Shown piece after piece: positions 1 through 64,000 of a DNA stretch of 64,000 nt. The notes under the pieces were generated by a model. That model was not told where the DNA came from. It worked only from the letters and a program-made list of their open reading frames with translations, and ran no database searches. The position numbers and the translations under genes are program-made. The DNA is from Rufibacter tibetensis (lineage in GTDB: Bacteria; Bacteroidota; Bacteroidia; Cytophagales; Hymenobacteraceae), in the NCBI RefSeq assembly GCF_001310085.1, contig NZ_CP012643.1, forward strand, positions 589,001 through 653,000, in the 5' to 3' direction. The stretch's first letter is position 1, and each line of letters starts with the position of its first letter.

Positions 1-2079
1 GACGCCGGGCACTACGGAGGCCAGTTGCTGCATCTTGGTGAAGTTGCCGATCATGCGGGTGCGCAGCGGAATACCGTTGGCATCGTGGTAATGCTGCAGG
101 AACTCGGCTTTCATCTTGGCCACGTCCACGCTGCTGGGGCACTCAGATTTACAGGCTTTGCAGCTCAGGCATAGGTCCATCACTTCCTTGATTTCCTTAT
201 GATCAAACTTGTTGACCTTTTCAGAATTGGTGAGGAACTGGCGCAGGATGTTGGCGCGCGCGCGGGTAGTGTCTTTTTCCTGACGGGTAGCCATGTAACT
301 GGGGCACATGGTTCCGCCGCTCACGTGCGTCTTGCGGCAATCGCCAGAGCCGGAGCATTTTTCTGCTAAGCGCAAAATTCCCTCCTGTCGAGTGAAGTCA
401 AACAGCGTCTCCACCGGAATAAGCTGCTGCGCCGGACGTTCCTCGTAGCGCAGAAACTCATTCATGGGGGGCGTGTCCACGATCTTGCCCGCGTTGTAGA
501 TGTACTTCGGGTCGAAGATCTGCTTTAACTCCTTCAACATCGCATACACCTCCTGCCCTAGCGCCTGCGGAATAAACTCGCCACGTAAGCGGCCATCACC
601 GTGCTCGCCGCTAAGCGAGCCGTTGTACTTCTTAACCAGCGTGGTGGTTTCGGCCAACACTTCCCGGAAAACCCGCTTGCCCTCGTCGGTCTTGAGGTTG
701 ATCATAGGCTCAATATGCAACTCTCCGGCTCCGGCGTGCGCGTAGTAGGACGCTTGTAGCTTATGTTTCTCCAGTACTTTTTGCAAATCAGCCACGTAGG
801 CAGGCAAATCCTCCGGAGACACGGCACAGTCTTCAATGAGGTTGACGGGCTGGATATCACCAGGCAGGTTTCGGATCAAACCTAAACCAGCTTTCCGGAC
901 ATCCCATACGGGTTTGGTCAAGGCACCGCGTACTACGGGGTAAGCATAGCCCAAACCCGCCGCTTTCAGATCAGCAATGAGGACTTCGGCTTTTTCAGTG
1001 ATGATGTCTTGACTATCGGCCATGAACTCCACCATAAGCAGGGCCGCCGGGTCTCCTTCAATGAAGAAACGGTTGGCGTCATAGGTGCGGTGCCCTTTGG
1101 TGAAGTCCATGATGTACTTGTCCACCAACTCAGAAGACATAGGGTGGTGCTTCAGAATGATGATGTTGGCCTCCAAAGCTTCCATCAAAGAGTTGAAATG
1201 CACGCACACCAATCCTTCTTCTTTGGGAGGCAGGGGAATCAAATTCAGTTTGGCTTCGGTCACAAAGGCCAGCGTGCCTTCAGAGCCAGCCAGGACTTTG
1301 CAAAGGTCTAAAGTCGTCTGTCCTTCCGGACCGGCACCCTCGTCTACCAAGAAGTCCAATGCGTAGCCGGTATTGCGTCTGGTAAGCGTTTTCTTGGGAT
1401 AATTCTGTTCAATGACCTTCCGGTTCACAGAATCGCTGATCAGGCCGTACATCTTCCGGTAGATCTCGCCTTCCAGGTTCTGCAGTATCAGTTTTTGCTG
1501 TAATTCCTGGTGGGTTAACGGTTTGAATTCAGCTTCTGTACCGTCGCTTAACAACACTTTAGCCGAGAGTAAATGCGTTCTGGTATCACCCCACACAATG
1601 GAGTGCAAGCCGCAGGAGTTGTTCCCGATCATGCCGCCAATCATAGCCCGGCTGGCCGTAGAAGTTTCCGGCCCGAACAGCATTCCGTACGGACGCAGCA
1701 CAGCATTCAGGTCATCCCTGATCACCCCTGGCTGTACGCGTACCCACTGTTCCTGAGCGTTTACTTCCAGCACTTGGGTGAAGTATTTAGAGATATCCAC
1801 CACCATTCCATTTCCTACTACCTGACCTGCCAAAGAAGTTCCAGCTGCCCGGGGAATGAGCGTGATCTGGTGTTGGTTCGCGAACCTGATTAGAGCTTTC
1901 AGATCTTCCTTTGTCTTGGGAATGGCTACGGCAATGGGCTTCTCCTGGTATACCGAAGCATCAGTGGCGTACACCATTTTCTGTGCCTGGTGCAAAGAAG
2001 AAGCATCATCAAAAAACAATTCACCCGTTAGCGAGGTTTCAAGTTCTGCGAAAGCGGTAGTAGAGGGGGCGGAAGTCAT
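1..2079 (-). CDS. FAD-linked oxidase / Fe-S protein (D-lactate or glycolate dehydrogenase-like), C-terminus cut by window edge
   Basis: The minus-strand frame is open from an ATG at 2079 to the window edge, giving about 693 residues with no stop. The N-terminal part is an FAD_binding_4 domain (PRAAGTSLAG, then IGGMIGNNSCG). An FAD-oxidase C-terminal domain follows, with SGEHGDGR and the YNAGKIVDT end. After it come cysteine motifs of a ferredoxin-like module (CSGSGDCR, CLSCKACKSECP near residue 630). This GlcD-plus-GlpC fusion layout belongs to large membrane-associated 2-hydroxyacid dehydrogenases that pass electrons to quinone. Full-length relatives are near 950-1000 residues, so the CCG-type C-terminus should lie to the left of the window. 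The substrate (D-lactate, glycolate or D-2-hydroxyglutarate) cannot be told from sequence alone. Confidence 0.9.
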   Translation of the reverse strand, partial: MTSAPSTTAFAELETSLTGELFFDDASSLHQAQKMVYATDASVYQEKPIAVAIPKTKEDLKALIRFANQHQITLIPRAAGTSLAGQVVGNGMVVDISKYFTQVLEVNAQEQWVRVQPGVIRDDLNAVLRPYGMLFGPETSTASRAMIGGMIGNNSCGLHSIVWGDTRTHLLSAKVLLSDGTEAEFKPLTHQELQQKLILQNLEGEIYRKMYGLISDSVNRKVIEQNYPKKTLTRRNTGYALDFLVDEGAGPEGQTTLDLCKVLAGSEGTLAFVTEAKLNLIPLPPKEEGLVCVHFNSLMEALEANIIILKHHPMSSELVDKYIMDFTKGHRTYDANRFFIEGDPAALLMVEFMADSQDIITEKAEVLIADLKAAGLGYAYPVVRGALTKPVWDVRKAGLGLIRNLPGDIQPVNLIEDCAVSPEDLPAYVADLQKVLEKHKLQASYYAHAGAGELHIEPMINLKTDEGKRVFREVLAETTTLVKKYNGSLSGEHGDGRLRGEFIPQALGQEVYAMLKELKQIFDPKYIYNAGKIVDTPPMNEFLRYEERPAQQLIPVETLFDFTRQEGILRLAEKCSGSGDCRKTHVSGGTMCPSYMATRQEKDTTRARANILRQFLTNSEKVNKFDHKEIKEVMDLCLSCKACKSECPSSVDVAKMKAEFLQHYHDANGIPLRTRMIGNFTKMQQLASVVPGV

Positions 2080-2099
2080 AATTAAATTAGATAGATAGG

Positions 2100-2107
2100 C
2101 AAAGATA
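2100..2107 (-). promoter_or_regulatory. candidate -7 box for the FAD/Fe-S oxidase
   Basis: On the minus strand the bases read TATCTTTG, an exact match to the Bacteroidetes TAnnTTTG box, about 20 bases upstream of the ATG at 2079. No TTG -33 element is visible at 17-23 bases, so this rests on the -7 box and position only. Confidence 0.4.
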
Positions 2108-2296
2108 GGAAGCTCAGGAAAGGATGTCTAACAGAACGTACCTAGTTCTTTTAGGAGAACAGGTACTTTGCAAAAGCAGGTGCATGGCTTTAAGGAGATT
2201 GTCTTTCCAAGCTCTCCGGTGTTCCTTCTGTTTAGAACCTACTTTCCATTAAACTACCCTGAAACGCAATTTGATAGTCCCGTTCAGGAAGCACCC

Positions 2297-3463
2297 CTAC
2301 ACCTTGAATTTGATGCGGCAGGCCGAGTTAAGTTTATACACCACCTGTCCGGTTTTAGGATTGAGGAGCGTAATCTTTCCCTGCTCTTTCAGCTTTTCAA
2401 TTGCGGTTTGGTAATTGGCTTTGCTGTACGGTTTGCCCACGTTGTGCTTTTCGTAGATTTTTTCCAGCATCATGCTGTTGTAGAGAGACGCGTTTTGCAC
2501 CAGGTCATCAATTAGGTTTACCAGGGAGTGCTCCAAGTACTTGGAGTACTCCGGCACCAGTAAACGGACCGTTTTCAAGTTTGCACCGAACACCGGAACG
2601 CCGTCTTCCTGTACCTCGCAAAATGGTAACAGCAACTCCTTGAATTTAGTATGGCCTACATCATTTCGGGAGACAAACCATACATGATGGCTGCTCTGGT
2701 CTTTGCCGGGCAAATTAATTCTGAACCTGGAAGAAGAAAGGCCTTTCTCGGTTAGGCTCTCGGCAAAGGCTTTCAAAGCGTAAGCTTCTTTTTTAGCAGA
2801 ACTGGTGACTTTCGAAAAAAAGCTGAGCACGTCAGGAAGTCTGTCGCCAAGTAATATCTGAAGACAATTGGGAGCTTTCTGGTTGGTAAGGTGCGCAGCC
2901 ATGCGCTTGTAATCAAACACCAGGAAAAGATCTGTTTTGTCTTGCGTAAGAGACCGAGCCCATAGTTCCTGGGAGAATTTATTTCCGAACGGATCTACGA
3001 ATACCAAGGCTGCCGTAGCGTTCTGCTCTTGTTCTTGGAGCAGGTCAAAGTTTTCTGGAAGGTGAAGGAACAGCGGCTTTTGGTGGAGCTCAGGGTAAAA
3101 GGGAAGCGCTTCTGCTAGCTCAGGAAGCATGGTAGCCAGGGCTTTGTTTCCCTCATAAAGGAAAGGCTGCACCACTTTGTTCAGGTCCTGGCGACCACCA
3201 GTGCGGGCATATATGCTTTTCAGCACCTTGAAAGAAACCGGCATCTCCCCTTCCTCCGGCAAGCTTAAACCGGCACTGGCATCCACGTACAATACCTTCT
3301 CCACCGGCTCTTGTCTGGCGAAAAGCGTCTCACACCACACAGGAAAGAACTTAAGAAAGATCTCCTCCTTTAGCTCGGCAGTGCTTCTTTTCTGCTTGAA
3401 GAAATCTTTAGGATCGGTAACGGTCACTATTTCTTGTATCCTTTTTTCCACTGATTGATGCAT
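2297..3463 (-). CDS. three-Cys-motif partner protein TcmP-like
   Basis: About 388 residues from the ATG at 3463; a GTG at 3487 in the same frame would add eight residues. The order of features matches the TcmP family: an N-terminal EIFLKFFPVW...YVDASAG segment (usually YVDxFAGPG), a central AALVFVDPFGN motif, a HHVWFVSRNDVGHTKFKE segment (usually xYLxFAxxHPLGxKxMK), and a C-terminal winged-helix-like stretch ending in KLKEQGKITLLNPKTG. TcmP proteins are named for co-occurrence with a three-Cys radical-SAM-like partner (DUF5131 family). No such partner is in the window. The fold resembles a Rossmann methyltransferase, but the glycine-rich first motif is degenerate (DASAG). Biochemical role unknown. 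Confidence 0.7.
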   Translation of the reverse strand: MHQSVEKRIQEIVTVTDPKDFFKQKRSTAELKEEIFLKFFPVWCETLFARQEPVEKVLYVDASAGLSLPEEGEMPVSFKVLKSIYARTGGRQDLNKVVQPFLYEGNKALATMLPELAEALPFYPELHQKPLFLHLPENFDLLQEQEQNATAALVFVDPFGNKFSQELWARSLTQDKTDLFLVFDYKRMAAHLTNQKAPNCLQILLGDRLPDVLSFFSKVTSSAKKEAYALKAFAESLTEKGLSSSRFRINLPGKDQSSHHVWFVSRNDVGHTKFKELLLPFCEVQEDGVPVFGANLKTVRLLVPEYSKYLEHSLVNLIDDLVQNASLYNSMMLEKIYEKHNVGKPYSKANYQTAIEKLKEQGKITLLNPKTGQVVYKLNSACRIKFKV

Positions 3464-3540
3464 ACGCAGAGAGCACACACGCAGCACTCTCTTAGGGCAA
3501 TTTCCTGAACTTTCCCTTTTTGTTTGAGAAAATCGGGCTA

Positions 3541-3548
3541 CAAATTTA
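3541..3548 (-). promoter_or_regulatory. candidate -7 box for the TcmP-like gene
   Basis: Minus strand reads TAAATTTG, an exact TAnnTTTG match 78 bases upstream of the ATG at 3463. No -33 TTG was found at the usual distance. Confidence 0.35.
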
Positions 3549-4126
3549 CTCCTATTCTTGGTAGGAATAAGGAGAACTTTGCTAAAAACATTCGCAAAGA
3601 AGAGAACATTTTAGTCCTGGTAAATCCTTTACCAAACTGAGCTTAATCAATTACAGGCGTTAGTATCATTCAGTTCACCCTGTTGCGGTTGAGCCATAAG
3701 TTGAATGCCTATTAGCAGGAACTCTGGCATGCCCCAATCAAACGACCATTGAACCTTGAAGAAAACTTAATTTTGATTCTTTAATTAGAAAATCAAACTA
3801 AAAATAAATGTTAGATTATTTATATTTGATAAAATCAACATTCAAAATTATAGAATAGAAATATTTTACCTTCTTAATTTAAAATACTTTCTTATCTTCC
3901 TTTAAACAAAATTTTTAGCATTCATTAACAACAAATTTTTAGATTATTTTAACACCGACATTTTTGTTGTTTTTATTTTCTTTAGATTTGATATCAAATT
4001 ATTCTAATTAGTTTTATTCACTTCTAAACCACCTTGCAGACTTAAAATAGGAAGGCAACCGCACTTCCTATTTACTTAAGATTATTAGAAGATGATGTTG
4101 TAGAGGATTTGTTTTAAGAATACTGT
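3549..4126. other. AT-rich intergenic region between divergent genes
   Basis: No coding frame is supported here. The stretch from about 3770 to 4020 is very AT-rich compared with its surroundings. It carries two plus-strand TAnnTTTG boxes, TATATTTG near 3819 and TAGATTTG at 3983-3990, the latter listed separately as a promoter candidate for the giant kinase. Confidence 0.6.
3963..3990 (+). promoter_or_regulatory. candidate promoter of the giant hybrid kinase operon
   Basis: TAGATTTG at 3983-3990 matches the Bacteroidetes -7 consensus. A TTTG at 3963-3966 lies 16 bases upstream, one short of the usual 17-23 spacing. A start near 3997 would give a leader of about 130 bases before the ATG at 4127. 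Confidence 0.35.
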
Positions 4127-7100
4127 ATGCCAGACACTTACCGAGCGCTCAACAAAATTAAAAACTTCAAAAGATTATTAACCGGCTTATTGTCCGGACT
4201 TATCTTTTCAGGTATTCTCATTTACGGAGCTTACTATAACCTGAATCGTGAAAAAGAGATCTCTCAATGGACACTACATGCGCAGGAAGAGATTTATCAA
4301 ATTGAAAGAACCATCTCCCTGGTCAAAGATTTTGAAACCGGATCTCGGGGTGTCCTACTTACCAATAAAGACGAGTACGAACAACCACTGAAGGAGGCCT
4401 CCAAGAACTTAAGCAAGGTACTTGCTCATCTAAAGAAATTAAGTTCAGATGATCTTATTCAAAAAAGTCATTATGACTCCTTATTCTTTTACCTGAATCA
4501 AAAAGTTGCTTTTTCTACGTCAGTAATCCGGTTGCGCCAGGAACAGGGCCCTAAAATAGCGTTGCAGCTATTCCAGACCAATGAAGGTTTGGAATACATG
4601 GATAAGATCCGCCACTTTGCTGATCTCATGCTCCTTCATGAGAAAGACGTTCTGGAACAAAGAAAAATGGAGAGTGAAAAGGCAAGCTCTTTAACAAACT
4701 TAATCCTTTCCTGTAGCCTACTTTTTTTTGTGTTATTGCTAATGTACATGGTATACAAAGGCTGGAAACAGGAAAATGAAAAAGAGAAAGCTGTACAAAA
4801 ACTAAAAGAAAGGGAGGAACACTTCCGCGCTCTTATAGAGAACAACAGCGAGGCAATAGTCCTGAAGGATATAAAAGAGAGTATCATCTATTGGAGCCCG
4901 GGTGCCGAAAAGATTCTAGGCTGGACCGCAGAAGAAGCAGCTCAACCTGGGTTTTCCACCCTAGTTCACCCTGAAGACAGAAAAAGAATTCAATTACAAA
5001 AAGAACAGATAGCCGCTAATCCCAGCTTACCTGTTAAAGGGACTCAAAGAGTCTTACATAAAAATGGCCACTATGTTTGGATAGAAGGGGAAACTATGAA
5101 CCTCCTCCACCAGTCAAGTGTCCATGCGATCGTTTCCAATTTCAAGGATGTTTCTGACCGTGTGGCCGCCGACTTGAAAGTTCAGGAAGCCCACGCCTTA
5201 CTAGAAAAGTCTGTCAGCAACTTGAACCAGATCATGGACTCCTCTATAGATGTGATTTGTACCATTGATGCACTAGGGCGGTTTGCGCAGGTGAGTGCTG
5301 CATCGGCTGCGGTTTGGGGGTATCCCCATGAAGAACTCACGGGCAAGGCCTTCATGGATTTTGTTTCTGATCAGGACAAAGAGTTAACCAAAGTAGTGGC
5401 CATATCCATTATGGCCGGCAATCCGGTAACCACCTTTGAAAACTATTACGTTCGACCAGATGGCAGTTTAGTACCTGTGCTCTGGTCAGCTCAATGGAGT
5501 GAAAAGGATCAACTCATGTATTGCATCGCTAAAGATGCCACGGAGAAAAAAAAGCTTGAGAAGGCTTTCCACCTGGAGCAACAGCGGTTCAATGATTTGT
5601 TCATGCAGGCACCTTCCGCTATTTGCGTTTTGAAAGGTGCTGACCATAGGTTTGTCTCTTCTAATCCTCTATATAATCAACTTGTTGGAAGTAACCGCAT
5701 AATATTGGGAAGAACAGCACAACAGGCATTCCCAGAACTAATAGATCAAGGTTTCCTAACATTATTAGATCAAGTTTATACTTCAGGTGAACCATTCATT
5801 GGCAAAGAACAATTAATACAGCTCGACAAGGAAGGAAACGGCAACTTAACAGACATTTATGCCAACGTGGTGTACCAGGCGTACACTAATAGCTTAGGCG
5901 AAGTGGAGGGAATATACTTTTTTGGGGTAGATGTAACTGAGCAGGTTCTGGCCAAGAAGAAGGTGGAAGAAAGCGAGGGGAACTTCCGCAAACTTATTGA
6001 GGATCTTCCGGCTGCGGTGTACACCTGTACGACAGACGGGCAAATCAAGCTTTTCAACAGGGCAGCGGTTGAGTTGTGGGGTCGTGAACCAGAGACAGAA
6101 AAGGATCTTTGGTGTGGTTCCTGGAAAACCTATGACTGTAATGGGCATTCCCTGGCCTTGGAAGATTCCCCTATGGCCGCCACCCTTAAACATGAGAAAC
6201 CGGCACTTGACCAAGAAATCATCATTGAACGTCCAAATGGGGAACGCCGGTATGTTAAACCTCATCCTGTACTAAGCTACAATGCAGCGGGAGATTTGAT
6301 TGGAGGAATAAATATTCTTACAGACATAACAGAAAGCAAAAACGCTTCTGAACAAATACGCCGCAGTGAGACAGCTCTTGCCGAGGCACAACGTATTGCC
6401 AAAATAGGGTCTTGGAGTATGGATTTGCTTACGCAGGACCTCTCCTGCTCTAAAGAACTCTATAAAGTTTTTGACACCGATAAAGAACAGTTTACAGGTA
6501 CTTTCACTTCATTCCTTGCATTTGTGAATGAATCTGACCAAGCCAATGCGTGGGATACTACTTATAAAGCGGCTTATGATGGAAAGCCTTTTGAAGTAGA
6601 GTACAACATTACCACAGGCAAAGGTGAAAACCGGATCATTCATGTAATAGGTAGCACTCAGGCAGATGACCAGGGAGAAGTAGTACGCCTTTTTGGGACA
6701 GCCCAGGACATTACCGAGCGGAAGGAATTTGAAAATGCCCTCCTCGCTTCAGAGGAGAAGTATAAGCTCCTCTTCTACCAGGCTCCGCTTCCTAAATGGA
6801 TCTACGACTTGGAAACTTTACGGATTCTGGATGTAAATGAAAGTGCCATCATGCACTATGGCTATAGCCGGGAAGAGTTTCTCCAGCTAACCGCCCAAGA
6901 CCTTCGCCCGGAAGAGGATGTACCAGCCTTACTTAACTCCTTACTGAATGAAGAAACCGGAAAGGGAGTATACCGCTTGGGGTTATGGAATCACCTAAAG
7001 AAAGATGGCACGCTTATAAAGGTGGAAATTTCTGCCCATGCCCTGGATTATGAGAACCGCAATTGCCTGTTGGTGGAAGCCAATGACGTCACAGAAAAAG

Positions 7101-10100
7101 TAAAAGCAGAACAGGCGGTTAAGGAAAGCAATAATAGATGGGAAATGCTTTCTAAAGTTACCTTTGATGCAATTTGGGAGTGGGATTTAAAGTCCAATGA
7201 ATTAATATGTGGAGTTAATTACAAAACACTTTTTGGGCAAAATCTAAGCGATAACAAAGAAGATTATCAAGCCTGGGATTTTTACCTCCATCCAGATGAC
7301 AGACAGAGGGTAAATGAAAGCTTGAAAGCATTCTTGAAAAGCGGTGAAAGTACTTGGCAAGAGGAATACCGCAAGTTAAATAGCAAGGGTGAGTATGCCT
7401 ACTGTACAGATAGAGCCATATTGATACGAGACGGGCACAACGAACCCGTTCGGATGATTGGAGCCCTGCGGGATGTTACGGAAAGTAAGCTAGCTGCAGA
7501 AAACCTGTTGATAGAGAAAAATTTTTCCGAGGCATTACTGGAAGCCACGCCAGATGGAATTGTTGGCTTCAATGAAAAAGGCGAAATCATTATCTTTAAC
7601 AAGAAAGCCGAAAGCTTATTTAGCTATACGCAGGAGGAAATAATTGGAGCTTCCCTGACCAAGTTGCTACCATCTGACACGCATGTCGCCCACCTTGACC
7701 GCAGAGAAAACTTCTTCTCTAACCCCACAGAAAGCCAATTACAGGCCAGTAGCCGCGAAATGATAGGAGTCCGGAAAAATGGTAGTGAATTCCCGGTAGA
7801 TGTTCGCCTTAACCTCTTACATTCTTACAAAGGCAGGATCGTAATCAGTAGTATAAGGGATATCACTCAAAGAAAACGGGCCGAGACGCAACTTAGGGAA
7901 TCTGAAAAGAATCTGAAAGCCATTTTGAGCAGCTCACAGGAAGGTATTTACTTGCTAGACACAAACTGCCAATTGGTGTTGCTGAACGAGCACGCACAAG
8001 ATATTATTCTGCGGGGGTACGGAGTTAACTGTAAACCGGGAGACCATTTTCCCTCTTTATTTGACACTGAACTCAATGGCAAGCTGGAAGTAATTTTTGA
8101 AAAAGTACTGGCTGGTGACAAATGGGAGTCAGAAAGGAACATTCCTCTACTGGAAGGTATGGCGCACTATCATTCCGTTTACTTCCCAGTAAGAGACAAA
8201 GAAGGTAACATAATAGGCATCTGCTGCTCTTCTAAGGACATTACAGAGAAAAAGAAAATTGAAGAAGCGATAAAAGTTGCCCAGGCTGAAAAAGAAGAAT
8301 ACCAATATAGGTTTAAAGCCATCCTTGACTACTCCCCACAAGCCATTCTCATCAAGGACCTGGAAGGGAAATATATTTTCTCCAATAAGGCTTTCTTAAA
8401 ACTCTTTGATCTGGACCGCAACAATGAAGTAGGTCAACAATTAAAGGAAGTATTTGAAGATCAAATAACGCGGGCTGAGTTTCTGGCCAATGCGCCTGAG
8501 GTTGATTCAGATATTATTCTTACCAAAGAATGGTCTCAGCAAATCCACCTGCCTGATGGTAATATCCTAGACATGGAAATCCTTAAGTTTCCACTATATG
8601 ACCAACAGAAACGCCTATTTGGTATCTGTACCATTTGCAAAGACATCACTGAGCAAATGAAGCACCAACAGCAGTTGATAGAGGCCAGGGAAAATGCTGA
8701 GCAAGCCGAACGCCTGCAGGAACAGTTCTTGGCAAACATGAGCCATGAACTACGCACTCCTATGAACGGTATCATTGGCATGGTGAACCTGCTCCTGACA
8801 TCTTCTTCCTTACAACCTGATCAAAAAGGTCGTTTGCAGGTGATTCAACGCTCATCAGACACGCTGCTTAGCTTGATCAATGACATTCTGGACCTTTCTA
8901 AGATAAAGGCCGGCATGCTCACTATTGACAAAGTAAACTTTGATTTCAATGAGTCAATTGCTGGTACTGCTTTGTTGTTTAAAGAAAAGGCTAAGGAAAA
9001 AGGCATTAAGTTAACCGTTACTTCTAATCCATTTATACCCAGACTACTAGCTGGAGATCCACACCGCTTGAACCAGATACTTAACAATTTGCTCAGCAAT
9101 GCCATTAAATTTACAGAAAAAGGCTTTGTACGGCTTGAAGCTTCACTCCAGAGCGAAACAGAAGATCAGGTGGTGGTAGAATTTGTGGTGAGTGATTCGG
9201 GAATAGGTATGGAAGCCGCCAACTTGCTTTACATCTTTGACAACTTTGCGCAGGCCTCTACTGATATTTCTAGTAAATACGGAGGCACTGGCCTTGGCTT
9301 GGCCATAACCAAGCGGCTGGTTGAAATGCAGGGCGGAGAAATCTCTGTGGCCAGTACGAAAGGGATAGGCACTTCTTTCACCTTCCACCTTCCTTTCAGC
9401 ATCACCCAAGATACTAATATGGTAGTTAAGCCTTACTACCAAACAGCACATGTTCCTTTGAAGAAGGACTATAGTGGTAAACGGGCTTTAATTGTGGAAG
9501 ATAATGACATCAACCAGGCAGTATTGGCTTCCAGCCTAAAACAGCACCACATGGACTTGCAGATTGCTAACAACGGCCAGGAAGCCATTGACTTGTTAGA
9601 AACCGGAGAGCATTTTGACATTATCTTCATGGATTTACGCATGCCTGTCATGAACGGCTTCCAGGCTACGGCTTATATCCGACAAAAGCTTCACAAACAA
9701 GTACCTATTGTGGTATTAACCGCAAGTGTACTGCGCAATGAGCGGAACCGCTGCCTGGAAATAGGTGCCTCAGACTACATGGCTAAACCCTTTGCCATGG
9801 CTGACCTTGCCCGCACACTGGAACAATTTGTCTCAAAAGAAGAGCAAATCTCTGAACCTGCGACTGAGCCAATTATAACTACTGATACACCTTTCCTCTC
9901 ACATGCCCAACAAGGGGCCGAGTTTGATATTAGTCGCTTAATGGAACTTGAAGATCCTGAGTATATTCGTCATATTTTCACCCTCTTTACCGATAAGGTC
10001 CCCACTTATCTGCAGGAGTTAAAGAACAATTCATTAAATGGGAATTGGGAAGATTTTCTGGAGAAGACCCATAAAATAAGAGGAAGCCTTTCCTCTGTAC

Positions 10101-10276
10101 AGATTGATGAAATTTACGGTTTAATTCTTTCCATTGAAGAAAAGGTTAGAGAAGAGAAGACCCTAAGTGGACTGGAACACCAGCTTGACAAATGCCTTTC
10201 CATCTACAACCAGTTGATTCCTTCTATCTACCAGGAAGTAGAAAAACAACTCGTTCCTCTTGAAGCTGATTTATAA
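4127..10276 (+). CDS. giant hybrid sensor histidine kinase: CHASE3, ten PAS modules, HisKA/HATPase, receiver and Hpt
   Basis: 2049 residues. A membrane helix (about 17-37), a CHASE3-like extracytoplasmic segment (about 41-185, with the DFETGSRGVLLT motif) and a second helix (188-212) form the sensor. Ten PAS/PAC modules follow, at about 232-345, 364-475, 487-606, 619-738, 754-865, 879-991, 1004-1120, 1134-1250, 1262-1375 and 1395-1510; most end in a D-[IV]-T-E/S signature. The kinase core has the phospho-acceptor H1540 in SHELRTPMNG, an N box around N1658, DSGIGM at D1690 and GGTGLGLAI. The receiver (about 1785-1905) has D1792, phospho-acceptor D1836 and K1887. The C-terminal Hpt has H1982 in THKIRGS. 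It is therefore a full His-Asp-His phosphorelay in one protein, probably feeding the single receiver eight bases downstream. Ligands are unknown. Confidence 0.93.
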   Translation: MPDTYRALNKIKNFKRLLTGLLSGLIFSGILIYGAYYNLNREKEISQWTLHAQEEIYQIERTISLVKDFETGSRGVLLTNKDEYEQPLKEASKNLSKVLAHLKKLSSDDLIQKSHYDSLFFYLNQKVAFSTSVIRLRQEQGPKIALQLFQTNEGLEYMDKIRHFADLMLLHEKDVLEQRKMESEKASSLTNLILSCSLLFFVLLLMYMVYKGWKQENEKEKAVQKLKEREEHFRALIENNSEAIVLKDIKESIIYWSPGAEKILGWTAEEAAQPGFSTLVHPEDRKRIQLQKEQIAANPSLPVKGTQRVLHKNGHYVWIEGETMNLLHQSSVHAIVSNFKDVSDRVAADLKVQEAHALLEKSVSNLNQIMDSSIDVICTIDALGRFAQVSAASAAVWGYPHEELTGKAFMDFVSDQDKELTKVVAISIMAGNPVTTFENYYVRPDGSLVPVLWSAQWSEKDQLMYCIAKDATEKKKLEKAFHLEQQRFNDLFMQAPSAICVLKGADHRFVSSNPLYNQLVGSNRIILGRTAQQAFPELIDQGFLTLLDQVYTSGEPFIGKEQLIQLDKEGNGNLTDIYANVVYQAYTNSLGEVEGIYFFGVDVTEQVLAKKKVEESEGNFRKLIEDLPAAVYTCTTDGQIKLFNRAAVELWGREPETEKDLWCGSWKTYDCNGHSLALEDSPMAATLKHEKPALDQEIIIERPNGERRYVKPHPVLSYNAAGDLIGGINILTDITESKNASEQIRRSETALAEAQRIAKIGSWSMDLLTQDLSCSKELYKVFDTDKEQFTGTFTSFLAFVNESDQANAWDTTYKAAYDGKPFEVEYNITTGKGENRIIHVIGSTQADDQGEVVRLFGTAQDITERKEFENALLASEEKYKLLFYQAPLPKWIYDLETLRILDVNESAIMHYGYSREEFLQLTAQDLRPEEDVPALLNSLLNEETGKGVYRLGLWNHLKKDGTLIKVEISAHALDYENRNCLLVEANDVTEKVKAEQAVKESNNRWEMLSKVTFDAIWEWDLKSNELICGVNYKTLFGQNLSDNKEDYQAWDFYLHPDDRQRVNESLKAFLKSGESTWQEEYRKLNSKGEYAYCTDRAILIRDGHNEPVRMIGALRDVTESKLAAENLLIEKNFSEALLEATPDGIVGFNEKGEIIIFNKKAESLFSYTQEEIIGASLTKLLPSDTHVAHLDRRENFFSNPTESQLQASSREMIGVRKNGSEFPVDVRLNLLHSYKGRIVISSIRDITQRKRAETQLRESEKNLKAILSSSQEGIYLLDTNCQLVLLNEHAQDIILRGYGVNCKPGDHFPSLFDTELNGKLEVIFEKVLAGDKWESERNIPLLEGMAHYHSVYFPVRDKEGNIIGICCSSKDITEKKKIEEAIKVAQAEKEEYQYRFKAILDYSPQAILIKDLEGKYIFSNKAFLKLFDLDRNNEVGQQLKEVFEDQITRAEFLANAPEVDSDIILTKEWSQQIHLPDGNILDMEILKFPLYDQQKRLFGICTICKDITEQMKHQQQLIEARENAEQAERLQEQFLANMSHELRTPMNGIIGMVNLLLTSSSLQPDQKGRLQVIQRSSDTLLSLINDILDLSKIKAGMLTIDKVNFDFNESIAGTALLFKEKAKEKGIKLTVTSNPFIPRLLAGDPHRLNQILNNLLSNAIKFTEKGFVRLEASLQSETEDQVVVEFVVSDSGIGMEAANLLYIFDNFAQASTDISSKYGGTGLGLAITKRLVEMQGGEISVASTKGIGTSFTFHLPFSITQDTNMVVKPYYQTAHVPLKKDYSGKRALIVEDNDINQAVLASSLKQHHMDLQIANNGQEAIDLLETGEHFDIIFMDLRMPVMNGFQATAYIRQKLHKQVPIVVLTASVLRNERNRCLEIGASDYMAKPFAMADLARTLEQFVSKEEQISEPATEPIITTDTPFLSHAQQGAEFDISRLMELEDPEYIRHIFTLFTDKVPTYLQELKNNSLNGNWEDFLEKTHKIRGSLSSVQIDEIYGLILSIEEKVREEKTLSGLEHQLDKCLSIYNQLIPSIYQEVEKQLVPLEADL

Positions 10277-10284
10277 GTACCCAT

Positions 10285-10647
10285 ATGAAAATATTGATTG
10301 CCGAAGATGAACCTATTACGCTTGCTACCATGCAGTTTCGGCTTAAAAAAGACGGGCATGAAGTCATTACTGCTAATAATGGTCAGGAGGCGCTTGACCT
10401 TTTAAAATCGCATACCCCTCATCTGGTAATTACAGATATCATGATGCCTTTTGCCTCAGGCTTAGAGGTGTTAACCTTTGTAAAGAATCAGGCCACCCCT
10501 GTGCCAGTAATTGTATTATCTGCCATGGGCCAGGAAAATGTAGTGGTAGAGGCCTTCACCTTAGGGGCAGATGATTACATCACTAAGCCTTTCAGCCCGA
10601 ATGAGCTTGCCCTAAGGGTAAGACGCTTTGCGCTTAAAGCGTTTTAA
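10285..10647 (+). CDS. single-domain response regulator (CheY-like)
   Basis: 120 residues forming one receiver domain with no output domain. Acidic pocket E7-D8, phospho-acceptor D51 in VITDIMMP, S79 and the conserved K101 in YITKPF are all present. The ATG lies eight bases after the stop of the hybrid kinase, so the two are co-transcribed. The natural reading is that the kinase's Hpt H1982 passes phosphate to D51. With no DNA-binding domain, the output must be a protein contact, possibly with the HEAT-repeat protein or glycosyltransferase encoded next. Confidence 0.92.
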   Translation: MKILIAEDEPITLATMQFRLKKDGHEVITANNGQEALDLLKSHTPHLVITDIMMPFASGLEVLTFVKNQATPVPVIVLSAMGQENVVVEAFTLGADDYITKPFSPNELALRVRRFALKAF

Positions 10648-10707
10648 AAGCAAACAGCTTTTAAAGAACAACTGGAATAGACGTTCTACAAGTAACAGCC
10701 AAATTTG

Positions 10708-11745
10708 GTGCACTCCTACCCCACTACTTATTTATTCTTACAAGCCCAGGCAAATGTGAACCCTAAGTTCTTCTACATAGCCATCGCTTTCACTACTGCA
10801 CTTATTTTAGTGCTGGTGATGGCTTTGCTGGTGATGTTGCTTTTGAAGAATGAAGCGAACTTAAAACACCAGCAGCTTCAATCCCAGTTTAAAGATTGGC
10901 TTGTAGGCATTATCCTGGAAGAAACAGACGAGCACCATCAAAGCTTTGACGTTCCGGAGAACATAAGGCAGCTGTTAAAGAAGCGCTTTGCCAAAAGGGT
11001 TCTGCTACAAGAGTTGAAAGGGTTGAAGTATAGTCTAAGTGGCCAACCCGGACAGAACTTGGAAAAAGTTTACCGTCAATTAGATCTTCAGCTACTTTCT
11101 TCCAAAAATTTGCGCAGCAAAAAATGGCATTTGAAAGCCAGAGGAATTCAGGAAGTAGCTGCCATGAACCATACTGAGTTGATTGAAGATATTACGCTCT
11201 TAACCAACAACAAGAACCCAGGGATACGAATGGAGGCCCAAATTGCTTTGGTGTTACTGCAACAATACAAAGGGCTTCATTTCTTTGAAAATCTTGTGTA
11301 CCCTTTAACAGAGTGGCATCAGATAAAACTGCTCCAACTCCTTGCCAACCAACCCATACCTTCAGAAGAAGTGATTACCAAATGGTTATTGTCTTCTAAT
11401 GCCAGCGTTGTTCAGTTTACCTTAAAGTTGATTGGGGAACAACACGCCAGCCATTTCCAAAACGAGGTAATTTCTTGTCTGAGCCATAAAAGCGAAATCG
11501 TAAGAAAGCAGGCTATCATATGCTTAGGAGAAATACCTTCGGCTCCCGCAGCTTCCGCCCTTAAGTTTCTGTATGCCCATGAAACAGACAAAGAGCTACA
11601 AATGACCATTCTGGCGGAGCTCATCAAAACAGGCACCGCTACGGATGTTCCCTTCCTGCTGGAACTGCAGCAGACACAGGATGCAGACATCAAGTTAGCA
11701 ATAGATAAAGCATTGTCTTACCTCCAAGAACAAGTGGTATCCTAA
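10708..11745 (+). CDS. membrane-anchored HEAT-repeat protein
   Basis: About 345 residues. There is no early ATG: the frame opens at TTG 10705 / GTG 10708, and GTG is preferred as the commoner alternative start; the first ATG (residue 38) would fall inside the membrane helix. One hydrophobic helix at about residues 22-47 is followed by a charged soluble domain. From about residue 145 it consists of helical HEAT-like repeats (for example PGIRMEAQIALVLL, SEIVRKQAIICLGEI and DKELQMTILAELI). HEAT arrays bind proteins, and this one sits between a lone receiver and a processive glycosyltransferase. A role as scaffold or regulator of the synthase is inference. No enzymatic motif seen. Confidence 0.8.
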   Translation: MHSYPTTYLFLQAQANVNPKFFYIAIAFTTALILVLVMALLVMLLLKNEANLKHQQLQSQFKDWLVGIILEETDEHHQSFDVPENIRQLLKKRFAKRVLLQELKGLKYSLSGQPGQNLEKVYRQLDLQLLSSKNLRSKKWHLKARGIQEVAAMNHTELIEDITLLTNNKNPGIRMEAQIALVLLQQYKGLHFFENLVYPLTEWHQIKLLQLLANQPIPSEEVITKWLLSSNASVVQFTLKLIGEQHASHFQNEVISCLSHKSEIVRKQAIICLGEIPSAPAASALKFLYAHETDKELQMTILAELIKTGTATDVPFLLELQQTQDADIKLAIDKALSYLQEQVVS

Positions 11746-11785
11746 GCAGTATTGCCTAGTTCATTTTAAAGGCTCTGAGTACCCT

Positions 11786-13234
11786 ATGGATCATTTATCT
11801 AATTTTTTTAGTTACGGCTTGCTTGCATATGCCTTGATTATGCTTTGCTGCTACCTTTTCTTAGGGACGCTGGCCATTTTAGAGGCAATTTCCTATTTGC
11901 GTAAGAGTAAGTTAACGGATTACAACCTTTTGGCCTCCTCTCCTTATGCACCTTCTGTAAGTATCCTGGCACCCGCCTACAATGAAGGAGCTAATATCAT
12001 AGAAAACGTTAGGTCTCTGCTGAACATCTATTATAATCACCTGGAGTTAATTGTTATTAATGATGGCAGCAAGGATAACTCCATGGAGAAACTCATCTCT
12101 GCCTATCAATTAGAACCCGTTCAAATCACGTACAACCAGCGTCTGTCTACCAAAAAAGTAAAGGCCATCTACAAAAGCACCAATCCTGTTTATAGCAAGC
12201 TTTTGGTAATTGACAAGGAAAACGGCGGAAAAGCGGATGCCCTTAATACCGGAATAAATTTGGCCAGCAACCAATACTTGGTATGCATTGACGTAGACTG
12301 TATCCTGGAACAGGATGCTCTCTTAAAGCTGGTAAAACCTTTCATGGATACTTCTGACCAAAAGGTCATCGCTACTGGCGGCGTTGTCCGGATTGCAAAC
12401 TCCTGCTTGTTTGAGAATGGCAAATTGGTGGAAGTAAACCTACCTAAACAATTTCTCCCACGGGTTCAGGCGCTGGAATACATACGCGCCTTCCTGCTGG
12501 GCAGAATGGCCTGGAGCCGCTTAAATGGACTACTTCTGATTTCAGGCGCCTTTGGAGCTTTTGACCGGAAAATAGCCATTGAGGCGGGAGGCTACGACCA
12601 TTCCACCGTAGGGGAAGACATGGAACTGGTAGTAAGAATGCGACGGTACATGGCTGACCGGAAAATCCCTTACAAAGTAACCTTCATTCCTGATCCGCTG
12701 TGTTGGACCGAAGCGCCAGCCTCCTACAAGATATTAGGTCGGCAGCGTAATCGTTGGATGCGGGGCACTATTGAAACCCTGAAAATGCACCGGGCTCTGT
12801 TTTTCAACCCAAAGTATGGTTTGCTAGGGCTTATGAGCTATCCTTACTGGTTCTTCTTTGAATTTCTGGCTCCTGTCGTTGAGTTTATAGGACTTGTGAT
12901 TTTCGTAATCTTAGCTCTTAATGGAATGATTAACTGGCCTTTTTTCTTGGCCATGACGGCTTTCATCCTCCTCTTTGGGTGGCTATTCTCCATTTTTGCT
13001 ATTCTAATGGAAGTAGCCACATTCAACCAGTATAAAAAGAAGGGAGAAGTAGCCAACCTTATACTTACCGCGCTTATAGAACCATTCTTCTTCCACCCGT
13101 TTGTAGTTTGGTCCTCCATAAGAGGCATTGTTGACTTCCTAAGAAAGAGGAATAGTTGGGGCGAGATGACACGCCAAGGATTCAGTGCTCCAATAACAAA
13201 ACTAGCTACACCAATAGAAGCAGATAAATTATAA
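11786..13234 (+). CDS. processive family 2 glycosyltransferase (BcsA/PgaC-like polysaccharide synthase)
   Basis: 482 residues. An N-terminal helix (about 12-36) precedes a GT2 catalytic domain with APAYNEG (62-68), NDGS with D93, the metal-binding D169-V-D171, the catalytic ED pair at 277-278 and the QRNRW motif at 320-324. These make up the D, DxD, (T/G)ED, QxxRW set of processive synthases such as cellulose, hyaluronan and poly-GlcNAc synthases. Three or four membrane helices follow (about 340-430). It should polymerise a nucleotide sugar at the inner membrane and thread the chain outward. No PilZ domain is visible, so control is more likely through the neighbouring receiver and HEAT protein than direct c-di-GMP binding. 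Sugar specificity cannot be called. Confidence 0.92.
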   Translation: MDHLSNFFSYGLLAYALIMLCCYLFLGTLAILEAISYLRKSKLTDYNLLASSPYAPSVSILAPAYNEGANIIENVRSLLNIYYNHLELIVINDGSKDNSMEKLISAYQLEPVQITYNQRLSTKKVKAIYKSTNPVYSKLLVIDKENGGKADALNTGINLASNQYLVCIDVDCILEQDALLKLVKPFMDTSDQKVIATGGVVRIANSCLFENGKLVEVNLPKQFLPRVQALEYIRAFLLGRMAWSRLNGLLLISGAFGAFDRKIAIEAGGYDHSTVGEDMELVVRMRRYMADRKIPYKVTFIPDPLCWTEAPASYKILGRQRNRWMRGTIETLKMHRALFFNPKYGLLGLMSYPYWFFFEFLAPVVEFIGLVIFVILALNGMINWPFFLAMTAFILLFGWLFSIFAILMEVATFNQYKKKGEVANLILTALIEPFFFHPFVVWSSIRGIVDFLRKRNSWGEMTRQGFSAPITKLATPIEADKL

Positions 13235-13258
13235 ACCTTTTTAACCTTATTCTAAAAT

Positions 13259-13297
13259 AAACAAGCCCTCTGCTTACTTAAAGCAGAGGGCTTGTTT
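13259..13297. terminator. bidirectional hairpin terminator between glycosyltransferase and YaiO gene
   Basis: A perfect 17-bp stem (13259-13275 with 13281-13297) with a five-base loop ACTTA. The arms start with AAA and end with TTT, so it can terminate in both directions between the two convergent genes. Confidence 0.9.
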
Positions 13298-13369
13298 ATA
13301 AGCTGATTTTTAGAAGATGCTTGAGAAGCACACAGCCTTTCTTACAGGCTTCCTTTAAGGAAATAACTC

Positions 13370-14617
13370 TTAGAACCTAAGTTGATACCCGACTGACCCA
13401 TTCCATTGGCTTCCTTTTGTTTCAGGCATATATTCCCCTTTCTCATAAGTAGCCGCAAGTGAGAAAATGTGCCGCTGGTTCCAAGCATAACGGTAACCTG
13501 CCCCCATACGGTAAGTTTCTAGCCGGTAGGAGCTATTCAACCGATTGGCTTGCATGCGGTCGTCAGGGGAAACGCCTCTCCCTAAGGAAATAGAAATATA
13601 ATCCTCAGCCCCTTTCAGGTAATATCGGGTAGTAAAGGAGTAGGATTGGGTAATAGCATTGCTTCCCGGAGACACATACGTTCTGGCGTTGAACCACAAG
13701 TTATGTAAGTATTTCCCAATGGAAGCCGTGTATATAAAAGTACTACTACCAAAATTCAGATAGCGAATGCCCCCCTCCGCTTCCCAAGCTTTAGGCAAGT
13801 TGGCATAGAGAGAGAAACCAGCCCTACTTTTTGGAAAAACTGGCAAATCAGGAGATCCCCCCACATTCACATAGGCATAGAAGGTCTTAGAGATACGCGG
13901 ATAAGCTTCTGCTTCCACTTGCACCCCATTGTTGCCATATCTTTGCGAATAACTTACGCGGCCTGTAAAGGTGCCATGCTTTGTTTGCCGGCTATAATCT
14001 AGAGTTGCTAGGTGCCAGGGACTGGAAAACTGCCTATCAAAATAGGTGTAATCATATGACATACCAAGCTTATTCACAAAACTGAACTCTCTTAACTGTC
14101 CAACCAAAGAACGCAACTGGTCACTGCCGGAATTAACCTGAAGCAGACTATCGGCAAGGACGTATGCTTCCTTACTCCTTGAGAGGGCCGCCAGACTTCT
14201 AACTTTTCTGACACTCAATTCATTGGATTTAGAATTGTATTTTAATCCTTGTGAACTATAGGCTAGGGCTTGGGAGTAGTTTTTCTCAAAGAAACTGACA
14301 TCGGCTAAGGCAAGGGTGGCATCTTCATACTCCGGCTTCTTTTGCAAAGCAGCTTTTAACACCACTAAAGATGAATCTGTTTGCTTATTCCAGTAATACA
14401 ACCGTCCTAGAAAGATGCTGATGTCTATATACTCAGGGCTCTGCTTTAGGGCTTGCCTGCACAGATGAATGGCGGCTGGGTAGTCTTTTTGCTCGAAAGC
14501 AACCTTACGGGCCTGTTCAAAATACTTGTCTGGAGACAAAGATTGGGCTGGGCTTTTTGGCAGCAAAATAAAAAAAAGTGCAAAACTCAAAAAGACGAAA
14601 CGAAGTGCTTTTGACAT
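13370..14617 (-). CDS. TPR-repeat plus YaiO-family outer-membrane beta-barrel protein
   Basis: About 415 residues from the ATG at 14617, which puts a good signal peptide (KALRFVFLSFALFFILL, cleavage near SPAQS) at the N-terminus; an ATG at 14665 would add 16 residues in front. Residues about 35-190 are TPR-like helical repeats (FEQKDYPAAIHLCRQALK, FLGRLYYWNKQTDSSLVVLK). The rest is a YaiO-type beta-barrel (SYDYTYFDRQFSSPWHLA, QVEAEAYPRISKTFYAY) ending in an aromatic-Leu-Arg-Phe strand typical of BamA-inserted barrels. TPR-barrel proteins in polysaccharide systems (BcsC, PgaA) export the polymer, so it may be the exit port for the product of the convergent synthase. That link is inference from position. 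Confidence 0.85.
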   Translation of the reverse strand: MSKALRFVFLSFALFFILLPKSPAQSLSPDKYFEQARKVAFEQKDYPAAIHLCRQALKQSPEYIDISIFLGRLYYWNKQTDSSLVVLKAALQKKPEYEDATLALADVSFFEKNYSQALAYSSQGLKYNSKSNELSVRKVRSLAALSRSKEAYVLADSLLQVNSGSDQLRSLVGQLREFSFVNKLGMSYDYTYFDRQFSSPWHLATLDYSRQTKHGTFTGRVSYSQRYGNNGVQVEAEAYPRISKTFYAYVNVGGSPDLPVFPKSRAGFSLYANLPKAWEAEGGIRYLNFGSSTFIYTASIGKYLHNLWFNARTYVSPGSNAITQSYSFTTRYYLKGAEDYISISLGRGVSPDDRMQANRLNSSYRLETYRMGAGYRYAWNQRHIFSLAATYEKGEYMPETKGSQWNGSVGYQLRF

Positions 14618-14690
14618 GATGTCAGATTCAGCACTAACAGGAATGGAATAAGAAGAAACAGACATTTACACAAAGGAAGTTACCATTCTT

Positions 14691-14720
14691 CGAAGGTAAA
14701 TACTTTTTCAAAGCTTTCAA
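14691..14720 (-). promoter_or_regulatory. candidate promoter of the TPR-YaiO gene
   Basis: On the minus strand TTG (14720-14718), 19 bases, then TACCTTCG (14698-14691), seven of eight matches to TAnnTTTG with in-range spacing. A start near 14684 gives a leader of about 70 bases to the ATG at 14617 and supports that start. Confidence 0.4.
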
Positions 14721-15019
14721 TTATACAATTACTTGAATATAGATCATTACTAATTATATAAGCCTATTATCCTATAATCAAATAAAATCAGAACATCTAG
14801 CAAGCGTTATACTCCAATTATTACACTCCTACATGCTAGAATTTGACCCAACTTATTACTTCAAGTCCCTTCTCTAGAAATTTATTTGAAATGTCTGCTG
14901 CCTAAAGTCTTACCTTAATACTTTAAATTAGAAATACTTACTTCTATACAACTCATTGTATAACCCAATACACTATGAATTCCCAGAAAATTAGTTGATA
15001 GCCCTTCCCAATTGAATTG
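14721..15019. other. AT-rich intergenic region
   Basis: No coding frame, RNA or strong hairpin is visible. The gap separates the start of the YaiO gene from the end of the fucose-pathway operon. Confidence 0.5.
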
Positions 15020-15799
15020 TTATAGGGATCGGTCTAAATGCACATACCCACCATCTACGTGGATAATTTGTCCTGTGATGTGGCTGGATTTTTCAGACAA
15101 CAGAAAAACCACCATGTTGGCAATCTCTTCTGGCGTAGTCATGCGGTTCCCGAGTGGGATTCTGGAGGTGATTTCCTGAAGCTTCTCCTCTGGGTTAGGC
15201 AGGGTCTGAATCCAACTTTCATATTGGGGCGTCCAGCTTTCGGCCACCGCGATGGCGTTTACCCGGATGCCGTACTTAAGCAGTTCCACAGCCCATTCGC
15301 GGGTAAGGGCATTCCGACCCCCGTTAGAAGCGGCGTAGGCCGAGGTGTTCCCCTGCCCTGTTTCGGCCACCTTGGAGGTAATGTTCACAATAGCGCCTTT
15401 TGACTTGATAAGCTCCGGCAGGGCGTGGTGCGCCAGCAGGTAATAATGGATGAGGTTGCGGTGCAGTGAGGCAAGAAACCCTTCGTAACTGCCGTTCTCC
15501 AATCCAACACCATCGTTCTGCCCCGCGTTGTTCACCAAGCCATCTATCCGGCCAAATTCTCTTTTCACTGCTTCAATGGCCTGCTGGCATTCTTCTGGGT
15601 TACTGAGTTCAGCAACTACTGCAAATGCTTTTCCTCCTCCCTGCGTTACCTCGTTTACCGCCTCCTCGTTGTCTTCCTTGCTCCTCCCAATGATGACTGG
15701 GATGGCTTTTTCCTGCGCCAACACCTTGACAATCGCTTTGCCAATTCCCTTCGCCCCACCTGACACTAAGATGATTTTTCCTTCTAACTGTAAGTCCAT
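15020..15799 (-). CDS. SDR oxidoreductase, probable L-fucose dehydrogenase (catalytic Lys replaced by Asn)
   Basis: 259 residues. Rossmann motif GGAKGIG near the N-terminus, NNAG, and NITSK with the catalytic Ser. The family features NDGVGLENG, HRNLIHYYLLAHHALP and ALTREWAVELL resemble L-fucose (6-deoxyhexose) dehydrogenases of the short-chain family, which make L-fucono-1,5-lactone with NAD(P)+. The neighbouring lactonase, diketo-acid hydrolase and second SDR fit this. One key residue is odd: the SDR YxxxK motif reads Y155-A-A-S-N159, with an AAC codon (plus-strand 15323-15325) where Lys is expected. Activity may be altered, or Asn may be a feature of this clade. It is the last gene of the operon, 33 bases after the lactonase gene. 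Confidence 0.82.
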   Translation of the reverse strand: MDLQLEGKIILVSGGAKGIGKAIVKVLAQEKAIPVIIGRSKEDNEEAVNEVTQGGGKAFAVVAELSNPEECQQAIEAVKREFGRIDGLVNNAGQNDGVGLENGSYEGFLASLHRNLIHYYLLAHHALPELIKSKGAIVNITSKVAETGQGNTSAYAASNGGRNALTREWAVELLKYGIRVNAIAVAESWTPQYESWIQTLPNPEEKLQEITSRIPLGNRMTTPEEIANMVVFLLSEKSSHITGQIIHVDGGYVHLDRSL

Positions 15800-15832
15800 A
15801 TCTGTCTTTGAATGCGCCAGCTTGGGTGGCGT

Positions 15833-16660
15833 TTAGGAGTTAATTGTGTAAAAACGGCTAGCATTCTCCCCGAAGATCAGCGCCTGCTCGGCTTGGCTGA
15901 AACTAGAGAAATACTCTTGTATGATACCCAGCACTTCCTCGTAAATTCCGGCAACCAGGCAGACCGGCCAGTCAGAGCCGTACATGAGCCGCCGCACCCC
16001 GTAGGTTTCCACCACGGTGTCCAAGTAGAAAGCGAAATCATTTTGCTTCCAGGACTTCCAATCGGCTTCTGTGACTAGGCCGGAGAGTTTGCAGAACACA
16101 TTCTGGTGCTCTGCAAAAGCTTTCATGTTCCTGCCCCACTCCGCCGTGTCACCTTGTTTAATGGCTGGTTTGGCCAAATGGTCTATTACGAAGGGTTGGT
16201 CTGGAAAGGCCGCCACAAACTCTTTGGTGTAAGCTAACTGATCCTGATAAATCAAGATGTCATAGGTGTAGCCGTACTTCTGTAGCTTCTGGAAACCTCG
16301 CTTAAACTCCGGCCGAAGCATCAGCGCCCGGTCCTGGGCACTCTGCAGAATGTACCGGAAGCCTTTCATCTTTTCAAATTGTTGGTAATGGGCCAGCTTC
16401 TCTTCCACCTGCTCGTCCAAAAAATCTACCCAGCCCACTACCACTTTCACGAAATTATGTCGCGCGGCAATCTCTAGCAGGAAGTCATTGTCTTCGTTTG
16501 CCTGCACTAAAACGCACCCTTCAAACCCGTTGCGCTCCAAAACGGGCTGCAGGTCCTGGGGCAGGAAATCCCGCCGGATGGCGGACATCTCCTCCGTGAT
16601 CCAGCTGTCCCGCACGGGGTCAAAGGTCCAGAAGTGCTGGTGGGCGTCTATTTTAGGCAT
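15833..16660 (-). CDS. amidohydrolase-family lactonase (probable L-fuconolactonase)
   Basis: 275 residues of the amidohydrolase_2 type. H7-Q-H9 in the opening KIDAHQHFW supplies the first metal/substrate histidines. VIDHLAKP supplies another His, and LMYGSDWPV carries the late catalytic Asp. The family covers L-fucono-1,5-lactonase, L-rhamnonolactonase and 2-pyrone-4,6-dicarboxylate lactonase. Its place between a sugar dehydrogenase and a diketo-sugar-acid hydrolase points to a sugar lactonase opening the lactone to L-fuconate. Its ATG overlaps the end of the upstream hydrolase gene by eight bases, so translation is probably coupled. Confidence 0.85.
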   Translation of the reverse strand: MPKIDAHQHFWTFDPVRDSWITEEMSAIRRDFLPQDLQPVLERNGFEGCVLVQANEDNDFLLEIAARHNFVKVVVGWVDFLDEQVEEKLAHYQQFEKMKGFRYILQSAQDRALMLRPEFKRGFQKLQKYGYTYDILIYQDQLAYTKEFVAAFPDQPFVIDHLAKPAIKQGDTAEWGRNMKAFAEHQNVFCKLSGLVTEADWKSWKQNDFAFYLDTVVETYGVRRLMYGSDWPVCLVAGIYEEVLGIIQEYFSSFSQAEQALIFGENASRFYTINS

Positions 16661-17504
16661 AGGCCTGCACCGACTGCTTAGAAGTGCCTAACCCGTCAAT
16701 GCCTAGTTCTACTACATCACCGGGTTTCAGGTACACGGGTGGGTTCATGCCTAAGCCCACGCCAGCCGGAGTGCCCGTGGAGATTAGATCTCCTGGCAAC
16801 AGGGTCATGAACTGGCTCAGGTAAGAAACCAGCACCGGAATGTTGAAAATGAGGTTGGAAGTGGAGCCGTTTTGCATGGTCTCACCGTTCACGGTAAGCC
16901 ACAGGCGCAGGTTGTTTATGTCGCCTAGTTCGTCTGGCGTGGCCAGGAACGGACCAACCGGCGCGAAGGTGTCGTTGCTTTTGCCTTTCACCCATTGGCC
17001 GCCTCGCTCCAACTGGAAAGCACGCTCGCTGTAGTCGTTGTGCAGGACATAGCCGGCCACGTAATCCAGCGCCTCCTCTTCAGACACGTAGCTCGCTTTC
17101 TTGCCAATCACCACGCCCAGTTCCACTTCCCAATCCAGCTTCTCAGCACCTCTTGGGATTATCACGTCATCGTTCGGACCGCAAAGGGCAGTAGTGGCTT
17201 TAAAGAAAATAATGGGTTCTTTGGGAGTGGCAGCACCCGTTTCTTTGGCATGATCGGCGTAGTTCAGGCCAATGCAGACAATCTTGGAGGGACGCGCAAT
17301 GGCCGATCCCACCCGAACGCCTTCCGGCACCTGGGTCAGCGTTCCTTCATTCTCCCGCACATAGTTCTCCAACCGTGTCAACCCGTTGTTTTGAAAAAAT
17401 GCCTCGTTGTAATCTTCGCCAAAGGCAGATACATCATATTGAACATCGTTCAGGATCACGCCTGGTTTTTCCTGTCCGGGCGCACCAAATCTGAATAACT
17501 TCAT
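16653..17504 (-). CDS. fumarylacetoacetate hydrolase-family protein (probable 2,4-diketo-3-deoxy-L-fuconate hydrolase)
   Basis: 283 residues. The FAH C-terminal domain is intact: IGLNYADHAKETG, the metal-binding DWEVELGVVIGK, HNDYSERAFQLERGGQW followed by KGKSNDTFAPVGP, and STGTPAGVGLG. This subgroup is often named ureidoglycolate lyase by older pipelines but includes the hydrolase that splits 2,4-diketo-3-deoxy-L-fuconate into pyruvate and L-lactate. The two flanking SDR genes and the lactonase make the sugar-acid role more likely. Overlaps the lactonase gene by eight bases and starts 62 bases after the stop of the upstream SDR. Confidence 0.85.
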   Translation of the reverse strand: MKLFRFGAPGQEKPGVILNDVQYDVSAFGEDYNEAFFQNNGLTRLENYVRENEGTLTQVPEGVRVGSAIARPSKIVCIGLNYADHAKETGAATPKEPIIFFKATTALCGPNDDVIIPRGAEKLDWEVELGVVIGKKASYVSEEEALDYVAGYVLHNDYSERAFQLERGGQWVKGKSNDTFAPVGPFLATPDELGDINNLRLWLTVNGETMQNGSTSNLIFNIPVLVSYLSQFMTLLPGDLISTGTPAGVGLGMNPPVYLKPGDVVELGIDGLGTSKQSVQAYA

Positions 17505-17566
17505 AAAACTGTAATCGGGTTAAAAATGATTTTAGGGGTATTTTTCTAAAAGGAGATAAAAACTGA

Positions 17567-18331
17567 TTAACTGTTCAGCTTGATGAAGCCGCCGTCCAAG
17601 GGGTAATCGCAGCCGGTAATGAAGCCGGCCTCGTCTGAGCACAGGAACAAGACCAAAGCGGCTACTTCCTCAGGCCTGGCCATGCGGCCGATGGGCTGGG
17701 TTTTGGATAGCTTCTGGAACATTTCTTCTTCCTGCCCTGGGTAATTTTTGGCGATGAAGCCATCTACGAACGGTGTGTGGACCCGGGCAGGTGAAACGCT
17801 GTTGCACCGAATGTTGAATGGCAGGTAATCTTTGGCCACAGACAAGGTCATGGCGTACATGGCTCCCTTGCTCATAGAATAGGCGAACCGGTCGGTCAAC
17901 CCTACGTGTGCCGCAATGGAAGCCATGTTCAGGATGACCCCGCTTTGTTGTGCCTTCATAGAAGCCACCGCGGCTTGCAGGCAGTTGTAAGCGCCTTTCA
18001 CATTCACCTGATAAATCCGGTCCAGATCTTCTGCTGAGGTATTTTCCAGGTTGCCTACGTGCGCGATGCCGGCGTTATTCACCAGAATGTCTACCTTACC
18101 AATCGCCTGGAAAACGGCCTTTACCTGCTCCTGCTGGCTTACATCACAGGCGTGACTCTGGGCGGTGCCCCCGTTTGCGGCAATCTGGGAAACGGTTTCC
18201 TGAGCGGTTTCAGGATGCAATTCTAAAATATGCACCTGAGCCCCTTGCTGGGCAAAAACCAGAGAAATGGCTCTGCCTATGCCGCTTCCACCTCCGGTGA
18301 TGACCGCTGTCTTACCCGTTAATTTGAACAT
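17567..18331 (-). CDS. SDR oxidoreductase, probable 2-keto-3-deoxy-L-fuconate dehydrogenase
   Basis: 254 residues from the ATG at 18331. An in-frame TTG at 18391 falls inside the hairpin terminator of the preceding gene and is rejected. The protein has TGGGSGIG for NAD(P) binding, NNAGIAH, NMASIAA with the catalytic Ser, a complete Y-S-M-S-K active site and the C-terminal GCDYPLDGGF. It resembles 2-keto-3-deoxy-L-fuconate 4-dehydrogenases, which would supply the substrate of the hydrolase encoded downstream. Unlike the operon's last SDR, the catalytic Lys is present. Confidence 0.85.
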   Translation of the reverse strand: MFKLTGKTAVITGGGSGIGRAISLVFAQQGAQVHILELHPETAQETVSQIAANGGTAQSHACDVSQQEQVKAVFQAIGKVDILVNNAGIAHVGNLENTSAEDLDRIYQVNVKGAYNCLQAAVASMKAQQSGVILNMASIAAHVGLTDRFAYSMSKGAMYAMTLSVAKDYLPFNIRCNSVSPARVHTPFVDGFIAKNYPGQEEEMFQKLSKTQPIGRMARPEEVAALVLFLCSDEAGFITGCDYPLDGGFIKLNS

Positions 18332-18364
18332 GTGGTTTTTATTTTGCTGACGCTTGGGTTTAAA

Positions 18365-18411
18365 ATTTTCCTTTCGGGCCAAATCAGTCAAAACAGGCCC
18401 GAAAGGAAAAT
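18365..18411 (-). terminator. hairpin terminator after the TonB receptor gene
   Basis: A perfect 16-bp stem (18365-18380 with 18396-18411) with a 15-base loop. It starts 19 bases after the stop of the TonB receptor on the minus strand; read that way the 3' arm ends in GGAAAAT, so the U-tract is short. It may attenuate rather than fully stop transcription into the catabolic genes. Confidence 0.75.
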
Positions 18412-18429
18412 AAAGAGGATCGTGATTCT

Positions 18430-20850
18430 TTAGAAGTTTGCCCGCAGTGAAACGCCGTAGGTTGCCGGGTTACCCAGACGAGCTGCCCCGAAGTTGTAGG
18501 CGTAGTCAATGTATTTATCGTCGGTGAGGTTTCTGCCCCAGAAGAAAACCTCGTAGCGTTTGGCTTGCACACCCACTCTGGCATTAAGGGTGCTGAAGCC
18601 TTCCTGCGTTAACTGGTTTGCCACGTCAAAATATTGTTTGCCTAAGTATCGCCATTCGCCTCTGAGCACCAAACGCAGGTTCTGAGCTTTTCCCAAGCCG
18701 TAGCCGTATTGCAGGGCCAGCATAGACGTAATATCTGGGGTGAAGATCTGCTTGTTTCCGTTTAGGTTTACTTCTTCTCCGTCAGACGAGGTAATGAGGC
18801 TGGTGTACTCGGCATCGGTGTAGCCAAAGCTATAGCTGGTTTCTAGGCCTTTTACTGGGGTGGCATTCAGCTCCAGTTCAACGCCTTTGCTTTCCAATTT
18901 TCCCACGTTTCGGGTAATCACGATGGCTTCAGGCAGCACCAAGGTAGGCACCTGGGCATCGGTCACCTGGGTGTAGAACGCTGAAACATTTGCCGTCACC
19001 CGGTTCTGCAGGAATGCCGTTTTCAGGCCGATTTCATAATTATTGCTGTACTCAGGGTCATAGGCGAACAGCGGCGGCTGCGACGGGTCTGAGGAAAGCT
19101 GGGTGATCCCTCCTGTCCGGAAGCCCCGGCTGTAAGAACCGTACACGTGGTAATCGTCTGAAAGGTGGTACGCCAGGCTTGCCTTGGGCGAGAAAGCCTT
19201 GAAACTAGCTGTGGAGGAAGTATCTGGCACCACTACCATGGCCTCATCGCCATCGGGCTGGAACTCTCCCCTGATGGCTTGTCTGCGGTGCTCATAGTCA
19301 TACCGCAGACCGGCGGTCAGTTCCAGTTTGGGAGTCAATTGGTAGGTTCCCTGCCCGAAGAAAGCTGTTCCATAGCTTTGCCCTTCGTTGATGTTGATGC
19401 TGGTGAAATTAGGGAAGGGAGCGCCCACCATCTCGGCATCTTCCCCGAAGTGCGTTCCCTGTTTCACGGGGTTATCATGGAAGAACCCGTACGCTCCGGC
19501 TACCCAGTTGAAGGCAGAAGTGGTAGAGGCCGGAGAAGAAAACCGAAATTCCTGGGTGAGCACCCGTACTTTGTTCCATTCGCCGTCTAAAAATTTCACT
19601 TTTAGGTTAAAGAACTCTAAAGATTCCCGCTTATCACCATACTTATTCACCACCGTCACGCCACCAATGGGTGAGAAATCTCCGTCTATAGGTTGGTCAT
19701 AAATGCGGGAGTTGGATTGATATGCCGATTGGGAGGTGAAGTTAAAGGCGTCTCCGGTGTGGTTTACGATAAACGACCCGTTGAACGTGTTGTCAATCAT
19801 TTTCCCAGTGGCGTTTTGGCTTAACTCATACGGATTCGCGAAGGCTTCCTCTATGCTGTACACCAGCGGGAAGGCACCCCTATTTCTGTTGGCGCTGTGC
19901 TTAGCGTTCAGCGTCAGGTTCCATTTGGGGTTGATGAGGTACTTGAGGTAGTAATTGCCCGCAAACACGTTCTGTTCGTCAAACTTCGTGTTGTTGAAGG
20001 TGTTGGTGTAGAACCCGTCCTGCTTTCTGAACAGGCCTGAAGCTCCCAAGAACAATTTATCCTTAATCAAGGGAGTTCTCACACCTAGGCTGTACCGCTG
20101 CTGTCCGTAGTTTCCAAACTCAAGGGCTGCAAAACCGCTGGTAGTATTAGTAGGCTGTCTGGTGATGATGTTGATGACCCCACCCATGGCATTGCGGCCG
20201 TACAAGGTGCCCTGCGGCCCCCGGAGGACTTCAATGCGCTCCACATCCAGCAACTCGGGCAGGTAGGTGTCTAAGGTGAATTGATTTACCCCATCCACGT
20301 ACGTGGCCACCGCCGGATCATAGGAGGTAGTGGCAATGCCCCGGATGGAAGTTACATTCCGGTTGTCACCTGGATCAGTAGAGTATAAATTTGGGATGAT
20401 GGCGGTGATGTCACGGGTGTTCCAGAGACGGTACTCCTGCACCTGGCGGCTAGACAAGGCCGTGATACTAATCGGAACGCGTTGCAGGTTCTCTTCAATC
20501 TTCTGGGCACTGACCACCACTTCGTCTAAGCGCGCCGTGGCTTCAGTTAATACAAAAACCAGTTCAGAGCCACTGCTTTGCTGTTGAATGGTTTGGGTAA
20601 AGGTGGCATACCCCAAAGCACTCACTTGCACGGTATAGTTGCCCGCCGGCACATTGGGGATCATGAACTGGCCCTGCTCGTCAGACATGGCATTTAGGTT
20701 GGTATTTAACACTATGATGCTGGCACCCACAATGGGGGTGGTATTTCTATCCTGCACCATTCCGCGCAAAGCGCCTGCGTTCTGACTATACCCGAAGGAA
20801 CAACTGAAAAAGATGAAAAAAACTACTGAGTAAACTACTTTGAATTTCAT
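18430..20850 (-). CDS. TonB-dependent outer-membrane receptor with carboxypeptidase-regulatory-like N-domain
   Basis: 806 residues. A signal peptide (about 1-22, ending FGYSQ) is followed by a carboxypeptidase-D-regulatory-like beta-sandwich (GMVQDRNTTPIVGASIIV), then a plug domain (DEVVVSAQKIEENLQRVPIS, GPQGTLYGRNAMGGVINI) and a 22-strand barrel ending in a terminal Phe. It lacks the SusC signature and has no SusD partner, so it is an ordinary TonB receptor. Its position directly upstream of the L-fucose-type catabolic genes suggests uptake of a fucose-containing oligosaccharide or related ligand (inference). Confidence 0.9.
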   Translation of the reverse strand: MKFKVVYSVVFFIFFSCSFGYSQNAGALRGMVQDRNTTPIVGASIIVLNTNLNAMSDEQGQFMIPNVPAGNYTVQVSALGYATFTQTIQQQSSGSELVFVLTEATARLDEVVVSAQKIEENLQRVPISITALSSRQVQEYRLWNTRDITAIIPNLYSTDPGDNRNVTSIRGIATTSYDPAVATYVDGVNQFTLDTYLPELLDVERIEVLRGPQGTLYGRNAMGGVINIITRQPTNTTSGFAALEFGNYGQQRYSLGVRTPLIKDKLFLGASGLFRKQDGFYTNTFNNTKFDEQNVFAGNYYLKYLINPKWNLTLNAKHSANRNRGAFPLVYSIEEAFANPYELSQNATGKMIDNTFNGSFIVNHTGDAFNFTSQSAYQSNSRIYDQPIDGDFSPIGGVTVVNKYGDKRESLEFFNLKVKFLDGEWNKVRVLTQEFRFSSPASTTSAFNWVAGAYGFFHDNPVKQGTHFGEDAEMVGAPFPNFTSININEGQSYGTAFFGQGTYQLTPKLELTAGLRYDYEHRRQAIRGEFQPDGDEAMVVVPDTSSTASFKAFSPKASLAYHLSDDYHVYGSYSRGFRTGGITQLSSDPSQPPLFAYDPEYSNNYEIGLKTAFLQNRVTANVSAFYTQVTDAQVPTLVLPEAIVITRNVGKLESKGVELELNATPVKGLETSYSFGYTDAEYTSLITSSDGEEVNLNGNKQIFTPDITSMLALQYGYGLGKAQNLRLVLRGEWRYLGKQYFDVANQLTQEGFSTLNARVGVQAKRYEVFFWGRNLTDDKYIDYAYNFGAARLGNPATYGVSLRANF

Positions 20851-20951
20851 AATAAACTTTGCTCTAGAACACTTCCAGAAAGTAAGTAAAAAGAAAGCAG
20901 CTTGACCAGGAAAAACCTGATGAAGCTGCCTGCCATTTGTCTTTGTTTTTG

Positions 20952-20985
20952 TTTTACGCCTGTTTTCTGCAAAACAGGCGTAAAA
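20952..20985. terminator. hairpin terminator / GCCTG-type palindrome
   Basis: A perfect 15-bp stem (20952-20966 with 20971-20985) around a CTGC loop, flanked by T-rich and A-rich runs. It lies between the end of the MFS gene and the start of the TonB receptor gene on the minus strand. It shares TTTACGCCTG and CAGGCGTAAA with a second element at 29853-29880, so it may be a dispersed repeat used as a terminator. Confidence 0.8.
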
Positions 20986-21087
20986 AGTTTACGTGTTATT
21001 TCTCAATTTCCCTAACGTTTGTGCCTTTTCAGGTAGATAAAATGAGTTGGTCTCTAACGTATGAGGAATTGCTAATTATAAATAAGA

Positions 21088-22374
21088 TTACGCAGCTGCA
21101 TAACGAGAGTCGTTGATCCCCTTGTTTTTTCTGGACCGCATGTACAGAAACAGTCCGCCAAAAGCAAACGCCAGAATAATAGGAATCACCAACGTGGCTT
21201 GCAGTACCTCCGGACCCGCCAGGTTCTTGGCGTTGTTCAGGACAGTGGCCATTTCTGTGTCTGGGGCGGCAGTTACGTAATCTGCCATGTTAGCTCCGGC
21301 CGGTAGACGTTCAGTTACAATTCTGTCATAGAAGCTGCCCATGAATACGGTGTAGATTGACACGGCGAACATACCGGCCCCGCCCATCAGGTTTAAGCCT
21401 AAGGCACCAGACTTAGGGATGTTTTCGGCCACAAAGCCAATCATGGTTGGCCAGAAATACGTCACACCCAAGCCAAATACGATGGCGGCCAAAAAGATGG
21501 AGTTACCGGTAAGCGTGCTTAACAGGTAAATACCCACGGCGGCTAACACGGCAGAAATAAACAACACCCCAGAAGGGCTCAGCTTATGCACTACTGGTTT
21601 CGCCAAACCACGTCCAATCACCATCACGCCGGTAGTAAGCGTTAAAATCAGCAAGGCATTGTCGGTTACGTTTCTCAAAAGAACGTCAATCCACTGCCCG
21701 GTAAACAGCTCTGTGATGGCCGTCCCGAACATGCAGATGAACATGAAGATGAACAGCGGCGACAAAACAGCCTTGTACATGTCAGCGGTGGAGTAACCAG
21801 AAGCAACGCGCTCGGTTACCGGGAAATCTAGTTTAGAGAACAGGTAGCCGTAAATCAGCGTTGGAAGCAACATCATGCCCACCTGTACCTGCCAGCCAAT
21901 CTCCAGCCTGGTGAAGAAAAACACCAGCAAAGTACCTATCACAATACCACCCGGGAACCATAAGTGAAAGTAGTTAAGGCGGGTCGTTTTGTTTTCTGGA
22001 TAGAGTGTAGCTACCAAAGGATTACAGGCAGCTTCTACTGTACCGTTGGCAATACCAATGAGCAAGGTAGAAAGAAACAGGGTCCAGTACCCTTGCGCGA
22101 AGATCGTCAACAGAATACCTAACAGGTGAAAGATGAAAGCTGCCACCAACAAACGCTTCATCCCAATGGCATCTACCACAAAGCCTCCTACCACAATGGC
22201 CAAGGGGAAACCCCAGAACGCAGTAGCGGTAATAGTAGCCAACTCAGAGGCACTTAATTGAAACTCAACGCCCAATTGATTCAGGATTCCGGCCCTAATC
22301 CCGAAGGAAAGGGAAGTAACCAGTAGGGCAAAACAACTCGCCCAGAAGAGCTTTGATCGTTGGATATTTTGCAT
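21088..22374 (-). CDS. MFS transporter, sugar permease type
   Basis: 428 residues with about twelve hydrophobic segments. The first is near 10-30, followed by GGFVVDAIGMKRLL (the loop 2-3 MFS motif). NGTVEAACNPLVATLYP and HLWFPGGIVIGTL resemble sugar:proton symporters of the FucP/GlcP broad group. It probably carries a monosaccharide across the inner membrane for the downstream deoxyhexose pathway. It lies between two strong hairpins and may form its own transcription unit or be joined by read-through. Confidence 0.85.
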   Translation of the reverse strand: MQNIQRSKLFWASCFALLVTSLSFGIRAGILNQLGVEFQLSASELATITATAFWGFPLAIVVGGFVVDAIGMKRLLVAAFIFHLLGILLTIFAQGYWTLFLSTLLIGIANGTVEAACNPLVATLYPENKTTRLNYFHLWFPGGIVIGTLLVFFFTRLEIGWQVQVGMMLLPTLIYGYLFSKLDFPVTERVASGYSTADMYKAVLSPLFIFMFICMFGTAITELFTGQWIDVLLRNVTDNALLILTLTTGVMVIGRGLAKPVVHKLSPSGVLFISAVLAAVGIYLLSTLTGNSIFLAAIVFGLGVTYFWPTMIGFVAENIPKSGALGLNLMGGAGMFAVSIYTVFMGSFYDRIVTERLPAGANMADYVTAAPDTEMATVLNNAKNLAGPEVLQATLVIPIILAFAFGGLFLYMRSRKNKGINDSRYAAA

Positions 22375-22457
22375 AAAACAGAAGTTTGTTAGAAGGTTTG
22401 CTTGTTTGTAAAAGTGAGCAATAGATGCGGTTTATTTTTCTTAGATCAATATAAACT

Positions 22458-22509
22458 AGGCCACTTACGGAAAGCAGTTTTAATTGAAAACGCTTTCCGT
22501 AAGTGGCCT
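22458..22509 (-). terminator. long hairpin terminator after the TIM-barrel gene
   Basis: A perfect 18-bp outer stem (22458-22475 with 22492-22509), extended by an inner GTTTT/AAAAC stem after one unpaired A. It begins five bases after the TIM-barrel stop codon on the minus strand. Confidence 0.88.
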
Positions 22510-22514
22510 GAAAT

Positions 22515-23570
22515 TTAGGACAAGCCCAGAATTTGCTTGTTCAAGGCTTCATTCACGCCGGTAGACGCGAAATCATCAAAAGCTTTCTCGGTAACCCGGA
22601 TGATGTTGTCCTTGATGAAAATGGCTCCTTCACGGGCACCATCTTCGGGGTGCTTTATGGCGCACTCCCACTCCATCACGGCCCAGCCCTTAAAGTCGTA
22701 AGCGGCTAGTTTGCTGAATATGCCTTTAAAATCCACCTGTCCATCACCTAAAGAACGGAAGCGTCCAGCACGGTCAATCCAGCTTTGGTAGCCACCGTAC
22801 ACGCCCTGCTTTCCTGTTGGGTTGAACTCGGCATCTTTCACATGGAACATTTTGATGCGCTCATGGTAATGGTCAATGTAGGTCAGGTAATCCAGGCACT
22901 GTAACACGAAGTGGGATGGGTCATACAGCAGGCAGGCGCGTGGGTGATTGTTCACTTTCTCCAAGAACATCTCATAGGAAATACCGTCGTGCAGGTCTTC
23001 GCCCGGGTGAATCTCATAGCACAGGTCTACCCCGTGCTCGTCGTAGATATCCAGAATAGGTGTCCAGCGTTTCGCCAACTCGGTGAAACCGGCTTCTACT
23101 AAACCAGCCGGACGTTGCGGCCAAGGGTATACGGTATGCCAAAGCAAAGCACCGCTGAAAGAGGCACTCGCATTTAAACCTAAGTTGCGCGAAGCTTGTG
23201 CAGCATAGGTCAATTGCTGCACGGCCCACTCGGTTCTGGCTTTGGGGTTGTTGCGGTAGGCTTCGGGCGCGAATCCGTCAAACAACTGGTCGTAGGCCGG
23301 ATTCACGGCTACCAATTGCCCCTGTAAGTGCGTGGACAACTCAGTGATTTTCAATCCGTGGCTTTCTACCATGCCCTTGATTTCATCGGCGTAGGTTTTG
23401 CTTTCGGCGGCTTTCTGTAAATCAAAGTAGCTTGTGGCCCATGTAGGTATCTGCACGCCTTCAAAGCCCAGGCTTTTGGCCCATTTACAGATAGATTCTA
23501 AATCATTGAACGGGGGGTTGTCTCCCAGAAACTGCGCCAGGAAAATAGCGGGTCCTTGTATAGTAGTCAT
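22515..23570 (-). CDS. sugar isomerase/epimerase-like TIM-barrel protein (AP_endonuc_2 / xylose isomerase-like)
   Basis: 351 residues of the xylose-isomerase-like TIM barrel. Candidate metal ligands are the Glu in CYEIHPGED, the Asp/His in LLYDPSHF, the His/Asp in MFHVKDAEF and the Glu in AVMEWEC. Such proteins isomerise or epimerise keto-sugars, and some hydrate 2-hydroxy-3-keto-glycals in 3-keto-glycoside pathways. The Gfo/Idh gene ends eight bases upstream, so the two are co-transcribed and likely act on the same intermediate. No signal peptide, so cytoplasmic. Exact reaction unknown. Confidence 0.88.
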   Translation of the reverse strand: MTTIQGPAIFLAQFLGDNPPFNDLESICKWAKSLGFEGVQIPTWATSYFDLQKAAESKTYADEIKGMVESHGLKITELSTHLQGQLVAVNPAYDQLFDGFAPEAYRNNPKARTEWAVQQLTYAAQASRNLGLNASASFSGALLWHTVYPWPQRPAGLVEAGFTELAKRWTPILDIYDEHGVDLCYEIHPGEDLHDGISYEMFLEKVNNHPRACLLYDPSHFVLQCLDYLTYIDHYHERIKMFHVKDAEFNPTGKQGVYGGYQSWIDRAGRFRSLGDGQVDFKGIFSKLAAYDFKGWAVMEWECAIKHPEDGAREGAIFIKDNIIRVTEKAFDDFASTGVNEALNKQILGLS

Positions 23571-23578
23571 CGTCTATG

Positions 23579-24739
23579 CTAGAGGTTAAATTCTATCCAT
23601 TTATTTTCTGATTGGCCGGAGGCAATCACTTGCTCAATGAAGGCCATGCCTCGCACGCCTTCCAGAATCCCCGGGTAATCCAGCGCCTCGGGCTGCGGCT
23701 CTTCGCCGTTGAGGCGGGCTTTCACGCACAGTGCGAAATTGCGGTACAGGTTGGCAAATGCTTCCAAGTAGCCTTCGGGGTGACCACCGGGGGTGCGGGT
23801 GTTATGCTGGGCGTAAGAACCCACGTGTCCACCGCCAGTGCGGTAAATCTCAGCAGGTCTGTCCAGCCATTTCACCAGCAGCGTATTGGCGATGTCCTGC
23901 TGCCAGTCCAAGCCGCCTTTCTCGCCGTACACGCGTATTCTGACGTTGTTTTCCTCGCCGGCCGCAATCTGCGTGGCGAATAGCACGCCACTGGCGCCAT
24001 TGTTGAATTTGAGCAGCGCCGCTCCGTCATCATCTAACAGACGGCCTTCCACCACCACGTTAATATCAGCACAAATTTGAGTTACTTCCAAGCCAGAAAC
24101 GTACTCCGCCAGGTTGAAAGCGTGCGTGCCTATGTCGCCCATGGCTCCCGCGATGCCGCTTTGTTTGGGATCGGTGCGCCAGGCAGCTTGTTTGTTGTCT
24201 CCACCTTCCTCAAAGGTGCTCAACCAGCCTTGTGGGTACTCCACGTACACTTTTCTGATTTTGCCCAGTTTCCCCGAAGCCACCAGTTGCCGGGCTTCTT
24301 TCACCATGGGGTAACCGGTATAAGTATGCGTGAGGCAGAAAAGGTTGCCGGTTCTTTCCACCACTTCTCTGAGCTGCAACGCCTCCTCCAGAGAGAATGT
24401 CATGGGCTTGTCCAAGATGACGTGGAAGCCACTTTCCAACGCCAGTTTGGTAGGCTCAAAGTGCACGTGGTTAGGCGTTACAATGCTGATAACCTGAACG
24501 CGCTGGTCTTCTGGAAGCTGTTGTTCTTTTTCGTAAAGCTCCTGATATGATCCATATACTCGCTCAGGGGAGATGCCCAACAGTAGGCCGCTGGCTTTTG
24601 ATTTTTCTGGATTGCTGCTGAAGGCGCCGCAAACAAGCTCGTATTCCCCATCTATTCGGGCCGCGATGCGGTGAACAGCGCCAATAAATGCGCCTTGTCC
24701 CCCACCTATCATGCCCAGTCTGAGTCTCTGGTTATTCAT
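23579..24739 (-). CDS. Gfo/Idh/MocA family sugar oxidoreductase
   Basis: 386 residues. An N-terminal NAD(P)-binding Rossmann fold ([31 protein letters not shown] with the conserved catalytic Lys in the usual EKP position) precedes the C-terminal alpha/beta domain with [10 protein letters not shown]. Family members oxidise or reduce sugar hydroxyls, commonly at C3 of glycosides. No Tat or Sec signal is visible, so it works in the cytoplasm. Neighbours are an eight-base gap to the TIM-barrel gene and a FucP-like symporter upstream, which fits import followed by C3 oxidation or reduction. Confidence 0.9.
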
Positions 24740-24840
24740 TCGTTTTATTTGTTAGGTTACAGATTGATCGCTTCTAATATATACTTCCTTCCTGTTTAAG
24801 ACCTACTTTCTAAAAAATAGACCTAAAATCAGCACCATGG

Positions 24841-26130
24841 TTACCCACGGGAACCGGTGGCTGTTTTGTAGAATTTATACCCGAACAAGAAAATCACCAC
24901 ATAGCAGATAATGGGCAAATAGTAGGCAGTAGCCACGTCATGATCGGCCACCATGCCCATTAGTGGCGGGAATACAGCTCCGCCTACCACGCCCATGATG
25001 ATGAAGGAAGAAGCCTGCTGCGTTTTAGAACCCATCTCTTTCAAGCCCAAGCTGAAGATGGTGGGGAACATGATACTGAAGAAGAAGTTGATCAGCAGCA
25101 AGGCCACAAACGAGGCCGTTCCCCAACTCTGCGCCACAATCACACACATTACCATAGAGGCCAATGCATACGCCGCCAGTAATTTATTTGGAGCGATGTA
25201 GCGCATGAGGAAAGCACCGGAGAAACGGCCCACCATCATCAAGACCATGCTCAAAGAGAAATAATAGGAAGCCATTTCAGCGGGAAGTCCCATTTTCTCC
25301 TTTCCGTAGGTGATGAAGAATGCCCACGTGCCGCCTTGGGCCGCCACGTTGAAGAACTGTGCAATACAGGCCCATACAAAGTGCCGATGCTGAAACAGGC
25401 TTTTGGGTTTGTTTTCTGAAATCAGGCCATTTCCGGCCTGAGCAGCGTCAGAAGGACTTTCATGCGGGTCTACCAAAGCCGGCACTTTCACAAACGCGAA
25501 AGCAATGGCCAACAGCAGAATAACAGAGCCAATGATGGTGTACAGCACCTCCACAGAATCTAACTCTCCCGGGGTGCCCGTGCGCAACAGGAAGTAACCG
25601 CCAATCACCGGCCCGATCACAGCGCCCAAGCCGTTGAAGGCCTGCGCGAAATTCAGGCGTTGGTCACTGGTGCGCTGGTCGCCTAAGGCCGCAATAAACG
25701 GGTGGGCTACCGCCTCCAAGGTGGCTAGTCCGCAGCCTAGAATGAAAAGCGCCAGGCGGAAGAAGTCAAAGGATTCGGCGGCTGCCGCCGGAACAAATAG
25801 GAACGCCCCGATGGAATAAAGACACAGCCCCAGCAACACGCCCATTTTGTACCCGAACCGTTTCATGAACAGCCCCGCTGGAATGCCCATCAGGAAATAC
25901 GCCCCAAAAATGGAAAACTGCACCAATCCAGATTGCGCCTTAGAGACCTTGAGCACCTCCTGGAAGTGGGTGTTCAGCACGTCGCCCATGGTAATGGCAA
26001 TGCCCCAGAGCATAAACAGGGAAGTCACAAAGACAAATGTGACCAGGTACTTCTTCTCGGTGAAAGCAGGTTTGCTTTCCTCCTGATACCCGGCATTGGT
26101 CACATTTTTAGTTGCAGTTACTTCTGTCAT
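24841..26130 (-). CDS. FucP-like sugar:H+ symporter (MFS)
   Basis: 429 residues, twelve predicted helices. It closely follows the FucP/NagP layout: FVTSLFMLWGIAITM in helix 1, LVQFSIFGAYFLMGIPAGL in helix 2, KRFGYKMGVLLGLCLYSIGA in the loop and helix 3, a LATLEAVAHPFI segment and NFAQAFNGLGAVIGPVIGG. FucP-type carriers bring in L-fucose, N-acetylglucosamine or other hexoses with a proton. Here it precedes the Gfo/Idh and TIM-barrel genes and may import their substrate, although the nearby L-fucose pathway is another possible user. Confidence 0.9.
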   Translation of the reverse strand: MTEVTATKNVTNAGYQEESKPAFTEKKYLVTFVFVTSLFMLWGIAITMGDVLNTHFQEVLKVSKAQSGLVQFSIFGAYFLMGIPAGLFMKRFGYKMGVLLGLCLYSIGAFLFVPAAAAESFDFFRLALFILGCGLATLEAVAHPFIAALGDQRTSDQRLNFAQAFNGLGAVIGPVIGGYFLLRTGTPGELDSVEVLYTIIGSVILLLAIAFAFVKVPALVDPHESPSDAAQAGNGLISENKPKSLFQHRHFVWACIAQFFNVAAQGGTWAFFITYGKEKMGLPAEMASYYFSLSMVLMMVGRFSGAFLMRYIAPNKLLAAYALASMVMCVIVAQSWGTASFVALLLINFFFSIMFPTIFSLGLKEMGSKTQQASSFIIMGVVGGAVFPPLMGMVADHDVATAYYLPIICYVVIFLFGYKFYKTATGSRG

Positions 26131-26318
26131 GGGCGGTACCTTTGGTTAGACGTTGTTTGAATATAGGGTTTATTTTGAAGGGATAAAATAACTCCTAAAA
26201 GCCTCTGCTAAATCATGCTGGTTTAAGCGGTATTTTAGAAAAACAACCTCTAAATGAAATGGCCACTTTGTGTCACTAGCTTAGATCAATTAGTAGTTAA
26301 ACTCATTTAACCTTCACC

Positions 26319-26413
26319 CTTTGTCATCCTGAACGGATCTAGTGAACGAACCAGAACTGCCCTGAGAACTTGGTAGTATTGTTCGTTCACTAGATCCGTT
26401 CAGGATGACAAAG
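26319..26413. repeat. 33-bp inverted repeat of the CATCCTGA (REP-like) type
   Basis: Perfect 33-bp arms (26319-26351 and 26381-26413) separated by 29 bases. Each arm begins with CTTTGTCATCCTGAACGGAT. GTCATCCTGA-type repeats are common dispersed palindromes in bacterial genomes, including Hymenobacter relatives (general knowledge). It sits between the secreted fusion-protein gene and the FucP-like gene, eleven bases after the stop at 26424. It may act as a terminator or mRNA-stabilising element, separating the two halves of the cluster. Confidence 0.9.
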
Positions 26414-26423
26414 AAGTGGTAAA

Positions 26424-29400
26424 CTATTGTTTATTCACCTTACTGAGGACCACAGAAGAGCCTGCACTTCTGCCCTCAGGGGTGAAGGTGACCGTTTTCA
26501 AAAGCGGCCTATTGTTTCCGCCACCCTTTATTTCCTTAAAGATGATGTACACATCTGTGGCGCGCAGATTGAGAGGAACTTGAATTGGAATACTAGTGCT
26601 CACGATCTGTCCTTTGTTACCGAAGGCCATACGTCCGCTTCCTATTCTCTGACCATTTACCTGCCCAATTCTAACTTCCACGGCATACGTGCCCAGGTAC
26701 CCACTGTTCACTGCGGCTAGGTCAATAGAACCAATGTCTGTTAAATCCAGAGTTTCTTTGATCCAGCCTTCATTTGCAGGAAACACCAGGAATTTGCTTC
26801 CTGAGGAGTCTCTACTGGTAAAACCCTTTACCTGCTTGAATTCAGATACATCTACCCGGTTACTTCTTAGTTGAACGGCGTTAGAACCCATCAACGGTTT
26901 CAAGCCCGTGCCACCCTCATGGGTGTAAGTAGCGGTGACTTTCAGGACGGTGTTTTCTTTCTTCTGCTCGGCTACCCTTGGCACAATCTCTCCCCTGGCC
27001 GGAAGCGAGGGCTTGGTGTTAGTGGGGCTGGCTAGAGAAAGGATCCAGGAAACGATCTGCCGGGCATCTGCCTCTGACATGTCTGGGTGGGCTGGCATGG
27101 CATTCTCGCCCCACACACCGCCGCCGCCTTTGATGATCTTGTTCGTAAGATGCGACGTGGCCTTGGGGTTCTTGAGGTACCGTTTAGAAACGTCTACGTA
27201 GGCCGGCCCTATGGATTTCTCGTCTATTTTATGGCAGCCTTTGCAATCTGAGTTTTCCATAAGCGTTCTGCCCACCAAGGTGGCGGAGGCAACCTGGTGC
27301 CCCATGGAGGCGCCCGCTAAGTCTTTTCCTTCTATGTATTCAGCAGACACGAAAAGGTTCTCTGGTTTCACCTGGCCGCCTGGAGTGGCTACATGCACCT
27401 GGTACCTGATAGGTGTTCCCTCAAAATAGAAGCTTTGGTTGCCCGGCAAAGCCACCACCACGTTGGGCTGCTCATTACCAGCGTACACGGTTACGGACCT
27501 GTTTCCGGAGGTTGCCTTTTCTGAATCAATGACTTCTACCTGTATGTCATAATCTCCTGCCCTGGTGAAGGTATGTTCCAGTTGCGGGGTATCCGTTAGC
27601 TTCTTAAGCCCGTTGATTGTCCAGAGGTATTTCAGGTTATCTTTCTCCGGATCTGCCACTTCTACGGTAGCATTTACCGTGAAAGGAAGCAAACCGCTTT
27701 GACGGTCTACGGTTAGGTTCGTGATTTTAGGAGGACGGTTCCCGGAAAGGTAATCTACTCTGGAAAGGGCGGCATCTGGGTTTCCGGTGAACCATCCTTT
27801 TCCGTATTCCAGAATGTAAAGCTTCCCGTCTGGCCCAACCTCCATGTCCATGATGGCGGCAAATTTTTCATTCTCCATGAAGGGTTCCATCTTATCAAAG
27901 TCACCATTTTCTTTCATGGATACTACTTTGATCCAGTCCCTGATCCAGTCATAGATAAAGAGCTTGCCATGGTAGTACTCCGCATACCGGGTTTTTTCAG
28001 GCAACAAATCTGTGTAATATACCGGACCCGCCATGGCGTTACGTCCGCCCGTGCCTACCTGCGGAAAGTCTGGCGAAGCATCATAGGGGTACCAGATAAA
28101 CGCCGGTTGGGCCGCTGGCAGATTTACAATACCGGTGTTATTAGGTGAATCATTGACGGGTTTCGCAGGATTGAAAGTTTCACCGGAAGTACCATTAGCA
28201 TAGTTATACCTGTGGTAGGCGTAGTTGTTCGCCACGAACAGCGGCCAACCAAAATTACCGGCTTTACGAGCCTGGTTTACTTCATCATATCCTTTGGGTC
28301 CTCTGGTGGCTAAGCTATCGGTTTTTGCATCTGGTCCTACTTCGCCCCAATACAGGAACCCATTTTTAGGATCCACAGAGATCCGGTACGGGTTGCGGTG
28401 GCCCATGGTATAGATTTCAGGTCTGGTTTTCGTCTGGTTTCTGGGGAACAGATTGCCCTTGGGTATTTCATAGGAGCCATCTTCTTTTACCTTGATCCTG
28501 ATTACTTTTCCACGCAAATCATTGGTATTGCCAGAGGTTCTTCTGGCATCATACTTCTCATGGCCCGGACGATCATCTAAAGGTGCGTACCCTTGGTTTG
28601 TATAGGTTTGTCCTTTTTCATCAAAGGGCGTGCTGTTGTCTCCGGTAGAAAGGTACAGCAGGTTGTCTGGGCCAAAGGCAATAGAGCCGCCCGTGTGGCA
28701 GCAGATCTGGCGCTGGGAATACAGTTGCAGAATAATCTTCTCAGAGGCCATGTCCAGTTTGTTGTTCCTGAAGACAAAGCGGGAAAGCCTGTTCACGGAA
28801 GTATCTGCGGGGCTATAATAGAGATAAATAAAATTGTTTTTCTTGAAGTCAGGGTCTTTGGCTAGTCCCATCAGTCCTTCTTCTGCATTTTCACTGGAGC
28901 TGGAGGTATGGTACACATCCAGAAAGCCTGCCTGCTGCAAAGAGCCATTGCCCTGGTTGTATAACATGAGCTCGCCCCGGCGCTGGGCTACCAATACATC
29001 CAGGTTAGGCAGGATGGTCATTTCAGTGGGCTCGGTAAACTTGCCTTTCGTCAGCACGGTTTTCACAAACCGGTCCTCCTCCGGTACTCTTAGAGCGGTT
29101 ACTTTTTCAAAGTCTAGCTCTTTGTTATCGCCCATGGCGTATTGGAGACCACCCAGCAAATGCTGCAGGAAAAGAGGGTCTTTGTAAGATTCTTCAGTAT
29201 GGCCCAAAGCGGTGTAGAAAGAGCGCCCGCCCTCAAAATCATGGTACCAGGCAACTGGGTGGTTGGCGCCGTTGGTGCCTCCTTTGTAGCTTTTTTCATC
29301 TAAGGTCAGCAATACTTTTACATCCTTGCTGAGGTTTTTGAAGTTGTACCACTCATCTTTTCTTTTCCATTCTTTAGGCAAATGGGCGGTAGCATCGTTC

Positions 29401-29894
29401 TCTTCCTGGGTGACGCGCACTACAGCCTGCTGTTGTTCAGGGTGTCCGTTAAAATAAGCACCTACCAATCTGCCGTACCAGCCCCAGTCATATTCTGTAT
29501 CTGTGGCGGCATGAACGCCCATAAAGCCTCCGCCAGCCTGTATGTATCTCTGAAAATCCGCTTCCTGATAATGGTTCAGGACATCACCGGTAGTACTCAG
29601 AAATACCACAGCGGCGTACTTCTTTAGAGAATCTTCCTGAAAATAAGCGGCGTTGGTAGTTGTATCTACTGCAAACCCATTCTTCTTGCCTAACTCCACA
29701 AAGGCGGTATTACCATCTGCAATAGCAGTATGATGGTACCCGCTGGTTTTACTAAACACTAATATTCTGGGGTCTCCGTCCCGTTTTCCGCAGGAAGCAA
29801 AAAGGAACAGGGCAGCAAAGAGAAGCATGACTGAAACACGCAACTCTTTCCGGCCTGATTTTCCAGAATCAGGCGTAAAGGGGATGTGTGACAT
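26424..29894 (-). CDS. secreted multidomain lipoprotein: ThuA, PQQ-type sugar dehydrogenase propeller, PKD, cytochrome c and C-terminal CBM-like domain
   Basis: About 1156 residues from the ATG at 29894. A further upstream ATG at 30029 lacks signal-peptide sense, and one at 29828 would give a very short signal. A lipobox (LFLFASC) implies outer-membrane or periplasmic anchoring. Domains in order: ThuA-like (RILVFSKTSGYHHTAIADG, GGGFMGVHAATDTEYDW); a six-bladed glucose/sorbosone dehydrogenase propeller (EPTEMTILPNLDVLVAQRRG, AEEGLMGLAKDPDF, GQTYTNQGYAPLDDRPGHEK); a PKD-like domain; cytochrome c with CKGCH (27231-27245) and Met ligand AMPAHP; and a CBM6-like beta-sandwich. It would oxidise a sugar and pass electrons to its own heme. 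ThuA relates to glycoside 3-keto metabolism. The order of domains is common in Bacteroidetes but the enzyme activity is undefined. Confidence 0.88.
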   Translation of the reverse strand: MSHIPFTPDSGKSGRKELRVSVMLLFAALFLFASCGKRDGDPRILVFSKTSGYHHTAIADGNTAFVELGKKNGFAVDTTTNAAYFQEDSLKKYAAVVFLSTTGDVLNHYQEADFQRYIQAGGGFMGVHAATDTEYDWGWYGRLVGAYFNGHPEQQQAVVRVTQEENDATAHLPKEWKRKDEWYNFKNLSKDVKVLLTLDEKSYKGGTNGANHPVAWYHDFEGGRSFYTALGHTEESYKDPLFLQHLLGGLQYAMGDNKELDFEKVTALRVPEEDRFVKTVLTKGKFTEPTEMTILPNLDVLVAQRRGELMLYNQGNGSLQQAGFLDVYHTSSSSENAEEGLMGLAKDPDFKKNNFIYLYYSPADTSVNRLSRFVFRNNKLDMASEKIILQLYSQRQICCHTGGSIAFGPDNLLYLSTGDNSTPFDEKGQTYTNQGYAPLDDRPGHEKYDARRTSGNTNDLRGKVIRIKVKEDGSYEIPKGNLFPRNQTKTRPEIYTMGHRNPYRISVDPKNGFLYWGEVGPDAKTDSLATRGPKGYDEVNQARKAGNFGWPLFVANNYAYHRYNYANGTSGETFNPAKPVNDSPNNTGIVNLPAAQPAFIWYPYDASPDFPQVGTGGRNAMAGPVYYTDLLPEKTRYAEYYHGKLFIYDWIRDWIKVVSMKENGDFDKMEPFMENEKFAAIMDMEVGPDGKLYILEYGKGWFTGNPDAALSRVDYLSGNRPPKITNLTVDRQSGLLPFTVNATVEVADPEKDNLKYLWTINGLKKLTDTPQLEHTFTRAGDYDIQVEVIDSEKATSGNRSVTVYAGNEQPNVVVALPGNQSFYFEGTPIRYQVHVATPGGQVKPENLFVSAEYIEGKDLAGASMGHQVASATLVGRTLMENSDCKGCHKIDEKSIGPAYVDVSKRYLKNPKATSHLTNKIIKGGGGVWGENAMPAHPDMSEADARQIVSWILSLASPTNTKPSLPARGEIVPRVAEQKKENTVLKVTATYTHEGGTGLKPLMGSNAVQLRSNRVDVSEFKQVKGFTSRDSSGSKFLVFPANEGWIKETLDLTDIGSIDLAAVNSGYLGTYAVEVRIGQVNGQRIGSGRMAFGNKGQIVSTSIPIQVPLNLRATDVYIIFKEIKGGGNNRPLLKTVTFTPEGRSAGSSVVLSKVNKQ
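29853..29880. repeat. GCCTG-type palindrome at the 5' end of the ThuA-fusion gene
   Basis: GCCTGATT / AATCAGGC (29853-29860 with 29867-29874), followed by GTAAAG. It shares CAGGCGTAAA and the hairpin layout with the element at 20952-20985. It lies just inside the chosen start codon and encodes part of the lipoprotein's N-terminal leader. Confidence 0.55.
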
Positions 29895-30118
29895 AAGTGC
29901 ATGCTGCCCGGCTGAATGGACCTGAGCTGAAGTTAATTTTCCTAAAGTCAAAAGTGACTTGAAGTATGCCATTGTAGAAGGAAAAAGTAAAACGAAATTA
30001 GTTAAAAAACAGGTAAGATAGTCCTCCATTGACTTGCTCTTGATTTTCTGTTTAGAGGCTCTTTTGCTAAAAATCTGCTCTAGACAGAAGGTCAGGTTTA
30101 TATCAATTCACCAGCTAC

Positions 30119-30907
30119 TTACAGTTCTCTGATCCAGATATTGCGGTAACTCACGGGGTTGCCGTGGTCTTGCAGGCTGATGGAAGCTTTGCCGTGCGCC
30201 TTGTATTCAGGCAAACCGATGTACTCGGTTGGGCCTTTCAGTTCCACGTTGTTCTGCACCAATACGCCGTTGTGAATAACCGTAACCCGGGCTGGAGTAA
30301 AGAGCGAGCCATCTTCCTTGAAACGGGGAGCGGTGTAAATGATATCGTACACGTTCCACTCGGTGGGTTTGTTCATGGCGTTTACCAACGGACGGTGCTG
30401 TTTGTAAATGCTGCCGGCTTGTCCGTTAGAATACGTGCGGTTGTTATAGGAATCCAGTACCTGTACCTCGTAGCGGTCTTGCAGGAAGATGCCGCTGTTG
30501 CCGCGGCCCTGGCTGGTGCCTTTCACTTCATCAGGGGCGCTCCATTCCACGTGCAGCTGAAAATCCCCGAATTCCTTTTTAGTGGAGATATCGCCTTTGC
30601 CTACGGTGAACGCTCCGTTTTTCACTTCCCATTTGGCATCTCCGCCGCCATCCTTCGCTTTCCAGGCAGTAAGGTCTTTCCCGTTGAACAAGACTATCGC
30701 ATCAGAAGGCGCAGCATTGTTCACCCCGGGAGTTACTTTGCGCGGCTCCGGCTCCCAGAACTCCGTCATCTCAGGGACCATCTTAGGTGGTTTGGGAACC
30801 TCCTGGGTTTGGGCGTTTGCCTGAGAACCTACAAACAAACCAATAGCAATAAGGGTGAAAGAAAACGTAGAAGTAAACGAAGGGGACATATGTATGACTG
30901 ATTTCAT
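30119..30907 (-). CDS. DUF1080 (3-keto-disaccharide hydrolase domain) secreted protein
   Basis: 262 residues with a signal peptide ending near SQANAQT; an ATG at 30889 is an alternative start. The whole mature part is a concanavalin-like DUF1080 domain: IVLFNGKDLTAWKAKDGG, TKKEFGDFQLHVEWSAP, RGNSGIFLQDRYEVQVLDSY, KPTEWNVYDIIYTAPRF, VTVIHNGVLVQNN and the ending ISLQDHGNPVSYRNIWIREL. DUF1080 proteins hydrolyse or eliminate 3-keto-glycosides. Genes for a second DUF1080 protein, a ThuA/PQQ/cytochrome fusion and a Gfo/Idh enzyme are in the same run, supporting a role in oxidative glycoside cleavage in the periplasm. Confidence 0.9.
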   Translation of the reverse strand: MKSVIHMSPSFTSTFSFTLIAIGLFVGSQANAQTQEVPKPPKMVPEMTEFWEPEPRKVTPGVNNAAPSDAIVLFNGKDLTAWKAKDGGGDAKWEVKNGAFTVGKGDISTKKEFGDFQLHVEWSAPDEVKGTSQGRGNSGIFLQDRYEVQVLDSYNNRTYSNGQAGSIYKQHRPLVNAMNKPTEWNVYDIIYTAPRFKEDGSLFTPARVTVIHNGVLVQNNVELKGPTEYIGLPEYKAHGKASISLQDHGNPVSYRNIWIREL

Positions 30908-30959
30908 TTTTAAAGCATTTTCTAGAGACGGAGGCGAAAACGCCCCGGCGTGTGGGAGG

Positions 30960-32975
30960 CTATCTTAAGGTATTGATCCAGGCGGCAATCTTGAGCGCCT
31001 CACCTTTCGGAACCTGCGGCATAGGCGGCATGGGTGTGGCGTACGTAGGCCAGTTCTCTGGTTTAGGGTTATGGATGAGCTCTACAATTCGCTGGTTGGT
31101 GTACTTCCGCTTCGCTATTTCCCGGAAACCTGGGCCCACCTGTTTCTTTTCAGTGGTGTGGCAGGCAAGGCAGGTGTTCTTGGCCAGCAACGGTTTCACG
31201 TCATTGAACGTCAGGGCTACGGGAGCCGGAGCGGCTTTAGGCGTGGGCTTGGTAGCAGTAGCGTCTGTTGCTCCTGCTTTTTTTGCAGGGGTTTTGGTAG
31301 TTGCCTTTCCAGAGCCACTTGTTTTAGCCGTCGATGCCTTTAACGCTACGTCTTTAGACTTTGTGACTGCGGCTGAGTTTTTGGTGCTTACTTCTTTTAT
31401 CGCCAGCTTATCACCTTCGGGAATAGCGTTCAAGGTGTAGTAAGCGGCCGGGTGCACCAGGGTATAATAATTTTCCTTCGCCCGCACGCCATCTAACTTG
31501 AGCAGGTGAATGTACCCTTCCCGCAGATTGTCCACGATCAGGCGGGCTTTCATGCCATCTTCAGACAGCTTCACTCCTTTAATAGCCAGTTGCTTTGCGT
31601 TCACAGGCGGACTACCGTACACAGGATGGTACTTATAGATGTAGCTCTCCACGGAATAGGAAGCCAGGTCTTCAGCCGATTTCCGGTCTACCGGGGTAGT
31701 AAACTCCACCTCAAAGCCGTCAGGCTTAGCACTTACGGTTCTCATTTCAAACGGAACTTTGTTGTTCCAGATCAAGCGCTGCAAGCCTTCCATGGCCTCA
31801 CCGGCGGCACCCCACCCGCGGGCAGTTTCCCCCACAAACAGGGAATTGTCCTTAGCCCAGGCCATGCGCAGCACGCCCGATTGGAAACCACTCCGGAAGT
31901 CTAAGGCCACGCCCTGGAACTCGCCTTTGACTTTCTCCAGCACTACCCGCATAATTTTGCTTTGGCCCTGATCCCCCACCAGCAGCTGTCCTTCAAACGG
32001 CCCGAAGTGTCCCTGGGGAATTTGCAGGGGTTCAGAGTTGGAGATGCCCAGAATGCCGTGCGGCAGCCAGACGGCCGGCAGTTGCATGGCCGGGAACTGC
32101 TTTTTCATGTCAAACATGGTCACATAAGGCTCATTCACCTTGTTCTCTGGTTTCACGTGTCCGCCTTGTGCATCTTTCTCAAAACGCGGGTTTATTTTGG
32201 CATAGACCTGTTCCTGGTTCATTTTCACGGGGGAAGCAGGCTGGTTGGCCCAACGTAGACCACCCGGGTGCACGGTAAATGCACCTTTCTTCACGTGCCA
32301 CACGCCGCCAGACCCAACCCAGTCGCCCTGGTTTTCGGTGTAGAACATTTCGCCGTCAACTATTCCAATACCCGCTGGGGAGCGCAAGCCGGTGGCCCAG
32401 GGCTCCATCTTGCCTTCTGGAGAGATGCGCAGCATCCAGCCGCGCCAAGGCACCAGACTGGTCGCGTGCCACCACGGGTCTGGGAAACCCAAGTTGGTGG
32501 TCACGAAGAAAGACCCGTCCTGCGCTATTTTAGGTCCGAAGCTGTATTCATGATAGTTCCCGGACAAGGGCCAGGCGTACACAGTTTCAAACAGATCTGC
32601 TTTGCCGTCATTGTTCGTGTCGGTGAGTTTAGTGAGTTCGCCGCGCTGGGCGCAGTACAGGGAACCGTCTTTGTAGGCCAGCCCCAATACCTCATGCAAG
32701 CCGGCGGCAAACTTCCGGAAGTGGGGTTTGGGGCTGGTGGGGTTCTCTACAATGAAAATGTCGCCGCGGCGGGTGGAGATGCCTAAATCGCCGTTGGGCA
32801 GGACCACCAGACCACCTACTTCCAGCAACGTGCCTTCGGGCGAGGGCAAACGCAAGATCTTGAAAAAGTCTTCTTCCATAGGCGACTCCTGCGCGGCTGC
32901 GGTTTGCGGCGAACCGGCAAAAAGAGCCCCAGCCATTAGGAAAGGCAGAAAGAACTTCTTTCGTAATTGTATCAT
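30960..32975 (-). CDS. secreted beta-propeller (heme/PQQ dehydrogenase-like) with linker and C-terminal cytochrome c
   Basis: 671 residues. Signal peptide about 1-28 (FLPFLMAGALFAG, then AAAQES). Residues about 35-400 form a beta-propeller of the sorbosone-dehydrogenase/membrane-bound dehydrogenase type (PNGDLGISTRRGDIF, TDTNNDGKADLFETVYAWPL, GLRSPAGIGIVDGEMFYTEN). A beta domain follows, then a Lys/Thr/Ala/Pro-rich linker (about 540-590) and a class I cytochrome c with CLACH (31158-31172) and Met ligand MPPMPQVP. The propeller could oxidise a sugar or polyol while the linked heme passes electrons onward. The DUF1080-PA14 gene ends 18 bases upstream and the second DUF1080 gene follows within 52 bases, so one transcript is likely. 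Confidence 0.87.
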   Translation of the reverse strand: MIQLRKKFFLPFLMAGALFAGSPQTAAAQESPMEEDFFKILRLPSPEGTLLEVGGLVVLPNGDLGISTRRGDIFIVENPTSPKPHFRKFAAGLHEVLGLAYKDGSLYCAQRGELTKLTDTNNDGKADLFETVYAWPLSGNYHEYSFGPKIAQDGSFFVTTNLGFPDPWWHATSLVPWRGWMLRISPEGKMEPWATGLRSPAGIGIVDGEMFYTENQGDWVGSGGVWHVKKGAFTVHPGGLRWANQPASPVKMNQEQVYAKINPRFEKDAQGGHVKPENKVNEPYVTMFDMKKQFPAMQLPAVWLPHGILGISNSEPLQIPQGHFGPFEGQLLVGDQGQSKIMRVVLEKVKGEFQGVALDFRSGFQSGVLRMAWAKDNSLFVGETARGWGAAGEAMEGLQRLIWNNKVPFEMRTVSAKPDGFEVEFTTPVDRKSAEDLASYSVESYIYKYHPVYGSPPVNAKQLAIKGVKLSEDGMKARLIVDNLREGYIHLLKLDGVRAKENYYTLVHPAAYYTLNAIPEGDKLAIKEVSTKNSAAVTKSKDVALKASTAKTSGSGKATTKTPAKKAGATDATATKPTPKAAPAPVALTFNDVKPLLAKNTCLACHTTEKKQVGPGFREIAKRKYTNQRIVELIHNPKPENWPTYATPMPPMPQVPKGEALKIAAWINTLR

Positions 32976-32993
32976 CTATACTGTCTTAATCAA

Positions 32994-34838
32994 TTAGTAA
33001 AGAATAGAATAGGCTACCTTGCCCTGCATGGGAATCACCAGCTCCTGACGGCCACCCACGCTGCGAACCATGGGTTTAGCCCCGCCGGTCTCGTCCAGGC
33101 GCACATAGTAGGCTTTGTCGTCTACCAGGTACATGCCCTTGCCTATCTCCTCAATTTTAGCTCCTTCTACCAAACGGGCCATTAAACCCGCCGCTGAGTT
33201 CTGCACACTCAGTTCGCGCCGCAGCCCTTTGCCATTTTCAATGATCCGGATGGCGTCCTGCACGTTAGCCCCGTAGATCTGGTACAGGAAAGTAGGCTCT
33301 GAATTCTGGTCTAGCTGGTAGCCCTTCGGGCGGAAGGAAGTGCCCGTGGTGTCAGAAATCCAGGCGGCCTGGTCTGAGGCAAGTCTGGCTACCATAGTGG
33401 TAGGTTTCCCGAAATAATGGATGGAACCAATAGCTTTAGAAGAACCATCGCCGCGCTCGTGCCACATGGGCGTGGCATCTAAAAAGCCACCGCGCCACAG
33501 TTGCACAATGGCCCCTTTGTCCAGGTCATAGGTATAATGCAGCTGCGTTGGACTGCCTACCGACACGGCGTGGGTTACCCGGTGGTTACCGGGCAGGTCA
33601 ATGAAGCTTCTCAGCACCGGCCGCTCCTTTACATCCACTAAAATGGGATTAATCTCTTCAGACAGGATTTCTTCGGTAATCAGAAATTCACGTACGCCCG
33701 GCCCAGCTATTTTCAAGGCTAGAGCCGGTCTTCCCCAGTCCATGGTTTTGGAATAGAGTAGCTCAAACGGCACCTCGCCAGCGGGCAGCACCGCCGTTCC
33801 TCTGCCATTCCAGGTTTTCATGGGCAGAATCTCCTGCTTGTTTACCCTGATAAGACCTGCGCCGGCTGGAGTGTCCATGTTAAACGTGTATTCGCCGGGC
33901 TCCTTCACCACCAGGGTTCCGGTGTAGCGCAGCAGGAACTGCTTGGCATCATTGTTTAAGGTGGAAGTCAGGATATTGGACGGCCCCTGCGGACCTTCTG
34001 CCTCTGGGGGCAAGCTGTCATATTTGGGCTCTTTTTGGAATTTCCCCTTATAAATGTGGTAGGTTAATCCTTTAAGTTCAGGACGAGGCTTGCTGTACTG
34101 GCTCACTTTGATGTTGCGGAAAGCCACGGCACCGTGGTCTCCCTGAAATCGTAGCGGTCCAGTAGCTTTTTCGTCGTTGCTAATAGCGCCCCGGGTGGGC
34201 CCGAACAATTCCACTTCCTCCTGGATGGTGACGCCATTCAGTTCTACCAGCAGCAGTTTGGCGTTCTCTATTTTCTTGCCCGCAGCGTCAAAGCGGGGCG
34301 CCTGAAAAGAAATCTTCAAGTGTTGCCACAACCCTGGCGCTCTTCCCGCATTCTGGCGGGGCGCATATCCCTGGTAACCTTTCTGTCCTTCGGGGCGACT
34401 TTCATCCCAGCGCTCGTAGACACCGCCGTTGCTGGCTGCTGTGCGCTCTGTAGTTCCCCAGTTGTCTGCCAGTTGCAGCTCATAGCGCCCCTGCAGGTAA
34501 ATACCGGAGTTTGACCCTTTGGCCATCATGTAATCCAACTCCAGGTCCAGGTCGCCGTGCTCAAAGTTGGTGAGGAGGTCTTGTCCCTTGATTTTCCTGG
34601 TGGGCTGGTTTACCAAGATTCCTCCTCCTGCGTTGGTGGTGAGTTTATTAGCCTCAGAGAGACTTGCGCCAACGTTGGCAGCTACAAACCAGCTTTTGCC
34701 TGGGTTCTGGAAGGAAGACAGATCAGTAAGCGGAAGTTGGTTGCTTTGGCTAAGAACAGGACTAGTGACAGCTAAACAGGCCAAAAAAGAACCGGCCAGG
34801 GCTCCCCATTTAAGACGTGATAATCGAGGTTTGGGCAT
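32994..34838 (-). CDS. secreted DUF1080 protein with PA14-like and C-terminal domains
   Basis: About 614 residues from ATG 34838, which starts a normal signal peptide (PKPRLSRLKWGALAGSFLA, cleavage near PVLSQ); ATG 34868 would add ten residues. Residues about 45-240 are a DUF1080 domain (GSNSGIYLQGRYELQLADNW, GLWQHLKISFQAPRFD, RFQGDHGAVAFRNIKVSQY). A PA14-like segment follows (YRYTGTLVVKEPGEYTFN-type pattern: LLRYTGTLVVKEPGEYTF, WGRPALALKIAGPGV). The last 200 residues are a beta-rich domain I do not recognise. It leads the row of secreted oxidative-sugar proteins and may bind and cleave a 3-keto-glycoside. The PA14-like part may bind carbohydrate. Confidence 0.85.
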   Translation of the reverse strand: MPKPRLSRLKWGALAGSFLACLAVTSPVLSQSNQLPLTDLSSFQNPGKSWFVAANVGASLSEANKLTTNAGGGILVNQPTRKIKGQDLLTNFEHGDLDLELDYMMAKGSNSGIYLQGRYELQLADNWGTTERTAASNGGVYERWDESRPEGQKGYQGYAPRQNAGRAPGLWQHLKISFQAPRFDAAGKKIENAKLLLVELNGVTIQEEVELFGPTRGAISNDEKATGPLRFQGDHGAVAFRNIKVSQYSKPRPELKGLTYHIYKGKFQKEPKYDSLPPEAEGPQGPSNILTSTLNNDAKQFLLRYTGTLVVKEPGEYTFNMDTPAGAGLIRVNKQEILPMKTWNGRGTAVLPAGEVPFELLYSKTMDWGRPALALKIAGPGVREFLITEEILSEEINPILVDVKERPVLRSFIDLPGNHRVTHAVSVGSPTQLHYTYDLDKGAIVQLWRGGFLDATPMWHERGDGSSKAIGSIHYFGKPTTMVARLASDQAAWISDTTGTSFRPKGYQLDQNSEPTFLYQIYGANVQDAIRIIENGKGLRRELSVQNSAAGLMARLVEGAKIEEIGKGMYLVDDKAYYVRLDETGGAKPMVRSVGGRQELVIPMQGKVAYSILY

Positions 34839-34868
34839 TAGGTATACTAGTTTTACAAATTGCTGCAT

Positions 34869-35723
34869 CCATCCCTTTGTAGCAAGTTAAGGAAGGATAG
34901 AGTATTCAGAAATAGCGCAAGGCATTCCTTTCCAATATTAACAAGATTAAACTAAATACCTAAATGTTACTCATAAATCTAAATCTTTAATTTAAAATAG
35001 AGCTGAAATTTACGTTTTCTGCAAGATTATGAACAAATGGTACACTTGTGGGACAAGCCCCTAGCCAGGTTAAGTAAGTAACCTCTGGGTGTCCTAGTGA
35101 AATAGAAAATCACTTCAGGTCGGGGAATTCCCGTACAAAGGTAAGCCTGAAGATGCTCCCAATAGTTCTCTATAGCGACTGGCAGTAAGCACCTAAATTA
35201 AAAGCAAGGCCTTTAGTGGATAACGAGCAGGTATCTTGGCGGGAAGGAGCAGATCACGTAAGTGGCGTTGGAGTTTTCATTCTTTTTAATAAGAATTGAA
35301 GGCCTAGTAAACCTAGATATTTTGCATTTACTGAACCGGTTCCATTCCGCTAGGTGGGGCACTATGTATGGAAGTAATAGCTTTCTTTTTCTTCTGCGCT
35401 TCTACCTCTTACTGATGAAGAAATCAAAAACTTCCACAAACTTATTCAATACACCATTTATAAAATGCAGTATATAGGATATAATGGAGGGGTCACCTTA
35501 CGTATAGAGAAATAGAGTCACTCTCTCGTGCATTTCTGCTTTTTTATCTAAATTAAGAAAGGTCCAAGGGCACACCCGCTTCCTTCTTCTAAGAATAGCC
35601 GTAGAGATACTTCAGAATTGGGCGCAGATGTGAGTGAAGAGATGAAAGCAGTTTTTCACACCACTTTATAATTTGCTACCATTTCGCCTCTTCCTTATAC
35701 TTAAAGACATTAGCCTTTCCCAT
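34869..35723. other. 850-bp intergenic region between divergent genes
   Basis: No convincing coding frame. The 71-codon frame at 35262-35477 has no homology I recognise and unusual composition. The region should hold the promoters of the leftward sugar locus and of the rightward PLP enzyme; one minus-strand candidate is listed separately. Nothing else recognised. Confidence 0.5.
35136..35162 (-). promoter_or_regulatory. candidate promoter of the oxidative sugar locus
   Basis: On the minus strand TTG (35162-35160), 16 bases, then TACCTTTG (35143-35136), an exact -7 match with spacing one base below the usual range. It points to the DUF1080-PA14 gene about 290 bases downstream, which would have a long leader. 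Confidence 0.38.
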
Positions 35724-36848
35724 ATGTTTAGAAAAGACACCCATTGCGTTTACAACCCTCCTACCTATCAAGGGGTGAACACACCCATTTTCACCTCCAC
35801 GGCAAACCGGTACCTGGGGCAAGACGAAATCCTTTACCCCAGGAATTACAACACAGAAAACCAGAAAGTAATAGTTGAAAAGCTATGCCGATTGGAGCAC
35901 GCAGAGGCGGGTTTGATTTTCAGCTCTGGACAAGCCGCTACAACTACGGCTCTTTTCGCTTTCCTTAAGTCTGGCGACCATGTACTCTTCTCCAAGGAAA
36001 TCTACGGCGGTACGGCAAAGTTGGCAGTAGATGAGTTCTCAAAGTATAATATTGCCTATGACTTTGTCTCTGCGGCTGACCTGAGCACCATTACATCTAA
36101 GATCAGGCCCAACACCAAAGTCATTTATGTAGAGACACCTTCTAACCCGCTGCTCTCCATTGTAGACTTAAAGGCCATCGCTGAGATAGCTAAGAAGAAC
36201 AACATAGTGACCGTGGTGGACAGCACCTTTGCTTCTCCCATCAACCAAAACCCGCTGTTGTTAGGCTTTGATATTGTCATGCATAGCGGTACCAAATACC
36301 TGGGTGGGCACCATGACTTGTGTTTCGGAACCCTCCTCTCCTCTCAAAGCCTGATAGACACTATATATAAGAGTGCCGTGAACTTTGGGGGCAGCCTGAA
36401 TGGCCTTGATTGTTACTTAATAGAAAGAAGCCTAAAAACGCTGGCGCTTAGGGTAGAAAAACAGAATGCCAACGCCCTACAACTTGCCTTAGCCCTGCAA
36501 GAACGCCCCGAGGTCTCCAAAGTATTTTACCCTGGGTTGCCGAACCATCCTAATCACGACATAGCTGCCAAACAGATGAAAGGTGGTTTTGGAGGGATGT
36601 TATCCTTTGAGTTAAGCGATGCGGCAAAGACCGATGATTTCCTGAACCGTCTGCAATTAATTATCCCAGCTCTGAGTCTGGGTGGGGTTGATTCCACCAT
36701 CTGCCAGCCTGCTACTTCTTCCCATGTCAGTTTACCTGAAAGCGAGCGTCAGGAATTAGGGATTACCAATGGATTGCTGCGGTTGTCTGTAGGGATAGAA
36801 AATATGGAAGACCTGCTGCAGGATATTGACACCGCTTTGAAAGGGTAA
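35724..36848 (+). CDS. PLP-dependent trans-sulfuration enzyme (cystathionine gamma-synthase / gamma-lyase family)
   Basis: 374 residues from the ATG at 35724; the frame extends upstream only through a TTG. Cys/Met-metabolism PLP fold: NTPIFTSTANRYLGQDEI, EHAEAGLIFSSGQAATTTAL, KVIYVETPSNPLLSIVDL, VVDSTFASPINQNPL and the PLP lysine K191 in MHSGTKYLGGHHD. C-terminal VDSTICQPATSSH and GLLRLSVGIEN are typical. The family includes cystathionine gamma-synthase, cystathionine gamma-lyase and methionine gamma-lyase; the sequence does not settle which. Stands alone with a strong terminator behind it. Confidence 0.9.
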   Translation: MFRKDTHCVYNPPTYQGVNTPIFTSTANRYLGQDEILYPRNYNTENQKVIVEKLCRLEHAEAGLIFSSGQAATTTALFAFLKSGDHVLFSKEIYGGTAKLAVDEFSKYNIAYDFVSAADLSTITSKIRPNTKVIYVETPSNPLLSIVDLKAIAEIAKKNNIVTVVDSTFASPINQNPLLLGFDIVMHSGTKYLGGHHDLCFGTLLSSQSLIDTIYKSAVNFGGSLNGLDCYLIERSLKTLALRVEKQNANALQLALALQERPEVSKVFYPGLPNHPNHDIAAKQMKGGFGGMLSFELSDAAKTDDFLNRLQLIIPALSLGGVDSTICQPATSSHVSLPESERQELGITNGLLRLSVGIENMEDLLQDIDTALKG

Positions 36849-36899
36849 AAAGCTAATCAGCATAGTGTCATTTTAGAACTAGTTTACCGAAAACACCCT

Positions 36900-36943
36900 A
36901 AAAACAAAGTCTCAGGCTTTTGAAGACCTGAGACTTTGTTTTT
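36900..36943. terminator. bidirectional terminator between the PLP enzyme and amine oxidase genes
   Basis: A perfect 17-bp stem (36900-36916 with 36927-36943) with a ten-base loop; arms begin with AAAAA and end with TTTTT, so it can serve both convergent genes. Confidence 0.92.
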
Positions 36944-37023
36944 AAGTGAGTTATTCTCTAGATGGCGTCACATACCAACATGAACGTTCAAGTACCAACG
37001 CCGTCACAATACCATTTTGCAAA

Positions 37024-38118
37024 TCAAGCAATACCCATTTTAGCCATAATCTTAGTGGCCGTTGCTAAACCACTGTACACAGCACCGTCCATGTAGCCGC
37101 CAAACACCGGCGAGGTTTCACTGCTAGACAGGTGCAATTTACCGTTCATCAGAGATTGCGCATAAACTGGGTGGCCGTTATTCTGGTGAGGCAATATGTT
37201 CTTCCCGTAGTCTGCGTAGGTATATTCTTCCTGCTGCCAGACCTTCTCTACATAGGACAGGTTGTTTTGGGCCTCTTTTCCTAAAAGCCGCACCAATTGG
37301 TTTATCACGGCGCGCTCTCTTTCCTCTTTAGAAAAGGTGGCTGCGGAGGAAGAAAGAAAACCCTTCAAAGCAAATCGAGTTTCTTCCAGGTTGGTGTGGT
37401 CATACATCTCCTGAATAAGACCAAAATGGCTGAACACGCTCCCAGAAAAGCCTTTCTCCCGCCAGAAGGGTCGTTCATACTCTACGGCAAACTTGATAGA
37501 CTCGCCCATCCAGGTATGGGTGTTCTCCAGGACAGACGTAAACTCCTTGGGCAGCGCAGGATTGATCTCAAGGCCTACACAAAGGAACGGCGGAATGGTT
37601 AGGACAAGATGACGACAAAGATGCTTTTCGCCCTTTTCCGTTGTCACTTCTATCTGGTCTTCCTGCTCCTTTATTTGGCTGACCGCACTGCCTAGCAGAA
37701 TTCTTTCTGTCCCGATTTTCTGTACCAAGGCTTCAATAAGGGTAGAGGCGCCTCCTGCTACTCTGCAGGAAGGAACCTCTGACGCTGGTATTTGAAAATA
37801 CTGAGGCGCTTCAGCGGGGTGCGTTTCAAAAACCCCAATCCCTTTCTGATATTGGTGGAAGATGGGCAACCCCAACTCCTGAAGCAATTGAACAAGGTAC
37901 GTGTGCTTATCGGCAAACCAGGTGGCCCCCATTTCTACGGGTGTATCATTCCCTTCGCCTTTCACCGTCAGGATTCTCCCCCCACATCTTTCCCTTGCCT
38001 CCAAAACCAATGCATGAATGCCTTTCTGTTTGAGGTAGTAGGCAGCCGCTAAACCGCTTAAGCCTGCCCCTACCACAATTACGTCCTGCCCTGTCTTTTC
38101 TGTTTTTTCCAAGCTCAC
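37024..38118 (-). CDS. flavin amine oxidase (monoamine oxidase-like)
   Basis: 364 residues from a GTG at 38118, directly after the upstream TAA (TAAGTG), with no in-frame ATG before the FAD motif. The N-terminus has the dinucleotide fold VIVVGAGLSGLAAAYYL, then EARERCGGRI and GATWFADKH. The C-terminus has GGYMDGAVYSGLATATKI, where FAD contacts usually lie. The overall length is short compared with about 450 residues for typical MAOs, but start and end motifs are intact. Its substrate is probably the amine made by the decarboxylase encoded immediately upstream, giving an aldehyde plus H2O2 and ammonia. That pairing is inference from adjacency. Confidence 0.88.
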   Translation of the reverse strand: MSLEKTEKTGQDVIVVGAGLSGLAAAYYLKQKGIHALVLEARERCGGRILTVKGEGNDTPVEMGATWFADKHTYLVQLLQELGLPIFHQYQKGIGVFETHPAEAPQYFQIPASEVPSCRVAGGASTLIEALVQKIGTERILLGSAVSQIKEQEDQIEVTTEKGEKHLCRHLVLTIPPFLCVGLEINPALPKEFTSVLENTHTWMGESIKFAVEYERPFWREKGFSGSVFSHFGLIQEMYDHTNLEETRFALKGFLSSSAATFSKEERERAVINQLVRLLGKEAQNNLSYVEKVWQQEEYTYADYGKNILPHQNNGHPVYAQSLMNGKLHLSSSETSPVFGGYMDGAVYSGLATATKIMAKMGIA

Positions 38119-39555
38119 TTATATTTCGCTGGCGACAAGGCTGGCTGCTTTCTCTTCTATGTTCTGGAGTAACTCTTCCAAATCCTGTTCAGAAGTAAGC
38201 GGGTTCATCAAGGACACTCGTAAGTAGCTTTGTCCATTCAGAATGGTTTGCACTACGTAAAAACGCCCCTCTTCCAGCACTAGTCTCCTGATTTCTTTGT
38301 TCAGGCTGCTCAAATCGCCTTCGGCCTTGTAGCGGAAGCATACAATATTGCATTGCGGCTCATAGGCCAGCTCAAAAGCTGGGTTTGCCTTGATCATAGA
38401 GGCAAAGGTGGTTCCCAAGCCATACAACTGCTCAATGTTCTCCCGGAACACCTCTTCCCCGTGGGTTCTGAAGATGGTGTACACATTCAGGACAGACATG
38501 GCTTTGGTGCATTCAAAGCTTCGTTTGCCGCCGTTGTACCACTCTTCCGTGTCCTGCTCGGTCCAGAGGTACTGAGCCCGCTGCGAAAAGATCTTATAGG
38601 CATCGCTACCCCGCTTGAAGATCAGGGCCGTTGACAAGGAAGGAGTCATCATCATTTTGTGGTAATCTACTACCACTGAGTCAGCTCTTTCTATTCCTTT
38701 GATCAGGTGCCTGTATTTTGGGGAGAAGGCCGCAGGTGCTCCGTGTGCTCCATCTATGTGAAACCAGAGTTGGTGCTTCTCGCTAAAATCAGCGATGGCT
38801 TCCAGATCATCATAAGATCCGGTCGAGGTGGTTCCGGCGCATCCTATAACCGCTATCACCTGCTTGCCCTGGGAGATTGCCTGCTGGTAATATTGCTCCA
38901 ACAGGTCGGTGCGTAACTGAAACTTCTCGTTGACCGGCACTTTAATGATGCCTTCAGAGCCAAGGCCCATGATTCTGGCGGCCCGGTCAATACAGTAATG
39001 TGCTTCTTCAGAAACCAGCACGGCCAGTTGCTGCCCATCTTTATACCCCGCATTCCAAATGTCTGTGGCCGCAGCTCTGGCGGCCAACAAAGCAGTTAGG
39101 TTACCCAAAGACCCGCCAGAAGTCACAAACCCAGATGCCTCTTGATCAAAGCCAAGTTTTTGCGCCAGGTACTCGGTCATGATTTTTTCCAGGGTATTGC
39201 CTACCATTCCCATCTCATAGACGCCCATGCCTTGGTTCAGGGTAGCCATCAAAGCCGATGAAAGAATGGTGATTGGCAAGGTAGGGGTAGTCTGGTGCCC
39301 CACGTACCGCTTGCGGTGTACCTGGATGGATTTGTCCATCACATCCTGAAAAAGAGCTAGCGGGTTGGTAGCAGGTTTAGTAAAATCCTCTTGCCAGTAG
39401 GCTAGCTGCTGGGCTGGCTCCTGCCAGGGAGTAACTTGTACGCTTTCCTTATCGGTGGTAGCTTCCGCCAGGTAATTGGCCAATAGTTCAATGAGCTCAT
39501 GCCCTTGTCTGCGGAATTCTTCGGCTGAGTATGCTTGATTCAGAGTATTATCCAT
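38119..39555 (-). CDS. PLP-dependent amino-acid decarboxylase (group II, aromatic/DABA decarboxylase family)
   Basis: 478 residues from the ATG at 39555; a GTG at 39561 would add two. Group II decarboxylase fold with TPTLPITILSSALMATLN, GFVTSGGSLGNLTALLAAR, VLVSEEAHYCIDRAARIMGL, VIGCAGTTSTGSYDDLEAI, the HIDGAHGAP Asp-Ala pair for PLP and the Schiff-base K300 in VDYHKMMMTPSLSTAL. The family decarboxylates aromatic amino acids, glutamate or 2,4-diaminobutyrate; the sequence alone does not choose. The stop abuts the amine oxidase GTG, so translation is coupled. Confidence 0.9.
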   Translation of the reverse strand: MDNTLNQAYSAEEFRRQGHELIELLANYLAEATTDKESVQVTPWQEPAQQLAYWQEDFTKPATNPLALFQDVMDKSIQVHRKRYVGHQTTPTLPITILSSALMATLNQGMGVYEMGMVGNTLEKIMTEYLAQKLGFDQEASGFVTSGGSLGNLTALLAARAAATDIWNAGYKDGQQLAVLVSEEAHYCIDRAARIMGLGSEGIIKVPVNEKFQLRTDLLEQYYQQAISQGKQVIAVIGCAGTTSTGSYDDLEAIADFSEKHQLWFHIDGAHGAPAAFSPKYRHLIKGIERADSVVVDYHKMMMTPSLSTALIFKRGSDAYKIFSQRAQYLWTEQDTEEWYNGGKRSFECTKAMSVLNVYTIFRTHGEEVFRENIEQLYGLGTTFASMIKANPAFELAYEPQCNIVCFRYKAEGDLSSLNKEIRRLVLEEGRFYVVQTILNGQSYLRVSLMNPLTSEQDLEELLQNIEEKAASLVASEI

Positions 39556-39812
39556 CTGCACGTTTTCGGTTCATTTTTACAAAGGTCGGGGTCATTGACA
39601 CAGAAATCAAAAGAAATCATTACGCTTTTATGCCCACTTTGTGACAACAGAACTTACGCATCATTCGTCCCCAATATCTGCAATACTGTTTTGATTCTTT
39701 TAAAGAAAGGATTTTATGGCTATAATTATAGAATAGAGTAGTAACGGAATTGCAGCTGTTACCCTAACCTGTTAAACCCAAACTGTCCCTTTAGAACTCA
39801 TATCCGCTTTTT

Positions 39813-40187
39813 ATGAAAATCAGAATACTAGGCAACTCCCTGCGCTTTCGGTTAAGACAACCTGAGGTCAGCTCTTTTAGGCAAACCGGAGTAGTAACGG
39901 AAGTCACCCAATTTGGGCCTGAGCCCTCCCAAAAACTTTCTTTCATTTTGGCTGTTTCTTCTGACCCAGAGCTTTCCGTTAGTTTTGAGGCTGGTACCAC
40001 CACCGTTCATGTGCCAAAGCAATTAGCGGAGGAATGGACCAGCACTGATCAAGTGGGGTTTGATGGAACAGTAAACACGGGCCAAGGCCAAAAGATAGAG
40101 GTGCTGGTGGAAAAAGACTTTGTCTGTTTAGACCGACCGGAAGAAGAGCAGATAGGAGCGTATCCAAACCCCAATGCTATTTGCTAG
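39813..40187 (+). CDS. small DUF7009-like protein linked to MobA
   Basis: 124 residues, soluble, beta-rich, without a signal peptide. It opens MKIRILGNSLRFRLRQPEV and has VTEVTQFGPEPSQKLSFIL and GTTTVHVPKQLAEEW. Proteins of this short type, named DUF7009 in recent annotation (from memory), are found upstream of molybdenum-cofactor nucleotidyltransferases in Bacteroidetes, and here the MobA-like gene begins 18 bases later. Function unknown; a role in Moco handling is inferred only from this pairing. Confidence 0.75.
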   Translation: MKIRILGNSLRFRLRQPEVSSFRQTGVVTEVTQFGPEPSQKLSFILAVSSDPELSVSFEAGTTTVHVPKQLAEEWTSTDQVGFDGTVNTGQGQKIEVLVEKDFVCLDRPEEEQIGAYPNPNAIC

Positions 40188-40205
40188 AACCAGAAGTAAA
40201 CGACT

Positions 40206-41354
40206 TTGAAAGACCATAAGAAACATAGCGCCATTACCCGACCAGCTTACGGAAACTTCAACCGGCAAGAGTGGGCTATACTGGGCACTACCTGCAATAC
40301 CATCAAAGCCTTAGCTGACGCAATCATCAGTGCTTTATCTCCGCAATACAAATGTGGCTACGTAGATGCCCACCATGCTAACAACCAGGAGAAAGCTGTT
40401 TTGCCGAGTCGTTTGGGAGCTGGGGCTTCTATGGAGTACACCGATCAGATTGCGTACCAGCAGTTTCATTACCAAAAGCCGCTGAACACCTTCCAGTTCC
40501 GGCAGCTGTTTTCAGACATGGATGCAGTTCTGGTAAACGGGAATCACCAGGAGGCGAAGGCGCAGGTGATCGTGATAGATGAAAACAAAAAAGCCTCTTT
40601 GCAAAAACGGCTGCCTCAACTCACCAATGTGCAGTTGATTTTACTTTCTGATTCTGCTGGTGCAGTATTTGATTTTGTGCAGGAAGCGATTCCTGCATGG
40701 CAGGACATACCCATGTTTCGTTTAAGGGAAGAAGACAAAATCACTGCCTTTTTTCAAAAACAGCTTCAAAACGCGAAGCCAGTCCTGAACGGGTTGGTAC
40801 TGGCCGGCGGGCAGAGTTTGCGGATGGGGCAAGACAAAGGAGCCATTGCCTGGCACGGCAAAGAGCAGCGGTATTATGCCGCTGACCTGTTGCAAAGCTA
40901 TTGCAAGGAGGTATTCATTTCCTGCCGGGCAGAGCAGCAACCTTCGTTAGAGGAAAACTACCAGTCCCTTCCCGACACTTTCACCGGTTTAGGTCCTTAT
41001 GGGGCCATCCTTTCTGCCTTTCGGGAAAAGCCAGATGCAGCCTGGTTGGTGGTAGCCTGTGACCTTCCGCTATTGGATGCTACCACCCTCCAGTACCTGG
41101 TAGAGAACAGAGCGACTTCTGCCCTTGCTACCACATTTGAAAGCCCGCACGATGGTTTTCCTGAACCTTTAATCACTATCTGGGAGCCGAAGAGCTACCC
41201 GGTTTTGCTCTCATTCCTGGCACAAGGGTATACCTGCCCCAGAAAGGTGTTGCGAAACAGTGATATTCACCTTCTAAAGCCCCTCAACCCAGATGCACTC
41301 CTAAACGTGAACACCCCTGAAGAATTAGCCGAAGTAAAGCAAAAGATGAAGTAA
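40206..41354 (+). CDS. MobA-like molybdenum cofactor nucleotidyltransferase with degenerate MobB-like N-domain
   Basis: 382 residues. The frame begins at TTG 40206, 18 bases after the DUF7009-like gene; the first ATG (codon 76) would cut the N-domain. The C-terminal part (about 195-382) is a clear NTP-transferase: LNGLVLAGGQSLRMGQDKG with the GG/R/D/K signature, FTGLGPYGAILSAF and WLVVACDLPLLD. It should join GMP or CMP to molybdopterin. The N-terminal 190 residues resemble MobB in layout, but the P-loop reads GTTCNTIK rather than GxxxxGKT, and DAHHAN stands for the usual KHxxH region. The N-domain may therefore bind the cofactor or a partner without GTP hydrolysis. This is inference. Confidence 0.85.
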   Translation: MKDHKKHSAITRPAYGNFNRQEWAILGTTCNTIKALADAIISALSPQYKCGYVDAHHANNQEKAVLPSRLGAGASMEYTDQIAYQQFHYQKPLNTFQFRQLFSDMDAVLVNGNHQEAKAQVIVIDENKKASLQKRLPQLTNVQLILLSDSAGAVFDFVQEAIPAWQDIPMFRLREEDKITAFFQKQLQNAKPVLNGLVLAGGQSLRMGQDKGAIAWHGKEQRYYAADLLQSYCKEVFISCRAEQQPSLEENYQSLPDTFTGLGPYGAILSAFREKPDAAWLVVACDLPLLDATTLQYLVENRATSALATTFESPHDGFPEPLITIWEPKSYPVLLSFLAQGYTCPRKVLRNSDIHLLKPLNPDALLNVNTPEELAEVKQKMK

Positions 41355-41378
41355 AGAAACTTTCTAGCATACAGTAGA

Positions 41379-41435
41379 AATCAGATGCCCCGGTGAAAGC
41401 ACTTATTGTAAGTGCTTTCACCGGGGCATCTGATT
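41379..41435. terminator. 27-bp perfect bidirectional terminator
   Basis: A 27-bp perfect stem (41379-41405 with 41409-41435) around a three-base loop TTG, between the convergent mobA-like and GH2 genes. It is unusually long and stable; arms start AATCAG and end CTGATT, with only a short T-run. Confidence 0.9.
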
Positions 41436-41502
41436 AGTAGCTCATTTCTTGAAATGGTTGAATTTCTTTGCTGAAATCAAACCCATCTACTCTGCACTAG
41501 CA

Positions 41503-43929
41503 TTAGCGGGTGGCTTTCAATTTCACCTGGCCGGTCTGCAAGCCCTTCCCTTTCACGGACAGTTCAATGTCCCCCACTTGATCAGTTGACTGCACCAGCA
41601 CTACCAGTTTTCCGCTGAACAGCTTCATGGTTGGCAAATGGAACTGCTCCAGCGAGGTTGGGTCTCCGTTACAAGCCGCCCGATAATTTCCTTTGCCTTT
41701 CACATTAAAGGAAAGCTGGTTTGTGGCCGTTGGGCAAAGGTTCCCGTCTTTGTCTACCACCGACACAGTTACAAAAGAAAGGTCTTTCCCGTCAGCAGAT
41801 ATTTCCGTCCGGTCTGGTTGCAGCACGATCTTGTGGGGTTTACCGGCGGTCTTCACTTCCCTTTCCGCTACGGGCTTGCCGTCTTTCCCGAAAGCAACTA
41901 CTTTCACTGTGCCGGGCTCGTACTTCACGTCCATCCACATGAGGCGGTACCGGTTTTGCGGGGTGCCGGCGTGTTTCTTCTGAATGCCCATGCTTTTTCC
42001 GTTCACAAACAGCTCGGCACTGTCATAGTTCGTGTACACGAACACCGGCGTGGTCTGCCCTTCCCGGCCCTCCCAGTTCCAGTGCGGTAAAATGTGCAGT
42101 GTCTCTTCTTTGATGTTCCAGCGACTGCGGTAAAGGTAAAAACGGTCTTTCGGCAAACCAGCCAAATCGTTGATCCCAAAGTACGAGCTGCGCGACGGCC
42201 ATTTGTCGTCATACGGGGTAGGCTCGCCCAAATAGTCAAAACCAGTCCACACAAACTCCCCAATTACCCAAGGCTTGTCGTCCTGCAGCACGAAGTCATC
42301 ATCTGGCAGGTTAGACCAGCTGCAGTACTCCAAGTCATAGGAGGAGCTCTGAAAATCCGGGTACTGCTTCTCTACTGCCTTCTCTACCGGGAATTTGTAG
42401 ATACCACGGGAGCTCACGGTAGAAGCTGTCTCGGAACCCAGGATGAACCCTTGCGGGAAGGCTTTGTACGCTTCCTCATACAAATGCACCCGGTAGTTCA
42501 GGCCCGGAATGTCTAAAAGAGCCCCAAAACCGGAAGCCATGGTAGCTTTCACCTGGTCCATGCCCACAGTCACCGGACGGGTTGGATCTTCCCGATGGAA
42601 GATGTCTTGTAGCAGTTTCGCGCGTTTCACCCCTTCCGCTCCCCATTGGTCAGGCACCTCGTTCCCGGAGCTCCACATCACAATGGACGGATGGTTGCGA
42701 GTGGCGTGCACCAGGTTCACGATGTCTTTCTCGGCGTATTCTTCAAAGAAGCGGTTATAGCCATTCTTTACTTTTGGTTTTGCCCATTCATCAAAGCTTT
42801 CGGCCAGGAACATGAAACCCATCTCATCTGCTAATTCCAATTGCTCTATGGAGGGCATGTTGTGCGAACTCCGGATGGCGTCGCAGCCCATGTCTTTCAG
42901 GATCTGCAGTTGGCGGCGCAGGGCGGCTTTGTTCACCGCGGCACCTAAGGGACCCAGGTCATGGTGCAGGCAGACGCCTTTGAACTTGCGCACCTTCCCG
43001 TTCAGGCTGAACCCAACGGTTGGTTTGTAGCTGATCTCCCGTATCCCGAAGCGGGTGGTCACCTCGTCTTTGAGCACATTGCCCGCAAATAGTTTGGTAA
43101 CTGCCGTATACAGGTAAGGGGTCTCGGGGCTCCACAGTTGAGGGTTGGCTACGGCCAGGTTCTGCTCAAATTGGTTTCCGAAGAGTTTTCCGATACTGTC
43201 AGTGGCTACGGTATTGCCTTTAGCATCCAGCACTTGGGTAACCATGCGAACATTTTTACCAGCTACCTTGGTTTTGACGTTCACTTTGGCCAAATCGGCG
43301 GAGATATAAGGAGTGGTGACAAACGTGCCCCACTGGTCAATGCTTTCGGGGTTCTTCACAATGACCTGCACCTTGCGGTACAAGCCCGCCCCCGGGTACC
43401 AGCGCGAGGACTGTCCTTGGTTGCTCAGGTGAACAGCCAGGGTGTTTTGCTTTCCTTCCTGTACCTGATTCGTGATATCAAAGTAGAAGTAGCTGTACCC
43501 GTAGGCCCACTCCCCCACTTTCTGCCCGTTCAGGAACACCTTGGGCTCACTCATAGCCCCTTCAAAGACAATCAGTACTTTCTGGCCTTTTTTGTAATTA
43601 GGCAAGGTAAACTCATTCCGGTACCAGGCTTCTCCTATGTAGGGCAGCGCGCCAGTACGGCCGGTTTTCTCAGAGGGTACTTTCTCCCCGTTCTGCTCAA
43701 TGGCTACAACCTGCTTGTCTACCTCCTTGTCAAAAGGACCATAAATGGCCCAATCATGCGGCACTGTTACTTTCTGCCAACCTTTGTCATTGAAGTTGAC
43801 CTTATAAGCCTGCTCATTTTTTCCCTTTTTAAACTTCCAGTTATCTGTCAGTTCCGTAACCACCCGTACCTGCGCCCAGGAAACCTGCGAAACCAACAAT
43901 AGCAAAAAAACTAAACTCCTGTTTATCAT
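41503..43929 (-). CDS. GH2 beta-galactosidase (with DUF4982-type C-terminus)
   Basis: 808 residues. Signal peptide about 1-20 (SLVFLLLLVSQVSWAQ), so exported to the periplasm. The sugar-binding domain (about 25-190) has HDWAIYGPFD and GEAWYRNEFTLP. An immunoglobulin-like domain precedes the catalytic TIM barrel with LHHDLGPLGAAVNKAALRRQ, the acid/base E424 in SSGNEVPDQW and the nucleophile E558 in GEFVWTGFDYLGEP. Both catalytic residues are present. A DUF4982-like domain and a further Ig-like domain end the protein. The GH53 gene lies 228 bases upstream on the same strand, so both may act on galactans or galactosides. Confidence 0.92.
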   Translation of the reverse strand: MINRSLVFLLLLVSQVSWAQVRVVTELTDNWKFKKGKNEQAYKVNFNDKGWQKVTVPHDWAIYGPFDKEVDKQVVAIEQNGEKVPSEKTGRTGALPYIGEAWYRNEFTLPNYKKGQKVLIVFEGAMSEPKVFLNGQKVGEWAYGYSYFYFDITNQVQEGKQNTLAVHLSNQGQSSRWYPGAGLYRKVQVIVKNPESIDQWGTFVTTPYISADLAKVNVKTKVAGKNVRMVTQVLDAKGNTVATDSIGKLFGNQFEQNLAVANPQLWSPETPYLYTAVTKLFAGNVLKDEVTTRFGIREISYKPTVGFSLNGKVRKFKGVCLHHDLGPLGAAVNKAALRRQLQILKDMGCDAIRSSHNMPSIEQLELADEMGFMFLAESFDEWAKPKVKNGYNRFFEEYAEKDIVNLVHATRNHPSIVMWSSGNEVPDQWGAEGVKRAKLLQDIFHREDPTRPVTVGMDQVKATMASGFGALLDIPGLNYRVHLYEEAYKAFPQGFILGSETASTVSSRGIYKFPVEKAVEKQYPDFQSSSYDLEYCSWSNLPDDDFVLQDDKPWVIGEFVWTGFDYLGEPTPYDDKWPSRSSYFGINDLAGLPKDRFYLYRSRWNIKEETLHILPHWNWEGREGQTTPVFVYTNYDSAELFVNGKSMGIQKKHAGTPQNRYRLMWMDVKYEPGTVKVVAFGKDGKPVAEREVKTAGKPHKIVLQPDRTEISADGKDLSFVTVSVVDKDGNLCPTATNQLSFNVKGKGNYRAACNGDPTSLEQFHLPTMKLFSGKLVVLVQSTDQVGDIELSVKGKGLQTGQVKLKATR

Positions 43930-44156
43930 CTCTTTTTATAATGTAAGCCAATAAAATTTACTGTATGGCTGTATCTGCCACTTAATTGAATTTGGATGCC
44001 CAGCTTTTCGCTAAAGCATAGTAGTTCTAAAGACTGCTTGATTTCACCCTCTAAAGTAAGCGTGAAAACATTGAAATTAGTATGCAGAGATCACTTTCTG
44101 ATGAGAAGGAAATTAGTTTGCCTATCCTTTTCTTTTGCCTTTATTGCCGACAAAAC

Positions 44157-45197
44157 TTATTTGACCAGAAAGGCATCCATTGCTTTGGTGGGCTTGCCAT
44201 CATCTCCCCAGGCGCTAAGCGGGTACTTGCTCCAACTTCTGGCTCCTTGTGGCTCCCAGTAGATTACGCCCAGCCCTTTGCCGTTTGGTACTGCTTTTAC
44301 TTTCTCCTGAACGGCCACCAGCATGTCATAGGTGTTCTGAGGCTTAGTGTCTTCTCCGCCTACCTCTACCACCATCACTTCCTTGTTGTACCTGGAAGCC
44401 ATATCATTCAGGTTGTGTTCCAGATCATCAATGGAAAGGGTATAGTCTGGTTTTCCCGTCAACCAATAAGGATAATAGGATAGCTCGATTACATCGTATT
44501 TGGCACCATGCGCTTGTGCGTTATCGAACCAGGTTCTAAACCGCTTATTGTTGTTGCCCTGGTCTACGTGCAGGATAACTTTAGAGGTGGGGCTTACGGC
44601 TTTGATGGCATCATATCCTCGGTTTATGAGTTGGGCCAGTTGCGACCAGTTAGCAACGCTTCCTTCGGGGTAGATCATTCCTCCGGGCGTTTTGTTCCCC
44701 ACCTGCACCCATTCGGGTGTGACTCCGGCTTTCTTCAGGTCGGTCATCACATCATAGGTGTAGTCATAGACATCTTTCAGCAACTGCGGGAAATCATGGC
44801 CTTCCCAGGCGGCAGGCTTCTTCTGTTTTCCGGGTTCTGCCCAACTGTCACTGTAGTGGAAATTGATCATGACCCGCATGCCCCATTTCTGCGCCCGTAC
44901 TGCCATGGCCACGGTTTCCTTTTTGCTGTTATACCCGCTGGCCCGATCATCGGAGGGGTTCACCCAGGTTCTCAGCCGGATGGTGTTGATGCCATGGTCT
45001 TTCAGGATTTTGAAACAATCCTGCTCCTTGCCATTGTCTCCGTAGAACTTGTACCCCGTTGCTTCCATCTGCTGCAACCAGCCAATGTCTGCCCCTTTAG
45101 CAAACCCTCTGCTCTTCTTCATATCTGGCTGTATCACACTGCATCCGCAGGAAATCATGATCAGCAAGAGCCACAGACACGTTGATGCTTTCTTCAT
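44157..45197 (-). CDS. GH53 arabinogalactan endo-beta-1,4-galactanase, catalytic acid/base Glu replaced by Lys
   Basis: 346 residues, lipoprotein-type leader (SCGCSVIQ). GH53 features: FAKGADIGWLQQMEATGYKF, GINTIRLRTWVNP, MRVMINFHYSDSWAEPGKQ and the nucleophile E278 in VMVVEVGGEDT, followed by GVIYWEPQGA. The acid/base motif that normally reads QVGNE is QVGNK here: codon AAA at plus-strand 44691-44693 gives K169, one G-to-A change from GAA. As written it should lose normal endo-galactanase activity. It could be a binding protein, a decayed gene, or a sequencing error. Neighbour GH2 suggests a galactan role. Confidence 0.9.
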   Translation of the reverse strand: MKKASTCLWLLLIMISCGCSVIQPDMKKSRGFAKGADIGWLQQMEATGYKFYGDNGKEQDCFKILKDHGINTIRLRTWVNPSDDRASGYNSKKETVAMAVRAQKWGMRVMINFHYSDSWAEPGKQKKPAAWEGHDFPQLLKDVYDYTYDVMTDLKKAGVTPEWVQVGNKTPGGMIYPEGSVANWSQLAQLINRGYDAIKAVSPTSKVILHVDQGNNNKRFRTWFDNAQAHGAKYDVIELSYYPYWLTGKPDYTLSIDDLEHNLNDMASRYNKEVMVVEVGGEDTKPQNTYDMLVAVQEKVKAVPNGKGLGVIYWEPQGARSWSKYPLSAWGDDGKPTKAMDAFLVK

Positions 45198-45631
45198 TAT
45201 CTATCCTTTTGTAAAATTTAGCTTCAGTCGTACAAAGTACAATAGAAAGCTTTTCCAAGCTGAAAGTACTATGGTTTTGTTTTATATCGCTCACCCTCTT
45301 CCATTACACATTACCAGTGATAGGGAACATGTTGGGGTGGGACTGGGTATACGTTATGCCTCTTTAAAGGACAGGTAAGATAAACTGTCCCAAACTGAGT
45401 AGGTCTTGCCACCGTATGTCTTCAGCAGGTGGTTGTTTTAAAGATGTATTCCTCTAAAAAAAGCCTTCCAGAAGAACTCAGGCAAAAGGATTATTAAGCG
45501 CTTACTAGAGACTACTGGTATAGCCAGGTAAACCATGTCATGAGTGAACTCAATACTGAAGTACCTTTGTTTGTCCAGTACCCACCAATACCAGTGGGCA
45601 GTGAGGCTAAATTTACAGAAGAAAAGAAAGA
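45198..45631. other. intergenic region between divergent GH53 and GAF genes
   Basis: No coding frame or RNA recognised in about 430 bases. The region should contain both divergent promoters, but no box with good spacing was found. Confidence 0.4.
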
Positions 45632-46144
45632 ATGGACAACACCTTCGGGTTACCAATCATCCCAGACAACGAAGAAGCACGGCTGGCAAAACTGCGCAGC
45701 CTAAACATTTTAGGCGGCTACCAAGAGGAAGGCCGTTTTAAACACATTGCCGCTATGGCCAGCCGCATGTTTGAAGTGCCCATAGCATTGATTAACCTGG
45801 TGGACAGCGAGGTGGTATGGACAAAAGCGAGTGCAGGCTTGGATGAAACCCCAGCAATACCCAGAGGTACCAGCCTTTGCTCCCTTGCAGTTCTTAAGGA
45901 TGAGCCTACCGTATTTGAGAACGCCAAGAGTGAGCCTTGCTTACTGGCAAACCCACTGGTAGTTGGGGAGTTTGGCTTACAATTTTATGCCGCCGCACCT
46001 CTTAAAACCTCTGACGGGTTCAACATTGGTGCCCTCTGCATCGTGGACAAAGAGCCAAGAACATTCAGTCAGGCAGAGCAGAAAGTTTTAGAAAATCTTG
46101 CCTCTATTGTGATGGAGGAGATAGAGAGAGGAAAATCTGATTAA
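45632..46144 (+). CDS. GAF-domain protein (small)
   Basis: 170 residues, one GAF domain and little else. It opens FGLPIIPDNEEARLAKLRSLNI, then MFEVPIALINLVDSEVVWTKA, SLCSLAVLK, PLVVGEFGLQFYAAAPLKT and ALCIVDKEPRTFSQAEQKVL. This matches free-standing GAF proteins that precede sensor kinases or PAS proteins in Bacteroidetes. No kinase or cyclase domain follows, so it may work as a small ligand or light-type sensor with a partner elsewhere. Its stop is immediately next to the stop of the convergent gene. Confidence 0.85.
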   Translation: MDNTFGLPIIPDNEEARLAKLRSLNILGGYQEEGRFKHIAAMASRMFEVPIALINLVDSEVVWTKASAGLDETPAIPRGTSLCSLAVLKDEPTVFENAKSEPCLLANPLVVGEFGLQFYAAAPLKTSDGFNIGALCIVDKEPRTFSQAEQKVLENLASIVMEEIERGKSD

Positions 46145-46546
46145 CTATCTTAACAGCCATGCTTCGGCATCCGCCTCCTTGTTTCTGATTTCGAACTCAT
46201 CGTCAATCCGCTGAATCAGCATCTCCATGGTCATGCTGGCGTAAATTGTTGTGGGCACTACGTAAGCCAAGTAACGAAGACCTGCCTTCCTCATTTGAGG
46301 AGCCCATTCATTCTGCGCCCATTCCAAGGCTAAATCCCATGACCCGATCACATGCTCATTGCTGTTGAGCAGCTTACGGTAGGGTTTCTCCTTGATCATC
46401 TCCAGGAACTTGTACCCACCTGCCTTTACAGTTTCTACCGCTTGTGAGCCGTACCAGTGGGCGTACACAATGGAAGTATTCTGATCCCTTCGGGCTCGGA
46501 AATAGACATCCCCAAAAACTCTCTTCAGCTCTACCTGATCTTCCAT
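46145..46546 (-). CDS. uncharacterised STAS/SpoIIAA-like protein, paralog 1
   Basis: 133 residues, no signal peptide or membrane helix. It shares a layout with the gene at 46560-47018: an early aromatic stretch (VYAHWYGSQAVETVKAGGYK), a central LLNSNEHVIGSWDLALEWAQNEW and a terminal helix rich in acidic residues. The pattern resembles SpoIIAA-like or STAS-like small proteins that are widespread, uncharacterised, in Hymenobacteraceae (memory, not searched). The two genes are 13 bases apart and read in the same direction. Function unknown. Confidence 0.7.
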   Translation of the reverse strand: MEDQVELKRVFGDVYFRARRDQNTSIVYAHWYGSQAVETVKAGGYKFLEMIKEKPYRKLLNSNEHVIGSWDLALEWAQNEWAPQMRKAGLRYLAYVVPTTIYASMTMEMLIQRIDDEFEIRNKEADAEAWLLR

Positions 46547-46559
46547 AAAATGTCTTTTC

Positions 46560-47018
46560 CTACCTGTTCAAGATCCTTTTCCTAAGGGAATACTGCTGAA
46601 GCCACTGCTGGGCTTTGCCCAAACTGTCAAATATCTGTACCTCAAATGCTGTGATGGAAGAATAGAAATTATTAGCCGTAACCTCGGCAAAAGACTCAGG
46701 GGTAGTAATAAGGGCGAAATGCTCCACTCCTGCAACGGCAGCCTGCGGACTCCACTCGTTCACCACCCATGAGAGGGAGTGATCCCAACCCCCAACCACA
46801 CGGCTGGTGTCATTCAATACACAGGTAAAGCCTGAGTTCCTCACGGCCTCCGTGTACGCCAGCGCGCCCGTCCGCACATTGTCCTCTGTTAGGTAGCCAA
46901 ACCAGTCAGTGTGCACCCACCTGTTCACCCGGTCAACTGTTACATTCAAAAAAGCTTTGCCGAAGATGTTTTTGTACTCTTGTGTCATACTGCGGGCAAA
47001 AACGGCTTCCAAACCCAT
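46560..47018 (-). CDS. uncharacterised STAS/SpoIIAA-like protein, paralog 2
   Basis: 152 residues from the ATG at 47018 (an ATG at 46988 is possible). It has VNRWVHTDWFGYLTEDNVRTGALAY-like and CVLNDTSRVVGGWDHSLSWV segments that match the layout of paralog 1 (EHVIGSWDLALEWAQNEW versus SRVVGGWDHSLSWVVNEW). The pair shares a N-x2-V-x-G-x-W-D core. Soluble and cytoplasmic. Genes are 13 bases apart, so they are co-transcribed. No catalytic motif is visible. Confidence 0.7.
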   Translation of the reverse strand: MGLEAVFARSMTQEYKNIFGKAFLNVTVDRVNRWVHTDWFGYLTEDNVRTGALAYTEAVRNSGFTCVLNDTSRVVGGWDHSLSWVVNEWSPQAAVAGVEHFALITTPESFAEVTANNFYSSITAFEVQIFDSLGKAQQWLQQYSLRKRILNR

Positions 47019-47249
47019 AAGGTTACAGGAGAGCTAACCCAGCATAACTTCATCCTTTCTTCCCTCCATTTGATCAATGGCTCTGGCCAACAATTCACGT
47101 AGATTTGGCGCCTGTTCTCCAGATAAGCTTTAGTACGTACCAGGTGCTGCTACTTCAAAACACGTCTTATGTGTTGCTTTTTAAGCCCAGGCAGGGCTGC
47201 AAGATGGTTATTTTCTAATAAGGTCTTCTGGAGAATTAAGACCAAAACA

Positions 47250-47281
47250 AAAAGCCCTGCAAGTAAACTTACAGGGCTTTT
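47250..47281 (-). terminator. terminator of tRNA-Ser
   Basis: Stem AAAAGCCCTG / CAGGGCTTTT (47250-47259 with 47272-47281), with an inner AAGT/ACTT pairing in the loop. It lies 11 bases past the 3' end of the tRNA on the minus strand and is followed by a U-rich stretch (TTTTTGTTTT). Confidence 0.85.
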
Positions 47282-47291
47282 GATATTCAAG

Positions 47292-47376
47292 CAGAGAGAG
47301 AGGGATTCGAACCCCCGGACCCGCAAAGGTCAACGGTTTTCAAGACCGCCGCAATCGACCACTCTGCCATCTCTCT
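47292..47376 (-). tRNA. tRNA-Ser(UGA)
   Basis: 85 bases. Seven-base acceptor pairs (AGAGAGA with TCTCTCT), discriminator G, T-loop TTCGAAT, an anticodon loop CTTGAAA with anticodon TGA and a long variable arm typical of serine tRNAs. CCA is not encoded. Confidence 0.95.
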
Positions 47377-47594
47377 AAATGTGACACAAAAGTAATGGAT
47401 GAAAGTGTACCTGTCAATAGGCAAAGACGCATTTTTCTAAAATTAGTCTGATATTTTTTCAATCCATCTCCTTAATCCTTGAAAGTCACCGCTGTACTTC
47501 CAAAATATTTTTTCAGCTAAAATCCTTGCCTGCCTTATCCAAAATGAAGACAGAAGTGCTTTTAACCTGTTTTACCAAAACGACTCTCAAAAGG

Positions 47595-48524
47595 CTACAC
47601 CTTTCCTTTCACCAAACGCTTGGTTAAGGCATCTATGCTGATGTTAACCTCAAAGCCCACAATCAAGCTCATGCATACAAAATCGAGCCAGACCATCAAA
47701 CCAATTAGGGCGCCAATAGAACCGTAGAATTTGTTGTAAGAATCAAACTTGCCTATGTAGAGCGAGAACAACCAGGAAACCAAAAAGATGAGCACAGTAG
47801 CTACAATGGATCCCGCTGAGACAAATGGCCATTTGTCATGCACCGCCGGTACGTAGTAATAGATCATGGAGGTGGCCAGGAAGAACAGCAGCACTACAGC
47901 TACATATTTCACCGAGACAATAAGGCCATAGGTAAACGACTCCGTCACAATCTCATAGAACACCAGTGCATCCAGAATGTACGTCCCGAAGAAGATAGCG
48001 CCAATGGCCAGAAACAAGATCAACGCCAGAGCAATGGTCAGCAGGGTGGCAATCATCCGCTTGCGGAGGTACGTACGCCGGCGGAAGGTTTTGTATTTCT
48101 TGTCAAAGGCATCCATGAGGCTCATGATGCCGTTGGTGGACAGCACCAGAGCAAAAAGAAAACCGAAGGATAGCAAGCCTCCCCTAGGTTTGTTCACGAT
48201 GTCTTCAATGGTATCTGCGGCAACCACGTAGATTTCAGACGGCATGATGTCTCCTAGCAAGGTTAAGATATCACGGTCCAGGTGCCCTACCGGAATGTAA
48301 GGTATGAGCGTGAACAAAAAGATAATAGTAGGAAAAATGGCTAGGGTAAAGTTGAAGGCCATGTACGAGGAGCGCTTAGTGAGCGAGTCCATTTTCAGCT
48401 CGTCCATCATCACCTTGAGCACATGGTACACAGACACCTGCTGCTCCCCAAAACGCAACCGCTTCAGGAAAACAATCAAATGCCGGTACCACCGGTATTG
48501 GCCCAGGTGCTGCGAAACGCTCAT
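47595..48524 (-). CDS. YihY/virulence factor BrkB-family membrane protein
   Basis: 309 residues with about six membrane helices: KRSSYMAFNFTLAIFPTIIFLF, LLSFGFLFALVLSTNGIMSLMDAF, ATLLTIALALILFLAIGAIFFGTYIL, KYVAVVLLFFLATSMIYYYVPAV and a C-terminal FYGSIGALIGLMVWLDFVCM. These match the YihY (formerly RNase BN) family, function unknown. Starts with ATGA overlapping the stop of the thioesterase gene by four bases, so the two are translationally coupled. Confidence 0.9.
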   Translation of the reverse strand: MSVSQHLGQYRWYRHLIVFLKRLRFGEQQVSVYHVLKVMMDELKMDSLTKRSSYMAFNFTLAIFPTIIFLFTLIPYIPVGHLDRDILTLLGDIMPSEIYVVAADTIEDIVNKPRGGLLSFGFLFALVLSTNGIMSLMDAFDKKYKTFRRRTYLRKRMIATLLTIALALILFLAIGAIFFGTYILDALVFYEIVTESFTYGLIVSVKYVAVVLLFFLATSMIYYYVPAVHDKWPFVSAGSIVATVLIFLVSWLFSLYIGKFDSYNKFYGSIGALIGLMVWLDFVCMSLIVGFEVNISIDALTKRLVKGKV

Positions 48525-48934
48525 GCCGTAAAATGAGGATCTATTTTGTCATGGATGTACCGGGGAATAGCCGTGGGCCGGTTGCTTTTCATGTCTACAA
48601 ATACCATGGTGGTTTCCCCTATGTTCAGAAGTTCCTGGGCTTCATTGTACACTTCGTACTCAAACTTGATGCGGGCGCCTTTGGGCTTCTCTTTCAGGAA
48701 AAGCTTTACGGTGAGCAGATCATCGTACCGCGCCGGCCTGATGTATTTGCACCGCAGTTCCATCACCGGCATCATTACGCCTTCGGCCTCCATCTCTTTG
48801 TAGCTGATGCCCAACTGCCGGAACGTCTCGGTACGGGCTACTTCATAATAGGCGCCGTAGTTTCCATAATAGACGTAACCCATTTGGTCTGTTTCGGCGT
48901 AGCGCACGCGTATCTGTACTTCTGAGGTAAACAA
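48521..48934 (-). CDS. acyl-CoA thioesterase (YbgC/FadM hotdog family)
   Basis: 137 residues, single hotdog domain. The catalytic Asp lies in RYAETDQMGYVYYGNY, which matches the YbgC-type AETDxxGxVxxxxY motif. FLKEKPKGARIKFEYEVYN and TTMVFVDMKSNRPTAIP are the usual late strands. Cleaves acyl-CoA thioesters in the cytoplasm. No ATG is available; the frame starts at TTG 48934. Overlaps yihY by four bases. Confidence 0.88.
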   Translation of the reverse strand: MFTSEVQIRVRYAETDQMGYVYYGNYGAYYEVARTETFRQLGISYKEMEAEGVMMPVMELRCKYIRPARYDDLLTVKLFLKEKPKGARIKFEYEVYNEAQELLNIGETTMVFVDMKSNRPTAIPRYIHDKIDPHFTA

Positions 48935-49057
48935 AGTCTTTCTTATTCTATAAATATAAAATGAAACCTGCTTTGGGGCTATTTAGACAAAACTGGCTCC
49001 AAAACATACAAGCCCCTGATCAAACATTCACTCTTATCTAGGGTTGCCAGGGAAACA

Positions 49058-49705
49058 TTACTGAATCATGCGGCCCGCATGCAGCAGTTCTTCTGTAGGG
49101 TTATACGTGGCATTCAGCAGCACAGCATACTCCTCAACAGTTTCCCGGAAGCCGACTGCTTTTCTGCGGGCGTTCACGTTTTTGCTGTCGGCTATTGGCC
49201 AGATGCCGTTGGAACCATCTTCCCGGTTCATGGAAGTTGCCTGCGTACCGTACATTTGCTTTTTGCCTTGAAACATAAGCAAACGGTCTTCCATCATAGC
49301 TGCCGACGTTCTGCTTGCTTCTCCTTTCTGTGCCATCTCCTGCAATTCTGGCAGGTACTTTTCTATCACGGCAGAAGGTGCGTGCTGTACCACTAAAAAC
49401 AAGCCGTCAGATGCCTTCTTCCCTATCTTGCTTTTGGGCAGCCAACCGTACTGCTGCAAAATTTTCTGTACCTGAAGCTGATTCACCGAATCTACCTGCC
49501 TCATTTTCAGAAAAAAAGCATTTCTATCCTCTTCCTTCACATCATTAAATCCTTGGCGGACAGACTGGTCCACATCATGGATTTTCTCTAACTCTGCACT
49601 TAAAACATCATACGGAACTGGCACAGGTGCTTTCTGTTCAGTTTGTCCGCACCCAGCCATAATAGAACACCAGGAAAGCAGAAGTAAAGAGACAGCTTTT
49701 CTCAT
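49058..49705 (-). CDS. lipoprotein with DUF6624-like domain
   Basis: About 215 residues from ATG 49705, which leads into a lipoprotein signal (KAVSLLLLSWCSIMAGC); the ATG at 49729 would give an over-long leader. After the lipobox the protein is helical, with the conserved core QILQQYGWLPKSKIG-like (QKILQQYGWLPKSKIGKKAS), FLVVQHAPSAVIEKYLP, MMEDRLLMFQGKKQMYGTQA and NVNARRKAVGFRETVEEY. This resembles DUF6624 (bacterial, unknown function). Probably anchored to the inner side of the outer membrane. Confidence 0.7.
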   Translation of the reverse strand: MRKAVSLLLLSWCSIMAGCGQTEQKAPVPVPYDVLSAELEKIHDVDQSVRQGFNDVKEEDRNAFFLKMRQVDSVNQLQVQKILQQYGWLPKSKIGKKASDGLFLVVQHAPSAVIEKYLPELQEMAQKGEASRTSAAMMEDRLLMFQGKKQMYGTQATSMNREDGSNGIWPIADSKNVNARRKAVGFRETVEEYAVLLNATYNPTEELLHAGRMIQ

Positions 49706-49774
49706 ATAAGATTGATACCCAAGAAACACCTTATTTTAAACCTAATTAAAGAAAACTGCCTTAAAACACTTGTG

Positions 49775-50863
49775 CTATCGCATGATGTTTCGTTGGTTCA
49801 TGGCCGCATGGAAACGTTGGGCGTTCCGGCGGTGCTCAGCCTCCGTGACGGCAAACGCGTGGTATCCAGAGAAATCTTCCTTCGCGCAGAAATACAGGTA
49901 CTCATGGCTTTCTGGGTTCAGGACGGCGTTGATAGACGTGATAGACGGCAAGTTGATGGGCCCCGGAGGTAAACCCTTATTCAGGTAAGTATTGTACGGC
50001 GATGGCGTTCTCAGGTGCACGTTGAGTACGCGCCGGATGGTGAAATCGCCGGTGGCGTATACCACGGTTGGATCGGCTTGAAGGGGCATGTTGCGCTCCA
50101 GGCGGTTCAGGTAAACGCCCGCAATGCGGGGCCGCTCATCTGCGTGCACGGACTGTTCCGCCTGCACAATGGACGCCAAAATGGACACTTCTTTCTGCGA
50201 CAATCCTACATCCTTGGCTTTGGCTTTACGCTCCTGGGTCCAGAAGCTGTCGTATTCTTTTTTCATGCGCTCCATCATCTCCGGGGCCGAGGTGGTCCAG
50301 TACATCTCATAAGTGTTCGGGATGAACATGGTGAGAATGGTAGTAGTGTCAAAGCCCAGTTTCTGGGTGTAAGAAGGGCTGTTGAGCAGCGAATCAATCT
50401 CAGCGGGAGAAGAATCAATGAAAGTGCTGAGCTTCTGGGCCAAATCTTTTTTGAGGCGCACGTTGGTGTACGTCAACTTCACGGGGTCCTGGTCGCCGGA
50501 CCGAAGTTTGGCCACCAAGCGGTAGTTGGTTTCGCCGTTTTTCAGTTCGTAACGGCCTGGTTTCACCAGTTCGGGGTAGTCCATCAACTTGGCCATAAAC
50601 CGGAACGAGAGGCGGTCTATGATCACCTTTTTAGAGTCTATAGAGTCCATGGCCTGCTCATAGGTAGCTCCTCGCGGGATAAGCACGTACACCGGTTCGC
50701 CTTTGACTTCCACATTAGCAGTGTAGACAATCTGGTAAGCGTAGTAAGAGAAGCACACAAACAGGAACATCAGCACCACCAGGACATAGGTCCATTTGCT
50801 AGTCTTGTAGGGCTTGCGCGGTCCTCTGGGGCCGCGTTTGGCAGGTATGTTTTGTTCTGACAT
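49775..50863 (-). CDS. mltG: endolytic murein transglycosylase MltG
   Basis: About 362 residues from ATG 50863; a TTG nine bases upstream is also in frame. A membrane helix (about 27-47, WTYVLVVLMFLFVCFSYYAY) anchors the protein. A LysM-like region follows (EVKGEPVYVLIPRGATYEQA), then the YceG domain: ILASIVQAEQSVHADERPRI with the catalytic-site Glu in place, AGVYLNRLERNMPLQADPTV and a terminal PPGPINLPSITSINAVLNPE. It cuts glycan strands near the membrane to terminate their growth. Confidence 0.92.
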   Translation of the reverse strand: MSEQNIPAKRGPRGPRKPYKTSKWTYVLVVLMFLFVCFSYYAYQIVYTANVEVKGEPVYVLIPRGATYEQAMDSIDSKKVIIDRLSFRFMAKLMDYPELVKPGRYELKNGETNYRLVAKLRSGDQDPVKLTYTNVRLKKDLAQKLSTFIDSSPAEIDSLLNSPSYTQKLGFDTTTILTMFIPNTYEMYWTTSAPEMMERMKKEYDSFWTQERKAKAKDVGLSQKEVSILASIVQAEQSVHADERPRIAGVYLNRLERNMPLQADPTVVYATGDFTIRRVLNVHLRTPSPYNTYLNKGLPPGPINLPSITSINAVLNPESHEYLYFCAKEDFSGYHAFAVTEAEHRRNAQRFHAAMNQRNIMR

Positions 50864-51134
50864 AGGAGACAAAGGTACAAAATATTGGGTGAATGAGAGA
50901 TTGCCTGCAGGAGTGAATGTTGGCGGTTCAAGCCAGGAGCTTCAGGTACCAGAAGAGGCAAATTCCGCTTTGGGTCTCCTTTTGGAAATCTGGCCTGAAA
51001 ACGCAAATTTTGATTCAAGCGTATGGGTAAGCATGGCACAGAATACTTGCAGGATAATCCTGAGGTTTTAGCTCGCCCAGTTTTCTATTCCATAGACTTC
51101 ATTCACTCATTCAAACACTCTCGCACTCATTCAT

Positions 51135-51764
51135 ATGGCACAGGCTACTCTACTCAAGATTCACCCAGACAACCCCCAACAAAAAGCTATTGCGCAGGCA
51201 GTGGAGATTCTACGAAAAGGCGGGTTGGTGATTTATCCTACTGACACTATTTATGGATTGGGGTGTGACCTGCACAATGCGCGCGCCGTGGAGCGGCTCT
51301 GCCAAATCAGGGGTTTGAACCCGGCGAAAGCGCATTTGTCTTTCATATGCCATGACCTTACCCATATTTCTGATTACGCCAGAATCTCTACCCAAACCTA
51401 CAAAGTTATGAAGAAGGCCTTGCCGGGTCCGTTCACGTTCGTGCTGGAGGCGAGCAGCAAAGTGCCTAAGTTGGGTGGCAAGCGGAAAGACACCGTGGGA
51501 ATCAGGATTCCGGATAACAACATTCCTTTATCGCTGGTACGCGAGTTGGGCAACCCCATTGTGACTACGTCTATCCATGACGAGGACGAGGTAGTGGAAT
51601 ACACCACTGACCCGGAACTGATCTACGAGAAATACCGCAACCTGGTAGACCTGGTCATTGACGGAGGGTTCGGGAATAACGTGGCCTCCACGGTGGTCAA
51701 CTGCGAAAACGACGAATATGAAATCATCCGGGCCGGCGCAGGTGATATTGAGCAATTCATCTAG
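51135..51764 (+). CDS. L-threonylcarbamoyladenylate synthase family (TsaC/YciO/Sua5-like)
   Basis: 209 residues, one YrdC domain. GGLVIYPTDTIYGLGCDL is the signature nucleotide-binding loop, followed by KAHLSFICHDL, LPGPFTFVLEAS, TVGIRIPDNNI and STVVNCENDEYEIIRAGAGD. The family makes threonylcarbamoyl-AMP for the t6A37 modification of tRNA, although the YciO branch has uncertain activity. Both are possible here. Ends in front of a strong terminator. Confidence 0.9.
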   Translation: MAQATLLKIHPDNPQQKAIAQAVEILRKGGLVIYPTDTIYGLGCDLHNARAVERLCQIRGLNPAKAHLSFICHDLTHISDYARISTQTYKVMKKALPGPFTFVLEASSKVPKLGGKRKDTVGIRIPDNNIPLSLVRELGNPIVTTSIHDEDEVVEYTTDPELIYEKYRNLVDLVIDGGFGNNVASTVVNCENDEYEIIRAGAGDIEQFI

Positions 51765-51821
51765 TGAAGTTCTTAGTATTGCGTCAGAATTGCTTTGGGC
51801 CTGTTTCCCGGAAATCAGCTT

Positions 51822-51864
51822 AAAAACAGAAAGAGGGACCGCCTTGGTCCCTCTTTCTGTTTTT
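51822..51864. terminator. bidirectional terminator between the TsaC-like and lipoprotein genes
   Basis: A perfect 19-bp stem (51822-51840 with 51846-51864), five-base loop GCCTT; arms start with AAAAA and end with TTTTT and lie between two convergent genes. Confidence 0.92.
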
Positions 51865-51877
51865 GGAAGTGCTGGCA

Positions 51878-52459
51878 TCAGCCGGTGATGTACACTCTAA
51901 CTTCAATGGCGCGTTGCTCCTGCTGGGAATTGTCTACCCGCGCCCTGAAGAACAACCGGATCACATCTCCCACGGCTAATGTGGGCAGCTGGGCATCTGA
52001 CAAAACCGCCGGAAGGTTCGCCGTAGAAATGTTGTAAGTAACCACATTGCCTGGCCCACCAGTGAGAGTGGTTGGAAGGTTCCCCGGAGTGTTTCGGGTG
52101 ACGGAATTTGGAGCCAGGCTGGCCGCTGCTGTTGGAACCGTAGGGCTGAAGTTAGGAGGTGTAGGCGTGCCATTCCGGTAACGCTGGCCGGTGACACTAG
52201 TCAGTTCCTGAATGGTTCTACCCTCCGGCACCTTTAGCTGGACAGAAATCTGCCCTGCCCCAATAGAGTTCTGCTTGATGATGTAGGCGTTGTCTTCCAT
52301 GCGAGCCACTCCGTTTGCCTCAGCAGCCTGCGGAAAAGTTATCGCCGCGGCCGGAATAGGGTCGGGATCAGTCAGGCCGTCATACTCATCGTTTTCACAG
52401 GCACTCAACCAAAGAAGCGCTACGCATAAGAAACTCAGGTATATCTTTTCGATTTTCAT
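51878..52459 (-). CDS. secreted lipoprotein, third gene of the SusCD operon
   Basis: About 193 residues from ATG 52459 (a TTG at 52468 is also in frame). The signal ends in a lipobox (LLWLSACEND). The mature part is low in charge and rich in Thr, Asn, Pro and Ala, with a beta-strand pattern (GQISVQLKVPEGRTI, FFRARVDNSQQEQRAIEVRV). It has no recognised domain. The gene lies 25 bases after the SusD-like gene and ends before a strong terminator, so it likely contributes to the same surface complex as a SusE-like partner. Confidence 0.7.
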   Translation of the reverse strand: MKIEKIYLSFLCVALLWLSACENDEYDGLTDPDPIPAAAITFPQAAEANGVARMEDNAYIIKQNSIGAGQISVQLKVPEGRTIQELTSVTGQRYRNGTPTPPNFSPTVPTAAASLAPNSVTRNTPGNLPTTLTGGPGNVVTYNISTANLPAVLSDAQLPTLAVGDVIRLFFRARVDNSQQEQRAIEVRVYITG

Positions 52460-52484
52460 ATCTTTCAAGTTTTAGGTCTGTTAA

Positions 52485-54002
52485 TTACTGCATCCACCAT
52501 ACTGGCACCAGGAAGCCCGCTGGATAGTCTCTGAGAGGCACATTCTCCTTGTTTGCCTGGATTTCATTTTGCACATATGGCCATCTGGTTGGAATTCGGT
52601 TCACCCCTGCCAAAGCATTCTGTGGCAAGACTAACCTTGGGTAGCCCGTGCGGCGGTAATCATTATAGGCTTCATAGGCGTTTCCGGCAGAAGACACCCA
52701 TTTGTCCCGAATGAGCACGTTCAGCTTCCCTTCAGTGGTGGGGTTTGCCGTAAAGGTCGCCACCCTAGAGTTGATGTAGGTAGTGGCATTCGCACTGAAG
52801 TTGGCCGGAGTATAGGTGGGGCCCAGGAAAGTGGAGATATCACTGAAATTAGTTCCCAGCGCCTGCCGATACAGGGTGGTGGGGTTGCCGGTGGTGCCCA
52901 GGGTAAGGGCCGCCTCGGCTAGCCAATAGTTGACCATGTAAGCGGTAATAAGGCGCATAGGTGCCTGATCATTGGCTACTGCCACGTTAACCGTTCCGTT
53001 AGCAGCCGTTTGTCCCCTGCCCACTATGTACAAACCCCAACGAGAACGGTTAGCAGCAGCGAAGTTCAGCACCGTATGCAGTCCATTATCATAGCTTACA
53101 TAGTTCCCGCCGGTTTGGGTGATGATCGTGGGTAAACGAGGATCATTCAGCACCTGCATGGAATCGAGGAACCTCGTACTCACAATCATGTCGTTGGGGC
53201 GGGTTAAATGATTGTACATGTACAAAGGATTCTGCGCCCCTGATGAAGAAAAGAACGGCACGTTGAAGTTATCTGCGTTGGAGGTAATGAGTCTGTTTTG
53301 GGCAATCAGTTCATTGATTCGGGCAGTAGCAGTAGCGGCGTCTTTTTTCCGGCTCTGGAGATAGATTTTAAGCTTGATGGAGTTGGCTACTCTAATCCAT
53401 TTATCCACCACCCCTCCATAAATAAGATCTCCTTCTGAAGCAGCTATCACATTCGTCTTGCCAAGGTCAGTAATGGCTTCATTCAGCATAGTGATGATGC
53501 TGGCATAAACCTCCTGCTGCGGATCATAGTTTGGATTGGGTGCTGCGTCAAAGGTAAGCGCCTGCGAGAAGGGCACATCTCCCCATAAATCTGTGGTCAC
53601 CGTCCAGACATATGCTTCCAGAACACCCGCCATGCCCGCATGCACGAAGTTGCCTTCTTCTCTGCCCTGCACCCTCACCTGGCGTAAATCATCCAGAAGA
53701 TTCGCATAAATGGCGTTCCATTCATTGTTCAGGTCAGCAGGGCCAATGTTGTAGCGGTCATATGGGTCTGACTGGGTACCTGTGCCCGCCATCTGCTGCA
53801 TCCAGAGAGAACTTACCAACTGAACGGTGTTGCCCATCACAAATCCTACTCCCAGCTCGGCTCCCGGCAAGATGTACTGCACGCCAGAAGTAGGCAAGTT
53901 GTTGGGGTTGGTGTTTACATCCAGGAAATCATCACAGGAACTCACCACCGCCAACCCTACTGCCAACAGCATGATCTTTGAAACTCTTATAAATCTTTTC
54001 AT
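52485..54002 (-). CDS. SusD/RagB-family nutrient-binding outer-membrane lipoprotein
   Basis: 505 residues. Signal peptide with lipobox (MLLAVGLAVVSSCDDFLD) and then a SusD-like helical TPR fold: NPNNLPTSGVQYILPGAEL, WMQQMAGTGTQSDPYDRY, NNEWNAIYANLLDDLRQV, TDLWGDVPFSQAL and the terminal GVNRIPTRWPYVQNEIQAN. This matches the SusD-like_2 type that pairs with a SusC transporter. It captures the ligand at the cell surface and closes over the SusC barrel. Stop-start distances to its neighbours are 19 and 25 bases. Confidence 0.92.
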   Translation of the reverse strand: MKRFIRVSKIMLLAVGLAVVSSCDDFLDVNTNPNNLPTSGVQYILPGAELGVGFVMGNTVQLVSSLWMQQMAGTGTQSDPYDRYNIGPADLNNEWNAIYANLLDDLRQVRVQGREEGNFVHAGMAGVLEAYVWTVTTDLWGDVPFSQALTFDAAPNPNYDPQQEVYASIITMLNEAITDLGKTNVIAASEGDLIYGGVVDKWIRVANSIKLKIYLQSRKKDAATATARINELIAQNRLITSNADNFNVPFFSSSGAQNPLYMYNHLTRPNDMIVSTRFLDSMQVLNDPRLPTIITQTGGNYVSYDNGLHTVLNFAAANRSRWGLYIVGRGQTAANGTVNVAVANDQAPMRLITAYMVNYWLAEAALTLGTTGNPTTLYRQALGTNFSDISTFLGPTYTPANFSANATTYINSRVATFTANPTTEGKLNVLIRDKWVSSAGNAYEAYNDYRRTGYPRLVLPQNALAGVNRIPTRWPYVQNEIQANKENVPLRDYPAGFLVPVWWMQ

Positions 54003-54021
54003 AACAACGTTTCCTGAAGGG

Positions 54022-57000
54022 TTAGAAGGTGAAGCGAAGGTTTAATCCATAATTGCGCACAGAAGGAGGTGAGTTGAACTCAAAGCCCCTGGTATTGGAA
54101 CCAAGCTGGTTAGACTCTGGGTCTGCGTGCCGAAGGTTGGGCGCATAGAAAAGCAGGTTGCGTCCGGTCACAGACACATTGATGCCTTTGAAAGGAGTCC
54201 TGGTCAGAATAGTAGTGGGCAGGGTGTACCCAATGCTTACTTCCCGCAACCTAAGTACTGAGGCATCAAACACGGCAAACTCAGAGGCGTTATTGAAGTG
54301 GGTCCAATATTGCTGGGCCGTAATCTGAATGTTGTTTGGAGTGGTAGTAGCTTCACCGGCCTCGTTGGCCAGCACTCCCTCAAACATGTAGGGCTGCTCC
54401 CGGTTTTCAGCAGTTTCTTCCAAAACACCCCTTAAACGGGCAATCTGGGTTTGTCTGGAATAGAAATCTCCGCCGTGTACATACTGCACCATCGCCCCTA
54501 CACTAAACCCCTTAAATGAAATGGTGTTGGATAAACTGCCCCACCAATCTGCGTTAGGGTCACCGATTATTTGGGGGTTGGGGTCCACCACAGGCAAGCC
54601 ATTGGTAGGATTTATGATCAATTTCCCTTCCGGGGTTCTTCTAAAGGTAGTTCCTTGCAAAACACCGAAGGGTTTGCCTGGCTGCAATAAGGGGCTTAGA
54701 CCCGTGAAGCCACCTCCGCTACTGCCAGAAGTAGGATCAATATACCCGGTGGTCAAGGTGAATTGGTCCAGACCTGGGGCAAGTTCCACTACCTTGGTCT
54801 CCAATTTGGTGAAGTTGGCATTGACATCCCACCGGAACCCGTCTTCAAATTGGATAGGGGTAACATTGGCTGCAATTTCCCAACCTTTGTTGTCAATTCT
54901 ACCGGCATTGGTGGTATGGGTGGTGAATCCGGTGGAGCCAGGCACAGTCAGGTTCAGGATCTGATCCGTAGTACTGTTGTTGAAGTAGTTTACATCCAGG
55001 GTACCTCTGCCATCATAGAACGTGAACTCCGCCCCTATTTCATATGACTTTTTATTCTCTGGCTTGAGGTTGAAGTTCCCCCGGCGGTCATTTCTGGTGA
55101 AGGCTAAGATGGCACCATTGAAAGGAAAGGAAAGCCCCGCCACGTTGTTACCAAAACCTTGAGTTACATAATAGGTACTGGTAAGGTATGGGTTGGTGTC
55201 ATTGCCTACCATGGCGTAACTGGCCCGCAGCTTTCCATAGCTCAGGATGTTGTTGCTAATGCCCAGCGCATCTGTGAACACAAACCCAACACTAACCGAT
55301 GGATAGAAATAGCTGTTATTAGCCGTTGGCAAAGTAGACGACCAGTCGTTTCTGGCAGTAAACTCAGTAAACAACCAGTTTTTGTAATTTAACCCCAATT
55401 GTCCGTAAACCCCCACTAAACGCCTTTCAGTGTTGAAGTTGGTGGTGAACGTAGTGGTGGGAAGGTGATTGGCCAGGTTGTAATAGTCAGGTACTACCAA
55501 ATCTTCTGCCCTAATGGTGTTTTGTCTGGTGTCTACCATGTTCACCTGGGTTCCTACCAACGCCCTGACATTGAAATCAGGGGTAATGTCTTTCTGGTAC
55601 ACCCCAAATAAGTCATGGTTGATGGATTGGAAGCCGATATTGTCATACAGCTGAGACCCACGCCGGTTGGTGGCCGTATTTCCGTTGGAGTTGTAGGAGC
55701 CATACCCATACGCCTGCAACCGGTCATCTGTGTACTGATCAAGTCCAACCCGGTACGTTGCCGTGAAGTCTTTGAAGAATTCAGGATTATAGTTAAAGGT
55801 GGCACTCACAATAGACCGGTTTACCTCGCTTTCATAGAAAGACTCATTGATACTCCACATAGGGTTATCACGGTTCAGCTCGGTAAACAAGGTAGGTGCC
55901 TGCACCCCTGCCCTTAACTTGTAGGGAACATTCTTGATGTCAAAGCTGCGGGGTATAAAAGGCAGGGTAAACCAAGGGCTGGAACCGGAGTTTCCCTGCA
56001 AGGACCCTTCCTGATTTGTTTTTGCGTACAGCACTGAGCCATCTACCGAGAAGCCACGCCCCAAGGTAGCGTTACCTGCCGCCCGTAAGGTGTACCGGTC
56101 TAAACCACTGTTAGGAATAATCCCTTCCTGGTTAGTGGTATTAACACTGAAGATGTACCGCATTTTCTCACTCCCACTGGAAAGTGTTACCCCGTTATCC
56201 CAGATGCGTCCTTTTTGGAAGAAGTCTTTTACATTATCTTCATACGCTCTATACGCCAGATTTTTCATGGGATTACCGGCCACATTGGGTACTGAGTCTA
56301 GCCCCGGAGTGCCAAAGCGAGGTCCCCAACTGTCTGTAGAAGCGGAGTTGTAGCGCCCGTTAGTGCCCTGCCCGTACTCGTTCTGATACTTAGGCAATCC
56401 ATATACCTCCTGGATGTTATAGGAAGAGGTAACCGTAATCTCTGTATCACCTGCTTTGCCTCTCTTCGTGGTGATGATCACGGCCCCGTTACTGGCCCGG
56501 GCTCCGTACAAGGCCGCGGCCGCGGGCCCTTTCAACACGGTCATGGACTCAATGTCGTTGGGATGGATATCCAGGGCACGGTTTGAGTAAGCTGCTCCGC
56601 CCACAGTAGGGTTAGAAGAGTAGGTGGTGTTATTACTGATGGGCACCCCGTCTACCACAAAGAGGGGTTGGTTATTACCTGTGGCGGAGGAAAGCCCCCT
56701 GATGAAGATCTGGGATCCGGAGCCAGGCATACCGCTGGAGGAAATGATTTCTACCCCGGCCACCTTTCCCTGTAATGCGTTCACCACGTTGGGCTCAGAT
56801 TTCTGGGCCAGCTGCTCGCCCTTTACATCCTGCACCGCATAATTTACCTCCCGGCGTTGGCGTTCAATCCCCACCGCTGTCACCACCACTTCGCCTAGCT
56901 GCTTGGAGTCTTCGGCCATGGTCACGTTGAGGGTGGACTGATTCCCCACTTCCACTTCCCGGTTCAGGTACCCGATATAGGTAAAAACCAACGTTCCGCC

Positions 57001-57201
57001 TGAGGCCAGGACCTGAATGGAGTAGTTTCCATTGGCATCAGTAGGTGCTGCGTTGGCCGTTCCTTTCACCTGGACCGTAACGCCAGGCATTCCTTCTCCG
57101 GTTGGTGAGGTCACCCTCCCGGTTACGGTTCGTGTTTGAGCCCATACCTGACTAAGCAGGCAAAGCACTAACAAACATGTAACTAGTAGATTCTTCTTCA
57201 T
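54022..57201 (-). CDS. SusC/RagA-family TonB-linked outer-membrane transporter
   Basis: 1059 residues. Signal peptide about 1-21 (LVTCLLVLCLLSQVWAQ), an N-terminal carboxypeptidase-like domain (GRVTSPTGEGMPGVTVQVKG, GTLVFTYIGYLNREVEV), a plug (GEVVVTAVGIERQRREVNY, SGMPGSGSQIFIRGLSS, PLFVVDGVPI, LKGPAAAALYGARASNGAVI) and a large barrel ending in a terminal Phe. SusC-type proteins import oligosaccharides or peptides with a SusD partner, encoded 19 bases downstream here. No glycosidase or peptidase is adjacent, so the substrate is unknown. Confidence 0.95.
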   Translation of the reverse strand: MKKNLLVTCLLVLCLLSQVWAQTRTVTGRVTSPTGEGMPGVTVQVKGTANAAPTDANGNYSIQVLASGGTLVFTYIGYLNREVEVGNQSTLNVTMAEDSKQLGEVVVTAVGIERQRREVNYAVQDVKGEQLAQKSEPNVVNALQGKVAGVEIISSSGMPGSGSQIFIRGLSSATGNNQPLFVVDGVPISNNTTYSSNPTVGGAAYSNRALDIHPNDIESMTVLKGPAAAALYGARASNGAVIITTKRGKAGDTEITVTSSYNIQEVYGLPKYQNEYGQGTNGRYNSASTDSWGPRFGTPGLDSVPNVAGNPMKNLAYRAYEDNVKDFFQKGRIWDNGVTLSSGSEKMRYIFSVNTTNQEGIIPNSGLDRYTLRAAGNATLGRGFSVDGSVLYAKTNQEGSLQGNSGSSPWFTLPFIPRSFDIKNVPYKLRAGVQAPTLFTELNRDNPMWSINESFYESEVNRSIVSATFNYNPEFFKDFTATYRVGLDQYTDDRLQAYGYGSYNSNGNTATNRRGSQLYDNIGFQSINHDLFGVYQKDITPDFNVRALVGTQVNMVDTRQNTIRAEDLVVPDYYNLANHLPTTTFTTNFNTERRLVGVYGQLGLNYKNWLFTEFTARNDWSSTLPTANNSYFYPSVSVGFVFTDALGISNNILSYGKLRASYAMVGNDTNPYLTSTYYVTQGFGNNVAGLSFPFNGAILAFTRNDRRGNFNLKPENKKSYEIGAEFTFYDGRGTLDVNYFNNSTTDQILNLTVPGSTGFTTHTTNAGRIDNKGWEIAANVTPIQFEDGFRWDVNANFTKLETKVVELAPGLDQFTLTTGYIDPTSGSSGGGFTGLSPLLQPGKPFGVLQGTTFRRTPEGKLIINPTNGLPVVDPNPQIIGDPNADWWGSLSNTISFKGFSVGAMVQYVHGGDFYSRQTQIARLRGVLEETAENREQPYMFEGVLANEAGEATTTPNNIQITAQQYWTHFNNASEFAVFDASVLRLREVSIGYTLPTTILTRTPFKGINVSVTGRNLLFYAPNLRHADPESNQLGSNTRGFEFNSPPSVRNYGLNLRFTF

Positions 57202-58041
57202 AAATCTTCTTTAGAATTGTAGTTAGGTTGACAAACTTGATTCGGACATTGAAGCCCTGACACCTGTGCGACATTTTACTTTTAGAGTGAAAAAGCCTTT
57301 TGCAGGCTATTTCATCGCATGAAGTACTTTCACAAACAATATCCTTTATGCCCTGAAGGGCCAGCACACGGTCTGTTAAAGAGAAAGGAGCAAACTCAAA
57401 GCCTAGTTGAAGGCAAAACTTTTGGGCAAAGCGCTACCAGGCACCTATTTGAAGGGCTTTGATTTTAGAAGAATGAAGGGGTGGGTGGGGTATGTTTTTT
57501 GAGGAAGTTTTATGTAAAAGTTCGTTAAACCGTTTCCTGGTTAAAAAGGGCGTAGCAGTACCTAATGATTGTTTTTTCAGACTGATACAGAGTTTTAACC
57601 AGCGGTTTGTAGTCTTTTTCTTTAGTTTTAGTGTTGAAATTCTCTCAGTGTCATGAACGTGCCTGCCCCAGGTCGTTTCTGCGCAACTAATTGGATTAAG
57701 GCAGTAGCTTTTGTGTCTTACTGCCGCTCACTTGCGCCTCTCGTGTCCTATATTTCAGTTATTTGAATCAGAAATCTAAGTACAAGGGATGTTATTGAAA
57801 TAGCAAAATATTAACATATATTAACAATTATGTATTAAATGAATTTTAGCTATTTAGTAATGGAAGAGAAGTATCAATCAAAGCAAAGAGCCTCTTCTCC
57901 ATGAAAGACTCCACTGGTCCGAAAAGGCTGCATCAGGATTGAAATAAATTTAAGAAAGGATCAAGCTGACATAGTTGTCTCCAAAGTGCCTCACACGCAC
58001 CTGAAATACACACTTGCAGAATGATGTCAATAGATTATCAA
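57202..58041. other. 840-bp intergenic region upstream of susC
   Basis: No coding frame supported. The stretch around 57790-57860 is very AT-rich and holds a direct repeat ATTAACA at ten-base spacing. It presumably carries the SusC promoter, but no convincing TAnnTTTG box was found on the minus strand. Confidence 0.45.
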
Positions 58042-58974
58042 TTAGGTACCCTGAACGCTAGTAGCGGGACGCTGGTGTTTCCACCGCTTGTGGGACCACA
58101 GGTATTCTGCCGGATATTGATTTACCCACGCTTCCAGTTTTCGGGCGAAAACCTCGGTAAGGGGATGCCCCTCTTCTTTCACGCCGGCTTGAGGCAGAGG
58201 TAACAGTTCCTGGAAAACCACTTCATAGTAGCCGCGTTTTACGTGACGCATGCCAACAAAAAAAGTAGGATAGTTGAAAGAGGTTCTCAGCTTGTCGGCC
58301 CCAACATAGAAGGCGGTGTCCTGGTGCAGGAAGTTGGTCCAGTACTGGATTTCGCCGTAGGGCGGCACCTGGTCTGATAGCAGGGAAAGAATTCTTGGCT
58401 GACCCCGGTGCCGCAACAGGTGGCGAAGGGTGTCTTTCATCTTGACCAGCGTGATTCCAAAGCGGCTTCGCAGAAACCACAGGAAAGATTCAAAGAAAGA
58501 ACTGGCCAAAGGTTTATATACCCCATCCACTGGAAAGGGGAAATGCCTGTTTCCCGCCGACGACATGAATTCCCAATTGCCCAAGTGAGCCCCCATGATC
58601 ATGACAGGAACTCCTTGGTTCAGGTAATTTTCTATCTTCTCGCTTCTGTGCAGGTAAACTCGTTTTGCAAGGTCTTGAGGAGAAAGGGAGACCAATTTCA
58701 AGGTCTCTACCATGATATCGGTTAAGTTCAGGAAAAACTGCTTTTCAATTTTGCGCAGCTCAGCAACACTTTTCTGAGGAAAAGATTTCTCCAGGTTTTG
58801 CCGCACCACTTTCTTACGGTAGCCAATGAGGTGGTACAACACCACATAAAGGAAAGTGGAAAAGGCATAAAGCACCGGGAAGGGCAACAGTGAAATTCCC
58901 TTAAGCAACCACCAGAGCGGAAGCTGACCTGGGCGCAGGTCAGGGCGAGACATAGAGAATTGATTTTGATGCAT
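58042..58974 (-). CDS. lysophospholipid / lipid A acyltransferase (LpxL/HtrB-like)
   Basis: About 310 residues from ATG 58974 (ATG 58953 is also possible; longer frames lack sense). One N-terminal helix (about 30-50, LLKGISLLPFPVLYAFSTFL) precedes the acyltransferase domain. Motif I is GAHLGNWEFM with the catalytic His; the SDQVPPYGEIQYWTNFLH segment carries the substrate pocket; YLWSHKRWK is the usual C-terminal motif. It adds a secondary acyl chain to lipid A or a related lipid at the inner membrane. Confidence 0.9.
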   Translation of the reverse strand: MHQNQFSMSRPDLRPGQLPLWWLLKGISLLPFPVLYAFSTFLYVVLYHLIGYRKKVVRQNLEKSFPQKSVAELRKIEKQFFLNLTDIMVETLKLVSLSPQDLAKRVYLHRSEKIENYLNQGVPVMIMGAHLGNWEFMSSAGNRHFPFPVDGVYKPLASSFFESFLWFLRSRFGITLVKMKDTLRHLLRHRGQPRILSLLSDQVPPYGEIQYWTNFLHQDTAFYVGADKLRTSFNYPTFFVGMRHVKRGYYEVVFQELLPLPQAGVKEEGHPLTEVFARKLEAWVNQYPAEYLWSHKRWKHQRPATSVQGT

Positions 58975-59101
58975 TTTCAGAAAAACGGGGCAAGAACAGG
59001 TGCTACCCTCCCACTCCTGCAAAGGTAATAGCAATTATAAATTTACCCGACCTGCTCCTTCGGCTTTTTCTTTCCACACAACACCTTACCCAGTTACCAT
59101 A

Positions 59102-59157
59102 AAACGGGAGCGTCCCTACTGGAAGAAAATATTTCTCCAGTAGGGACGCTCCCGTTT
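59102..59157 (-). terminator. terminator after the LLM oxidoreductase gene
   Basis: A perfect 22-bp stem (59102-59123 with 59136-59157) around a 12-base AT-rich loop. Read on the minus strand it begins 20 bases after the LLM stop at 59178. Confidence 0.88.
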
Positions 59158-59177
59158 CAAAATCCTTTGGTTAAAAC

Positions 59178-60191
59178 TTAAGCCGACTTCTGAAAGAACT
59201 CAGAGATGATTTCATAGGAGTGTACCCGGGCAGTGTGTTCATACATGTTGGAACCCACCATGATCTCATCTACCCCTGTTTCGTTCAGGAAGGCCTGTAA
59301 CTCTTCCTGTATGGTTTTAGGCCCGCCAATAAAAGAATACCGAAGCATCTGCTGCACGGCATAACGTTCAGAGGCATCCCACAGGCCCTCCATACTTTTG
59401 ACCGGAGACTGCATGGGTTTGGCCGTACCGCGCACCACATTCAGGAAGGATTGGTACAAGGAAGTAGACTGATAGATAGCTTCTTCATCTGTATCAGCGG
59501 CGATCACGTTCACACAAGCCATGGCGTAAGGCTCTTTCAACTCACCAACCGGCTGGAAACTTTCTTTGTAGACCTTTAAAGCAGCATGCAGCTGGGAAGG
59601 TGCAAAGTGGCTCGCAAAGGCGTAAGGCATTCCTAAAATACCTGCTAATTGCGCGCCAAAAGTACTGGATCCTAAAATCCAGATGGGAACATTAGATCCT
59701 TCCCCAGGCACTGCCCGCACACGGGCTGTAGGGTCTACGGGACCTAAATAGTTTTTCAGTTCCACTACGTTTTGTGGGAACTCATCCACTGATCCGCGTA
59801 AATCACGCCGCAAGGCATGGGCCGTCATTTGATCGGTTCCCGGGGCGCGGCCTAAGCCCAGGTCAATGCGCCCCGGGTACAAGGTGGCCAGGGTACCAAA
59901 CTGCTCCGCCACTACTAAGGGGGCGTGGTTGGGCAACATAATACCACCGGACCCTACCCGCAATTTGGAAGTAGCACCAGCCACGTGCCCAATTAAGACA
60001 ACGGTAGCCGAACTGGCAATACCTGCCATGTTGTGGTGTTCGGCCATCCAATAACGTTTGTAGCCAAGTTGCTCTACCTTTTGGGCCAGGTCAACAGTAT
60101 TTTTGAAAGATTCAGCAGCGGTTTTCTCGTGCAGGATTGGCACCAGGTCCAATACTGAAACAGGTATATCTGAAAGCTTTTTAGTAGACAT
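59178..60191 (-). CDS. LLM-class flavin-dependent oxidoreductase (luciferase-like monooxygenase)
   Basis: 337 residues, a single luciferase-like TIM barrel. [79 protein letters not shown] and [20 protein letters not shown] are typical of the MsnO8/YhbW subgroup. It should use FMNH2 and O2, supplied by a separate reductase. The substrate is unknown. Confidence 0.92.
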
Positions 60192-60241
60192 GATTTAATA
60201 TGATGTAAACAACCGTCTTGTACGGTTGATCTTCTAAAAGG

Positions 60242-60269
60242 CAAAAGTACAGGCATAAAGTTCTGCCAA
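60242..60269 (-). promoter_or_regulatory. promoter of the LLM oxidoreductase gene
   Basis: On the minus strand TTG (60269-60267), 17 bases, then TACTTTTG (60249-60242): an exact TAnnTTTG box with in-range spacing, about 50 bases before the ATG at 60191. One of the best promoter matches in the window. Confidence 0.55.
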
Positions 60270-60673
60270 CCTTTCCTCTGCCCGTTTCCTTTAGGATACT
60301 AGGGCCAATATTTTGGTCTTGGTTTAGCGAAACCAGCTTCAAAACGTGTACATGTTTGATAGCCCAAAGCAGGACCTAATCATAAAGCACCTACCCTATC
60401 CATATGTTAAACCTAGTTTTGCTAATGACTAGTAGCCAAGCAATTGAAAAGTAGGACATTTTGCTACTTACAGACCTGTTATGTTTGAGTTTCATACTGA
60501 CAATAAAGCTAACATTCACTGTAAGAGAAGGCCCTGCTAAGTACAGAATGTATTCTAAGTCCTATATCTGGTCCTTTATTGCCAGAGCTATAGAGTTTCT
60601 TTCAGTCAACCGGGGGTTTCCGGGCAAGTCTGTAGAATTTTACTTACTTGCATTTATTCCACTTTGTCCTTGC
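60270..60673. other. intergenic region between LLM and WbqC genes
   Basis: Nothing coding is supported. The plus-strand open frame from 60461 is merely an upstream extension of the WbqC gene without homologous content. Confidence 0.5.
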
Positions 60674-61291
60674 ATGCAGTTATTAACCGAAATCCAGTAC
60701 AACCCCAGCATCCTTTATTTTCAAAAAGCTTTTGAAGCCGATGAATTACTTGTGGAAGCCCATGAGCATTATCAGAAACAAAGCTACCGCAACCGCTGCC
60801 ACATCCTTACCGCACAAGGCGTGGTGCCCCTGTCCATTCCGGTGGTGAAAGGGAACAGCAAGATTCTGGTGACAGATCTGGAAATTGACTACGGGCAACG
60901 CTGGGTAGACATTCACTGGCGTACCATCCAGAGCGCCTACGGCAGCGCACCTTTTTTTGAGTTCTATGCAGACTATTTTAAAGACGTGTATGACCGCAAG
61001 CCAGCCAGGCTTTTTGAGCTGAATATGGATCTACTTAAACTTTTCGCTAAATTCCTAAAGCTTAAGCAACCCATAAGCCTTACCCAAACGTATGTAAAAA
61101 CATATGAGGCACCGGTGTTGGATTGGCGCGGGGAACTTCACCCTAAAAGGGAGCCTGACAATTTGCGCTTAATGCCATACCGGCAGGTGTTTGGCAAACA
61201 ATTTGCAATAAACCTGAGTATACTGGACTTGTTGTTTAACCTTGGCCCAGAGGCATCTACTTATTTACAGAATCCTGCGGCTTTCTGTTGA
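60674..61291 (+). CDS. WbqC-family protein
   Basis: About 205 residues from the ATG at 60674. Upstream codons in the same frame (to 60461) are hydrophobic and unlike the family, so this start fits best. WbqC signatures: EIQYNPSILYFQKAFEAD, EHYQKQSYRNRCHILTAQG, VVPLSIPVVKGN and QRWVDIHWRTIQSAYGSAPFF. WbqC-like proteins occur near polysaccharide or lipid-anchor genes in Bacteroidetes and are of uncertain activity. Here it lies 95 bases upstream of clpC in the same direction. Confidence 0.88.
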   Translation: MQLLTEIQYNPSILYFQKAFEADELLVEAHEHYQKQSYRNRCHILTAQGVVPLSIPVVKGNSKILVTDLEIDYGQRWVDIHWRTIQSAYGSAPFFEFYADYFKDVYDRKPARLFELNMDLLKLFAKFLKLKQPISLTQTYVKTYEAPVLDWRGELHPKREPDNLRLMPYRQVFGKQFAINLSILDLLFNLGPEASTYLQNPAAFC

Positions 61292-61386
61292 ACATTTGCC
61301 CCACCCAATTTGTTAATTTCACAGAGTTGCCAAGGCAGCACAGTTGCAGCATACGCACAACAACATTTTACTAGACAAGAACTTAC

Positions 61387-63993
61387 ATGGAAGCCAAATT
61401 CTCAAATAGAGTGAAAGAGGTAATCTCTCTCAGTCGCGAGGAAGCCATCCGCCTGGGCCATGATTACATTGGTACCGAGCACCTGCTTCTGGGTATGATC
61501 CGCGAAGGAGAAGGCACCGCAATCGCTTTGCTTAAAAAGTTGGGGGTACCTATGGAGGAACTTAAGTACGCACTTGAGCAGGCCACCAAAAACACCGCCA
61601 GCCCTAATACAAATATTACCGGTAGTATTCCTCTTACCAAACAGACGGAAAAGGTCCTGAAAATAACGTATTTGGAGGCCAAAATCTTCAAGTCTGACAT
61701 CATAGGTACAGAACACCTGTTGCTGTCTATTTTGCGGGATGAGGATAATATTTCATCGCAAACCTTAGCAAAATTCAACGTGAACTACGAAGCTATTCGG
61801 GATTCGTTAGACTATCATGCTAACAACCCTCTTGCCTCTTCAGATACCGATGACAACGATGATAACGACAAACTCTTCGGATCTTCCTCTAAAGGAGGTG
61901 CTGGCTCTGCCGCGAAGAAGGGTGCCGAGAAATCCCGCACTCCGGTGTTGGATAACTTCGGTCGTGATCTGACTAAATTGGCCGAGGAAGGCAAACTGGA
62001 CCCTATTGTGGGTCGTGAAAAAGAAATTGAGCGCGTGGCTCAGGTATTGAGCCGTCGTAAGAAAAACAACCCAATCCTGATTGGGGAGCCCGGTGTTGGT
62101 AAAACTGCCATCGCTGAAGGTCTTGCGCTGCGCATTATTCAGAAAAAAGTTTCTCGTGTGCTTTTCGGAAAACGCGTGGTAACCTTAGACCTTGCCTCTT
62201 TGGTAGCGGGTACTAAATACCGCGGTCAGTTTGAAGAGCGTATGAAAGCCGTGATGAACGAACTGGAAAAATCTCCGGACGTGATTCTGTTCATTGATGA
62301 GCTGCACACCATTGTAGGTGCTGGTGGAGCTTCCGGATCTCTGGATGCCTCTAACATGTTCAAACCTGCGCTGGCCCGCGGCGAAATCCAATGCATTGGC
62401 GCTACTACGCTAGACGAGTACCGTCAGTACATTGAGAAAGATGGAGCCTTGGCTCGTCGTTTCCAGATTGTAATGGTAGACCCTACCACGCCAGAGGAAA
62501 CCATTGAGATCCTGCACAACATCAAAGACAAATACCAGGATCACCACCATGTAACCTATTCAGACAAAGCCATTGAGGCCTGTGTGAAGTTGAGCGACCG
62601 CTACATGAGCGACCGTTTCTTACCAGACAAAGCCATTGATATTCTGGATGAGGCCGGTGCCCGCGTGCACATCAACAACATTGTGGTGCCAGAAGATATT
62701 CTCAAACTGGAGCAATCCATTGAGAACATCAAGGATGAGAAAAACCGCGTAGTGAAAAGCCAGAAATATGAAGAGGCTGCTCAACTACGTGATAAAGAAA
62801 AGAAACTTCTTGACCAATTAGAAGCTGCTAAAAAGAGCTGGGAAGAGGAAACCAAGAAGAAGCGTTACGCCGTGAAAGAAGAAAACGTGGCCGAGGTAAT
62901 CGCCATGATGACGGGTATTCCGGTGAAACGTATCGCGCAGAAAGAAAGCTTGAAGCTTTTGAACATGGGCGAAGAGCTGAAAGGCAAAGTAATTGGTCAG
63001 GAGAAAGCGATCACCCAGTTGGTGAAAGCGATCCAGCGTACCCGCGTTGGTTTGAAAGACCCTAAGCGCCCGATTGGTTCCTTCGTATTCCTTGGACCTA
63101 CCGGGGTTGGTAAAACTGAGCTTGCGAAAGTTCTGGCTACCTACCTGTTTGACAAGGAAGATGCGCTGGTGCGTATTGACATGAGTGAGTACATGGAGAA
63201 ATTCAGCGTATCTCGCTTAGTGGGAGCGCCTCCAGGCTACGTAGGTTACGAAGAAGGTGGTCAGTTAACGGAGAAAATCCGTCGTAAGCCATACTCTGTA
63301 GTATTGCTGGATGAGATTGAGAAAGCGCACCCAGACGTGTACAACCTGTTGTTGCAAGTACTAGATGACGGTGTGTTAACAGATGGTCTTGGCCGCAAAG
63401 TTGACTTCAGAAACACCATCATTATCATGACCTCGAACATTGGAGCCCGTGACTTGCAAGACTTCGGGGCTGGGGTTGGTTTTGCAACCAAGACCCGCCA
63501 GGAGAACATGGACGACATCATGAAAGGCACCATAGCGGCTGCTTTGAAGAAAACGTTCTCTCCTGAGTTCCTGAACCGTTTGGATGACGTAGTGGTGTTC
63601 AACTCTCTGCAAAAAGAAGATATCCATAAAATCATTGATATCTCTCTTGCCAAGTTGTTGACCCGCGTGAAAACATTGGGTTACACCATTGAGATCACTG
63701 ACAAAGCCAAAGATTTTGTGGCTGAGAAAGGATATGACTCTAAATATGGTGCCCGTCCGTTGAACCGCGCGATCACCAAGTACATGGAAGACCCAATTGC
63801 GGAGGAAATCCTGAAAGCCGAACTGGCCCAGGGAGACACCATCGTGATTGATTACGAAGAAGGTAAAGAAGAGCTTACGTTTGCGAACCGCAAGAACGAA
63901 GGCGTAGCTCCAGATACTTCTGATGATCTTCCGGAAACGTCTTCTTCTGAAGAGGAAGAAACCACGCCTACAGATGGCAAAAAGAAAGACTAA
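61387..63993 (+). CDS. clpC: ATP-dependent Clp protease ATP-binding subunit ClpC
   Basis: 868 residues, complete. Two Clp N-terminal repeats ([20 protein letters not shown] and [20 protein letters not shown]), AAA+ module 1 with Walker A GEPGVGKT (K239) and Walker [11 protein letters not shown], the UVR motif ([20 protein letters not shown]), AAA+ module 2 with GPTGVGKT (K576) and Walker [11 protein letters not shown], a ClpP-contact VGF in GAGVGFATK, and the D2-small domain. The hexamer unfolds proteins and feeds ClpP. It ends with an acidic Glu/Ser/Asp-rich tail. Confidence 0.96.
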
Positions 63994-64000
63994 TTACTAA

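Follow-up and report, generated by a model that had tools for sequence, protein, structure and literature searches.

Relation to described 3-keto-glycoside systems

The LacABC oxidase is a GMC flavoprotein that passes electrons to a cytochrome c, and in the BT2156-BT2160 pathway of Bacteroides the oxidation is carried out by Gfo/Idh enzymes. Passages of PMC9007349 propose that lactose is oxidized in the periplasm by LacABC and then processed by a DUF1080 3-ketolactose hydrolase in Caulobacter and, from gene clusters, in Bacteroidetes. The annotation in passages of PMC10434189 places DUF1080, Gfo/Idh and TIM-barrel proteins together in BT2156-BT2160. Passages of PMC10628242 describe a GlycDH-OGE-hydratase-Gfo system of Agrobacterium and Rhizobium that oxidizes, eliminates, hydrates and reduces; in Agrobacterium the reduction step, catalysed by a Gfo enzyme, yields glucose.

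We analysed a window of 64,000 nucleotides of the Rufibacter tibetensis genome (the whole stretch of DNA considered here), in which a minus-strand gene cluster resembles each of these systems in part. As in the LacABC scheme, a periplasmic oxidation would be followed by a secreted DUF1080 protein, and another locus of this genome (L011) holds GMC, cytochrome c and DUF1080 genes together. However, the window contains no GMC gene (a GMC query matched two open reading frames only, in L011 and L082), and the oxidase here would be a propeller with its carrier in the same chain rather than a GMC flavoprotein. The sequence-only reading had presented extracytoplasmic oxidation as the new twist; periplasmic 3-keto cleavage as such is not new, the LacABC and DUF1080 scheme being already proposed in passages of PMC9007349, and what would be new is a variant with a propeller-carrier oxidase. 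DUF1080, Gfo/Idh and TIM-barrel genes lie together as in BT2156-BT2160, but the Gfo/Idh protein of the window scored only 28.3 bits against the BT_2158 model (cut-off 750) and 24.1 bits against BT_2159 (cut-off 650), so far below the NCBIfam cut-offs that assignment as BT2158 or BT2159 was rejected. The names of these two models accord with oxidation by Gfo/Idh in the Bacteroides pathway. The Agrobacterium/Rhizobium system, whose order of reactions would be similar, differs in its oxidase and its TIM-barrel eliminase, and DUF1080 is unnamed in the main-text passages of PMC10628242. Literature passages combining DUF1080 and cytochrome contained no description of a propeller/DUF1080 pair.

Organization of the gene cluster

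All seven open reading frames reported by the sequence-only reading between 22515 and 34838 were present on the minus strand with matching Pfam domains. They run together on one strand, but a 293 bp gap at 26131-26423 splits them and the run is longer, comprising thirteen genes from 34868 to 15020. It opens with a secreted protein carrying DUF1080, PA14-like and C-terminal DUF6797-like regions (32994..34868; start likely at 34838), followed by a secreted propeller with a C-terminal cytochrome c (30960..32975; CLACH); both were characterized by Pfam, AF2 and Foldseek, the propeller also by linkage. A second secreted DUF1080 protein (30119..30907; Pfam 161 bits; 4qhz, E 1.2e-86), an exported ThuA-GSDH-PKD-cytochrome c fusion (26424..30029; Pfam and PQQ-site alignment), a FucP-like L-fucose:H+ symporter (24841..26130; Pfam MFS), a Gfo/Idh/MocA oxidoreductase (23579..24739; Pfam) and an AP_endonuc_2-type TIM barrel (22515..23570; Pfam) come next. 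Signal-peptide-like N-termini were recognized by eye and crude hydrophobicity on the 32994, 30960, 30119 and 26424 proteins, and by the same means none on the Gfo/Idh and TIM-barrel proteins.

Past 22515 the run continues with an MFS transporter (21088..22374; Pfam; 85% in Sabulibacter, in the same place), a TonB-dependent receptor (18430..20850; Pfam) and an L-fucose-type oxidative pathway, genes that lay outside the sequence-only account. Eleven of the thirteen genes are conserved in identical order in Sabulibacter ruber, so the grouping is more than chance. Relatives of the TonB receptor (51-60%) occur in six loci, immediately downstream of the pair in five Pedobacter loci. The Gfo/Idh protein has 92% identity to a homologue in L104, 61-62% to those adjoining the single-chain fusions of L093 and L096 and 52% to one in L100; for the TIM barrel the values are 95% in L104 and 32% in L100, where it lies beside the Gfo homologue and the propeller chain.

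Linkage and carrier exchange across genomes

Among 590 scanned stretches at least 587 relatives were found. Linkage was counted in a draw of 395 genomes with at most three propeller candidates scored per genome, so paralogues may be missing; matches in G034, G131 and G234 were left out of the neighbourhood set, and 10 of the 58 neighbourhoods (L093, L095-L103), with fused or distant propellers below 450 bits, stand outside the 50 counted propellers. A second sample comprised 80 rows, with L160 (propeller in two open reading frames) outside it.

Among the 50 propellers, 44 have a carrier in cis (cytochrome c in 15, cupredoxin in 29), and the remaining six are split-type and carrier-less, each lying directly behind a cupredoxin protein. 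A DUF1080-bearing partner directly precedes 41 of the 44 carrier-fused propellers, including L066 with its borderline DUF1080 score; two follow the same partner without detectable DUF1080 (one of them, L078, cut by a contig end) and one follows neither form. The proposed tie between secreted propeller-carrier proteins and DUF1080 is supported. DUF1080 is not universal in the partner family, since it is missing from all six split-type partners and occurs in only three of the ten distant chains kept out of the count. The split-type partners match only the region behind PA14, and the C-terminal DUF6797-like domain recurs in all partners, so that the constant part of the partner is not DUF1080. 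The conserved core is the pair, in which a propeller with its electron carrier follows a DUF1080/PA14/DUF6797-like protein.

Metal-binding motifs were intact in all 91 cytochromes, all 29 fused cupredoxins and all seven split cupredoxins. Cytochrome c appears in two separate clades of the propeller tree (13 of the 80 second-sample loci included), and in Catenovulum adriaticum split propellers lie behind a cytochrome c protein. L093, L095 and L096 encode cytochrome c, PA14, propeller and DUF1080 as one chain. The swap of the carrier between heme and copper supports a role of the C-terminal domain in electron transfer. Presence of cytochrome oxidase (COX1) did not discriminate as a test: it was found in all 42 genomes with a propeller match, but the oxidase occurs in 372 of 395 genomes overall. 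Clustering of loci by their neighbours gave no single catabolic context. Our main reading, to which we give a probability of roughly 0.4, is that the propeller oxidizes a glycoside and its DUF1080 partner cleaves the resulting 3-keto-glycoside outside the cytoplasm, releasing a fucose-type sugar.

Predicted folds of the pair

Searching the PDB at the sequence level with the profile of the propeller gave nothing but designed Pizza proteins and kinase domains of NHL type, so a fold search was needed. Weak DUF7133 (Pfam) and ScyE (NCBIfam) traces were seen in 30960-32975 besides the cytochrome c at residues 597-670. With its AF2 model (pLDDT 85), the ten best Foldseek rows were GDH/Asd-type sugar dehydrogenases (TM by target 0.57-0.72, 13-17% identity), and the predicted fold is that of the PQQ sugar dehydrogenases (sGDH/Asd, AA12). 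The built-in carrier is a feature shared with the heme-bearing Coprinopsis pyranose dehydrogenase, as described in literature passages. Unlike the PQQ sugar dehydrogenases, the propeller falls below the GSDH model (PF07995, no Pfam match at E 0.001; 20.5 bits against a cut-off of 25 for a split-type relative), has a PQQ site only partly in register, is tied to DUF1080 and may have a copper carrier.

In the partner (32994-34868), DUF1080 at residues 79-255 is divergent (Pfam, 83 bits) and PA14 lies below cut-off. Its AF2 model (pLDDT 88.8) matched 4qhz, 8v31, 9fbe/8rr2, 8tda and PA14/flocculin lectins, and the PF06439 domain and fold were present in the DUF1080 proteins of the locus by Pfam and structure comparison. 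The C-terminal histidine of the motif QDHG in 30119 and GDHG in 32994 may match His275 named in PMC13273386. Members of the cluster to which the second DUF1080 protein belongs occur in 25 of the 91 cytochrome-type loci, on the same strand in 12.

Known GSDH/AA12 enzymes oxidize mainly C1, as do the glucose and aldose dehydrogenases to which the propeller model is most similar. The propeller could accordingly be an Asd/AA12-like C1 aldose dehydrogenase, with the partner a hydrolase or lectin and the freed reducing ends passing as lactones to a lactonase and acid-sugar pathway. A fuconolactonase-like gene in the cluster and the split-type partners devoid of DUF1080 fit this alternative, as do passages of PMC5673643 and PMC9007349 that propose or describe DUF1080 proteins as xanthan-degrading glycosidases. 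Two points in passages of PMC9007349 speak against our main reading: one DUF1080 protein is described as an endo-xanthanase/lichenase, so that the family is not confined to 3-keto sugars, and none of ten DUF1080 genes gave a lactose phenotype in Pedobacter sp. GW460-11-11-14-LB5. Against the C1 alternative, the lactonase and the L-fucose dehydrogenase have no signal peptide by eye and would therefore act in the cytoplasm, the functional titles given to solved DUF1080 relatives are those of a 3-keto-glycoside eliminase/hydratase or a 3-keto-2-hydroxy-glucal hydratase, and the tie of carrier-fused propellers to DUF1080 is left unexplained. We consider this alternative rather unlikely.

Cofactor site and the second propeller

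We take His144, Arg228 and Asn229 (sGDH numbering) to be the PQQ-site residues. In an hhalign comparison with this site (E 6.6e-5, probability 63.8), the Arg is kept in 30960, the Asn is replaced by Ser and the His is out of register, H142 and E143 lying one to two positions off. No PqqC (pqqC) was detected in the 42 genomes with a propeller match, with a working positive control, and PQQ as a proven cofactor was rejected on this ground; the host may take up PQQ in place of synthesis. The label "PQQ-type propellers" in the sequence-only reading is supported for 30960 by the predicted fold, PQQ itself being only a possible cofactor. A non-oxidase propeller, serving as a docking or lactonase-like scaffold while the carrier works for another enzyme, would suit this partly lost site, the missing PqqC, the Ala found at H142 in two of 28 aligned propellers (both split-type), the distant chain L100 in which no carrier was seen, and the lactonases and hedgehog-interacting protein that share the fold lower in the Foldseek list. 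It is nevertheless improbable: all 50 counted propellers have a carrier, either in cis or encoded by the adjacent gene, and this carrier was exchanged between heme and copper; moreover, Q110, E113, R198, N215 and R343 are among the polar residues invariant in the 28 sequences.

The second propeller of the locus belongs to a different family, recognizable as GSDH by Pfam. The fusion 26424-30029, whose gene likely starts at 29894, comprises ThuA (88-298), GSDH (332-620), PKD (784-847) and cytochrome c (920-999); it looks like a lipoprotein by eye only, the strict lipobox pattern being unmet. ThuA-GSDH-cytochrome fusions are common and mostly unlinked to DUF1080. It is very improbable that this fusion is the real oxidase, with the 30960 pair confined to processing what it produces. 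Its GSDH domain retains the PQQ-site His and Arg-Asn (aligned with 1c9u/8re0), it holds the same place in Sabulibacter and 9 of 80 loci have GSDH-cytochrome genes no more than 10 kb from the pair, but the pair stands without one in the other 71, and 20 ThuA-GSDH fusion loci (a selection from a longer list with at most two candidates scored per genome, where paralogues may be missing) held DUF1080 once and the propeller pair never. We rejected it as a member of the core; homologues of one of the two fusions thus do lie away from DUF1080, whereas the 30960 family adjoins it.

The putative sugar

L-fucose dehydrogenase, fuconolactonase, FAA hydrolase, SDR and FucP belong to the non-phosphorylative L-fucose pathway, and the cluster holds candidates for all five. 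Two exceed curated cut-offs: the L-fucose dehydrogenase, an SDR (15020..15799; NF052481, 415 bits, cut-off 300; 83% in Sabulibacter), and FucP (TIGR00885, NCBIfam fucP, 339.7 bits, cut-off 280.4). The L-fucono-1,5-lactonase-like amidohydrolase (15833..16660; 267 bits; 73% in Sabulibacter) and the FAA-hydrolase family protein, similar to 2,4-didehydro-3-deoxy-L-rhamnonate hydrolase (16653..17504; 349 bits; 64% in L076, 89% in Sabulibacter), fall below theirs (400 and 500, respectively). The SDR dehydrogenase (17567..18391; Pfam; 83% in Sabulibacter, 59% beside the cupredoxin module L076) is possibly a 2-keto-3-deoxy-L-fuconate dehydrogenase. The cluster differs from the L-fucose pathway in that no L-fuconate dehydratase was recognized in it (four MR_MLE_C genes lie elsewhere in the genome) and in being joined to the propeller/DUF1080 module.

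Among the loci examined, fucose-type genes lie beside the module in Sabulibacter and L076 only. FucP is absent from the Sabulibacter cluster, the fucose-type gene order being otherwise the same; in L076 an FAA hydrolase and SDRs lie alongside, none of them above a fucose or rhamnose cut-off. GH95 adjoins the C2 module of this genome, GH29 is near 6 of 91 cytochrome-type loci and GH92 occurs instead in 14 of 91. In this genome the sugar handled would probably be L-fucose or one closely related to it.

Proposed pathway and implications

The oxidise-and-cleave reading builds on computed results, namely gene content and linkage, the exchange of the carrier, and the folds of the propeller (sugar dehydrogenase) and of its partner (DUF1080); from these we infer redox activity, a cofactor, the C3 position, the order of steps and an L-fucoside substrate. 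The propeller would oxidize a ring hydroxyl of the bound glycoside, C3 being the most likely position, and its own cytochrome c would relay the electrons to the respiratory chain. Aided by the second DUF1080 protein, the DUF1080 partner would hold the glycan and cleave the 3-keto-glycoside via elimination and hydration. Once released, the 3-keto sugar (or glycal) would be imported, and in the cytoplasm the Gfo/Idh enzyme would restore the plain sugar, the TIM barrel acting as hydratase or eliminase; the L-fucose or close relative so formed would enter the oxidative pathway at 15020-18391.

Because relatives keep the pair while replacing heme by copper, we suggest that linkages between sugars, possibly those of fucose, are broken oxidatively outside the cell interior and not by water alone. 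More tentatively, these propellers, which have a GSDH fold but fall outside the established PQQ families, may form a class of respiratory glycoside oxidases not described before, possibly with another cofactor, in which exchangeable cytochrome c or cupredoxin domains serve periplasmic C3 oxidation and a DUF1080 eliminase releases L-fucose non-hydrolytically. An oxidase must precede DUF1080 enzymes in 3-keto pathways, and the module is a widespread candidate with a built-in electron acceptor. If the proposal is true, it would provide a second, unrelated oxidase for the aerobic breakdown of 3-keto-glycosides and make oxidation an alternative to fucosidase action.

Gene organization of the locus

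Thirteen genes run together on the minus strand from 34868 to 15020, separated by gaps of -8 to 293 bp, the widest lying between a FucP-like gene (24841-26130) and a gene for a ThuA-GSDH-PKD-cytochrome c protein (the ThuA fusion, 26424-30029). The sequence-only reading had described a run of seven genes, and all seven ORFs were recovered in place with domains assigned by Pfam; the run was extended by six genes encoding an MFS transporter, a TonB-dependent receptor, an SDR, an FAA hydrolase, an amidohydrolase and a second SDR. It opens with the core pair, a DUF1080/PA14/DUF6797-like partner (32994-34868) and a propeller-cytochrome c protein (30960-32975), and includes a Gfo/Idh dehydrogenase (23579-24739) and a TIM-barrel protein (22515-23570). 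Sabulibacter ruber (L104, G395) carries genes in the same order: DUF1080-PA14, propeller-cytochrome, DUF1080, ThuA-GSDH-cytochrome, Gfo/Idh, TIM barrel, MFS, SDR, FAA hydrolase, lactonase-like and L-fucose dehydrogenase, with the FucP and TonB genes absent from this cluster. Outside the run, the minus strand of the window encodes a GH2 beta-galactosidase-like protein and a GH53 galactanase (41503-45197), and a flavin amine oxidase abutting an ORF that by eye resembles a pyridoxal-dependent decarboxylase (37024-39561).

The propeller and its partner

With the 30960-32975 protein as query and up to three candidates scored per genome, matches at E <= 1e-20 were found in 42 of 395 genomes of the phylum, its own included. 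Fifty-eight neighbourhoods were fetched and annotated with profiles made from the window domains, and propellers reaching at least 450 bits were counted, including that of the window and its own paralogue (n = 50). An electron-carrying domain was present in the same chain in 44 propellers (29 cupredoxin, 15 cytochrome c), and each of the other six (the split type) lay directly behind a cupredoxin-bearing gene. A partner was encoded directly upstream on the same strand of 49 of the 50 propellers, with none at L062. DUF1080 was present in 41 of the 49 partners (L066 among them with a borderline score) and was not detected in those of L085 and L078, the latter a locus cut by a contig end; the six split partners were cupredoxin proteins without DUF1080. 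A further sample, selected as the 80 best loci of named genomes, gave 80 propeller rows; the partner was upstream in 78 rows, with DUF1080 in 74 of the 78 and a median gap to the propeller of 12 bp. The two rows lacking the partner are L149, from Runella zeae, and L135, at a contig start, and no carrier was seen in four of the 80 rows: L126 and L148 (contig-end cuts), L130 (short) and L153 (split type).

The partner profile spans PA14 and the region behind it, and the six split partners matched it only behind PA14, which makes a DUF6797-like domain the constant companion of the propeller, with DUF1080 and PA14 accompanying the carrier-fused kind. In L094 Pfam assigns this region to DUF6797, below cut-off. 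The domain was seen in the C-terminal third of 32994-34868, at L094:10218-11351 and L207:10526-11902, and in L101 and L102. In L088, a ThuA-DUF6807 fusion (L088:2414-4429) and a split-type propeller lie a few genes apart.

More distant chains (L093, L095-L103) were kept outside the 50. L093, L095 and L096 combine cytochrome c, PA14, propeller and DUF1080 in a single chain of ~1223 residues; L097-L099 have cytochrome c, PA14 and propeller in the chain and no DUF1080; L100 is a PA14-propeller chain in which no carrier was seen; and L102 is a propeller chain without heme, its cupredoxin on a separate gene. The next gene in L093 and L096 encodes a Gfo/Idh protein with 61-62% identity to that of the window, and L100 has Gfo/Idh (52%) and TIM-barrel (32%) homologues beside the propeller chain. 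These neighbours support the Gfo/Idh link beyond the window's lineage.

Exchange of the electron carrier

A paralogous pair in the same genome (the C2 module, named for its contig) has a plastocyanin/azurin-type domain in place of the cytochrome c of the window protein. In a tree of 64 propeller domains, made by a quick method and returning long-branch warnings, cytochrome c fell into two separate clades, and the starred branches imply a minimum of two changes. CXXCH and the later Met were intact in 91/91 cytochromes, as was HN...Cx4Hx3M in 29/29 fused and 7/7 split cupredoxins. A further combination is found in the gammaproteobacterium Catenovulum adriaticum, where on two plasmids a propeller without carrier is placed behind a c-type cytochrome protein; the latter exceeds the Pfam cut-off for Cytochrome_CBB3 and, in one case, also shows DUF6797 below cut-off. 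One of these loci is near GH16, GH2 and sulfatase genes. The simplest reading of these arrangements is that the carrier would receive electrons from the propeller, and we put the probability of a redox role for the pair at about 0.8. At L101:8425-14340 and L103:4703-10754 a heme and propeller protein, which in L101 also has DUF6797, adjoins a protein ending in cupredoxin, placing both carrier types side by side.

Fold of the propeller

The AlphaFold2 model of the window propeller (53 sequences) had a mean pLDDT of 85.0 and a pTM of 0.79. The ten best Foldseek rows against the PDB (eight entries) were all glucose or aldose-sugar dehydrogenases at 13-17% identity; five entries carry PQQ, Asd or soluble glucose dehydrogenase in their titles or names, and the other three (2ism, 7cdy, 7cgz) have glucose dehydrogenase as title. 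The propeller profile matched that of the ThuA-fusion GSDH domain with E 6.6e-5 and a probability of 63.8, placing R198 on the PQQ arginine, S199 on the adjoining Asn, and H142/E143 within two positions of the His; H142 is replaced by Ala in 2 of 28 aligned sequences. We conclude that the protein has a predicted PQQ-dehydrogenase fold, an assignment made at fold level that names no cofactor. The earlier designation as PQQ-type stands for the fold; against PQQ itself count S199 and the absence of PqqC from all 42 propeller-bearing genomes, in a search that recovers PqqC from a Rhizobium plasmid. PQQ could be scavenged instead, as in E. coli.

The ThuA fusion

The ThuA fusion, whose GSDH domain retains the His and Arg-Asn, is accessory to the pair. 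At E <= 1e-60, with up to two candidates scored per genome, it matched in 102 of 395 genomes, many through the ThuA part alone. Among 20 fetched loci none contained the propeller pair, one contained DUF1080 (L199) and three a weak Gfo/Idh match (L194, L195, L199). A GSDH-cytochrome gene lay within 10 kb in 9 of the best 80 pair loci (L104, L124, L127, L141, L142, L152, L165, L166, L179). The sequence-only reading had tied both propeller fusions to DUF1080; this held for the 30960-32975 family (41/49 partners) and failed for the ThuA fusion (1/20 loci), leaving the propeller-carrier protein paired with DUF1080 as a supported part of its interpretation and removing the ThuA fusion from the core.

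DUF1080 and possible 3-keto cleavage

The AlphaFold2 model of the DUF1080 partner (pLDDT 88.8) matched in Foldseek DUF1080 structures, including some titled 3-keto-2-hydroxy-glucal hydratase (8v31, 8tda) and 3-keto-glycoside eliminase/hydratase (9fbe, 8rr2), and also PA14/flocculin lectins. The [Q]DHG C-terminal histidine is present in both window DUF1080 proteins; PMC13273386 describes a hydration-deficient H275N variant of the B. thetaiotaomicron lyase, H275 being at most a candidate counterpart. Against a 3-keto reading counts an endo-xanthanase/lichenase of the same architecture, described in PMC9007349. Oxidation at C3 followed by DUF1080 cleavage is a tentative reading, at slightly below even odds.

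Candidate substrate

L-fucose or a look-alike is our best guess for the sugar of this locus. Curated cut-offs are exceeded by the 15020-15799 protein (L-fucose dehydrogenase) and by the 24841-26130 protein (FucP). For the lactonase-like and hydrolase-like genes, the matches to L-fucose and L-rhamnose families stay below cut-off. L-fucose dehydrogenases also accept D-arabinose and L-galactose. In L076, a distant cupredoxin module, the pair is followed by an SDR (59%), an FAA hydrolase (64%) and another SDR, none over a fucose or rhamnose cut-off. Relatives of the window TonB receptor (51-60%) were found in six loci; in five of these, from Pedobacter, the receptor gene comes immediately downstream of the pair. 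Of 91 cytochrome-type loci, 6 have GH29 nearby and 14 have GH92; the single GH29 of the genome is on C2, where the module is accompanied by GH95 and GH28 genes. An L-fucoside substrate here is slightly more doubtful than C3 oxidation with DUF1080 cleavage, and the sugar may differ in other lineages.

Beside the cupredoxin module and GH28/GH95, C2:187069-191760 (L009:7069-11760, minus strand) encodes an SBF-type transporter, a DUF1537-type kinase, a RuBisCO-like protein and a short gene by eye resembling an Asp/Glu racemase, which we take to resemble the D-apionate pathway; the surroundings are perhaps a pectin region on this 235-kb contig.

Relation to LacABC

Periplasmic 3-keto-glycoside cleavage had been put forward as new, a claim that does not survive: PMC9007349 already proposes joint action of LacABC and DUF1080 in the periplasm. 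The genome also has a LacABC-like locus (C1:1385639-1394042, L011) with a GMC protein, Gfo/Idh, cytochrome c, DUF1080 and a weak TIM-barrel relative, and with that proposal the general scheme is therefore already known. Among the papers listed on DUF1080 and 3-keto-glycosides, from a collection with few subscription papers, none describes the propeller-DUF1080 pair. The periplasmic scheme would be common to both systems, and the putative propeller-carrier oxidase of the window pair would be the new part of the scheme; the DUF6797-like domain, the common part of the propeller partners, may hold the key to the module.
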